From an uncultured Oscillospiraceae bacterium (GTDB lineage: Bacteria; Bacillota; Clostridia; Oscillospirales; Ruminococcaceae), in assembly GCA_900548355.1 (NCBI GenBank), contig URKR01000019.1:1-36898 (forward strand): a stretch of 36,898 nucleotides of DNA, read 5' to 3'. Positions 1 to 36,898 of the stretch are shown one piece after another. The translations under genes were made by a program, and so were the position numbers. The notes under the pieces are model-generated. The model worked only from the letters and a program-made list of their open reading frames with translations, had not been told where the DNA came from and searched no databases. Position 1 is the stretch's first letter, and each line of letters starts with the position of its first letter.

Positions 1-88
1 GCTTTCTGCGCGGCGGGTTCGGGCCGGGCGGGTTCGGCCGGGCCGCCGCCCGGCGGTACACCTCATGCGGTTGGTTCTGCTTTTCCAT
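1..88 (-). CDS. Partial CDS at left edge, N-terminus of an unidentified protein
   Basis: An ATG at 86-88 (minus strand) preceded by an AGGAG-containing leader opens a frame that runs off the window. The 29 visible codons read MEKQNQPHEVYRRAAARPNP and continue with further Pro/Arg-rich residues. Such a basic, proline-rich stretch is common as the cytoplasmic tail before a first membrane helix, for example in LytR-CpsA-Psr proteins that close surface-polymer clusters, but nothing visible proves that. A promoter-like sequence lies just upstream at 141-169, so the gene may be transcribed independently of the glycosyltransferase operon. Confidence 0.55.
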   Translation of the reverse strand, partial: MEKQNQPHEVYRRAAARPNPPGPNPPRRK

Positions 89-140
89 ATTCCTGGCTCC
101 TGGTGGGTTTGTGGCTTTCTTTTGTTTTTTATGTACCTTT

Positions 141-169
141 ATGGTAGCACGACTTTGGCAAAATTACAA
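141..169 (-). promoter_or_regulatory. Probable sigma-A promoter for the left-edge gene
   Basis: Reading the minus strand, TTGTAA (164-169) is followed after 17 nt by TACCAT (141-146). Each box matches consensus at 4 of 6 positions, in a locally AT-rich stretch in an otherwise GC-rich window. The gene at 88 begins about 45 nt downstream of the predicted start point. The 181-nt gap between that gene and the stop at 270 shows nothing else and no clear terminator. Confidence 0.4.
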
Positions 170-269
170 TCACAGCCCGGGCAAAGTTGCGGAAACTGGT
201 AGAATTTTACAAAATTATATCTTTGTTTTTCCTTTTGGCGCCGCGGGCTCCTTCAAGATCGCTTTGACC

Positions 270-1280
270 TTACCGGGCTTTCCCTTTTCCCAGGCTTGCC
301 GCCCAGGTCGCAAATTTTGGCCCGGCAGTGCGCAGAAGCAGCTGGTAGGCGCGCCAGCTGCGCTGTTCGCGCACCTCTTTGCCATAAGGGTACAGCCCGC
401 GCAGCGCGCGCAGGCCGGGCAGGCAGGCGGCGCGCAGGGCTTGATCCGGCACGGCGGCCGTGCGGGCCTGCGGCCAGAACACATCGGCCACGGCGTCCCG
501 CGCGGCGGCAAAGGCAGCGGCATCCAGCGCGCCTGTCTCCCGCATCGCTTCGACATGCCGCCAGGTGGCCGCGATCGCCGTGAACCGCCGGGGCAGGTTT
601 TTCGCATCGTTGAGCAGGCTGCCGGCCCGGTTTTCGCGGTAATGGGTAAAGACCAGATCGATAAAATTCATCCGCGCCCCGGCCGCGAGCAATTCAAGAT
701 CGAAGCCGACATCCTCGGCCCAGCGCACGTCCTCCCGGAATTGCAGGCCGCGTTCTTGCAAAAATGCCCGCCGCAGGCAGTATTTCCAGACCGACCAGTG
801 CCCGGCCGCATACAGCGCCGATAACCGGGCCGCAAAGTCCCCCTCGGCCGCGCCGGGGGCAAAAACCAGCCCGGCGTGGGGTTCGAGACATCCCTCGGGC
901 AAAAGGCGCAGATACCGGCCGATGTACCAGTCAAAGCCCGGCTCTTCGGCCAGCGTCCGCCGCAGCCCTCCCAGCAGGCCGGGGGCCATGCGGTCGTCGC
1001 CGTCCAAAAACAGCACCCACTCCCCTTTGGCGGCGGCAAGCCCTGTGTTGCGCGCGGCCGAAAGCCCGCTGTTTTCGCGGTGCAACGCCCGCACGCCGGG
1101 GTTTTGGGCCGCAAGCTCATCGGCCAGCGCGCCAGTCGAATCGGTCGAGCCGTCATCAACGACCAGGCACTCCCAATCCGTCCCGCCCTGGTCCGCCACG
1201 CTCGCGACACATTCGGCAAGGTACGCTTTGACATTATAGGCCGGGACGATGACGCTGAAGGTCGGGGTTTGTTCAGCCAT
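270..1280 (-). CDS. Family 2 glycosyltransferase
   Basis: A GT-A fold GT2 transferase of about 336 residues, expected to move a nucleotide-sugar residue onto a lipid-linked glycan at the cytoplasmic membrane face. Visible motifs are VIVPAYN near residue 10, VVDDGSTD near 40-47, SGLSAARNTG near 71-80 and the metal-binding LDGDD near 92-96. The GTG at 1289 is less likely to be the start than the ATG at 1280, because GGGAGGTGA sits 5 nt before the latter. The start overlaps the end of the GT6 gene by 8 nt, so translation is probably coupled. It is the last recognisable gene of the leftward polysaccharide operon. The donor and acceptor cannot be read from the sequence. Confidence 0.9.
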   Translation of the reverse strand: MAEQTPTFSVIVPAYNVKAYLAECVASVADQGGTDWECLVVDDGSTDSTGALADELAAQNPGVRALHRENSGLSAARNTGLAAAKGEWVLFLDGDDRMAPGLLGGLRRTLAEEPGFDWYIGRYLRLLPEGCLEPHAGLVFAPGAAEGDFAARLSALYAAGHWSVWKYCLRRAFLQERGLQFREDVRWAEDVGFDLELLAAGARMNFIDLVFTHYRENRAGSLLNDAKNLPRRFTAIAATWRHVEAMRETGALDAAAFAAARDAVADVFWPQARTAAVPDQALRAACLPGLRALRGLYPYGKEVREQRSWRAYQLLLRTAGPKFATWAASLGKGKAR

Positions 1281-2169
1281 CTCCCTCACCTCCCGGGTAG
1301 TTTCCTGTTTGCCAGCCCGACGTGGCAGCCCGCGGCGTTACGCGGCGGCGCAGCAGGGTATCCCGCGCGCGCCAGAGATACGGCAGCCAGTTGAGGGTGA
1401 ACGCCTCCCACTTGCGCTCGAAAAAATTTTGCGGTTTGGGCGCCCCCTTAACCGCTTCCGCATCCAGAAAGCGGCTTTTTTGCAGCACCCGGATGCGATC
1501 GCCGCCATCGGGCAGCGGGGTTTCCTCCGGCACGCAGAAGCAGGGCGGCAGAACGCGGAACCGCCGCGGCCATTCGGCCACGAGCCGGTTGAGCTGGCTT
1601 TCATCGTGGAAGCGGGCAATGATGCCGCGATCAAGATCTTCCCGGGTGCGGGCTTGCAGTTCACGGCAAAGCGCGAGATAAGCCGCCGCCGTGCCGCCGT
1701 TGAGCCCGCCCGCCACATAATACGTTCCGCCGTTGTACGGGATGCCGGCCCAGCTGGCCGGCCGCCGCTCGTAGGGGTGGAAGAGCGGGTTTCTGCCGTC
1801 ATAGGGCAGATGGCAGACGGCGGTCAGCGATCTGCCGGCATCGGGCAGAATCTCTTCGGCGTGGACAGGGCCGGTACAGAAGAGGTTCGCGTTGGCAAAA
1901 AACAGATAGTCATACCCGGCCAGCGCCGCCTCCTGCGAGAGGAAAGCGTCAAACCGCTGCAAGGTGCTGTAGGGCCAGGGCAGGGCCTTCTGCGGGATGC
2001 GGCGCACATCGGGGTTGCCTTCCCCCGCAACCTGCGCGGCGTCGGTAAAGACAAAGAAGGTTTTATCCAGCTCCGGCAAAAAGTTTTGGCGGAAGTTTTC
2101 ATAAAACCCCGGCCAGAACACCCGGTATGAGCCGGTACAAATATAGAGAATCGCGATGGTCTTGGGCAT
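1273..2169 (-). CDS. Family 6 glycosyltransferase (ABO blood-group transferase family)
   Basis: A 298-residue protein with the hallmarks of bacterial GT6, the family of human ABO transferases: IAILYICTGSYRVFWPGFYE at 5-24, FFVFTD at 38-43, NAN at 93-95 in place of the vertebrate DXD, HPYERRPAS at 131-139, YYVAGGLNGG at 150-159 and HDES at 188-191. Known bacterial GT6 enzymes add alpha-1,3 GalNAc or Gal to Fuc-alpha-1,2-Gal and are metal-independent with NXN. The AGG tripeptide at 153-155 matches my recollection of Bacteroides ovatus BoGT6a (GalNAc type). Gly at the position of human residue 268 also points to GalNAc rather than Gal, but this is inference. A good Shine-Dalgarno (AAAGGAG) precedes the ATG. 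A fucosyltransferase lies one gene upstream, separated by the flippase. Confidence 0.9.
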   Translation of the reverse strand: MPKTIAILYICTGSYRVFWPGFYENFRQNFLPELDKTFFVFTDAAQVAGEGNPDVRRIPQKALPWPYSTLQRFDAFLSQEAALAGYDYLFFANANLFCTGPVHAEEILPDAGRSLTAVCHLPYDGRNPLFHPYERRPASWAGIPYNGGTYYVAGGLNGGTAAAYLALCRELQARTREDLDRGIIARFHDESQLNRLVAEWPRRFRVLPPCFCVPEETPLPDGGDRIRVLQKSRFLDAEAVKGAPKPQNFFERKWEAFTLNWLPYLWRARDTLLRRRVTPRAATSGWQTGNYPGGEGDG

Positions 2170-2236
2170 GGGAAGCCTCTCCTTTCGATAGCGCAGCGCA
2201 GTCCGCCAAATCTTACCTCTGAACGCTTTCCGGCAT

Positions 2237-3769
2237 TCAGCTTTTCCTCACCCTTGCCAAAACCTTCCCCGCCGCGCGCTTTGCGGTGCCGCGCAGGTAG
2301 GCGGCGTCGGCTGTCCAGGCATAAAAGAGCAGGTTCAAAAGGTTTGGCACCACGGCGACAACCGCCGCCCGGCCGAACAGCCAGATCCAGCCGCCCGGCA
2401 GCAGCGCGCAGACCCAGGCCGTGCCGCCCATGCACAGCGCAAGGGTGACAAGATGCGCCAGCTGTACCCGGACATAATGCCCAAGGAAACCTTTCACATA
2501 CTGTTTGCAGACCACCCGCACCCGGCCGAACCACATGATGCAGTGGGCCACGACGGTGGCGAAGGTTGCGCCGGCAATGCCGAACGGCACAAACAGCGCA
2601 AAGCTGAGCAGAAGGTTCACCGCAGCCGAAGCCACCATGAACCACTGGTCCTGCTCAAAATGGCCGAGCACCGCGCGGTAGCTGCCCAGCATCCGGTGGT
2701 TCCAGCCGACATATTCGTTGAGGCAGAACAGGAGCAAAAACGCCAGCGGCAGCAGCCGGTCCGCCCCCATCCAGAGGGTCATAAAGGGTTGGAACAGGCA
2801 AAAATACGCCGTGGCGACAAAACTTCCGAAGAGATAGCTGAACAGGTCAAGCCCCCAGAACACTTCCTTGTCATGGGCGTTTTCACCGGCCGCCTTGTCA
2901 TAGACGATGTTGCCGATGCCGGACGAAAAACTGTCCATAATCTTGTTGCCGATGTTGGTGACGCTGTCTGAAATTGAAGAATAGTTGCCAAGGTTGGTCG
3001 TCAGCGTCGCGCCGCCCATGCGGGAGGTCACGATCGTATCCGAGGAGCCGTAGATCGTGTTCGAGATGCGGTGGACAAGATAGTACCGCAGATCGTGGAA
3101 AATGCCGAGACTGCGGAAATCGTCGAGGGTGACCCTGACATCTTTCACAAAGGGGAAATCTTTGCGGAAGCGGCGGGCCACGACGAGGTTCGCGCAGGTG
3201 TTGAATACGATTGTGATGCCGAAATACAGCACATAGTCCGGCCACCAGAGCGAGATCGCGATGCGCGCCAGATAGGTCGCGACATTAAAACAGAAATCGA
3301 TCCGGGTACACAGATACCCTTGCTGGGTGCAGGTGTACATGAGCCGCCTTGTCACGAGGAAATAGCTCGAGAGCGTCGAGAGGGCGTTGAGGCCGTAGAC
3401 GGTATAGGCTGCCTGCATATCGGCCCCCGGCATGATCCAGGGCAGCAGGGCCGCGCCGGCAAGCGCGAGCAGGCAGATCAGCAGCCCGACCGCGCGGTAG
3501 GCCCACTTATACATCGACATATACAGGCTGATCTTTTCTTCGTCCTTCGCCGCGATCTGCTCGTACAATCGGTAGCTGATGACGCTGCCGACGCCGAACT
3601 CGGCAATCGAGAAGAAGTTGAAGAGTTTTTCGACGACGCCGGTCGCCTGGGCGATGCCGTCGCCAAAGTTGGTGACGAGCAGCCGCCGGGTGGCCAGGCC
3701 GAGCAGCAGCAACAGCAAGCTGGTGCCCAGCGTGTAGGCCATATTGATGAGGGTGCGTTTGGTTCTCAT
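2237..3769 (-). CDS. Wzx-type polysaccharide flippase (MOP superfamily)
   Basis: A 510-residue, strongly hydrophobic protein with about 12-14 predicted membrane helices. The N-terminal segment (GLATRRLLVTNFGDG, then FNFFSIAEFGVGSVISYRLY) is typical of Wzx flippases that turn undecaprenyl-linked repeat units across the cytoplasmic membrane. The central RISNTIYGSSDTIV region fits the second half of this fold. The longest frame starts 40 codons further upstream, but that part overlaps the preceding gene and looks like translated noise. The ATG at 3769 has AAAGG upstream and begins MRTKRTLINM. The gene sits between the GT11 and GT6 genes. Its presence implies a Wzx/Wzy-type polymer, although no Wzy is visible in the window. 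Confidence 0.9.
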   Translation of the reverse strand: MRTKRTLINMAYTLGTSLLLLLLGLATRRLLVTNFGDGIAQATGVVEKLFNFFSIAEFGVGSVISYRLYEQIAAKDEEKISLYMSMYKWAYRAVGLLICLLALAGAALLPWIMPGADMQAAYTVYGLNALSTLSSYFLVTRRLMYTCTQQGYLCTRIDFCFNVATYLARIAISLWWPDYVLYFGITIVFNTCANLVVARRFRKDFPFVKDVRVTLDDFRSLGIFHDLRYYLVHRISNTIYGSSDTIVTSRMGGATLTTNLGNYSSISDSVTNIGNKIMDSFSSGIGNIVYDKAAGENAHDKEVFWGLDLFSYLFGSFVATAYFCLFQPFMTLWMGADRLLPLAFLLLFCLNEYVGWNHRMLGSYRAVLGHFEQDQWFMVASAAVNLLLSFALFVPFGIAGATFATVVAHCIMWFGRVRVVCKQYVKGFLGHYVRVQLAHLVTLALCMGGTAWVCALLPGGWIWLFGRAAVVAVVPNLLNLLFYAWTADAAYLRGTAKRAAGKVLARVRKS

Positions 3770-3779
3770 GGGTATGCCT

Positions 3780-4709
3780 TTATGGGTGTGTTTGGATTGC
3801 GATACGCCGCCAGCCGGGCAGGTAGAGGTCGCTGCGCTTGGTGTGGGCGTACCAGCGTTCGGGCGCCCAGACAATCTTGTCCGGCGCATCGGCCAGGTAC
3901 TGCGCCCACCAGCTATAGGTGGAGTTGCTCAGCACAAAGCCGCGGCAGCGCTGCATGAGCGCAAGGTCGTTTGCCGCCGCGCCCTGCGGCAGTATGGTGG
4001 CCGGCAGGCCGGCCGTGGGCAGGTGTTCGCGCGCCCAGGGCTCGTCGTCGGTAAAGACAAAGAGCTCGGCCTCCGGTTTGGCGGCGGCGACGGCGGCGAC
4101 GGCGGCGGCGTAATACTCCGGCGTGCAGACCTGCAGAATCTCGTTTTCGGGCTTGAGGTAATCCCCGCGGCGCAGGTGTACGGCCACCGGCCAGCGCGCC
4201 GCTGCAATCGCCGCGGCAAAGGGGCCGGCTGGCGGTGTTTTGGCGCGCAGCTCGCGGCAGATCGTACCGGCTGCATCGGCGAAGTACCGCTCGCTCTGGA
4301 AGTAGCCCCAAGCCAGAAAATCCCGACTGGGGCCGCGGCGGGCCGGGGTGTAGCCGTCGGTGGCAAAATGCAGGCCGATCATATTGAGCAGCGGGGCCAT
4401 GCGGCGCTCAAACGGCTGCCAGTCGCGCGCCAGCAGGCCGCGGCGCTGCTCGTACTTAATCATCAGCGCCTTGGCGGCGTTTTGGCGGGGCAGGTGGGTT
4501 TTGGCGAACTGCGGCTCGCTCAAGATCCGCACCCCGGGGCTGATGGCCAGCGCTTCAAGCGCACAGGCCGTGTGGGCGGGTGCGCCGTCGCGCCAGTCCT
4601 GCCGGTCAAGCAGGGTGACCCCCTCGCCGCATCGCAAACCGAGCGCGCGGGCAAATGCATAGACAAACATCTGGTTGCCAAGGCCGCCGGCCAGTTCCGC
4701 ATAGATCAT
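3780..4709 (-). CDS. Family 11 glycosyltransferase, probable alpha-1,2-fucosyltransferase
   Basis: A 309-residue protein with GT11 signatures: GGLGNQMFVYAFARAL at 8-23, the GDP-fucose binding HLRRGDY at 178-184, FVFTDDE at 218-223, and SNSTYSWWAQYL at 261-272. The family transfers L-fucose from GDP-fucose to the 2-position of galactose. No GDP-fucose synthesis genes (gmd, fcl) are present in the window. The start overlaps the upstream GT4 stop by 4 nt (ATGA coupling), and the flippase follows 10 nt after its stop. Residues 201-210 are an alanine-rich run encoded by a GCC/GGC-type triplet stretch at about 4081-4112, which looks like a low-complexity insertion in a surface loop. Confidence 0.9.
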   Translation of the reverse strand: MIYAELAGGLGNQMFVYAFARALGLRCGEGVTLLDRQDWRDGAPAHTACALEALAISPGVRILSEPQFAKTHLPRQNAAKALMIKYEQRRGLLARDWQPFERRMAPLLNMIGLHFATDGYTPARRGPSRDFLAWGYFQSERYFADAAGTICRELRAKTPPAGPFAAAIAAARWPVAVHLRRGDYLKPENEILQVCTPEYYAAAVAAVAAAKPEAELFVFTDDEPWAREHLPTAGLPATILPQGAAANDLALMQRCRGFVLSNSTYSWWAQYLADAPDKIVWAPERWYAHTKRSDLYLPGWRRIAIQTHP

Positions 4710-5812
4710 CGCGCACCTGCCAATTCGTCGTAGAGGCGCTCCATCCGCCGCGCCGCTGTCGCCAGCTCATACCCGGCCGCGGCCAGCTGGGGCCAGTGGT
4801 CGGCATGGGGGCCGGCCGAAGCGATCGACGCGGCTTTGTCCGCCCATGTACCAAACGGCGCGTCAAGCGGCAGAAAATGCACGAGTTCGGTCACCGCGCC
4901 GTCGTTCGGCACATTGGTCGAAGCCAGGCAGGGCGTGCCGCAGCCCTGCGCTTCGACCAAAGTAACCGGGCTGCCCTCAAAGTTGCTCGGCAGCAAAAAC
5001 AGGTCGAAGGCGTTCATATAGGCCGGCACATCGGTCTGCACGCCGGCAAAGAGCACCCGGTTTTGCAAACCGTGGGCCGCGACGGCGGCGCGAATCTCGC
5101 CTTCCATCTCGCCGTCGCCGACGAGCAGCAGCTTCCAGGCCGGGTTTTTGGCCGCGAGCGCGGCGAAGATTTCGATCAAAAACAGCGGGTTTTTCTGGTG
5201 GTTGAGCCGGCCGACAAACCCGGCGAGCTTTTCCTCCTCCCCAATGCCGTACTGCGCGCGGATGCGGGCGCGGGCCGCGGCGTCGGGGTGAAAGCGGTTC
5301 TGATCGACCGCGTTGCAGGCAACCGCAAAGTTCGGCTTTTGATCGATACGATCGCCAAACACAAACCGCCCGGCCGCCACCCCGCAGCCGAGGAAATAAT
5401 CGGCCGTGTGCTGGTAGATCAGGTGCGCCGCCCGCCAGGCCAGCGTGACCGGCGGGTAGACGATATGGCTGTGGACGATGAGCTTGGCCCGCGGGCACTG
5501 CGCCCGCATGGCAACACAGGCCAGCGCGCCGATCTTGCTGGCCGTGTGGTAGTGGATGATGTCATAGTCCTTGTGTTCACGCAGGTGGCGGCGCAGCGCG
5601 CGGGCGCGGTCGCGCTTGTTATCCGGCACCGCAAAGATCCGCACGCCGGCGGCCTCAAGCGCCGGGGCGCTGGAAGCCTGGCCGGGCGGGCAGGCCCCGA
5701 CAAAGAGATCTACGGGATAGCGCGAGAGATCCATCCGCAGCAGCAGGTTCTGCACATACCGCTGCACCCCGCTCTGCACGCCGAGATGGTTGCCGATCAT
5801 CAGAATTTTCAT
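4706..5812 (-). CDS. Family 4 glycosyltransferase (GT-B)
   Basis: A 368-residue GT-B enzyme with a retaining GT4 C-terminal half. It begins MKILMIGNHLGVQSGVQRYV, a form typical of EpsF-like exopolysaccharide transferases. NFAVACNAVD lies at 161-170, GFVGRLNHQKNPLFLI at 198-213, LLLVGDGE at 228-235 and the EX7E catalytic pair at E279/E287 within LLPSNFEGSPVTLVEAQGCG. Such enzymes add hexoses or N-acetylhexosamines to lipid-linked intermediates on the cytoplasmic side. AAGGAAG precedes the ATG. It follows the methyltransferase-like gene by 9 nt and is coupled to the GT11 gene by a 4-nt overlap. Confidence 0.92.
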   Translation of the reverse strand: MKILMIGNHLGVQSGVQRYVQNLLLRMDLSRYPVDLFVGACPPGQASSAPALEAAGVRIFAVPDNKRDRARALRRHLREHKDYDIIHYHTASKIGALACVAMRAQCPRAKLIVHSHIVYPPVTLAWRAAHLIYQHTADYFLGCGVAAGRFVFGDRIDQKPNFAVACNAVDQNRFHPDAAARARIRAQYGIGEEEKLAGFVGRLNHQKNPLFLIEIFAALAAKNPAWKLLLVGDGEMEGEIRAAVAAHGLQNRVLFAGVQTDVPAYMNAFDLFLLPSNFEGSPVTLVEAQGCGTPCLASTNVPNDGAVTELVHFLPLDAPFGTWADKAASIASAGPHADHWPQLAAAGYELATAARRMERLYDELAGAR

Positions 5813-5821
5813 GGTTCTTCC

Positions 5822-6499
5822 TTACTTGATGAGATCGACCACGAGCGACAGCGCGCGGTAGGGGTTCTGCACGCGGGGGTCGTGGTCGGGCGTGCGGTCG
5901 ATGTAGCCGAGGGTATAATCGATCGGTTCGGTGACCGACTTTCCTTCCGGCGTGTAGTAGTGGTAGAAGCGGGCCGAAGCAAACGGGCTGCCCTCGGCCA
6001 GGGCCTTGACCTGCTCATAGGTCGGGAACCAGAGGTGCGCCCCGCCGCCGAGCTTGCCGTCCTTATACCAGCCGCCGCCGTCCGGGTCAAAGACGATCGC
6101 GCCGGCCGCGTCCCGCTGGCAGCGGTTTGCGTAGACATCGCACCGGTAATCCGGCACCGAGATCCGCATCCGCGCGCCGGGCTTGAGGATGCGGTGCACC
6201 TCGGCCAGCACGGCGGGCAATGCTTCGTACGGGATATGCTCGAGCACGTCCTCGGCCTGGAAGAAATCGATGGTGTTATCTTCGAGCGGGAAAGGCTTTG
6301 TGATATCGTGCTTGATCGTGTTCCAATCAGCCTGCTTGATCGAAAGGCCGATGAAGCCCTCGTTTTCATAGAGGGGTTTCGACGGTATATCCCCCGCGTA
6401 GAGCCGCAGCACGTTGAAGGAAGCCGCCTCCGCAAAGGTCATCTTGTGGAACAGGGTATCCCCCAGCTTCCACAGTCGTTTTCTCCATGTCAGTTCCAT
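5822..6499 (-). CDS. Class I SAM methyltransferase-like protein
   Basis: A 225-residue protein resembling Methyltransf_11-type enzymes of capsule clusters. HDITKPFPLEDNTIDFFQAE (64-83), then DVLEHI and LAEVHRILKPGARMRISVPD (98-117), correspond to the acidic loop and post-motif region of the Rossmann methyltransferase fold. The C-terminus TPDHDPRVQNPYRALSLVVD is also seen in such proteins. Unusually, motif I is not a clear GxGxG: the equivalent segment reads FNVLRLYAGD (28-37). Either S-adenosylmethionine binding is altered or the protein is a methyltransferase-like accessory factor. It lies inside the glycosyltransferase operon, so a sugar or lipid-linked sugar is the likely target. Confidence 0.7.
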   Translation of the reverse strand: MELTWRKRLWKLGDTLFHKMTFAEAASFNVLRLYAGDIPSKPLYENEGFIGLSIKQADWNTIKHDITKPFPLEDNTIDFFQAEDVLEHIPYEALPAVLAEVHRILKPGARMRISVPDYRCDVYANRCQRDAAGAIVFDPDGGGWYKDGKLGGGAHLWFPTYEQVKALAEGSPFASARFYHYYTPEGKSVTEPIDYTLGYIDRTPDHDPRVQNPYRALSLVVDLIK

Positions 6500-6558
6500 G
6501 TTTGAACTCCTCCCATTTTTACCGTGCGCGGCTGTTGCCCCTTTTGCGGCGCAGCGGT

Positions 6559-7467
6559 TTACCAGTAGCTGCCGCCCTCGACGACTTCGCGGTTCGCGAT
6601 GCCCTCGTTTTCGGCCGGGCGCACCCAGGCGTCGTTATAGAGCCGGCTGATCTGGGGGTGGGTGTCCCACCGCTTGCCGCGGATGCCGAACAGCAGCTGG
6701 GTTGCGCCGCTCATCTGGATCGCCGCATGGCCGGTATCCCGCGCATGGATCGCAAGCGGCATGCTGTAGGCCCCGGCCCCGGTGATCGCGACGTCGTAGT
6801 CGACGGCATCCATCTGACTTTCCATCGCCTCGAGCGCGTCGAACCAGGAGGCATAGCCGGTTTCCTGCCCGGCCAGGCCCTGCACGGCGCGGATGACGGT
6901 CAGCGAGGCAAACTCCGGCAGGATATCGGTGCCGGGGAACAGCTGCTCCCGCCGGGCGTACTGGCGCAGGATCGTATCCTTGAACGGATGCACGACGAGC
7001 ACCCGCTTGCCGGCGAGCGCCGCGCTCCAGGGGCGGGGGTGGTAGTAGGGTTCGAGCGCGCGCAGCTTGGCAAAAAGGGTTCCCTTGCAGCCGGCGATGA
7101 CCTCCCGCTCGGCCCCGACATCCCAGAGCGCAAGCAGGTCGATCTTCTGCACGCAGTCTGTGTAGAGCGTGCAGAAGCGGTTCAGCGTTTCGTCGTCGGT
7201 CGGGAATACGCCGGACAGATTGCGGATATCGGCCCGCACCGCGTCGCGGTAGGTTTGGCCGCCGGTGCGTCGGTATTCGGCGATCGTGCGCATCTCGGTG
7301 GCGCCGCAGCGGCCCATGCAGAAGATGCGCCCTTCACGCAGCCAGTCGCCAATGAGGTTGTTGCCGGCTTCGGCCGAAAGGATCGGCACGCCGCGGTATT
7401 TCCAGCGGAACAGCCCGCCTTTGACGATGTTGCGGGCAACTTCCTTCCATTTGGCGTCGTTATCCAT
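6559..7467 (-). CDS. Conserved protein of polysaccharide clusters, function unrecognised
   Basis: A soluble-looking 302-residue protein with no signal peptide or membrane helix. Near residues 49-60 it has FCMGRCGATEM, which weakly recalls the N-terminal arginine-glycine-acid motif of GT-D (DUF1792) glycosyltransferases. The later segments AGKRVLVVHPFKDTIL and VDYDVAITGAGAYSMPLAIH have alternating beta-alpha character, as in a nucleotide-binding fold. The last third, SGATQLLFGIRGKRW, looks conserved. The start has GGGGTGA upstream, and the gene overlaps the upstream GT4 stop by 8 nt. Context makes a glycan-modifying or glycosyl-transfer role plausible, but no function can be assigned. Confidence 0.7.
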   Translation of the reverse strand: MDNDAKWKEVARNIVKGGLFRWKYRGVPILSAEAGNNLIGDWLREGRIFCMGRCGATEMRTIAEYRRTGGQTYRDAVRADIRNLSGVFPTDDETLNRFCTLYTDCVQKIDLLALWDVGAEREVIAGCKGTLFAKLRALEPYYHPRPWSAALAGKRVLVVHPFKDTILRQYARREQLFPGTDILPEFASLTVIRAVQGLAGQETGYASWFDALEAMESQMDAVDYDVAITGAGAYSMPLAIHARDTGHAAIQMSGATQLLFGIRGKRWDTHPQISRLYNDAWVRPAENEGIANREVVEGGSYW

Positions 7468-8596
7468 CGCGGTTCACCCCTTTCGTTTGCAGCATGGCCA
7501 GCGCGGTTTCGGCGCTGTTGCGCCAGAGGAATTTGGAACGGATGCGGGCCTTGGCGGCATCCGCCATCGCGGGGGCTTCGGCCGCTTTGCGCACGGCCTT
7601 AGCCAGCGCCGCGGTATCCCCCGCGCCGGGTTCGACCAGAAAGCCGCTGACCCCGTCCTCCACAATCATATCCGGCCCCGGCGCGCACCGCGCCACCGGC
7701 ACGCAGCCCGCGTACATCGCTTCGAGCAAACTCATGCCGAAGATTTCGCGGTCGTTGCAGTTGAGAAAGACGTCGCAGGCGTGGTAGTAGGCCTGCACTT
7801 CGGCGTTCGGCAGCTGCGGAATCTGCCGCCAGCGGTCCTGCAGGCCGCTTTCCTGCATCGCGTCGGCCAGCGCGCCGGCAAGGCTCCCCTGCCCGATCAC
7901 GACGGCCTGCCAGGTTTCCGGCAGGGCGGCGAGCACGGCCGCAACGTCGAGCGGGCGCTTGTAGGGGTCAAGCCGGCCGACGAACAAAAGATAGTTCGCG
8001 TTTTCATCCAGGCCCAGCCGCCGGCGCAGCGCCGCGCGGGGCTCGGAAATTTCGGGGATGATCGCGGTATCGAGCCCCACCGGCAGCACGCCGGCGCAGG
8101 GCACGCGCAAAGCTTCGAGCTCGTCTGCGACGGCCTGCGTCTTGGCATAGGTCGGGGTGCGGCGGTAGATCGCAAGGTTGCGCCGGCAGAACAGATCCAT
8201 GACCCGGCGCACGGCCGGGTTCTGCGACTGCGAGGCCAGCGCGCCGAGCTGGCTGTAAAAGAAGATGCCGTGCGCGCGGCAGAACCGGTAGAGCCCCGGC
8301 ACCGCGAGGGAGTTATCCCCCATGACGTGGACCGCGTCAACCTTTTCGTCAAGCAGCGGCTGCCAGCTTTTGTAAAAAGCGTTGACGCCGAGGGTTTTGG
8401 CCGGGCAGTAGAGCACCTTGACCTTCTCGGCCGGGGTTTCGACCTCGATTTTATCCGCGCCCGGCGCGGGGTAGAGCACGACAGCCCTGGCCCCCAGCGC
8501 CGCAAACGCCCGCGCCAGGCCAACTTCCTGCCGGTTGTAGGCCCCGCGTTGGCCGGATGCCCCGCAGTAGAGCTGCGGGATCGCGATGGTCAGCAT
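7460..8596 (-). CDS. Family 4 glycosyltransferase (GT-B)
   Basis: A 378-residue GT4 enzyme. The N-terminal Rossmann half begins MLTIAIPQLYCGASGQ. The C-terminal donor-binding half carries LLFVGRLDPYKRPLDV, VVIGQGSL and the EX7E motif in REIFGMSLLEAMYAGCVP. It should act on nucleotide-sugar donors at the cytoplasmic face of the membrane, with unknown specificity. A near-perfect Shine-Dalgarno AAGGAGG lies 6 nt before the ATG, one of the strongest in the cluster. It follows the beta-propeller gene by 11 nt and overlaps the downstream conserved gene by 8 nt. Confidence 0.92.
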   Translation of the reverse strand: MLTIAIPQLYCGASGQRGAYNRQEVGLARAFAALGARAVVLYPAPGADKIEVETPAEKVKVLYCPAKTLGVNAFYKSWQPLLDEKVDAVHVMGDNSLAVPGLYRFCRAHGIFFYSQLGALASQSQNPAVRRVMDLFCRRNLAIYRRTPTYAKTQAVADELEALRVPCAGVLPVGLDTAIIPEISEPRAALRRRLGLDENANYLLFVGRLDPYKRPLDVAAVLAALPETWQAVVIGQGSLAGALADAMQESGLQDRWRQIPQLPNAEVQAYYHACDVFLNCNDREIFGMSLLEAMYAGCVPVARCAPGPDMIVEDGVSGFLVEPGAGDTAALAKAVRKAAEAPAMADAAKARIRSKFLWRNSAETALAMLQTKGVNRDG

Positions 8597-8607
8597 GGGA
8601 ACCTCCT

Positions 8608-9573
8608 TCAGCGGGTTGCAGGCGGCGGAAGCTGGGCCAAATACCGCGCGTCAATGACCTCAAAGGCTTCGTCCCGGCAGTAGGTGTGGATGCCGATGAT
8701 CCGCGCGGGGTCAAGGCCGGTGATCGTGACGTTCTGCGGCATCGCAGCGCACAGCGGGGTTTCCCGCATCGCGTCGGGGTGGTCGGGGTCGGGGTGGGTC
8801 GTAAAAAATTGCAGATAGACGCCGTAATCCACCTTGGTGCTGACCTGGGCCGGGCGCAGCCGCCCGCCGCCCCAGGAAAACAGCGGCCCTGCGTTGCGCG
8901 CGCCGAGGTCATAACCCCGGTGGGCGAGGTTGAAGGGCTCGTCCTCCTCGATGGTGAAGCCGCCTTCGGCCGATGCATCCGCCCGCAGCGTATAGCGGCG
9001 GTAGCGGGTGAAAAGGCCATTTTCAGGGCGCACCTCGCTGCAAAGCAGGGTCAGGGCCTCGGGGGTTTGATCCAGCAGGATTGTATCGGCCAGCTCTTTC
9101 CCGACCGGGAAGGCCTTGGCCAGTTTCCACTCTTCCGGAAACCAATCACAGCGGTAAAGCCGCAGGCTGCGGTCGGCCCCGGTTTCGGGGATCATCCAGG
9201 TTTCGCCGTTCCAGTCAAAGACGGTCGGGAAGGAAAGGTGGAAATCCTCGGCGAGCACCGTCTCGATCGGGCCGGCATGGCCGGCGTCGTCGAGGGTGAA
9301 GGCCGCGATTGCGCCTTTGTTCGCCGCGAGGTCAAAATCTTCGCAGAAGATCCAGCGCTGCCCGTTTTTGTGGAAGAGCAGCGGGTCGGCGTACCAGTGG
9401 CCGGGCGCGGTGAACATCATAGTATACGCCCCCTCGCCCAAAGCCGGCAGCGGTTCGCAGCCCTCGGCGGTCGGGCGCGGGCGGACAGCGATGGTATAAA
9501 CTTCCTTCCAGCCGGTCAGCTTTTTGAAAAGCCTGCCCGGCGGCATATGCAGCGCGCGGTAAAGTTGGTTCAT
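8608..9573 (-). CDS. Beta-propeller protein related to the N-terminal domain of GINT1-type glycosyltransferases
   Basis: A 321-residue protein made of short repeated beta blades. Diagnostic segments are GHWYADPLLFHKNGQRWIFC at about 58-77, EDFHLSFPTVFDWNGETWMI at about 108-127 followed by PETGADRSLRLYRCDWFP, and a late NAGPLFSWGGGRLRPAQ. These match the five-bladed domain that, as I recall, precedes the transferase domain of plant glucosamine inositolphosphorylceramide transferase 1 and that also stands alone in bacterial polysaccharide loci. It has no catalytic transferase domain, signal peptide or membrane helix, so it may bind glycan or assist a partner GT. The ATG follows CAGGTG. A structured 140-nt repeat lies immediately upstream. 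Confidence 0.75.
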   Translation of the reverse strand: MNQLYRALHMPPGRLFKKLTGWKEVYTIAVRPRPTAEGCEPLPALGEGAYTMMFTAPGHWYADPLLFHKNGQRWIFCEDFDLAANKGAIAAFTLDDAGHAGPIETVLAEDFHLSFPTVFDWNGETWMIPETGADRSLRLYRCDWFPEEWKLAKAFPVGKELADTILLDQTPEALTLLCSEVRPENGLFTRYRRYTLRADASAEGGFTIEEDEPFNLAHRGYDLGARNAGPLFSWGGGRLRPAQVSTKVDYGVYLQFFTTHPDPDHPDAMRETPLCAAMPQNVTITGLDPARIIGIHTYCRDEAFEVIDARYLAQLPPPATR

Positions 9574-9590
9574 GGGACACCTGATTCTGA

Positions 9591-9730
9591 TAGTTTAGAT
9601 TTTAGAGTTTAGAGTTAAGATGCGGTGTTCCGCGCTGCGCGCTCGAAAAAACGGCCTGCGGTTTCTCCCGCATTTTCTAAAACGCGCCGAAGGCGCACCA
9701 TATCTAAACTCTTAACTCTCAACTCTTTAC
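9591..9730. repeat. Structured intergenic repeat (MITE-like) between two operon genes
   Basis: The outer arms AGAGTTTAGAGTTAAGA (9604-9620) and the reverse complement of 9710-9726 pair at 16 of 17 positions. Inside lie a second pair ATGCGG/CCGCAT (9620-9625 with 9668-9673) and a small hairpin GCGCC-gaa-GGCGC (9684-9696). The ends are AT-rich TTAAGAGTT-type tandem motifs and the core is GC-rich, unlike adjacent coding DNA. It has no open frame. The right arm supplies the last codons and stop of the preceding GT4 gene. It could be a small non-autonomous mobile element or an RNA-folding spacer within the operon. Confidence 0.6.
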
Positions 9731-10936
9731 TAAAATATCCTGATAAATCTCCGCCAGTTCGCGGTAATTTTCCTCCTGCCCAAACCGCCCCACGGCTTCG
9801 GCGCGGATGGCGGCGGGGTCGGCTTTGGCTTCAAGGTCTGGCAGGCGGCGCACCGCATTGGCGAGGGCTTCGGGGTCGCCGGGGGCGAACCGCAGCCCGT
9901 CAACGCCTTCGCGCACCATTGCGCCGACATTGCCAAGGTCGCTCGCAATCACCGGCGTGCCCATCGCGTGGGCCTCGGCCGGCACAAGGGCGAAACTCTC
10001 GTAACAAAGGCTCGGGGCCAGGGCGGCCCGGCTTTCGGCCAGCAGCGCGCAGAGCGCTTCGTGGGAAATCTGGCCGAGGAACTCGACATTTTCCCCCGCG
10101 TTCTCCCGCGCCCAGCCCTCGAGCGGGCCGGCCCCGCAGAGGAGCAGCTTCGGCGCGGCAGGGTCATTTTCCAATAACCGCCAGGCTTCGATCGCGGTGC
10201 GCAGGCCCTTGAGTTCCTCAAGCCGGCCGGCAAAGACGACCTGATTTTTGCGCGCCGCCAGCGGCCGCAGCGGCGGCAGCGCGCCTTCGGGCACGGCGGC
10301 GTTCGGGCGCAGGTAGAGTTTTGCCGGATCAAACACCGGGTGCCGCGCGTTAAATTCAAGCAGCTTTTCTTTGTCAAATTCAGTCAGCGCAATCAGATGC
10401 ACCCGCTTGTAGGTGCCGAGCAGCCGGTGAAACGCATAGAGAAACGCGCAGACCGCGCTCTGCACGCGGCTGCCGCGGTAGCAGCCGTGGCGCACGGCGT
10501 TGAACAGCCCGCCCTTTTGGCGCGGGCAGTCCTCGCAGACTTTGCCCTCCCGCAGCAGCACGCCATTTGGGCAGAAGAGCCGGAAGTTGTGCAGCGTCTG
10601 CACGGCCGGCACACCGGCCGCCCGCGCGGCCCAGAACACCGACGGGCTGACCGCAAACAGCGTGTTGTGGACATGGACGATCTCGATCTTCTCGCGCCGG
10701 ATCAGCGCTTTGACCTCGCGGCAGGTCTTGAGGCTGAACACCGCCCGCAGCGGCAGCAGCAGTTTGGCCGCAAGGCCGCCCTCATCGTTGCTGCGCTCGT
10801 AGGTCACAACCCGGTGGCCGTGCGCTTCAAGCATCGCGCGGTCGGCGGCAAAGACGGCGTCCTCGCCGCCGGGCAGCCGGTACCGGCAGTGCACGAGCAG
10901 CACGGCCGGCCGCGCTTCACGCCCCGCGCTGTTCAT
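9719..10936 (-). CDS. Family 4 glycosyltransferase with Cys-rich loop
   Basis: A GT4 enzyme of about 405 residues. The N-terminal half has VLLVHCRYRLPGGEDAVF and VHVHNTLFAVSPSVFWAARA, followed by TLHNFRLFCPNG and a cysteine-rich loop (CEDCPRQKGG then GCYRGS) characteristic of one GT4 subgroup. The C-terminal half has VVFAGRLEELKGL, LLLCGAGPL and EX7E in CYESFALVPAEAHAMG. The longest frame begins 10 codons earlier, but the ATG at 10936 (MNSAGREARPAVL) fits the fold better. It overlaps the upstream asparagine-synthase gene by 20 nt and has only a weak Shine-Dalgarno, so translation is probably coupled. Its final Lys-Ser-stop lies inside the repeat at 9591-9730. Confidence 0.9.
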   Translation of the reverse strand: MNSAGREARPAVLLVHCRYRLPGGEDAVFAADRAMLEAHGHRVVTYERSNDEGGLAAKLLLPLRAVFSLKTCREVKALIRREKIEIVHVHNTLFAVSPSVFWAARAAGVPAVQTLHNFRLFCPNGVLLREGKVCEDCPRQKGGLFNAVRHGCYRGSRVQSAVCAFLYAFHRLLGTYKRVHLIALTEFDKEKLLEFNARHPVFDPAKLYLRPNAAVPEGALPPLRPLAARKNQVVFAGRLEELKGLRTAIEAWRLLENDPAAPKLLLCGAGPLEGWARENAGENVEFLGQISHEALCALLAESRAALAPSLCYESFALVPAEAHAMGTPVIASDLGNVGAMVREGVDGLRFAPGDPEALANAVRRLPDLEAKADPAAIRAEAVGRFGQEENYRELAEIYQDILVKS

Positions 10937-12806
10937 ACACACCGGCCGGCGGGGCCTCGTTGACAAAGTAGAGTTCGTACCAGAGGATGAAGGAATAGAT
11001 GCTCCAGATCTTGGTCATGTTTTTGGCGCGGCCGGCCTTGTGGTCGTCGAGCAGGCGCAGGATCGCCTCGGTGTTAAAGAAGCGCTCGGCCACAGGGCCT
11101 GCGAATTTCTCCCGCACCATCGCGTAGTATTTATCCTGCCGCAGCCAGTCGTTGAGCGGCACCGGGAAGCCGAGCTTGCGCCGCTTGGCAACGCTTTCGG
11201 GCAGCTGGCGCAGCGCGGCGGCGCGCAGGGCAATCTTGGTATGCTCCTCGTCGCAGCGGTAGCGCCGCGGGATCGAGAGCGCGAGCTCGAGCATTTCGCG
11301 GTCAAGGAAGGGCACCCGCAGTTCGAGCGAGTTCGCCATGCTCATGCGGTCGGCCTTGAGCAGAATGTCGTAGAGCATCCAGGTATGCATATCCACCCAC
11401 TGCAAAGCGGTCGGCTCGTCGAGGTCGGCGACGGTATCAAAATAGGGCTTGAAGAAGGTTTCGGGCGGCGGGTTGCCGTAGTCGGTTTTGAGGTACTGGT
11501 CGCGGTCGGCCGGCGATTCAAAGACATAGTTCGCCCGCATATACCGCTGCCAGGGTTCCATGCCGCCGCGCACAAGGAAGTGCTTGCCCTTGAAGTAGGG
11601 CGCGCGCCGCGCCGTGCCGGCCAGAAACCGCCGCACGGCCGCCGGGACTTTGCGGGCATAGTTTTCAAAGTGGACGGCCTGGCAGTACATCGGGTAGCCG
11701 CCGAAAAGTTCGTCCGCCCCCTCGCCAGAAAGCACGACCTTGACATACTTGCGCGCGTTTTGGGCCAGGTAATAGAGCGGCACCTCGGCCGGGTTCGGCA
11801 TCGGTTCGTCGAGATACCACTGGATGACCCGGTTGGCCTCAAAGAATTCGTCGGCCGTGACGGTGTTCGCGATGCTCGGCACCCCGATCTCCTTGCTGAA
11901 TTCCTGGGCGTAGGGCAGTTCGGAATACTTTTCCTCGGCATAGCCGACCGAGAAGCTCTTGACGTGCGGGGTGCCCTTGGCGACCTCATTGACGACAAAG
12001 CTCGAATCGACGCCGGAGGAGAGGAAGCAGCCGACCTCGACGTCGGCGATCTGGTGGGCCGCGACACTCTCCGAGAAGGTCTTGGTGATCGCATCCTCCC
12101 ACTCTTCGAGGGTTTTTGATTCGTCGATGTGGTAGCGGATGTCGTAGTAGCGGTCGATCTTCATCTCGCCGTCGTGCCAGGTGAAGCGGTGCGCGCCGGG
12201 CAGCTTGTAAACGTTTTCGAACATCGTCTCGGCATTCGGGATATACTCGATGCTCAGATATTCGGGCAGGCGGCGTTCGTTGAGGGATTTGTGGAAACCC
12301 GGGTGGGCCAAAAAGCTCTTGATCTCGCTGCCAAACAGAAACAGCCCATCGACGTTATAATAGTAAAACGGCTTGATGCCGAAGATGTCCCGCGCGCCGA
12401 AGAGGGTTTTGGCGCTGCGGTCCCAGATGACAAAAGTGAACATCCCGCGCAGCCGGGCCGGCAGGGAGTCGCCCCATTCCTCGTAACCGTGCAGCAGGAC
12501 TTCGGTATCCGACTGGGTGGCAAAGGTATGCCCGGCCGCCAGCAGTTCGGCGCGCAGGTCCTGGTAGTTGTAGATTTCGCCGTTGTAAATGACGACAAGG
12601 TTGCCGTCCTCGTTGTACATCGGCTGGCTGCCGCCTTCAAGGTCGATGATCGAAAGCCGGCGGTGGCCCAGCGCGACCTGATCGTCAACAAAATAGCCCT
12701 CGCCGTCGGGGCCGCGGTAGGCAATCAGGTCGGCCATCTTTTTTACAATGGCACGGGCCTCGTCAGCCTGGTGGCTGCGTTCGGCAAAGCCGGTGATCCC
12801 ACACAT
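10917..12806 (-). CDS. asnB: Asparagine synthase (glutamine-hydrolysing) family protein, copy 1
   Basis: A 629-residue class II amidotransferase. The N-terminal nucleophile Cys2 follows the initiator Met (MCGITGFAER), and the glutaminase domain has RRLSIIDLEGG, YNGEIYN at 74-80 and the SDTEVLLHGYEEWG motif. The synthetase domain has the pyrophosphate loop SGVDSS at 264-269 and LSGEGADELFGGYP. The family converts Asp to Asn with ATP and glutamine, but several members (AsnH, AsnB1) instead amidate carboxylates in peptidoglycan precursors. Position next to an ATP-grasp ligase and opposite a second copy plus a MurE homologue favours the latter, as inference. GGGGAGGG lies before the ATG, and the N-terminal cysteine fixes the start. 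Confidence 0.9.
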   Translation of the reverse strand: MCGITGFAERSHQADEARAIVKKMADLIAYRGPDGEGYFVDDQVALGHRRLSIIDLEGGSQPMYNEDGNLVVIYNGEIYNYQDLRAELLAAGHTFATQSDTEVLLHGYEEWGDSLPARLRGMFTFVIWDRSAKTLFGARDIFGIKPFYYYNVDGLFLFGSEIKSFLAHPGFHKSLNERRLPEYLSIEYIPNAETMFENVYKLPGAHRFTWHDGEMKIDRYYDIRYHIDESKTLEEWEDAITKTFSESVAAHQIADVEVGCFLSSGVDSSFVVNEVAKGTPHVKSFSVGYAEEKYSELPYAQEFSKEIGVPSIANTVTADEFFEANRVIQWYLDEPMPNPAEVPLYYLAQNARKYVKVVLSGEGADELFGGYPMYCQAVHFENYARKVPAAVRRFLAGTARRAPYFKGKHFLVRGGMEPWQRYMRANYVFESPADRDQYLKTDYGNPPPETFFKPYFDTVADLDEPTALQWVDMHTWMLYDILLKADRMSMANSLELRVPFLDREMLELALSIPRRYRCDEEHTKIALRAAALRQLPESVAKRRKLGFPVPLNDWLRQDKYYAMVREKFAGPVAERFFNTEAILRLLDDHKAGRAKNMTKIWSIYSFILWYELYFVNEAPPAGVYEQRGA

Positions 12807-12832
12807 GGGCGTTCCCTCCCCTGTAAATAATT

Positions 12833-12849
12833 CTCTTAAGTGTTAAGAG
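12833..12849. repeat. Short palindrome in the asnB leader, fragment of a TTAAGAG-type repeat
   Basis: A perfect inverted repeat CTCTTAA-gtg-TTAAGAG occupies most of the 66-nt gap between the ATP-grasp stop and the first asnB start. It is followed by a GAGAGTTTGG motif resembling the ends of the repeat at 9591-9730. It has no T-run, so it is unlikely to be a terminator. It may be a remnant of the same element. Confidence 0.4.
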
Positions 12850-12872
12850 CCGAGAGTTTGGATTAAGCCAAA

Positions 12873-14102
12873 TCAGTCCCGCAGGCTCTTGTTGCCGTAG
12901 TAGCGGGCGGTTTTGCGGTAATAGTTGAGCTGGCTGCGCCAATACCATAGCCGGCGGCGCCAGTTGGCGTCCTCTTTGCAGAAGAGCTGGTGCGCGCAGC
13001 GGCCCTGCTTTTTGAGCCGGGCGGCCGTGCGGCGCAAATCTTCATCCTGTACATAGCGGCGCAGCACGCCGTAGGGCGCGATCATCCAAAGGCTCTCGGC
13101 GTCGGCGACGGTGCAGCCGGCCGCTTCGTGTTCAAGAACATCCGCCACGAGATATTCCGCGAGGTTATACCCCGCCGCCGTGACGTAATAACTCGAGCGG
13201 CCCTGGCGTGGGTTCATCTCAAACAGCTTGTAGGCCCCGGTGCGCGGGTCGCGCTTCATATCAAAGTTGGCAAAACCAACCCAGTGCATATCCTCCAAAA
13301 AGGCGCGCAGCTTGCCGAGCAGCGCAGCGTCGTTGACCTCCGGCCCGGTCAAGATCCCCGCATAGTTGCCGATGCCCTCGGGGGTCTGTTCCTCCAGCAG
13401 CGGCCGGCCGAGCGCGAGCAGCCGAACTTTGCCGTCCAGCCCACAGTAGGCGTTGAGCACCCGCATACAGCCGTCATCGCCGGGGATGTACTCCTGCAAA
13501 ATCAGGTCGTCCTGGTATTCGCTGCCATAAATCGCCGTGGTGATCGCATCAAAATCCTCGCGGTTTTGGGCCAGGAACACCTTTTTCTTGTGCGGGAAAT
13601 GGCAGTTCCAGTAGGCCATCGAGTTGCTCGGCTTGATGATAACCGGGAAATCGAACGGGAGTTCGGCGGTCTTATAATTCTGCGCCGTGCAGGTCGCGGT
13701 GCGCGGATGGTCAAGTCCGTAGGCGTCGCAGGCGCGGTAGAAGTTATCCTTGATGTCAAGCGTGAGCACCGTATCAAGGTCGGGGCAGGCAAAACGGAAG
13801 TATGGCGCAAGGGCCTCGCGGTGGCGGGCCAGCAGGATTGTGTAGCCATCCGCGCAGGAGACAAGCACAAGCGGGGTGCCGGCGTGGGCCTTCGCATAGT
13901 CGAGCAGGGTCGCGACGAAGACCTCGTCCTCCTCGAGCTTCGGCTCAACTTTGGCGATGCGCACAAGCTTTGTGTTGCGGCAGGCGACAAGCACCGCCTT
14001 GCAGATCACATCGCTGACGACGCCGTAGGCTGTATAAAAGCTGCGGGCCATGCCATAGACGTTGGCATCGCTGCCGAGCAGCACGGGTTGAAAGTTTTGC
14101 AT
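12873..14102 (-). CDS. ATP-grasp carboxylate-amine ligase, Aslfm-like (candidate D-aspartate ligase)
   Basis: A 409-residue ATP-grasp enzyme. The N-terminal pre-ATP domain opens FQPVLLGSDANVYGMARSF (4-22), a form I associate with the D-aspartate ligase (Aslfm/AslA) family that attaches D-Asp to the Lys side chain of peptidoglycan precursors. ATP-grasp features are FPVIIKPS (152-159), the acidic hinge LQEYIPGDD (202-210), NFDMKRD (279-285) and FEMNPRQGRSS (294-304), the last providing the metal ligands. The ATG at 14102 has GGGGAGG 5 nt upstream and is preferred to the frame beginning 13 codons earlier. It is first in the leftward operon, directly behind the strong promoter at 14162-14190. Exact substrates are inferred; any ATP-dependent amide-bond ligase role would fit the motifs. 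Confidence 0.75.
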   Translation of the reverse strand: MQNFQPVLLGSDANVYGMARSFYTAYGVVSDVICKAVLVACRNTKLVRIAKVEPKLEEDEVFVATLLDYAKAHAGTPLVLVSCADGYTILLARHREALAPYFRFACPDLDTVLTLDIKDNFYRACDAYGLDHPRTATCTAQNYKTAELPFDFPVIIKPSNSMAYWNCHFPHKKKVFLAQNREDFDAITTAIYGSEYQDDLILQEYIPGDDGCMRVLNAYCGLDGKVRLLALGRPLLEEQTPEGIGNYAGILTGPEVNDAALLGKLRAFLEDMHWVGFANFDMKRDPRTGAYKLFEMNPRQGRSSYYVTAAGYNLAEYLVADVLEHEAAGCTVADAESLWMIAPYGVLRRYVQDEDLRRTAARLKKQGRCAHQLFCKEDANWRRRLWYWRSQLNYYRKTARYYGNKSLRD

Positions 14103-14161
14103 GCAAACCTCCCCGCTTCCGGGTGAATGGCGATCCACCATAGAAAGCTATATTCCTTAGT

Positions 14162-14190
14162 ATTTTACTTCCAACCGGCCGCGCTGTCAA
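14162..14190 (-). promoter_or_regulatory. Strong sigma-A promoter of the leftward polysaccharide operon
   Basis: On the minus strand TTGACA (14185-14190, perfect consensus) is followed after 17 nt by TAAAAT (14162-14167, 5 of 6). Transcription would begin near 14155 and run about 50 nt before the ATG at 14102. No other convincing promoter or terminator was seen before 270, so up to 12 genes may be read from here. Confidence 0.7.
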
Positions 14191-14252
14191 TCTCAGGCGC
14201 CGTATAAGCGCGGCTTGCGGGCGCATTCGAACGGAATTTACAATCTACGCCC

Positions 14253-14281
14253 TTTTCAACACGGGGGGAAATGTGTATAAT
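14253..14281 (+). promoter_or_regulatory. Probable promoter of asnB copy 2 and the MurE-like gene
   Basis: TATAAT (14276-14281) is preceded at 17 nt by TTTTCA (14253-14258), a weak -35. The start codon at 14327 lies about 45 nt downstream. It diverges from the promoter at 14162-14190, with about 62 nt between the two -35 boxes, leaving room for shared regulation. Confidence 0.5.
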
Positions 14282-14326
14282 AAAGGCAATCACAAAGTCA
14301 CAAACAAATCACGGAAAGGAATTCCT

Positions 14327-16156
14327 ATGTGCGGAATTGTCGGTTTTGTCGGCGCGCGGGAGAACGCGCAGACGATCTTGCAGGCGATGATGGATCGCAT
14401 CGCCCACCGCGGCCCCGACGGCCAGGGCCAGTTCCTGGAAGGCCCGGTCGCGCTGGGCCAGCGCCGGCTTTCAATCATCGACCTGGACGGCGGCAAACAG
14501 CCGATGTACAACGAGGACGGCAGCCTTGTCGTTGTGTTTAACGGCGAGATCTATAACTTCCAGGCACTGACCGCCGAACTGCAGGCGGCCGGCCACACCC
14601 TCGCAACCCGGTCGGATACCGAGGTGCTGCTGCACGGGTACGAGGAATGGGGCAAAGGGATGCTGGACCGGCTGCGCGGCATGTTCACCTTTGCGCTGTG
14701 GGACCGCAAGGCCGAAACGCTGTTCTTGGCCCGCGATCACTTCGGCATCAAACCGCTGTACTACTATCAGAACGAAGAGGGCGAACTTCTGTTCGGCAGC
14801 GAGATCAAGAGTTTTCTTGACCACCCGGGCTTTCACAAGGCGCTCAACGAAGACCAGCTCTCGCTCTACCTCTCCTATCAGTATTCGCCGGGGGAGGACA
14901 CGTTCTTCCGCGGCGTGAAAAAACTGCTGCCGGCCCACTGCCTGACCTGGCAGGGGGGCGAGATCAAGATCGAGCGGTACTGGCAGCCGGCCTTCACCCC
15001 GGACGAAGGACCGGCGCTGGCCGAGTGGGAGCAGGCCATCGCCGACGCCATGACCGAGAGCGTCGCCGCGCACAAGATTGCCGACGTCGAGGTCGGCAGT
15101 TTCCTGTCCTCCGGCGTCGATTCCAGCTATATGGCTGCGCTGGCGAAAGTCGATAAAACCTTTACCGTCGGCTTTGCGAACAAGCAGTATGATGAGACCG
15201 ACTTTGCGAAGGAGTTTTCGGCCCATATCGGGGTCAAGAACTATGCCTACCGCATCACGCCGGAGGAATACTGGGCGAATCTCGGCCGTATTCAGTACCA
15301 TATGGATGAGCCGCTGGCCGACGCCGCGAGCGTCGCGCTCTACTTTGTCAACCGCGAAGCCGCCAAGCAGGTCAAGGTCTGCCTTTCGGGCGAAGGCGCG
15401 GACGAGTTTTTCGGCGGGTACAACATCTATAAAGAGCCGTTCACGGTCAGCTGGTATGATAAGCTGCCGCTCTGGCTGCGGCGGGCCGTTGGCGCGGCGG
15501 CGTCGGTGCTGCCGCCGGTGCCGGGGGTGAACTTCCTTGTGCGCCGCGGCCGGCCGCTGGAAGAACGCTACATCGGCAACACCAATCTGATGGGCGAGCG
15601 GCGCAAACGCCAGCTGCTGAAGAATTATACAGGCCGTATTTTGCCCACTGATCTGTCCCGCCCGTATTTTGAGCAGACCCGCGGCCAGGATGCCGTGACC
15701 CGGATGGAATACTGCGACCTCAACCTCTGGATGGTCGGGGATATCCTGCTCAAAGCAGACAAAATGAGCATGGCGAATTCGCTCGAACTGCGGGTTCCTT
15801 TCCTGGACCGCAAGGTCTTTGACCTGGCCTGCCGCATCCCGACTTCCTGCAAGGTCAACGCCGCCCAGACCAAGATCGCGATGCGCGGCGCAGCCGAAAA
15901 GACGATCCCGCCCAAGACTGCCGACAAGAAAAAGCTCGGTTTCCCGGTCCCTGTCCGCGCCTGGCTGCGGGAGGAAAAGTACGCCGCCATCCTGCGCGAA
16001 GCCTTTGCCTCCGAGGCGGCCGAAAAGTTTTTCAACACCGCCGCGCTCAACAAGATGCTTGACCAGCATCTTTCGGGCAAGCGGGACAACTGGCGCCAGC
16101 TGTGGTGTGTGTTCATCTTCTTAGTCTGGTATGACGAATATTTTGTCAAGAGGTGA
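14327..16156 (+). CDS. asnB: Asparagine synthase (glutamine-hydrolysing) family protein, copy 2
   Basis: A 609-residue class II amidotransferase paralogous to the copy at 10917-12806. Cys2 follows the initiator Met (MCGIVGFVGA). NGEIYNFQ lies at 72-79, SDTEVLLHGYEEWG at 96-109, the ATP loop SGVDSS at 262-267, and LSGEGADEFFGGYN and KADKMSMANSLELRVPFLD follow in the synthetase domain. AAAGGA lies 7 nt before the ATG. The 18 additional codons of the longer open frame are leader sequence that includes the promoter. Its TGA lies inside the ribosome-binding site of the MurE-like gene, so the two are translated together. That coupling suggests it amidates a cell-wall precursor rather than free aspartate. 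Confidence 0.9.
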   Translation: MCGIVGFVGARENAQTILQAMMDRIAHRGPDGQGQFLEGPVALGQRRLSIIDLDGGKQPMYNEDGSLVVVFNGEIYNFQALTAELQAAGHTLATRSDTEVLLHGYEEWGKGMLDRLRGMFTFALWDRKAETLFLARDHFGIKPLYYYQNEEGELLFGSEIKSFLDHPGFHKALNEDQLSLYLSYQYSPGEDTFFRGVKKLLPAHCLTWQGGEIKIERYWQPAFTPDEGPALAEWEQAIADAMTESVAAHKIADVEVGSFLSSGVDSSYMAALAKVDKTFTVGFANKQYDETDFAKEFSAHIGVKNYAYRITPEEYWANLGRIQYHMDEPLADAASVALYFVNREAAKQVKVCLSGEGADEFFGGYNIYKEPFTVSWYDKLPLWLRRAVGAAASVLPPVPGVNFLVRRGRPLEERYIGNTNLMGERRKRQLLKNYTGRILPTDLSRPYFEQTRGQDAVTRMEYCDLNLWMVGDILLKADKMSMANSLELRVPFLDRKVFDLACRIPTSCKVNAAQTKIAMRGAAEKTIPPKTADKKKLGFPVPVRAWLREEKYAAILREAFASEAAEKFFNTAALNKMLDQHLSGKRDNWRQLWCVFIFLVWYDEYFVKR

Positions 16157-16161
16157 TTGCG

Positions 16162-17658
16162 ATGCGTCTGAAACAGCTTCTCAAAGGGCTTTCCTGCACC
16201 CTCGTACAGGGGGATCTGAACGCCGAAGTCAAGGACATTTTCTATGATTCCCGCAAAGTAACCGAGGGCGGGCTGTTTGTCTGCATCGTCGGCACCCAGC
16301 GCGACAGCCACGACCTCGCGGCCGAAGCCGCCGCCAAGGGCGCCGGCGTGCTCGCGATCCAGCACCCGCTCGACGAGGCCGTGCTGGCCGGGATGCCGGG
16401 CGTGACGGTTGTGCAGTTTGAAAACACCCGCTATGCGCTCGCAATGCTCTCGACCGCCTTCTTCGGCCACCCGGCCAAGGAGATGACGATGGTCGGCGTG
16501 ACCGGCACCAAGGGCAAGACGACGACCACCCACATGATCCGCGCGGTGCTCACCGCCGCCGGGCGCAAGGTGGGGATGATCGGCACCAACGGCGTCTACT
16601 ACCCCGGCCACCACTATGACCTCAACAATACGACCCCCGAAAGCTACGATTTGCAGCGGATTCTGCGCCAGCTGGTCGATGCCGGCTGCGACGCCTGCGT
16701 GATGGAGGTTTCCAGCCAGGGCCTTATGATGGACCGTGTGGCCGGCATCCATTACCAGGTCGGCGTCTTTACCAACCTCTATCCCGACCACATCGGCCCC
16801 GGCGAACACAGCAGTTTTGAGGAATACCGCAGCTGGAAAGGTCAGCTTTTCCAGCGCTGCGATGTCGGCGTCGTGAACGCCGACGACCCGAACACCGAGG
16901 CGCTGCTTGCCGGCCACACCTGCCGCCTGCTTACTTACGGCATTGACCAGGCCGCCGATTACCGCGCCGGCAAAGATTATTCGCTGCTGCGCAACAAGGA
17001 GATGCTCGGCGTTGCTTTCACCCTGACCGAGCCCGACGGCCGGCAGCTGGGGGCCCAGGTAGCCATGCCGGGGCTGTTCAGCATCTATAACGCGCTGGCC
17101 ACAATCGGCGCCGGCAAAGCGCTTGGCCTTACGGATGAAGCCATCCACGAAGGGCTGCGCCGCACCGTTGTCAAAGGCCGGGTGGAACTGGTGCCGATCA
17201 GCCACAATTTTACCATCCTGATTGATTATGCCCACAACGAAGCCGCCGCCGAAAGCCTGCTGGAAACGCTGCGGGCCTATAAGCCGAACCGGCTTGTCGT
17301 CGTGTTCGGCTGCGGCGGCAACCGCAGCAAGCTGCGCCGCTACGGCATGGGGGAGGTTTGCTCCCGCATGGCGGATTTCCTCATCTTGACCGAGGACAAC
17401 AACCGGTTTGAAAAAGTTGCGGACATCATTGCCGATATCAAGCAGGGCATCGCCAAAGGCAACCCTGACGTGCCCTATGTCGAGATCCCCGACCGGCTCG
17501 ACGCGCTGCACTATGCGATCGACCACGCCGAGAAAGGCGACCTGATTGCGGTCATCGGCAAAGGCCACGAAGCCTACCGCGACCGCGAAGGCGTCAAAAC
17601 CCCGTTCTTGGAGCGCGAACTCATCGAGGAGTACGCGGCGGAGAAGGGGATAGAGTAA
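16162..17658 (+). CDS. MurE-like Mur ligase (UDP-MurNAc-tripeptide synthetase family), atypical
   Basis: A 498-residue Mur ligase with all three domains: DSRKVTEGGLFVCIVG (substrate binding, near 29-44), the P-loop GVTGTKGKTTTT (112-123), TTPESYDL, EVSSQGL, the ADP-side NADDP, and the C-terminal domain. MurE ligates diaminopimelate or lysine to UDP-MurNAc-Ala-Glu in the cytoplasm. Here the usual DNPR specificity motif reads DNNR (412-415), while Asp, Asn, Arg and the GKGHE loop (466-470) that contact diaminopimelate are kept. The DHLDYHG segment is replaced by DHIGPGEHSS, and the carbamylated lysine would be K226. ATG at 16162 with AGGTGA 5 nt upstream is preferred to GTG at 16153. It may be a paralogue dedicated to this locus. 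Confidence 0.8.
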   Translation: MRLKQLLKGLSCTLVQGDLNAEVKDIFYDSRKVTEGGLFVCIVGTQRDSHDLAAEAAAKGAGVLAIQHPLDEAVLAGMPGVTVVQFENTRYALAMLSTAFFGHPAKEMTMVGVTGTKGKTTTTHMIRAVLTAAGRKVGMIGTNGVYYPGHHYDLNNTTPESYDLQRILRQLVDAGCDACVMEVSSQGLMMDRVAGIHYQVGVFTNLYPDHIGPGEHSSFEEYRSWKGQLFQRCDVGVVNADDPNTEALLAGHTCRLLTYGIDQAADYRAGKDYSLLRNKEMLGVAFTLTEPDGRQLGAQVAMPGLFSIYNALATIGAGKALGLTDEAIHEGLRRTVVKGRVELVPISHNFTILIDYAHNEAAAESLLETLRAYKPNRLVVVFGCGGNRSKLRRYGMGEVCSRMADFLILTEDNNRFEKVADIIADIKQGIAKGNPDVPYVEIPDRLDALHYAIDHAEKGDLIAVIGKGHEAYRDREGVKTPFLERELIEEYAAEKGIE

Positions 17659-17692
17659 GCACTCCACGCACTGCGCCTTATAGATAACAAGA

Positions 17693-17739
17693 AGCCTCCT
17701 GCGTACCGGCCGAACGCCGGTCAGCAGGAGGCTCTTTTC
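17693..17739 (+). terminator. Rho-independent terminator of the asnB-MurE unit
   Basis: A 10-bp stem AGCCTCCTGC (17693-17702) pairs with GCAGGAGGCT (17724-17733), with a second inner stem ACCGGC/GCCGGT, followed by CTTTTCT. It lies 35 nt after the stop at 17658. Confidence 0.9.
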
Positions 17740-17769
17740 TGTATATGGCAGGAAAAGTGCACACAAACT

Positions 17770-18345
17770 TCATGCAACTATTTTTCCGGTCTCTTGAAAT
17801 TCTTTCTTGTTGTTTTTAATAATTTCTACGATTTTTTCCGCATCTTCCATATATGGAAGCCCAATGTTTTTCTTCTTGCCTTGAATTAAAACCGTACCAA
17901 ACAGTTGTTGTACGTCCTCAATATCGGCAATCGGCACTTCAAAGTCCATTAAGGTTGGAATTATTCCGTTTATTGTGGTTTTTCCTTTGACTCGATCCCG
18001 CGAGATTGTTATATACAGTTTCGGGGTCTGCACCAGTCCTATTATTCCCAGAATCAGCGAGTACGCTCCCATAATGAACATACATACAATCACAGCTACC
18101 ATATCTGCGCTCATTCGATAATAAGAGTTGCTCTCTTCTATGAAAACCATTGCCGCACACAATAGTAGCACAATCCCAATTGTGGCTAATATTTGGTTTG
18201 CTGGCCTTGGTTTTTTCTTGGTGCAAAATGTTTGAACATTCCCACCATCGGAATTGGTTGCCGCTGCCTCTGCAACCTGTTGTCCACAGTGCGCACAGAA
18301 GGCGGAACCTTCTTCCAATCTTGCTCCACATTTTTGACAGTACAT
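17770..18345 (-). CDS. Zinc-ribbon membrane protein with C-terminal PH-like domain, hypothetical
   Basis: A 191-residue protein. An N-terminal zinc ribbon uses Cys3, Cys6, Cys17 and Cys20 (MYCQKCG, then FCAHCG), followed by a polar linker. Two membrane helices lie at about 52-69 and 81-106, and an 85-residue beta-rich cytoplasmic tail (LYITISRDRVKGKTTING onward) looks like a bacterial PH-type domain. Of three in-frame ATGs, that at 18345 has GGAAAGG at a workable distance. The gene is much richer in A+T than its neighbours and has its own promoter and a palindromic control region shared with the divergent XRE gene. This suggests an acquired, locally regulated unit. Function is unknown; a membrane stress or sensing role is only a guess. 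Confidence 0.75.
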   Translation of the reverse strand: MYCQKCGARLEEGSAFCAHCGQQVAEAAATNSDGGNVQTFCTKKKPRPANQILATIGIVLLLCAAMVFIEESNSYYRMSADMVAVIVCMFIMGAYSLILGIIGLVQTPKLYITISRDRVKGKTTINGIIPTLMDFEVPIADIEDVQQLFGTVLIQGKKKNIGLPYMEDAEKIVEIIKNNKKEFQETGKIVA

Positions 18346-18387
18346 ACTTTTCATCCTTTCCAGCACAAACTACGAGATGCGCATTCA

Positions 18388-18422
18388 TCTCTTTTAGATA
18401 TATTATACATATCTTAAAGAGA
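18388..18422. promoter_or_regulatory. Palindromic operator between divergent zinc-ribbon and XRE genes
   Basis: The arms TCTCTTTTAGATAT (18388-18401) and ATATCTTAAAGAGA (18409-18422) are inverted repeats matching at 13 of 14 positions with a 7-nt spacer. The spacer contains the -10 box of the zinc-ribbon gene. A second inverted repeat, GAGAATT (18419-18425) with AATTCTC (18436-18442), overlaps it and covers the -35 box. This arrangement is what an XRE repressor acting on its neighbour would need. Confidence 0.65.
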
Positions 18423-18430
18423 ATTTTCAA
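18402..18430 (-). promoter_or_regulatory. Promoter of the zinc-ribbon gene
   Basis: Minus strand TTGAAA (18425-18430), 17-nt spacer, TATAAT (18402-18407, perfect). It lies entirely within the overlapping palindromes described at 18388-18442. The leader to the ATG at 18345 is about 50 nt. Confidence 0.65.
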
Positions 18431-18473
18431 GTCCTAATTCTCGTTGTAATCTAATGAAAAGGAGTTGATCGGA

Positions 18474-18818
18474 TTGGCTGAAAGAAAAAACGATCTTGGA
18501 AACGCCTTGCGCGCCGCTCGCCTCAAGAAAAATTATTCCCAAGAGCAGCTTGCCGAACGGCTCGATATCACGGTAACGCATCTGCAGCATATCGAAAGCG
18601 GGTTCCGAAAGCCTTCGATTGAACTGTTCTTTTCTCTGATTCGGGAACTCAATTTTTCTACAGATTATTTTTTGGAGCAGCAGAGTGTTGCTTCGCGTTC
18701 AGAGGATTACGCTTCTCTACTATTGATGCTGAATCAATGCACGCCCTATCAGCTATCCGTATTGCGCGCAACCGCACAGGCCCTTCTGGATGGTGAAAAG
18801 GAACAGAAAAAAGAGTAA
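18474..18818 (+). CDS. XRE-family helix-turn-helix transcriptional regulator
   Basis: A 114-residue protein with an N-terminal Cro/C1-type HTH: LGNALRAARLKKNYSQEQLA (8-27), then ERLDITVTHLQHIESGFRKP. The remaining 50 residues are a short helical tail that may dimerise. The start is TTG at 18474, with AAAAGGAG ending 9 nt before it; the TTG at 18465 is too close to that site. It is divergent from the zinc-ribbon gene and separated from it by two overlapping palindromes, so autoregulation and control of its neighbour are likely. Codon use is less GC-rich than the surrounding operons. A terminator follows immediately. Confidence 0.85.
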   Translation: MAERKNDLGNALRAARLKKNYSQEQLAERLDITVTHLQHIESGFRKPSIELFFSLIRELNFSTDYFLEQQSVASRSEDYASLLLMLNQCTPYQLSVLRATAQALLDGEKEQKKE

Positions 18819-18845
18819 GGCAGAGCCAATACGCTCTGCCTTTTG
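18819..18845 (+). terminator. Rho-independent terminator of the XRE gene
   Basis: A perfect 8-bp stem GGCAGAGC (18819-18826) with GCTCTGCC (18833-18840) and a 6-nt loop is followed by TTTT. It begins directly after the stop codon. Confidence 0.9.
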
Positions 18846-18884
18846 TATATCCTTTTCAGGGAAAAATCCCGTTGTTGCGCCCCC

Positions 18885-18911
18885 GGGACGATGCGAGCAT
18901 CGTCCCCTACA
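18885..18911. repeat. Hairpin repeat, half unit A
   Basis: GGGACGATGC-ga-GCATCGTCCC (18885-18906) is followed by CCTACA. The stem is identical to the right half of the composite unit at 19166-19246. It is the first of six hairpins in the 446-nt gap between the XRE and cardiolipin synthase genes, which holds no gene. Confidence 0.8.
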
Positions 18912-18954
18912 GTGCCAACGCGAAGCCCTGTACCGCAACACAAACCGCGTGCCA

Positions 18955-18980
18955 TGTAGGAGCGGATTCCATATCCGCCC
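18955..18980. repeat. Hairpin repeat, half unit B
   Basis: TGTAGG leads into the stem GCGGAT/ATCCGC (18962-18967 with 18973-18978). It has the layout of the left half of the composite units further right, but with a different stem sequence and a degraded TGTAGGGG end. Confidence 0.6.
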
Positions 18981-19030
18981 GGTTTGCGACGGGGCGGGCA
19001 TTTGGGGGGCCGCCTCGTTTTTCCAACGAT

Positions 19031-19108
19031 TGTAGGGGCGAGCATTGCTCGCCCGCAGAGGTTCGCGGCAAGGCAAGGTTCCCCGGGCGGGATGAATCCC
19101 GCCCCTAC
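19031..19108. repeat. Composite double-hairpin repeat, unit 1
   Basis: The ends GTAGGGGC (19032-19039) and GCCCCTAC (19101-19108) are inverted repeats. Inside are the stem GGGCGAGCA/TGCTCGCCC (19036-19054), a linker at 19055-19084 containing GTTCGCGGCAAGGCAAGGTT, and the stem GGGCGGGAT/ATCCCGCCC (19085-19104). The linker is nearly the same as in unit 2 (about 26 of 29 positions) although the stems differ. Confidence 0.8.
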
Positions 19109-19165
19109 GCATGGTTATTTGGCCCGTCACCGGCCTTATGGGTTTGCAACCGCGTTTTCCCCATT

Positions 19166-19246
19166 TGTAGGGGCCGGATTCATCCGGCCCGCGGAAGTTC
19201 GCGGCAGGGCAAGGTTCCCGGGACGATGCGAGCATCGTCCCCTACA
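19166..19246. repeat. Composite double-hairpin repeat, unit 2
   Basis: The ends TGTAGGGG (19166-19173) and CCCCTACA (19239-19246) are perfect inverted repeats. Inside are the stem GGGCCGGAT/ATCCGGCCC (19171-19190), the conserved linker (19191-19219) and the stem GGGACGATGC/GCATCGTCCC (19220-19241). It lies 19 nt beyond the cardiolipin synthase stop and could also end or protect that transcript. Confidence 0.8.
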
Positions 19247-19264
19247 GCGGCCACACAGCCCCCC

Positions 19265-20821
19265 TCAGCACAGCGGCGCGACGAGCCGCAGGGCTGCGGA
19301 GACAAGGGTGCCGAGCCAACTGGTTCGGCAGTCGCGCAGCGCAACTTCGCGGCACTGGCTTTCCAGGTCCATCATGTCGGCCCGGATTTCTTCGAGCACC
19401 TGCCCGCCATAGAGCAGGGTGCTGCATTCAAAATGCAGATAAAGGCTGCGGTAATCAAGGTTGATCGATCCAACCGCCCCAACCCGCCCATCGCAAAGCC
19501 AGGTTTTGGAATGCAGGAACCCCGGCGTAAAGGTAAAGATCTTGATACCGGCCCGGATCAGCGTGGCAAAGTAACTGCGGGTCAGCTGGTAAACCGTCGG
19601 TTTGTCCGGGATGCCGGGGGTATAGATCCGCACATCCACCCCGCGTTTGGCTGCAAGTTTAAGCGCCGTGATCAAGTCGCTGTCCGCAATCAGGTAGGGG
19701 GTTGTGATCAGCAGTTCCCGCTCGGCCTGGTTGATGAGTTCCAGATACACATTTTTCGCAATGCACTCATCGTCCACCGGGCTGTCACAGAACGGCTGCA
19801 CAAGGCAGTCGCCCGCTCTCTCCCCTGCCGGAAAGACCGGGCGCGGCACAGCCCGCTCATCGGTTTTGGGGCGGTTGGCCGCCCAGAATTCCAAAAACAT
19901 CGTCGTAAAGCTCCAGGCGGCCGGGCCGCGCAGCCGCACGCCGGTATCCCGCCAGTAGCCAAAGCGCACCTTTTCGTTGATATATTCATCAGCCAGGTTG
20001 ATGCCGCCGGTGAAAGCGACTTTGCCGTCAATGACAAGGATTTTGCGGTGGTCGCGGTTGTTCATCACCAGGTTGAGCATCGGCACAAACGGGTTGAAGG
20101 AAAGTGCGCGGATGCCTTCCGCCTCAAGCTTTTTCCAATATCGCACCGGCAGGCCGGTCACACATCCGGTATCGTCATAGATCAGCCGCACATCGATACC
20201 GGCGGCCGCCTTGCGGCGCAGCAGTTCGTGGACAGTATCCCACATATGGCCCTGCGAGATGATGAAAAACTCCACAAAAATATACTTCTCCGCCTTTTCC
20301 ATCTCGGCGAGCATATCCGGGAACATCGCTTCCCCCGAAGGGTAGTAGGTCGCCTCTGTATCGGCATACACAGGGAAGTGGCCGTAATCCCGCAGATAGG
20401 CCGCCGTACGCCCGGCGCGTGGGTCAGCCTGTTCAAGCGCCGCCTGCGGCGCCGGCTGCGGCGTGCGCATCGGCCGGATGCGGGCGCCGGCGCGTTCCAG
20501 CTTGCGGCGCAGCCGCAGGGCGGGCCGGTGGTCGCCCCAAAGCAGGTAGAGCAGCCCGCCCTGCACCGGCATTACCATAAACAGCACCATCCAGCTGATC
20601 TTGATTTCGGGCGGCGTTGTGTCCTGCCGGATCAGCGCCGCGCACATGATCACACTGATGACAATTCCGACAAAAGTCAGCCACTGGGCATACTCGGTCA
20701 GCTTGTAAAACAGAAAGAAGAGCCAGACCGCCTGCAGAAGCAGCAACAGGCCGGTGACCACCAGCCGGCTGAAGACAAACTGCAGCACGCCCTTGACCTT
20801 GGTTCCAAATTTGGAAATCAT
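19265..20821 (-). CDS. cls: Cardiolipin synthase (phospholipase D family)
   Basis: A 518-residue membrane enzyme that condenses two phosphatidylglycerols to cardiolipin. The N-terminus has two to three hydrophobic segments (about 15-40, 45-65 and 75-95), then the catalytic part with two HKD motifs: HRKILVID at 258-265 and HSKTWLCD at 437-444, each followed by the expected G-G-x-N/G-S-x-N pattern (FTGGINLADEY and GSINLDYRS). Length and order are normal for bacterial Cls. The ATG at 20821 has AAAGGA at good spacing; the longer frame begins with a GTG that lacks a site. It is a single-gene unit with its own promoter. Confidence 0.93.
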   Translation of the reverse strand: MISKFGTKVKGVLQFVFSRLVVTGLLLLLQAVWLFFLFYKLTEYAQWLTFVGIVISVIMCAALIRQDTTPPEIKISWMVLFMVMPVQGGLLYLLWGDHRPALRLRRKLERAGARIRPMRTPQPAPQAALEQADPRAGRTAAYLRDYGHFPVYADTEATYYPSGEAMFPDMLAEMEKAEKYIFVEFFIISQGHMWDTVHELLRRKAAAGIDVRLIYDDTGCVTGLPVRYWKKLEAEGIRALSFNPFVPMLNLVMNNRDHRKILVIDGKVAFTGGINLADEYINEKVRFGYWRDTGVRLRGPAAWSFTTMFLEFWAANRPKTDERAVPRPVFPAGERAGDCLVQPFCDSPVDDECIAKNVYLELINQAERELLITTPYLIADSDLITALKLAAKRGVDVRIYTPGIPDKPTVYQLTRSYFATLIRAGIKIFTFTPGFLHSKTWLCDGRVGAVGSINLDYRSLYLHFECSTLLYGGQVLEEIRADMMDLESQCREVALRDCRTSWLGTLVSAALRLVAPLC

Positions 20822-20893
20822 TCCGGTTCCTTTCTTCACAGCGGCGAAGGGGCCACGGCCTCTCCGTTTCGCTGATTTTCGCGATTCCCTTAT

Positions 20894-20922
20894 ACTGTAG
20901 CACGGGCCCGGTCGTTTTGCAA
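20894..20922 (-). promoter_or_regulatory. Probable promoter of cls
   Basis: Minus strand TTGCAA (20917-20922), 17-nt spacer, TACAGT (20894-20899) preceded by TGC (extended -10). The leader is about 65 nt. The rest of the 378-nt gap to 21199 holds an AT-rich stretch and the CIRCE operator of the divergent hsp20 gene. Confidence 0.5.
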
Positions 20923-21053
20923 GGGCGTTGCCACACCCGAGCCACGCTGGGGTATTGCCGGGCCTTCTCTCATTTCCCCACCGGAATTTGCCAGAGTTCT
21001 ATATTTCCCTTTCTTCCAAATTTATTTCGTTTATAAGTCATATTTTTGAATTA

Positions 21054-21080
21054 TTGGCACTCTAATGAATTGAGTGCTAA
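21054..21080. promoter_or_regulatory. CIRCE operator (HrcA binding site)
   Basis: TTGGCACTC (21054-21062), 9-nt spacer, GAGTGCTAA (21072-21080). This matches the CIRCE consensus TTAGCACTC-N9-GAGTGCTAA at 17 of 18 arm positions. It lies 119 nt before the hsp20 start in an AT-rich leader, so HrcA control of hsp20 is expected. Confidence 0.92.
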
Positions 21081-21199
21081 ATTTTCACCGTTTATTCATA
21101 CGCAGTTCACAATTGGGCTGTATCATCATACTTGCCGGAACGGAAAACCGGCCCCCTAAAGATTTCAAACCCTTTCAGATAAAAAAGGAGATATGCGTT

Positions 21200-21613
21200 A
21201 TGGCTATGCTGCTGGACCGTCGTTACAACCCGTTCAATGAACTGGAAAACTGGAACCGTGCTTTCTTTGGCGATACCTCGCTGGCCGAATTCAAAACTGA
21301 TATCCGGGATGCCGGCGATTCTTTCCTGCTGGAGGCCGACCTGCCCGGCTTTAAGAAGGAAGATATCAACCTTTCGCTCAATGGCGATGCGCTGACCATC
21401 AAGGCTGTGCGCCACAGCGATTATGAGGACACCAACAAAAAGGGCGCCTACATCCGGTGTGAGCGCAGCTACGGTTCCTATGCCCGCAGCTTTGACGTTT
21501 CGGGCGTAGATACCACCGGGATCCGCGCGGCTTACCATGACGGCGTGCTGACCGTGACCCTGCCCAAGCGCAGCGCCCGCAAACCGGAAAGCCAGACAAT
21601 TGTGATTGACTGA
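21200..21613 (+). CDS. Small heat-shock protein, Hsp20/alpha-crystallin family
   Basis: A 137-residue ATP-independent holdase. The alpha-crystallin domain spans about 30-125, with FKTDIRDAGDSFLLEADLPG (31-50), FKKEDINLSLNGDALTIKA (51-69) and the closing GVLTVTLPK (115-123). The short N-terminal arm MAMLLDRRYNPFNELENW is typical of clostridial Hsp20. The ATG at 21200 has AAAAAAGGAG 9 nt upstream, while the longer open frame runs through the CIRCE leader. The CIRCE box at 21054-21080 places it under HrcA. A bidirectional terminator follows the stop. Confidence 0.95.
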   Translation: MAMLLDRRYNPFNELENWNRAFFGDTSLAEFKTDIRDAGDSFLLEADLPGFKKEDINLSLNGDALTIKAVRHSDYEDTNKKGAYIRCERSYGSYARSFDVSGVDTTGIRAAYHDGVLTVTLPKRSARKPESQTIVID

Positions 21614-21638
21614 GTTCCCGGTTGATTGCCATGTGATA

Positions 21639-21678
21639 GAAAAGAGGGAAGCGGCCCGCGGGCCGCTTCCCTCTTTTC
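21639..21678. terminator. Bidirectional terminator between hsp20 and the ABC exporter operon
   Basis: A perfect 19-bp inverted repeat (21639-21657 with 21660-21678) has a 2-nt centre, GC-rich inside (GAAGCGGCCC) and flanked by AAAA on the left and TTTT on the right. It therefore works for the convergent plus-strand hsp20 and minus-strand Wzt transcripts. Confidence 0.93.
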
Positions 21679-21682
21679 CATG

Positions 21683-22444
21683 TTACGCTTCGCCGTTGCG
21701 CATCGCTTCTTCATACATGGTGCAGACCTCGTCGGCCGGGCCGTCGCCGCGCTTGACGCCATGGTCCAGCCAGATTGCACGCTGGCAAAGCTGGCGCACC
21801 TGTTCTGAACTGTGGCTGACAAACAGCAGCGTGGTGCCGGCGTCGAGCATTTTGTGCAGGCGTTCCATACACTTTTGCTGGAACATAAAGTCGCCGACCG
21901 CAAGCACCTCATCCACCACCAGCAGGTCCGCCGTGACCTCGGTTGCGATGGCAAAGCCGAGACGGGTCACCATGCCGGAGGAAAAGTTTTTAACCGGCAC
22001 ATCAATAAAATCCCAGAGTTCGGCAAAATCAATGATGTTGTGGAAGTGTTCGTCCATATAAGCGCGATCATAACCGAGCACCGCGCCGTTCAGGTAGACA
22101 TTCTCACGGGCGGTCAGGTCCATATCAAACCCGGCGCCAAGCTCAATCATCGGCGCAATGGACCCGTGCACGGTACAGCCGCCCTGGCTCGGGTACATCA
22201 CGCCGGCCACGACCTTGAGCATTGTGCTCTTGCCTGAACCGTTGCGCCCGATCAGCGCGACCGATTCGCCCTTGTGCACCGTGAAGCTGACATCCTTGAG
22301 GGCGTAAAACTCATTAAACATGAGCTTGCCGCGCAGCATTTTGACAAGATATTCCTTGAGGGTTTCGGTTTTTTCCTGGGCGAGGTTGAACCGCATTGAA
22401 ACGTGGCTGGCATCGACCACAACCGGCTGTTGGCTGAAATCCAT
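21683..22444 (-). CDS. ABC transporter ATP-binding protein for polysaccharide/teichoic-type polymer export (Wzt/TagH-like)
   Basis: A 253-residue ATPase. Walker A GRNGSGKST is at 66-74, the signature FSSGM at 154-158 and Walker B LLVVDE at 174-179. The insertion TLKEYLVKMLRGK at 28-40, before the nucleotide-binding core, and IELGAGFDMDLTARENVYLN at 100-119 are typical of the polysaccharide-export subfamily. It lacks the C-terminal carbohydrate-binding domain found in Wzt proteins that read a terminal cap, so export should not be coupled to chain termination that way. GGGGGGA precedes the ATG. It is the last gene of a four-gene operon and pairs with the permease 12 nt upstream. Confidence 0.93.
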   Translation of the reverse strand: MDFSQQPVVVDASHVSMRFNLAQEKTETLKEYLVKMLRGKLMFNEFYALKDVSFTVHKGESVALIGRNGSGKSTMLKVVAGVMYPSQGGCTVHGSIAPMIELGAGFDMDLTARENVYLNGAVLGYDRAYMDEHFHNIIDFAELWDFIDVPVKNFSSGMVTRLGFAIATEVTADLLVVDEVLAVGDFMFQQKCMERLHKMLDAGTTLLFVSHSSEQVRQLCQRAIWLDHGVKRGDGPADEVCTMYEEAMRNGEA

Positions 22445-22456
22445 CGCGATCCCCCC

Positions 22457-23254
22457 TTAAATATACAGAATGAAGTTGCGCTGCAACTTGTGGAAGACAA
22501 GCAGCCCCACCGTGAGCATCACGGCGCCCGAAGCCGCGCAGGCAAACCAGGTGTTCGGCCCCGGAACGTTGCCGTACATCACAAGGTTGCGGAACATATT
22601 GATATAGTGGTACATCGGGTTGAGCTTCATAAGGTTCTGGGCAAACTGGGGCAGCTGCTCGATCGGGTAAAAGATCGGGGTTGCATACATCCAGCCCAAT
22701 GTTAAGATGCTGAACAGGTGCTGCATATCCCGGAAGTAAACGGTCAGGGCCGAAAGGGTCAGCGCCATGCCGCAGCAGAACATGAACAGGAAGATCAGCG
22801 GCACCCAGAACAGCAGGATGGTCCAGTAAAACGGCGACCGTGTGAACACCATGACCAGCACCACGGCGGCCAGGCTGAAGCTCATTGTCACAAAGCTGGA
22901 GACCACCCGGCTGACCGGGAAGATATATTTGGGAATATAGACCTTTTTGATCAGCGAAGCGTTGTAGATGATGGAGGTCAGGCCCATGTTGGCGCTTTCG
23001 TTAAAGAAGGTGAAGAGGGTGTTGCCGCAGATCAGGTAGACGGGGTAGTTCGGAATATCGCTGCGGAACATATAAGAGAAGATGACGGTCTGCACAACCA
23101 TCATGAGCAGCGGGTTCAGGATGCTCCACACATACCCTAAAAAGCTGCGGCGGTACTTGACCTTGAGGTCACGGCCGACAAGTTCCGAAATCAGCGGGCG
23201 GTACTGGACAAAATGCGCGAGCACCCGCTTATACTGGCTCAGATTCTGGTTCAT
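22457..23254 (-). CDS. ABC-2 type polysaccharide export permease (Wzm/TagG-like)
   Basis: A 265-residue integral membrane protein with six predicted helices. The N-terminal amphipathic segment LISELVGRDLKVKYRRSFLG leads into VWSILNPLLMMVVQTVIFSY, a hallmark of this permease family. The late segment LGWMYATPIFYPIEQLP is also conserved. It forms the membrane channel for an undecaprenyl-linked polymer with the ATPase encoded just downstream. AGGAGAG precedes the ATG. It follows the FdtA-like gene by 24 nt. Confidence 0.93.
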   Translation of the reverse strand: MNQNLSQYKRVLAHFVQYRPLISELVGRDLKVKYRRSFLGYVWSILNPLLMMVVQTVIFSYMFRSDIPNYPVYLICGNTLFTFFNESANMGLTSIIYNASLIKKVYIPKYIFPVSRVVSSFVTMSFSLAAVVLVMVFTRSPFYWTILLFWVPLIFLFMFCCGMALTLSALTVYFRDMQHLFSILTLGWMYATPIFYPIEQLPQFAQNLMKLNPMYHYINMFRNLVMYGNVPGPNTWFACAASGAVMLTVGLLVFHKLQRNFILYI

Positions 23255-23278
23255 TGTTCTCTCCTGTTTCGGATGGCG

Positions 23279-23701
23279 TCAGTGCTCTTCCTGGCGGACC
23301 AGGGCTTCGAAAGCATCAAAATCGCGGATATATTCGCTCTCATCGTAATGCTCGCTCGCCAAACAGAGCAGCACCGAATCGGGGCTGAAATCGTACATTT
23401 CCTTCCAGGCCATGGTCGGGATGTACACGCCGGTGCGCGGGCGGTTCAAACAGAAAACCGCCTCGTTGCCAAGGCCATCCTTGACCCGGATCTTGCTTTG
23501 GCCCGCAACATTGATGAGCACGAACTGGCTTTTGCGGTTGGCATGCTGGCCGCGGACGATATCCGGGTCAGAGCCGTAGATGTAAAACACGCGCTGGATC
23601 GCGAACGGCACATCCCGCTCGCCCTCAACAACGACAAGGTTGCCGCGCTCGTCGCCGTGTTCGGCAAACTCAATAAAATACGCGCTGTCAATTTTGTTCA
23701 T
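23279..23701 (-). CDS. FdtA/QdtA-family sugar 3,4-ketoisomerase (cupin, WxcM-like)
   Basis: A 140-residue cupin. The family isomerises dTDP-4-keto-6-deoxyglucose to the 3-keto form, the substrate for a 3-aminotransferase. Recognisable parts are DERGNLVVVEG (17-27), VPFAIQRVFYIYG (31-43), RGQHANRKSQFVLINVAG (50-67) and YIPTMAWKEMYDFSPDSVLL (93-112). The catalytic His is H53. The second active-site His of FdtA is replaced by Asn55, which alters or weakens the standard mechanism. The ATG at 23701 has AGAGGA upstream; the 21 further codons of the longer frame overlap the aminotransferase and are rejected. Pairing with the DegT aminotransferase 16 nt upstream supports a Fuc3N/Qui3N-type sugar. Confidence 0.85.
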   Translation of the reverse strand: MNKIDSAYFIEFAEHGDERGNLVVVEGERDVPFAIQRVFYIYGSDPDIVRGQHANRKSQFVLINVAGQSKIRVKDGLGNEAVFCLNRPRTGVYIPTMAWKEMYDFSPDSVLLCLASEHYDESEYIRDFDAFEALVRQEEH

Positions 23702-23717
23702 AATTTTCCTCTTCGTA

Positions 23718-24818
23718 CTATGCTCGGAATGCGTTGATCGTTTCGATGACATACCCCTGCTCATCCTCGGTCATACCGTTGTACATCGGCAGGCTCAGTA
23801 CCTCGTCGGCATAGCGTTCAGCCAGCGGGAAGTCCCCGCGCTTGTGGCCGAGATAGGCGTAGGCCTGGCTCAAGTGCGGCGGGATTGGATAGTGGATGAT
23901 CGTGCCGATGCCTTTCTCCTTGAGGTAGGCGGCCATCGCGTCGCGGCAGCCCGGCAGATGCACAACATACTGGTGCCAGCTGGAATCCGCCCCGGGGCGG
24001 ATCTTCGGCTTTTGCAGGCAGGGGTTTGTGAGCCCGGCGTCATACCGGGCGGCCAGGCGGCAGCGCTCGGCGTTGAAGGCTTCAAGGTGGGTCAGCTTGA
24101 CCCGCAGCAGGCCGGCCTGCAGTTCGTCCAGCCGGCTGTTTGCGCCGACAACCTCGTTCTGGTAGCGCACCCGGCTGCCGTAGTTGCGGAACACCCTGGC
24201 GCGATCGGCGATGTCGGGGTCGCTGGTGGTCAGGCAGCCGGCGTCGCCAAATGCGCCGCAGCCTTTGGTCGGGTAAAAGCTGAAACAGCCGATGTCCCCG
24301 ATGCTGCCGACGACCCGCCCGTCAAAATGGTTGCCGTGGCTCTGGGCGCAGTCCTCGACCACTTTCAAGTCATGCGCGCGGGCGATTTGCATGATTTTGG
24401 CCATATCGCAGCTCTGGCCGTAGAGATGCACGGCCAGAATCGCTTTGGTGCGCGGGGTGATCGCAGCCTCGATTTTGTCGGCGTCCATGTTGTCATATTC
24501 GTCCGGCTCGACAAAGACCGGGGTCGCGCCGTTGATCGTGATGCCCATCACGCAGGCGATGTAGGCGTTGGCCGAGACGATGACCTCGTCCCCCGCCCCG
24601 ACGCCGAGCAGCCGGAACGCGATCCAGAGCGCGTCCAGCCCGCTGGCCAGCCCGACGCAGTATTTTGCGCCGACCATCGCGGCCCATTCCCGCTCAAACG
24701 CTTCGACCTCACGCCCGAGGATGTACCACCCGCTGCGCAGCACCTCGAGCGCCTTGGCCTCGTATTCGGCGGCGTGCAGGTCATACTGCCGTTTGAGGTC
24801 GTTGGCCAGAATCTGCAT
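23718..24818 (-). CDS. DegT/DnrJ/EryC1 family sugar aminotransferase (FdtB-like)
   Basis: A 366-residue PLP enzyme that aminates a keto-sugar nucleotide using glutamate. The PLP lysine is K185 in CFSFYPTKGCGAFGDAG, and the ring-binding Asp is D156 in VVEDCAQSHG. The N-terminal GSGLDAL-equivalent is ASGLDALWIAF at 58-68. With the adjacent ketoisomerase the expected product is a dTDP-3-amino-3,6-dideoxyhexose. RmlA/RmlB and an acetyltransferase are not in the window and must lie elsewhere. The longest frame extends 156 codons upstream, but that part is antisense to the GT-C gene and the intergenic promoter. The ATG at 24818 has GGGAGG upstream. It is first in its operon. Confidence 0.9.
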   Translation of the reverse strand: MQILANDLKRQYDLHAAEYEAKALEVLRSGWYILGREVEAFEREWAAMVGAKYCVGLASGLDALWIAFRLLGVGAGDEVIVSANAYIACVMGITINGATPVFVEPDEYDNMDADKIEAAITPRTKAILAVHLYGQSCDMAKIMQIARAHDLKVVEDCAQSHGNHFDGRVVGSIGDIGCFSFYPTKGCGAFGDAGCLTTSDPDIADRARVFRNYGSRVRYQNEVVGANSRLDELQAGLLRVKLTHLEAFNAERCRLAARYDAGLTNPCLQKPKIRPGADSSWHQYVVHLPGCRDAMAAYLKEKGIGTIIHYPIPPHLSQAYAYLGHKRGDFPLAERYADEVLSLPMYNGMTEDEQGYVIETINAFRA

Positions 24819-24851
24819 CCCGCGCCCCTCCCTTTTGTCTGTAATCGCTCT

Positions 24852-24880
24852 ATTATACCATAGCCTTGCAAAATTGACAA
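24852..24880 (-). promoter_or_regulatory. Promoter of the aminosugar/ABC-exporter operon
   Basis: Minus strand TTGTCA (24875-24880), 17-nt spacer, TATAAT (24852-24857) with an extended TGG just before it. The predicted leader is about 27 nt. Together with the terminator at 21639-21678 it delimits a four-gene transcript. Confidence 0.75.
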
Positions 24881-24913
24881 TTCCAGATCGAAGGTTCCGG
24901 GGCATGAAACGCG

Positions 24914-24936
24914 AAAAAGGAGCCGCGCGGGCTCCT
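24914..24936 (-). terminator. Rho-independent terminator after the GT-C gene
   Basis: On the minus strand AGGAGCC-cgcgc-GGCTCCT (24918-24936) is followed by a run of T (24914-24918). It lies 32 nt past the stop at 24968 and just before the next promoter. Confidence 0.85.
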
Positions 24937-24967
24937 CTTTCGCAAATTTCGTATAGCGGGTTCGGCA

Positions 24968-27900
24968 TCAATAGAAGCCGAAGCTCGGCAGCACTTTCAG
25001 GCTTTCGGCCCAAAGTTCCGGCACCGGCAAACCGGAAAGCACCGGGTAGAACCAGATAAACAGCGCGGCCGACGCCGCGCACAGCCCCACGGCCAGCGGC
25101 TTGCCGATGCGCTCGGGCATGCGCGCCAGCACAAGCGCAAGCGCCGCCAGGCAGAACATCGAACTCGGGAAGTAATGGTACAGGAAGGTGCACCGTGCAA
25201 CCAGCATCCAGGGCACAAGCTGGGTGGCATACAGGATCAGCACGCCGGCGCACGCCCGGCCCCCGCGGCCGGAGGCCTGCCTCCAATACAGCAGCTGGAC
25301 AGCCGCCAGCCCTGCCAGCCAGAGCACCGGCCCGCCCAGCCCCGCAATGCTGCCCTTGAGGCCTTCGGCCAAATGGGTGTTCTGGTAGTACCAGACAGGG
25401 CGCAGGTCCAGCAGCCAGGTATACCAGCGGCTTTCAAACGGGTGGGTGGCTTCCAGTGTGGAATGGTACCAGTACATATAGGTCTGGCAGTTCCACCAAT
25501 CGTTGAGATCAAAGCCGGGGTCATACCAAAGGTACGGCAGGTACGCAGCCAGATAGATGACAAACGGCAGCAGCAGATAAAACAGGATGCCGCCGACACC
25601 GGCAAGCCGGAATTCCCGCCAAAATTGGGGCGGGCGCTGCCGCCAGCGCGCATAGAGCACCCCGAGGTAGAGCACGGCCAGCCCCGCACCGGCATAGATA
25701 CCGGTCCATTTGGAGGCGCAGCCCAGCCCGAACGCCACCCCGCCAAGCGCCATTGGCAGCAGCGAACCGCCGACGCCTTTGGCCAGCACGCTCTGGCAGT
25801 ACCAGAGCATGCAGTAGGCCCCGAGCAGAATAAAGAAGGTGCCGTAAATATCAATTGTGGCAATCCGGCTTTGGGCAAAGCGCATGAAATCAAGCGCAAG
25901 CAGCGCCCCGGCCGTCGCCCCCACCCAGGTTTTGCGGGTGAGCCGGCGCGCAAAGCACCAGGCCAACGGCACCAGCAGCACCCCGAACAGGGTGCCCGAA
26001 AAGCGCCAACCGAAACCGGTCATGCCAAAAATCGCAATGCCGATCATGATGAAATCCTTGCCGAGCGGCGGGTGGGTCGTCTCATAAACCGGCATCGCGT
26101 GGAGCAGCTCATACCCGGTGCGGCCGTGGTAGATTTCATCAAAATACATGCTGTTGAGCTGGCTGATCGCATCGGGCACGGCAGCCTGTTCGTCAGTCAT
26201 TGCGCCGCCGCCCGTCACCGCCACAAGGTCGCCGGCGGCATTGCGCAGCGCAAGTTCAAATACCTGGGCGTTTTCCACCGTGACAGTCAGCGGCTGGCCG
26301 GCTGCCGCCGAAAAAGCGGCGCTGCTCCAGCTGAACGGTGTGCCGTAGTTGAGCTCTTTCTCATACAGTACGCTGCCGTCGGCCGATGTAATCGTCACCC
26401 GCCCGCCGGTGCTGATGCCGGGGTACAGCCAGATTTCGGCGGTGTTCCCGGCCGGGATAACCGTTTCAGTCAGGGTGGTATTGGTTGCATCCAGTGGGTT
26501 TTGCGGCGCGGTCATGCTGCCCAGATAGCTGAAGCTGAGCACCGCCGTAAACGCCGTGAGCCCAACCAGCGCGCCGAGTTCCCGCCGGGTCCAGCGCGGC
26601 TGGGGCGCCGGGCGCGCCGCCAGCAGGTCAGGCTGCGCTCCGCCCGTTTCCGCCCGGCGCAGCGGTGAAACCCGCCCGCCGCGGCACAGCGTGACGGTGG
26701 TCAGCGCCAGCAGCACAAAGGCGACGGTACAGGCAAGCCCCACCGCCCGCACGAAGGTCTGGCTGGCAGCGGCCGAAAGCCATTCGTCATCGGTGCCGGC
26801 CTGGGTGTAGACAGCCGCAAGGTTCAGAAAGCCGGTCAGCGAAAGGCCGAACGCCGCGCCGTAAAGCCGGATATCTCCCCAGCGGGCAGCCGCCAGCAGC
26901 GCCAGCACCACCCCGAGCACCAGGTACCTCTCATGCATACAGTGAGCCAGCACAAAGATGCCAGCCGTGTAAAACGCCGCAAGCAGCAGCGGTGAAAACC
27001 GGCGCGGCCCGGTGTGGGCGCGGTCCCCGGTGCGGGCGTCAGCCCGCCAGGAAACAACCGCCAGCACCGCGAGCGCCGCCGTAAGCAGCACAATATGCAC
27101 AGCCCCGAGCGTGCCCCAGCTGAACGGCCCGATGGCCTGGTCGGCCAGCGGGGCCCAGTTGCCGCCAAGCGCGGCAAACCAGTTGAAGGCGTTGACCGTT
27201 GCATACGGGTAGCCGGACGAAGTTTCAAAGTATTTTTGCAGCAGCGCCGGCAGGACCCGCACGCCGAAAAACGGCAGCCCGGCCGCCACCGGCACCGCCA
27301 GCGCAGCCGCTGCCCCGCCGAACACCCGGCCCACTGCCCGGCCGACCGAGCCCCCTTCGCGCCAGGCATCAGCGACGCCGGCCAGAAAACAGACCGCCAG
27401 CACCGGCCCTGCCAGCAGCGCCTGCGGCTTGATGGAAAGCGCAACGCCGTAGAGCAATGCGGCCGGCAGGTAGCGCCGGTTTTCAAGCAGCCAGAAGCAG
27501 AGCGCGAGCGGCAGCACAAATGCGCCGTCGATCTGCTTCCACAGGCCGGTATCAAACAAAAACAGCGGGCAGAATGCCGTGAAAAGGGTCAGGCAGAAGG
27601 TCTGCCGGCTCTCCCCCATCCGGCGGCGCGCGATGTAATGGACAAGCGCGATAAGCCCGGCGTCACAGACACTGGGGACAAGCGCAAGCAGCACCCGGCC
27701 GACCGGGCCGTCCCCCGCCACGCCGAACAGTTTGCGCAGTCCGGCCACAGCGGCCAGCACCGGCAGGTAGCCGGGCGGGTAATCGGCAAAATAGCCTTCG
27801 CTGTAAAAATTGGCGGGGCCTTCGGTAAAAAGCTTGTCGCCCCAGGCGATAAAGCAGCTCATGTCATAGGGGTACCCGGCTGTGGCGGCGGCCAGCACCA

Positions 27901-27976
27901 GCCGTACCGCCACCGCCGCAATCAGGATAACCCATAATGCGCGGTTGTTCTGTTTTTGGATCGTTCGGCTTGGCAT
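24968..27976 (-). CDS. Very large two-unit GT-C (PMT-type) glycosyltransferase
   Basis: A 1002-residue polytopic membrane protein. Residues about 1-430 form one GT-C unit, with YPYDMSCFIAWGDKLF after the first helix and DYPPGYLPVLAAV in the first loop. Residues about 485-600 form a beta-rich extracytoplasmic segment. From about 605 a protein O-mannosyltransferase-like unit follows, with FDEIYHGRTGYELL (acidic pair near 611), YETTHPPLGKDFIMIGIAIF and RIATIDIYGTFFILLGAY. GT-C enzymes use lipid-phosphate sugars on the outer membrane face. Ordinary PMT proteins are roughly half this length, so this is probably a fusion. The ATG at 27976 with GGGGGA upstream is preferred to an upstream TTG. The target, protein or polymer, is unknown. 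Confidence 0.8.
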   Translation of the reverse strand: MPSRTIQKQNNRALWVILIAAVAVRLVLAAATAGYPYDMSCFIAWGDKLFTEGPANFYSEGYFADYPPGYLPVLAAVAGLRKLFGVAGDGPVGRVLLALVPSVCDAGLIALVHYIARRRMGESRQTFCLTLFTAFCPLFLFDTGLWKQIDGAFVLPLALCFWLLENRRYLPAALLYGVALSIKPQALLAGPVLAVCFLAGVADAWREGGSVGRAVGRVFGGAAAALAVPVAAGLPFFGVRVLPALLQKYFETSSGYPYATVNAFNWFAALGGNWAPLADQAIGPFSWGTLGAVHIVLLTAALAVLAVVSWRADARTGDRAHTGPRRFSPLLLAAFYTAGIFVLAHCMHERYLVLGVVLALLAAARWGDIRLYGAAFGLSLTGFLNLAAVYTQAGTDDEWLSAAASQTFVRAVGLACTVAFVLLALTTVTLCRGGRVSPLRRAETGGAQPDLLAARPAPQPRWTRRELGALVGLTAFTAVLSFSYLGSMTAPQNPLDATNTTLTETVIPAGNTAEIWLYPGISTGGRVTITSADGSVLYEKELNYGTPFSWSSAAFSAAAGQPLTVTVENAQVFELALRNAAGDLVAVTGGGAMTDEQAAVPDAISQLNSMYFDEIYHGRTGYELLHAMPVYETTHPPLGKDFIMIGIAIFGMTGFGWRFSGTLFGVLLVPLAWCFARRLTRKTWVGATAGALLALDFMRFAQSRIATIDIYGTFFILLGAYCMLWYCQSVLAKGVGGSLLPMALGGVAFGLGCASKWTGIYAGAGLAVLYLGVLYARWRQRPPQFWREFRLAGVGGILFYLLLPFVIYLAAYLPYLWYDPGFDLNDWWNCQTYMYWYHSTLEATHPFESRWYTWLLDLRPVWYYQNTHLAEGLKGSIAGLGGPVLWLAGLAAVQLLYWRQASGRGGRACAGVLILYATQLVPWMLVARCTFLYHYFPSSMFCLAALALVLARMPERIGKPLAVGLCAASAALFIWFYPVLSGLPVPELWAESLKVLPSFGFY

Positions 27977-28052
27977 ACAATCCCCCAAAGCTCGGCAAAA
28001 TGGCAGGGGCGCGCGGCTGTCGCCTTATTGCGGCGCGTCGCGGCCGTGCCGC

Positions 28053-29447
28053 TTAATTCTTGGACACCTGCGGTCCCTGTGCCGTATCGACAACCGTCCA
28101 GCCCATCGCCGCAATTTCGGCGCGCAGCGCGTCGGCACGGGCAAAGTCCTTCGCCTTCTTGGCGGCGGCGCGCTCGGCCACCAGGGCTTCGACCTCGGGC
28201 GGCACAGCGGCCTTTTTGCGGTTGTAGAGCAGGCCCAGCACGCCGGCCAGCTCGTCAAAGGTCTTGGCCGCCGCTTCAAGGCTCGGCTTGTCGGCACTGT
28301 CAGAGAGGGTGTTGATCTCCTTGACAAATTCAAAAATCGCGGCCAGCGCGTCCGGCGTGTTGAGGTCGTCGTCCATCGCGGCGATGAACTTTTCCCGCGC
28401 GGCGTCGACCTTCCCTGCCAGCTCGTCCGAATCGCCATGGGCGTGCTCGATCGCAAAATCAAGGTTTTCGCGGCAGGTGTAGAGGCGTTCGAGGCTCGAT
28501 TTGCAGCTTTCAATCAGCTCAACGGTGTAGTTCAGCGGCATCCGGTAGCCGGCCGTCAGCATAAAGTAACGGATCGGCTCGTAGCCGTAGCGTTCGGCAA
28601 TCTCCCGCACCGTGAAGAAGTTGTTTTTGCTCTTGGACATCTTCTCGTTGTTGATGTTCAGGAAACCGTTGTGCATCCAGTAACGGCTAAAAGCACAGCC
28701 GTTTGCGCACTCAGACTGCGCAATCTCGTTTTCATGGTGGGGGAAGATCAGGTCCTGTCCGCCGCAGTGCAGGTCAATCGTCTTGCCAAGGTGCTTGCGG
28801 GCCATCGCGCTGCACTCAATATGCCAGCCCGGGCGGCCGTGGCCCCAGGGGCTGTTCCAGAATGGCTCGCCGGGTTTGGCTGCTTTCCAGACCGCAAAAT
28901 CGGCCGGGTCCTCCTTGAGGTCGTCGTCCATCTGGCTGCGCAGCGCGCGGTTGCCGCTTTCGAGGTCCTCAAGGTTCAGGTGGCTGAGCTTGCCGTAGCC
29001 GGGGTCGGACTTGACCCGGAAATAGACATCGCCGTTGCGGGCCACATAGGCATGGCCGGAGGCAACGAGATCCTTGACAATCTTGATGATCTCGCCAATA
29101 TGCTCGGTGGCACGGGGGCGGACAGTCGGCGCCTGGACGTTGAGTCCGTCGGAATCCTTGATGTATTCAGCCTCAAACCGGCGGGCCACCTCATCCATCG
29201 AGACGCCTTCGGCCTGGCCTTTGGCGATGAGCTTGTCGTCAATGTCGGTGATGTTCGAGACATAGATCACCTTGTTGCCGCGGTATTCGAGGTAGCGGCG
29301 CAGCGTATCAAAGACGATCATCGGCCGGGCATTGCCGATGTGGATGTAGTTATAGACGGTCGGCCCGCAGACATAGATGCGGTAAACGCCGGGTTCCCCG
29401 GGGACAAATTCCTCTTTCCGGCGGGTCAGGGTGTTAAAAATCTGCAT
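28053..29447 (-). CDS. cysS: Cysteinyl-tRNA synthetase
   Basis: A 464-residue class I synthetase that charges tRNA-Cys. HIGN (36-39) is the HIGH motif and KMSKS lies at 269-273. The zinc ligands are visible as C28 (YVCGPT), C212 (HIECSAM) and the HHENE cluster at 237-241. Length is normal for the family. AAAGGAAG lies 9 nt before the ATG. It sits 48 nt after pgsA in the housekeeping run, and the GT-C gene follows 76 nt later with no terminator between. Confidence 0.97.
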   Translation of the reverse strand: MQIFNTLTRRKEEFVPGEPGVYRIYVCGPTVYNYIHIGNARPMIVFDTLRRYLEYRGNKVIYVSNITDIDDKLIAKGQAEGVSMDEVARRFEAEYIKDSDGLNVQAPTVRPRATEHIGEIIKIVKDLVASGHAYVARNGDVYFRVKSDPGYGKLSHLNLEDLESGNRALRSQMDDDLKEDPADFAVWKAAKPGEPFWNSPWGHGRPGWHIECSAMARKHLGKTIDLHCGGQDLIFPHHENEIAQSECANGCAFSRYWMHNGFLNINNEKMSKSKNNFFTVREIAERYGYEPIRYFMLTAGYRMPLNYTVELIESCKSSLERLYTCRENLDFAIEHAHGDSDELAGKVDAAREKFIAAMDDDLNTPDALAAIFEFVKEINTLSDSADKPSLEAAAKTFDELAGVLGLLYNRKKAAVPPEVEALVAERAAAKKAKDFARADALRAEIAAMGWTVVDTAQGPQVSKN

Positions 29448-29495
29448 GGTATCGGCTTCCTTTCGGTTGTAATACCGGATTTGTAAAATGCGGTT

Positions 29496-30071
29496 TTATT
29501 CGGCCTGGGCAAAGCAGCTGCGGTTCTGCCAGAGGTAAATCCCGCCGGACAAAAGGGTAACGGCGGCCACCAGCCAGCACAGTGCCTGGACAACCAGCCC
29601 CCAGCCCATCACAGCGCCGGAGCCCATAAAGAACGGCACAAGATAGTAATACAGCACCGTGACCATCTGCAGCACGGTCTTGACCTTACCCCAGATGTTG
29701 GCCGCGATGACGGTGCCGCGCTCGGCTGCGATCATCCGCACCCCGGCGACCGCAAACTCCCGGAAGAGGATCAGCGCCAGCACGACCGGATGGCACAGGC
29801 CGTCCGCCATCATGTAAATAAACGCGGCGGTGGTCAGGCATTTATCGGCCAGGGGGTCCATAAACTTGCCGAAATCGGTAACCAGATGATTTTTGCGGGC
29901 GATGTAGCCATCAAGAAAATCTGTAAAAGAGGCCACCGCAAAAATTACGCCGGCCACCAGATGGAAAACAGCGTTGTAATCGGCGGTGCCAATGTGGGAA
30001 CCGGCCGCAAAGAACATGAAAAACGGCACAAGGATCACGCGCAGCATCGTAAGCTTGTTGGGCAGGTTCAT
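29496..30071 (-). CDS. pgsA: CDP-diacylglycerol-glycerol-3-phosphate 3-phosphatidyltransferase
   Basis: A 191-residue membrane enzyme making phosphatidylglycerol phosphate, the precursor of the phosphatidylglycerol used by the cardiolipin synthase encoded at 19265. The CDP-alcohol phosphotransferase motif D-G-x2-A-R-x8-G-x3-D-x3-D is complete: D54, G55, A58, R59, G68, D72 and D76. It starts MNLPNKLTMLRVILVPFF, typical of PgsA. The start overlaps the rimO stop by 4 nt (ATGA), so translation is coupled. Confidence 0.95.
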   Translation of the reverse strand: MNLPNKLTMLRVILVPFFMFFAAGSHIGTADYNAVFHLVAGVIFAVASFTDFLDGYIARKNHLVTDFGKFMDPLADKCLTTAAFIYMMADGLCHPVVLALILFREFAVAGVRMIAAERGTVIAANIWGKVKTVLQMVTVLYYYLVPFFMGSGAVMGWGLVVQALCWLVAAVTLLSGGIYLWQNRSCFAQAE

Positions 30072-31408
30072 TCGCCATCCTCCCTTTCGATGTAACCGTA
30101 AAGGTCGTAGGTATCGGCGTCGGTGATGGTGACGCGGTAAAATTCGCCCGGAACCAGCGGTGTATCAGCCGGGGTCAGCACATTGCCGTCAATCTCAGGG
30201 CAATCAGCCGCCGTGCGCAGCAGGTACATGCCGGTTTCATCATCGACACCGTCGCAGATACATGCAAGCGTCTGGCCGACTTTGGCCTGTTCGGCCGCGG
30301 CGCTGATCTCGGCCTGAATCTCCATGATGTGGTCGGCGCGGCGCTGCTTGGTCTCCTCGTCAATCTGACCGTCCATCTTCGCGGCGGGGGTGTTTTCCTC
30401 CGGCGAGTAGGCAAAGCAGCCGAGCCGGTCAAACCGCACCGTGCGCACAAAATCGCAGAGCTCGGCGTACTCCTCCTCGGTCTCGCCGGGGAAGCCGGCG
30501 ATCAGCGTCGTGCGCAGCGTCAGCCCGGGCAGCGCGGCGCGCAGCCGGGCGATCGCATCCTCAATCGTATGGCGGTCGCCGCGGCGGCCCATCGCGGCCA
30601 GCACCCGGTCGCTGCAGTGCTGGATCGGCAGATCGAGATAGGGCAGAACCTTCTCATTGCGCTGCATCGCGGCGATAAATTCATCGGTGATGCGCTCCGG
30701 ATAGGCATAGAGCACCCGAATCCAGCGGATGCCCTCGACGGCGTTGAGCGCGTCGAGCAGGTCACAGACGGCGCCGGGTTTGCCCCAATCCTCGCCGTAA
30801 GCGGTCGGGTCCTGCGCGACAACGATGAGCTCTTTGACCCCCTCTCCCGCGAGCCAGCGGGCTTCCGCAACACAGTCCTCAAGCGGACGGGAGCGCAGCG
30901 GACCGCGGATCAGCGGGATCGCACAGTAGCGGCAGCGGTTGGAACAACCCTCGGCAATTTTTAAGTAGGCATAGTGCTGCGGGGTCGAAACAATCCGAGC
31001 CCCGCCAAGCGGCAGGTCAGTCTTGGGGCCGTAGCTCTCGATGCGGCCGGCGCCCGGCGTGCAGACACGTTCAAGAATCGCGGGCAGCGCGGCGTTTGAG
31101 CCGATGCCGACGACGGCGTCCACTTCCGGCATTTCGGATGCGATCTGGCTTTTGTACCGCTCGGCCAGGCAGCCTGTCACGATGACCTTGAGATCGGGGT
31201 TCTGCTGCTTGTATTGGCAGGCAAGCAGGATGTTTTCGATCGCCTCCTCCTTGGCGGACTGGATAAAGCCGCAGGTGTTGATGAGGATGGCGTCGGCCTC
31301 AGCCGGGTCGGCTACGGTTTCGTGCCCGGCCTTGAGCAGCGCGTGGGTGAAAACATCGGCATCCGCCTGGTTCTTGGGGCAGCCGAGCGAGATGATGGCA
31401 AGTTTCAT
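30068..31408 (-). CDS. rimO: Ribosomal protein S12 methylthiotransferase
   Basis: A 446-residue radical-SAM enzyme that methylthiolates Asp in ribosomal protein S12. The N-terminal UPF0004 domain has C10, C46 and C80 for one iron-sulphur cluster (SLGCPKNQADAD, NTCGFI, TGCLAERY). The radical-SAM CxxxCxxC is C155, C159 and C162 in EGCSNRCRYCAIPLIRGPLR. A TRAM domain closes the protein. The SLGCPKNQ and IRGPLRSR sequences separate RimO from MiaB. AAAGGA precedes the ATG. The 133-nt gap to recX shows no clear promoter or terminator. Confidence 0.96.
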   Translation of the reverse strand: MKLAIISLGCPKNQADADVFTHALLKAGHETVADPAEADAILINTCGFIQSAKEEAIENILLACQYKQQNPDLKVIVTGCLAERYKSQIASEMPEVDAVVGIGSNAALPAILERVCTPGAGRIESYGPKTDLPLGGARIVSTPQHYAYLKIAEGCSNRCRYCAIPLIRGPLRSRPLEDCVAEARWLAGEGVKELIVVAQDPTAYGEDWGKPGAVCDLLDALNAVEGIRWIRVLYAYPERITDEFIAAMQRNEKVLPYLDLPIQHCSDRVLAAMGRRGDRHTIEDAIARLRAALPGLTLRTTLIAGFPGETEEEYAELCDFVRTVRFDRLGCFAYSPEENTPAAKMDGQIDEETKQRRADHIMEIQAEISAAAEQAKVGQTLACICDGVDDETGMYLLRTAADCPEIDGNVLTPADTPLVPGEFYRVTITDADTYDLYGYIEREDGE

Positions 31409-31541
31409 AGGGATTCCTTTTGTTTCAAATCATAGCAAAGAAGAAATAAGAGAAAATGGAAACGGCGGATCGCGCGGTCTCTCCGCGTTCAAAAGCCGCG
31501 AAAGAGCGCCAACTTTGTCGCTTGTTCGCAGTCTTTTTTAT

Positions 31542-32192
31542 TCATTTTTCATTCACTGAACCGTCCTTTGCTTCCTCCATTGCCGCGCGGATGACGGTGT
31601 GGGAAAACCCGCGGCGGGCCAGGGCGGCGGCAACCTGCTGGGTTTTGCCTTCGGCAAGTTTGCGGGCGTACTGCCTTTCCAAAAGCGCCCGGGCCGAGAC
31701 CAGGTCGGGGTCCTCGGCTTCCTCGCCATCCAGCCCCACCTCGGGGGCAAGGGCTTCAACGGCGGCGGCCGCTGTGTCGCGGTCGATGCCTTTGGCTGCA
31801 AGGTCCTGCAGGATTTCCCGCCGGCTTTTGCGCTTGCGCAGCAGCTCGGCCGCGCGGCGGCGGGCAAAGTTTTCATCGTTGAGCAGACCAAGCTCCCCGG
31901 CTTTTGCAACAGCGGCCGCCGCGCTGTGCGGGTCGAATTTGCGGCAGAGTTTTTGGTAGAGTTCGCCGGCCGCATGGTCGCGCAGCGCCAGCAGTTCCAT
32001 CGCCTTATCCAGCGCGCGGCGGGTGTCGCTTTTGGCGCGCAGATCCTCGGCCTGCCAGGTTTCAAGTGCGTCGTCGATGTGCAGGTGCGCATCGGCAAAG
32101 GTTTCGGCATCGAGCGAGAAGGCGAACTCGCCGTCCAGAAACAGCGCGTAACGACCGCGTCTGGTCTCGGTGATGTCGGTAATCCGGGGCAT
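31542..32192 (-). CDS. recX: RecA regulatory protein RecX
   Basis: A 216-residue, highly charged, helical protein of the RecX family, which modulates RecA filament stability. It starts [20 protein letters not shown], with tandem three-helix repeats visible as RALDKAMELLALRDHAAGEL, LLNDENFARRRAAELLRKRK and GFSHTVIRAAMEE near the end. The ATG shares one base with the recA stop (TGATG), so the two are translationally coupled. Synteny with recA supports the call more than any single motif does. Confidence 0.92.
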   Translation of the reverse strand: MPRITDITETRRGRYALFLDGEFAFSLDAETFADAHLHIDDALETWQAEDLRAKSDTRRALDKAMELLALRDHAAGELYQKLCRKFDPHSAAAAVAKAGELGLLNDENFARRRAAELLRKRKSRREILQDLAAKGIDRDTAAAAVEALAPEVGLDGEEAEDPDLVSARALLERQYARKLAEGKTQQVAAALARRGFSHTVIRAAMEEAKDGSVNEK

Positions 32193-33352
32193 CAGTCATC
32201 CACCATGATGTCGAGGTCGTCCTCGCTGCCGGTGGTTTTTTCAGCCGGCGCGGCGGGCGCGGCGGCCGGGGCGGCGACCTTCTCCACCGGTTTGACCGTG
32301 CCTTTCTTGCCGGCAGCGATCAGCCGGTCGGCATTGTCGCGGACCTGCTGCTCAATTTCAGCGCAGATATCGGGGTTGTCTTTCAGGAACTGCTTGGCGT
32401 TGTCGCGCCCCTGGCCGAGCCGCACATCACCATAATTGAACCAGGCGCCGCTCTTCTGCACAATGCCAAGCTTCACACCGAGATCAATGATCTCCCCGAT
32501 CTTCGAGATGCCCTCGCCGAACATGATGTCGAACTCGGCCTCGCGGAAGGGCGGGGCGACCTTGTTCTTGACAATCTTGGCACGGGTGCGGTTGCCGACG
32601 AAGGAACCGGAAGAATCCTTGAGGCCCTCAATCCGGCGCACGTCGATCCGCACCGAGGAATAATACTTCAGCGCGCGGCCGCCGGTCGTGACCTCGGGGT
32701 TGCCGTAAACAACGCCGACCTTTTCACGCAGCTGGTTGATAAAGATGCAGACGGTGTTGGTCTTGCCGATGACGCCGGTCAGTTTGCGCAGCGCCTGGCT
32801 CATCAGGCGGGCCTGCAGGCCGACATGGGAATCGCCCATCTCGCCTTCAATCTCGGCACGGGGCACCATCGCCGCAACCGAGTCAACGACAATCGCATCA
32901 ATCGCACCCGAACGCACAAGCGCCTCACAGATTTCCATCGCCTGCTCGCCGTTGTCCGGCTGGCTGACCAGCAGGCTGTCAATGTCCACGCCGAGCGCAC
33001 GGGCATACACCGGGTCAAGCGCGTGCTCGACATCGATGAAGGCAACTTCGCCGCCCTTCTTCTGGGCTTCTGCCAGCACATGCAGCGCAAGCGTTGTCTT
33101 GCCTGAAGATTCCGGCCCGTAAATCTCAATAATACGGCCGCGCGGCATGCCGCCGACGCCGAGCGCGATATCCAGCCCCAGGCTGCCGGTCGGGATGCTG
33201 TCAACCTGCATCGTGACATTGGTGCCGAGCTTCATGACCGCGCCCTTGCCGAACTGCTTTTCAATCTGGGCCAGCGCCGTTTCCAGCGCGGCTTTTTTGT
33301 CGCCGGCTGGGGCGACCGGGGCGGTGGTTTTGGATTCCTTTTTGGCTGCCAT
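32192..33352 (-). CDS. recA: Recombinase RecA
   Basis: A 386-residue strand-exchange ATPase. Walker [10 protein letters not shown] is at 79-87, Walker B-type VVDSVAAM follows, and [20 protein letters not shown] (loop L1/L2 region) is highly conserved. The extended C-terminus is rich in Ala/Pro ([11 protein letters not shown]) and ends in an acidic tip, [10 protein letters not shown]. The N-terminal 20 residues are a charged extension before [24 protein letters not shown] lies 8 nt before the ATG. It is driven by the promoter at 33420-33448. Confidence 0.98.
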
Positions 33353-33419
33353 AGCGTACTCTCCTTTTATAAAAGCCCTGCGGCCAGCGGCCGCCGATTC
33401 ATTGCGAACTTGCCTCTCT

Positions 33420-33448
33420 ATTATACCCGCTCTCCGGGCAGATTACAA
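33420..33448 (-). promoter_or_regulatory. Promoter of recA-recX
   Basis: Minus strand TTGTAA (33443-33448), 17-nt spacer, TATAAT (33420-33425). The leader of about 60 nt contains a GCGGCC/GGCCGC hairpin (33380-33394). The promoter is internal to the run of genes and gives recA a transcript of its own. Confidence 0.7.
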
Positions 33449-33459
33449 CCATTTGTTGT
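33445..33459. promoter_or_regulatory. Palindrome overlapping the recA -35 box, possible SOS-type operator
   Basis: ACAAC-N5-GTTGT (33445-33449 with 33455-33459) overlaps the -35. It resembles the Bacillota LexA box (GAAC-N4-GTTC) only in its AAC/GTT core and has a longer spacer, so assignment to LexA is tentative. Confidence 0.3.
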
Positions 33460-33471
33460 GGATTTTTAGGG

Positions 33472-34362
33472 CTATAAACCGGACTTTTCGACCGTTTTGC
33501 CGGCTTTGCGCAGCGTCACTGCCCTGTCGTTGCCGCCATAGTCCCGGCGCACCGCGATCTGCTGCCAGCCGGCGGCCTGGGCCAGCCGGCAGACATCCGC
33601 TGCCTGGTCACAGCCGATTTCCAGCACCAGCCAGCCGCCCGGGCGCAGCGGGCGCTGCCAGTCGGTCAGCAGGCAGCGGTAAAATCGCAGCCCATCCGGC
33701 CCGCCATCCAGCGCGGCGGCGGGTTCATGGGCGGTTTCCGGCATCAGGGCCGCCATCTCCTCCCCGGTCAGATAGGGCGGGTTGGCGATGATGCCGTCCA
33801 GGCTTTCGGGCGCCGCTTGCTTTGCATCGGCCAGCACGTCGGCCTGCAGGACCTCCACCGCCGCCCCGCCGAGCGCTTCAACCGCATTGCGGCGCAGGTA
33901 GCGCAGCGCTTCGGGGCTGTTCTCCACGCAGGTCACCCGCGCGCCGCCCCAGAACCGTTTGATCCCAAGCCCCAGGCAGCCGCTGCCCGCGCACAGGTCA
34001 TAGACAACCGGGTCGGGTTTGCCATCGGCCCGCAGACAGTCGAGCGCCGCTTCGCAGACAACCTCGCTGTCCGCCCGCGGACAGAGGACCCCCGGCCCAA
34101 CCGCAAGGGTGAAATCCAGGAAGTCCCAGCTGCCAAGCAGGTACTGCAGCGGTTCACGGGCGGCACGCCGGGCAGCCAGCCCGGCCAGCCTGGCCGCAAT
34201 GTCTGCGGTGAGCGGGGTATCGTCCAGCCGGGGGTCGCGGCCAGTCACAAACCGACAGAGTTCCCGCGCGTCAAAAGCCGCGTCGGGCACGCCGGCCCCG
34301 GCAAGGGCCTTTGCCACCGCCCGAAGCGCGGCGCGCGCCGGCATCCCGGCCAGCTCACACAT
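33472..34362 (-). CDS. prmC: Peptide chain release factor N5-glutamine methyltransferase
   Basis: A 296-residue SAM methyltransferase that methylates the GGQ glutamine of release factors. Visible are the helical N-terminal domain, REPLQYLLGSWDF (69-81), motif I YDLCAGSGCLGLGI (121-134) and the catalytic NPPY at 194-197. The usual PRPETE appears as PRADSE (95-100). The ATG at 34362 lies inside the end of the DUF1385 gene (8-nt overlap), and the longest frame adds 20 codons of that gene. Adjacency to the DUF1385 gene is common in Clostridia. prfA, often next, is absent here and recA follows instead. Confidence 0.93.
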   Translation of the reverse strand: MCELAGMPARAALRAVAKALAGAGVPDAAFDARELCRFVTGRDPRLDDTPLTADIAARLAGLAARRAAREPLQYLLGSWDFLDFTLAVGPGVLCPRADSEVVCEAALDCLRADGKPDPVVYDLCAGSGCLGLGIKRFWGGARVTCVENSPEALRYLRRNAVEALGGAAVEVLQADVLADAKQAAPESLDGIIANPPYLTGEEMAALMPETAHEPAAALDGGPDGLRFYRCLLTDWQRPLRPGGWLVLEIGCDQAADVCRLAQAAGWQQIAVRRDYGGNDRAVTLRKAGKTVEKSGL

Positions 34363-35308
34363 TGTCCCAGGCTGCCAGGGCCCGATCGTCAGGCAAGACC
34401 GGGGTAACGGCGGCGATCGCAATCTCGATCATATCGTCTTCCGGCTCAAAAACGGTCAGCCGCTGCAGCCAGAGCCCCGGCTGGGCAATCGCCCTGGCCA
34501 GCAGGCTGTTTGACCGGCCCGACCACTTGAGCACTTCGTAAGAGATTGCAACAAGCAGCGGCAGCAGCAACAGTTTGCAGACCACCCGCAGCCCGATGCT
34601 TGACCAGGGCAGCACGGCGTACAGCAAAATGCTGATAAGCAACACCAAAATCAAAAAGCTTGTGCCGCAGCGCGGGTGGAACCGGGTGTGTTTGCGGATG
34701 TTTTCAACCGTGAGGGGCTCGCCCGCCTCGTAGCAGGCGATGGTTTTGTGCTCGGCGCCGTGGTACTGGAACATCCGCCGGATTTCCTTCATGCGGGAAC
34801 ACAGCGCCATATACCCCAAAAACAGCGCAAGCTTGATCGCCGCTTCAATCAAAACCTTAGGCCAGCGGCCAAGCGTCACCGCCTGGCTGAGCAAGCCGGT
34901 CAGAAAGGTGGGTAAAAACACAAACAGAACAACCGCCATCACCGCGCCGAGCGCCGCCGAAACGCCAAGCAGGATGTCCTGCACTTTGGGGCCGACATGG
35001 GCTTCAAGCCAATGGTCAAAGGCGGACTGTTCGGCCTCAGCCTCTTCCTCTGTCATGGAGATATCGGCGCTGTGCATAAGGTATTTGTATCCGCAGCGCA
35101 GGTTTTCGACCATATTGCAGATGCCGCGCAGCATTGGCACCTTGTTGTACCAGTGGGTGCGCACCGGCTCGGTCGAAAGGTCGATGCTGCCGTCCGGCCG
35201 GCGCACGGCGCAGGCGATCAGCTCCGGGCCGCGCATCATGATCCCCTCCATCAGCGCCTGTCCGCCGACGGAGGTTCGAAACTGTGACGGTTCGTTTTGG
35301 TTTGCCAT
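34355..35308 (-). CDS. DUF1385 domain membrane protein (YqhQ-like)
   Basis: A 317-residue protein of the DUF1385 family, whose molecular role is not established. The signature GGQALMEGIMMRGPE lies at 15-29. Hydrophobic segments occur at about 95-120, 130-150 and 210-255, and HGAEHKTIACYEAGEPLT near 180-197 is strongly family-like. AAGGAG lies 8 nt before the ATG. Its end overlaps prmC by 8 nt, so the pair is co-translated. Confidence 0.92.
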   Translation of the reverse strand: MANQNEPSQFRTSVGGQALMEGIMMRGPELIACAVRRPDGSIDLSTEPVRTHWYNKVPMLRGICNMVENLRCGYKYLMHSADISMTEEEAEAEQSAFDHWLEAHVGPKVQDILLGVSAALGAVMAVVLFVFLPTFLTGLLSQAVTLGRWPKVLIEAAIKLALFLGYMALCSRMKEIRRMFQYHGAEHKTIACYEAGEPLTVENIRKHTRFHPRCGTSFLILVLLISILLYAVLPWSSIGLRVVCKLLLLPLLVAISYEVLKWSGRSNSLLARAIAQPGLWLQRLTVFEPEDDMIEIAIAAVTPVLPDDRALAAWDNV

Positions 35309-35351
35309 GAATAGAGCTCCTTCTTGTGATCACGGGGCCTTCCCCGCAGGG

Positions 35352-36758
35352 TCAGATCGGCCTGTGCAGCGCTTCCTGCCCGGGGTGATAGGCGGGCAGC
35401 ACGATAGACACCGTGGTGCCCTGGCCAAGGGTGCTTGCAATGTCCACCCGGCCGCCGAACGCCGTCACGATGGAATCGACAACCGCCAGCCCGATGCCGG
35501 AACCGCGCACCGCATTGCGCCCTTTGAAAAACTTCTGTTTGACATGTTCAAGGTCTTCCGGCGAGATACCGCGCCCCTGGTCGCGCACGGTCACCGTCAT
35601 TTCAGCGCCGGCGCGGCGCAGCGTCAAAAAGATGGACCCGCCGGGCGGCGAATATTTGACGGCGTTATCCAGTACATTGACAAGCACCTGGCGCAGCCGG
35701 CCGGGGTCCGCCCAAACCGGGTAGGGTTCCGGCGGTTCCTCATAGATTAGGCGCAGCCCTTCCTGCCGGATGCGCCCTTCAATGAAGAGCGCCGCATCGG
35801 TCACTTCGGCCACAAGGTCCAGCACCTGGCATTCCAGTTTGATGCCGTTCTGCAGACGGGAAAAATCCAGCAGTTCTTCCACCATGGCATACAGGCGGTC
35901 CGCTTCCGCCCCAATGACCGAAAGCCCTTTGCGGTAGTTTTCATCGTCGGGGTCATGGATGGCCGCCAGCGTTTCCACCCAGCCTTTGATGCTGGTCAGC
36001 GGGGTGCGCAGCTCATGGCTGACCGAGGAGATGAACTCGTTTTTCATCTGCTCGGTTTCGCCCAGGTGTTCCGCCATCTCGTTGATTGTCCGGCACATGC
36101 GCCCGATCTCATCATTGTAACGCGGTTCGGGCAGGCGGGTTTCCAGTTCGCCGCGGGCGATGCGGTTGGCCGTGGCTTCCACCTGGGCCAGCGGCCGCAC
36201 AATCGACCGCACAAAAAACAGACCGCTCCACAGCGTAAAAGCCAGCACCGCCACCACCACCCCGGCCGACAGCAGCACAAGATTGCGCCACTGGCGGTCG
36301 GCCAGCGTCAGGCTGGTGACCAGCCGCATGGCGGTGATACCGCCGGCCGCGTAGGGCACCAGCGTTGTCACCGCCATAACCCGCTCGCCATCCGGCGTGC
36401 GGAAAATCGCCCTGCCCACGCCGGTGGCGCTGTTGAGGGCGCGGTAAAAATCTGTGCCGTTTGTCAGGTTCTGGTTGATGGTGCCGCTGGAAGAGCTCAG
36501 CACAAAGCCGGAGTCGTCGAGCAGCATGAACTCAAACTTATCCTTTTCGTCAAACTGTTCCACGGCGCGGCGCAGCGCCTGGCTGCGGGAAGCCGAAGTA
36601 TCGCTGGTATCACCGGCAGTGCCGGTGGCCTGCAGCCGGCCGATAAAGGTGGAAAAGCGGCTTTCCATCGCCTGTTCCACCCCGCCGTACAGGCTTTGGT
36701 AACTGAAATACAGGAACAGGGTTTCGGCCAGAGCCAGGATCAGCACGCTGAGCAGCAA
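35352..36758 (-). CDS. Sensor histidine kinase (HAMP, HisKA, HATPase)
   Basis: A membrane sensor kinase. From the TTG at 36758 (468 residues), TM1 is about 1-20, an extracytoplasmic sensor domain about 21-157, TM2 about 158-182, HAMP 183-235, the H-box SSVSHELRTPLTSIKG with phospho-acceptor H248, then N-box NVLDNAVKYSPPGG, G1 DQGRGISPEDL and G2 GSGIGLAVVDS. The true start is uncertain. In-frame codons just upstream read SITNRWLRGS, a normal kinase N-terminus, but no ATG, GTG or TTG exists between 36758 and an in-frame stop at 36822-36824. An ATC at 36792-36794 sits 7-8 nt after GAGGG(TG). A partner response regulator would be expected to the right, outside the window. Confidence 0.9.
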   Translation of the reverse strand: MLLSVLILALAETLFLYFSYQSLYGGVEQAMESRFSTFIGRLQATGTAGDTSDTSASRSQALRRAVEQFDEKDKFEFMLLDDSGFVLSSSSGTINQNLTNGTDFYRALNSATGVGRAIFRTPDGERVMAVTTLVPYAAGGITAMRLVTSLTLADRQWRNLVLLSAGVVVAVLAFTLWSGLFFVRSIVRPLAQVEATANRIARGELETRLPEPRYNDEIGRMCRTINEMAEHLGETEQMKNEFISSVSHELRTPLTSIKGWVETLAAIHDPDDENYRKGLSVIGAEADRLYAMVEELLDFSRLQNGIKLECQVLDLVAEVTDAALFIEGRIRQEGLRLIYEEPPEPYPVWADPGRLRQVLVNVLDNAVKYSPPGGSIFLTLRRAGAEMTVTVRDQGRGISPEDLEHVKQKFFKGRNAVRGSGIGLAVVDSIVTAFGGRVDIASTLGQGTTVSIVLPAYHPGQEALHRPI

Positions 36759-36873
36759 ACTGCCCCGCAGCCAGCGGTTGGTGATGCTTTGGATAGGCCG
36801 ACACCCTCTTTCGTAACAAAATCAATCTGCCTGCGGCAGGTTCCAGACTGTCAAAAAAGTCAAAATCCGTCTC

Positions 36874-36895
36874 CGTCGGCGGACATGCGCCGACG
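36874..36895. repeat. Hairpin at the right edge, possibly a terminator of an upstream gene
   Basis: CGTCGGCG and CGCCGACG form an 8-bp stem with a 6-nt loop. On the minus strand it is followed, 8 nt later, by TTTT and then by a run of six T. It could weakly terminate a gene beyond the window, or be a hairpin repeat. No other feature was found in 36795-36898. Confidence 0.35.
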
Positions 36896-36898
36896 ACG

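Follow-up and report, generated by a model that had tools for sequence, protein, structure and literature searches.

The window, a stretch of 36,898 nucleotides from an uncultured Oscillospiraceae bacterium (contig URKR01000019.1), carries on its minus strand three intact, consecutive genes, in the order GT11 (4709-3780), Wzx-type flippase (3769-2237) and GT6 (2169-1273). They are part of a glycan operon in a gut bacterium that resembles Gemmiger, and are proposed to form the module that caps a surface glycan exported through Wzx, for which a blood-group A-like cap (GalNAc on Fuc-Gal) is a plausible product, judged from the sequence, with a probability of roughly one half. Comparison of related sequences also makes it almost certain that in this genus GT6 alleles (AGGL or SGGL) are exchanged while the backbone around them is conserved. 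The enzymes are known and their setting is new; among the open-licence PMC papers listed by the literature searches, none dealt with GT6 in Gemmiger.

The GT11-flippase-GT6 operon

The GT6 gene encodes a protein of 298 residues that matches PF03414 (E 1.3e-13, 50.8 bits against a cut-off of 25) and scores 218.3 bits with the family 6 glucosyltransferase profile NF041524, below its curated cut-off of 250; one Gemmiger protein (P0101) is already named 'family 6 glucosyltransferase' in sequence databases. Its best sequence match in the PDB is BoGT6a of Bacteroides ovatus (4ayj, 7.1e-41), with 41% identity over 213 columns. The landmarks named by the sequence-only reading are all present and align with BoGT6a: NAN at residues 93-95 with Asn95-Ala-Asn97, where NXN replaces DXD, YERR from Y133, and HDES at 188-191, with AGG at 153-155. 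The structure prediction proposed by that reading also agreed with BoGT6a, since an AF2 model (pLDDT 88.4), built from an alignment of the window protein with 30 proteins of the 120 matches listed, matched BoGT6a with UDP-GalNAc (4cj8) in Foldseek at a TM of 0.90 of the target. GT6 is a BoGT6a-type ABO homologue of the bacterial NXN clade (metal-free type), and shares with BoGT6a the NXN, AGGL, catalytic Glu and fold.

The GT11 product (309 residues) matches PF01531 over the cut-off (2.9e-24) and carries the family motif HxRRGD, as had been claimed, in the form HLRRGDY. It is a member of the GT11 fucosyltransferase family with predicted alpha-1,2 activity, two relatives (P0148 and P0171) being named alpha-1,2-fucosyltransferase; the family also includes HhFT2, an alpha-1,3-fucosyltransferase, according to a review (PMC4202792). 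There was no match to PDB sequences at E<=1, and the AF2 model (pLDDT 90.3; 18 proteins of the 120 matches listed, plus the window GT11) had NodZ and POFUT1 as its best folds, both weak (TM 0.4-0.5, high rmsd), with a heptosyltransferase also listed.

The ORFs and Pfam matches bear out the earlier description of GT6 and GT11 as flanking a membrane gene. The ORF of this gene spans 2237-3889, and its start was set at 3769, giving 510 residues, because the consensus of aligned relatives starts at MRTK. The protein had no match in Pfam or NCBIfam, Wzx/MOP profiles included, or by sequence in the PDB (E<=1). The Wzx label is given because of its hydropathy, with eight strongly hydrophobic 19-residue windows, and because of the names of two relatives among the 120 matches listed, P0331 ('oligosaccharide flippase family protein') and P0329 ('polysaccharide biosynthesis C-terminal domain-containing protein').

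The neighbouring genes also lie on the minus strand. A GT2 glycosyltransferase (270..1289; PF00535, 1.1e-35) overlaps the GT6 stop, a position shared with locus L001, while most other Gemmiger loci have GT2 between GT11 and Wzx. A GT4 glycosyltransferase (4706..5812; PF00534, 2.1e-27), a conserved neighbour, overlaps the GT11 start by four bases. Beyond it lie a methyltransferase (5822..6499; PF08241, 1.8e-7) found in some relatives only (L001, L008, L014, L025), a putative GT-D-like transferase (6559..7467) that is conserved in the locus and has a weak PF22882 match below the cut-off (E 0.0069), a second GT4 (7460..8596; PF00534, 2.4e-28), a GINT1_N-domain protein (8608..9573; PF24793, 1.3e-21) and a third GT4 (9719..10966; PF13692, 8.3e-29), which opens the conserved block. 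Scanning the window for Rfam families and tRNAs gave no matches.

Linkage of GT6 and GT11 and the proposed A-like cap

The order GT11, flippase, GT6 recurs in 26 of 28 Gemmiger-clade GT6 loci, and the arrangement is therefore no single-genome accident. One exception, L009, lies on a contig that ends within the flippase gene. The other, L020, has 782 bases ahead of GT6 without a flippase, which rules out a contig-cut copy of the main locus and indicates a different genomic place. Among 35 Gemmiger genomes GT6 occurs in 29 and GT11 in 30, and every GT6-bearing genome of the genus (29/29) has exactly one GT11 match (one-sided Fisher 1.8e-5). Genes for GDP-fucose synthesis are present in the window's relatives, as identified by profile matches. 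In a set of 18 Gemmiger genomes, gmd exceeds its cut-off in 15 and fcl reaches E<=1e-50 in 14, with all 18 fcl scores under the curated cut-off (the best at 485 of 500 bits); in G. formicilis ATCC 27749 fcl adjoins gmd. Across the genus gmd is found at E<=1e-100 in 28/35 genomes (27 over the cut-off), and in 27 of the 30 with GT11 (one-sided Fisher 0.003), a count that includes one partial match under the cut-off (G021). The three GT11-bearing genomes that lack it (G008, G010 and G012) all stand behind MAG loci.

In the proposed mechanism, the operon's GT4 and GT2 enzymes would assemble a lipid-linked oligosaccharide, and GT11 would transfer fucose from GDP-fucose onto galactose, leaving an H-like Fuc-alpha-1,2-Gal end. 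GT6 would next attach a sugar in alpha-1,3 linkage, with GalNAc the likeliest, to form an A-like determinant, and Wzx would flip the finished unit. We infer the acceptor, the linkage, the order of steps and the surface display of this module. No polymerase gene was identified for the glycan, which counts against this explanation. That fucose comes first and GT6 second is probable. It is rather unlikely that GT6 and GT11 instead act on different sugars of one repeat, sharing a locus because they serve one polysaccharide. The genus also has another type of GT6, located beside Wzm/Wzt at eight loci (L126-L133) whose fetched DNA gave no GT11 match. It would fit such an arrangement, as would the lone GT6 of L020, and the two together indicate that GT6 can at times do without a GT11 neighbour. 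The single GT11 match in each GT6-bearing genome speaks for sequential action, as do the GT11 matches in the fetched DNA of 22/36 GT6 loci from other bacteria (a raw count) and the acceptor of BoGT6a, which is reported to transfer GalNAc to 2'-fucosyllactose (PMC3961637).

The A-like identity of the cap depends on donor and acceptor. The donor motif AGGL is common to the window GT6, BoGT6a (4ayj) and PDB 2vxl, an entry whose title names UDP-GalNAc-specific mutants, and the earlier suggestion that AGG points to GalNAc thus gains support. The position of GTA Gly268 is Gly in 29/29 Gemmiger-clade GT6s counted (window included), and the Ala of GTB is absent. On the acceptor side, which we take to be lined by G124, T134 and W189 of BoGT6a, the window GT6 has P, P and F (H-P-G, T and W in BoGT6a against H-L-P, P and F), these being active-site positions and not a strict definition of A-type. 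The first two are P in 9/9 of the window's GT6 group, and P at the T134 position occurs also in 19/36 other bacterial GT6s; at the W189 position the group has F in seven, C in one and H in one, against W in 33/34 others with a letter there. Both T134 and W189 (the latter via its main chain) appear in a ligand-contact table for BoGT6a (PMC3961637). With three active-site positions altered the acceptor is uncertain and may not be Fuc-Gal. It is possible, if somewhat unlikely, that the cap is fucosylated but that GT6 adds Gal, giving a B-like or linear alpha-Gal end, or uses another acceptor, so that the epitope is not A-like. GT6 enzymes are described as taking UDP-Gal or UDP-GalNAc (PMC4202792), which together with the altered positions is compatible with a non-A-like product, whereas the AGGL motif and the conserved Gly favour GalNAc and the A-like cap.

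Evidence for exchange of GT6 alleles in Gemmiger

The GT6s of Gemmiger form three groups, AGGL, AGGF and SGGL, of about equal divergence. An initial division into two classes was replaced because AGGL is about equally distant from AGGF (mean identity 52%) and from SGGL (42-56%, mean 51%). A reading of SGGL and AGGL as Gal and GalNAc enzymes was dropped, since the residue at position 268 is Gly in both.

AGGL and SGGL alternate on a backbone with 80-93% identity between closest pairs. In loci L002 and L026 five neighbours are 81-93% identical and GT6 is 52% identical, while L006 and L007 show the reverse pattern (neighbours 64-83%, GT6 97%). The divergent stretch sets in no more than one 150-column step from the start of GT6 and extends for about 2.2 kb. 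This alternation on a conserved backbone, with a sharp boundary at GT6, points to exchange of GT6 by recombination. GT6 and the downstream membrane gene do not always move together, as in L006 and L007 the GT6 is AGGL but the gene after it is S-like.

Trees were built from 26 of the 28 Gemmiger loci plus the window, L009 and L020 being omitted because no GT11/GT4a was present in their fetched DNA. The view that GT6 type tracks backbone phylogeny was rejected, as the backbone tree needs six changes of type, of which well-supported branches force at least four (AU p 0.00056); L008 (EGG) was counted as A in this test because it is placed in that clade. AU tests reject agreement of GT6 and backbone in both directions.

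It is very improbable that metagenome binning or long branches only mimic a replacement and that GT6 just evolves fast. Such an artefact is suggested by the predominance of MAGs among the loci, by long branches in several tree rows, by a Gemmiger stercoravium MAG that holds both the AGGL locus L006 and, elsewhere on a small contig, the SGGL GT6 of L020, and by the choice of groups for two of the three AU tests after the tree was seen. Against it, isolate records carry AGGL (ATCC 27749, An723), AGGF (An812) and SGGL (DSM 109015, MCC627), and SGGL and AGG also occur in two genomes available as contigs of 3.0 Mb and 3.2 Mb (L134, L135). The opposite discordance of the two locus pairs, the identity drop at the GT6 start and the two-way AU rejection also favour true exchange. 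Between the isolates ATCC 27749 and MCC627, the neighbours are similar and GT6 differs. With GT6 swapped by recombination, strains that have the rest of the glycan in common may end it with different sugars.

Known systems and biological significance

Bacterial GT6s, with one exception, came from Gram-negative organisms according to a 2014 paper (PMC3961637), unlike Gemmiger, which is placed in Bacillota. The O86 O-antigen of E. coli is described as made by H-type fucosylation followed by a GT6 alpha-1,3 cap (PMC4202792), a scheme like that proposed here except that WbnI adds Gal (B type). The sequence-only reading had cited this system correctly for WbnI as the GT6 and for the B type, but the GT11-type fucosyltransferase, which it called WbnK, is WbwK in the review (PMC4202792). 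When a viral GT6 (L081) was used as query in a distant search of the E. coli genomes for WbnI, there was no match. Helicobacter mustelae is Gram-negative. Its BgtA is described as a bacterial A-type GT6 (PMC4202792), the type proposed for the window GT6.

Human A and B enzymes differ at four residues (PMC4202792), in contrast to the 42-56% identity between AGGL and SGGL. GTA and GTB have the family and fold of the window GT6, but use DXD and a metal where it has NXN; in humans variants at one locus decide the last sugar, as they may in Gemmiger, and the GT6 exchange in Gemmiger resembles an ABO-style polymorphism in a commensal. In serotype switching, one capsule glycosyltransferase allele is replaced on a conserved locus; Gemmiger is similar in the replacement of one transferase gene, but it is a commensal genus and the gene replaced is a homologue of ABO. 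A tentative and, on balance, doubtful extension is that long-diverged Gemmiger GT6 alleles, which homologous recombination at a single locus moves from species to species, vary the terminal sugar of an H-type surface glycan that is otherwise constant, under selection by host antibodies, lectins or phages, and form a bacterial equivalent of the ABO polymorphism.

The origin of human natural anti-A antibodies is still disputed. A 2017 abstract states that no native A-like glycan of prokaryotes had been shown to be the origin of human anti-A (PMC5504323). Two other texts disagree: according to one review Helicobacter mustelae produces the A determinant (PMC4202792), and Springer's A-active Gram-negative bacteria are described in a 2023 review, which also raises difficulties for the bacterial hypothesis, among them anti-A in newborns (PMC10606600). 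The occurrence of GT6 with GT11 in 29/35 Gemmiger genomes, and in isolates such as ATCC 27749 and DSM 109015, makes the question of the anti-A source testable, with Gemmiger-related bacteria as one candidate source of these natural antibodies. ATCC 27749 and MCC627 are ready comparison strains for the GT6 difference, and the pattern of GT6 exchange would parallel, in bacteria, a blood-group polymorphism.

Locus organisation and distribution

An operon-like block runs on the minus strand of the window from 10966 down to 270, with overlaps of a few bases between several adjacent genes. It encodes three GT4 enzymes, a GINT1_N protein, a GT-D-like protein, a methyltransferase, GT11 (4709-3780; Pfam PF01531), a membrane protein of the Wzx flippase type (3769-2237), GT6 (2169-1273; Pfam PF03414) and, last in the block, GT2. 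The sequence-only reading had placed the GT6, flippase and GT11 genes correctly, and all of the motifs that it named were found. Adjoining this operon, at 10917-16156, an ATP-grasp-like gene lies between two asparagine-synthase-like amidotransferases. At 21683-24863 there is another glycan locus, distinct from the operon and with an amino-sugar pathway, that contains a Wzm/Wzt ABC exporter, FdtA and a DegT aminotransferase.

The closest named proteins and closest loci to the window are from Gemmiger/Subdoligranulum. When 35 Gemmiger genomes were searched with the window recA, most gave a long match, at 78-85% DNA identity; a match of some kind was present in 34 (only 28 bases in G005 and G034) and none was found in G007. 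The top match (85%) was to G003, the genome of locus L001, which has the order GT11-Wzx-GT6-GT2 in common with the window.

The order GT11, flippase, GT6 is found in 26 of 28 Gemmiger-clade GT6 loci. One of the two without the full order, L009, is truncated by a contig end. At L020, a GT6 of the SGGL donor-motif type (774-1592) lies away from the GT11/flippase locus in the same MAG as L006, with no flippase in the 782 bases preceding it and at a site differing from the main locus; it reflects either an additional site or misbinning. Among the 35 genomes GT6 was present in 29 and GT11 in 30, with exactly one GT11 match in each GT6-bearing genome (one-sided Fisher 1.8e-5); one genome had GT11 without GT6 and five had neither. 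In an even sample of the family, GT6 was found in 2/148 genomes, both Gemmiger. At 36 non-Gemmiger loci (Lachnospiraceae, Chitinophagaceae, Akkermansia, Patescibacteria and others), a GT11 match lay within the fetched DNA in 22, a raw count that includes partial matches. A second Gemmiger GT6 type, YVCGG[IV]NGG, adjoins Wzm/Wzt and GT2 genes at eight loci (L126-L133), with an FdtA match at five and no GT11 match within the fetched DNA; all eight genomes also carry a GT11-linked GT6.

Enzymes, donors and acceptors

The closest solved relative of the window GT6 is BoGT6a of Bacteroides ovatus (7.1e-41), and its AlphaFold2 model (pLDDT 88.4) matched BoGT6a with UDP-GalNAc at a TM of 0.90 of target, above the mammalian enzymes. 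PMC3961637 describes BoGT6a as metal-independent, with Asn95-Ala-Asn97, and as transferring GalNAc to 2'-fucosyllactose. Both enzymes have NAN, the catalytic Glu and A155-G156-G157 (BoGT6a numbering). The argument from the AGG tripeptide to GalNAc, made from the sequence, gains from AGGL being common to BoGT6a and PDB 2vxl, entitled 'Screening a Limited Structure-based Library Identifies UDP-GalNAc-Specific Mutants of alpha-1,3 Galactosyltransferase', but is weakened by changes at BoGT6a positions 124, 134 and 189. These are P, P and F/C/H in the window and eight other loci of its group; among 34 other bacterial GT6s with a letter at position 189, 33 have W, and P at 134 is common in others (19/36). 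With these departures, the window GT6 may act on an acceptor other than Fuc-Gal.

By motif and tree, Gemmiger-clade GT6s form three groups: AGGL (the window and L001-L008, L008 having EGG), AGGF (L009-L013) and SGGL (15 loci), the last being one side of a single branch (support 100/99). Mean identities are 51% for AGGL-SGGL (range 42-56), 52% for AGGL-AGGF and 55% for AGGF-SGGL. At positions 122-124, 134 and 189, AGGL has H-L-P, P and F, whereas SGGL has Q-P-G, S or T, and W. Human GTA and GTB are separated by Gly268 and Ala268, according to PMC4202792; Gly is retained at the equivalent position in AGGL and SGGL alike, so both may use GalNAc. Among viral GT6s on IMG/VR contigs (L065-L103), DAD replaces NAN in 34/39 and the donor motif is QGC in 31/39; L080 and L081 have NAN together with QGC. 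NGT stands in place of NAN in L041, L047, L050 and L056, two of them Akkermansiaceae. The GT6 matches of L063 and L064 are split into several pieces, possibly as pseudogenes or assembly errors.

The window GT11 carries HLRRGDY, and two relatives (P0148, P0171) are annotated alpha-1,2-fucosyltransferase. A PDB sequence search returned no chain at E≤1. NodZ and POFUT1, both fucosyltransferases, were the best fold matches of its model (pLDDT 90.3); heptosyltransferase WaaC and Arabidopsis FUT1 ranked lower, and all matched at TM about 0.4-0.5 of query. For the fucose donor, gmd was above its cut-off in 15 of 18 GT6-bearing genomes and reached E≤1e-100 in 28/35 Gemmiger genomes, including 27/30 with GT11 (counting a partial, below-cut-off match in G021). 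A match to fcl at E≤1e-50 occurred in 14 of the 18, none above the curated cut-off (top score 485 vs 500 bits); the two genes lie side by side in ATCC 27749.

Exchange of GT6 alleles

A backbone tree of GT4a, GT11 and flippase from the window and 26 loci requires six changes between A and S types (S being SGGL), and well-supported branches force at least four of these. It also rejects a single SGGL clade (AU p 0.00056). On the GT6 data, neither the window's backbone group (p 0.0045) nor the sister pair L002+L026 (p 4e-11) is accepted as a clade; both groups were picked after the backbone tree was seen. Between L002 (ATCC 27749) and L026 (MCC627), five neighbouring proteins are 81-93% identical, but GT6 is 52%; between L006 and L007, neighbouring proteins are 64-83% identical and GT6 97%. 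L006:9633-12780, which starts where the flippase gene ends and extends past GT6, has 91-100% DNA identity per 150 columns with the same stretch of L007, from another Gemmiger species, with five upstream proteins at 64-83%; judged from the sequence, the stretch is a recent transfer.

When L004 was compared with L014, L021 and L022 per 150 columns, DNA identity was 77-93% along the flippase gene, dropped to 48-69% no more than one step from the GT6 start, showed a single 73-83% step directly after GT6, and regained 73-82% about 2.2 kb on, within the next gene. The product of this next gene is a polytopic membrane protein, with no significant Pfam family, that looks GT-C-like. Among loci of the window's backbone group, the gene and GT6 are of matching type in 11 of 13 judged, a count including the typing references L004 and L014: the gene is A-like in L002-L005 and L135, and S-like in L014, L017, L021, L022, L026 and L134, with L006 and L007 as exceptions. 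L024, whose GT6 is SGGL, is ambiguous (51% A vs 46% S). The gene was not seen in L001 or L008, and in the window GT2 is in place after GT6. Four protein clusters (P0056, P0058, P0059, P0062) combine an SGGL front half (99-100%) with an A-type back half (80-99%) and may be true recombinants or assembly/metagenome chimaeras.

Proposed pathway and novelty

Most likely, a lipid-linked oligosaccharide would be fucosylated by GT11 and capped with GalNAc by GT6, and the capped unit would then be exported by Wzx. The families and residues are observed; the acceptor, linkage, order and surface display we infer. The enzyme families of this module are known, and a single glycan pathway that uses both a GT6 and an H-type fucosyltransferase has a precedent in E. 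coli O86. As far as searches of the open-licence PMC literature show, what is new is a genus-wide GT6 and GT11 locus in a Bacillota gut genus, with an ABO homologue as an exchanged allele.
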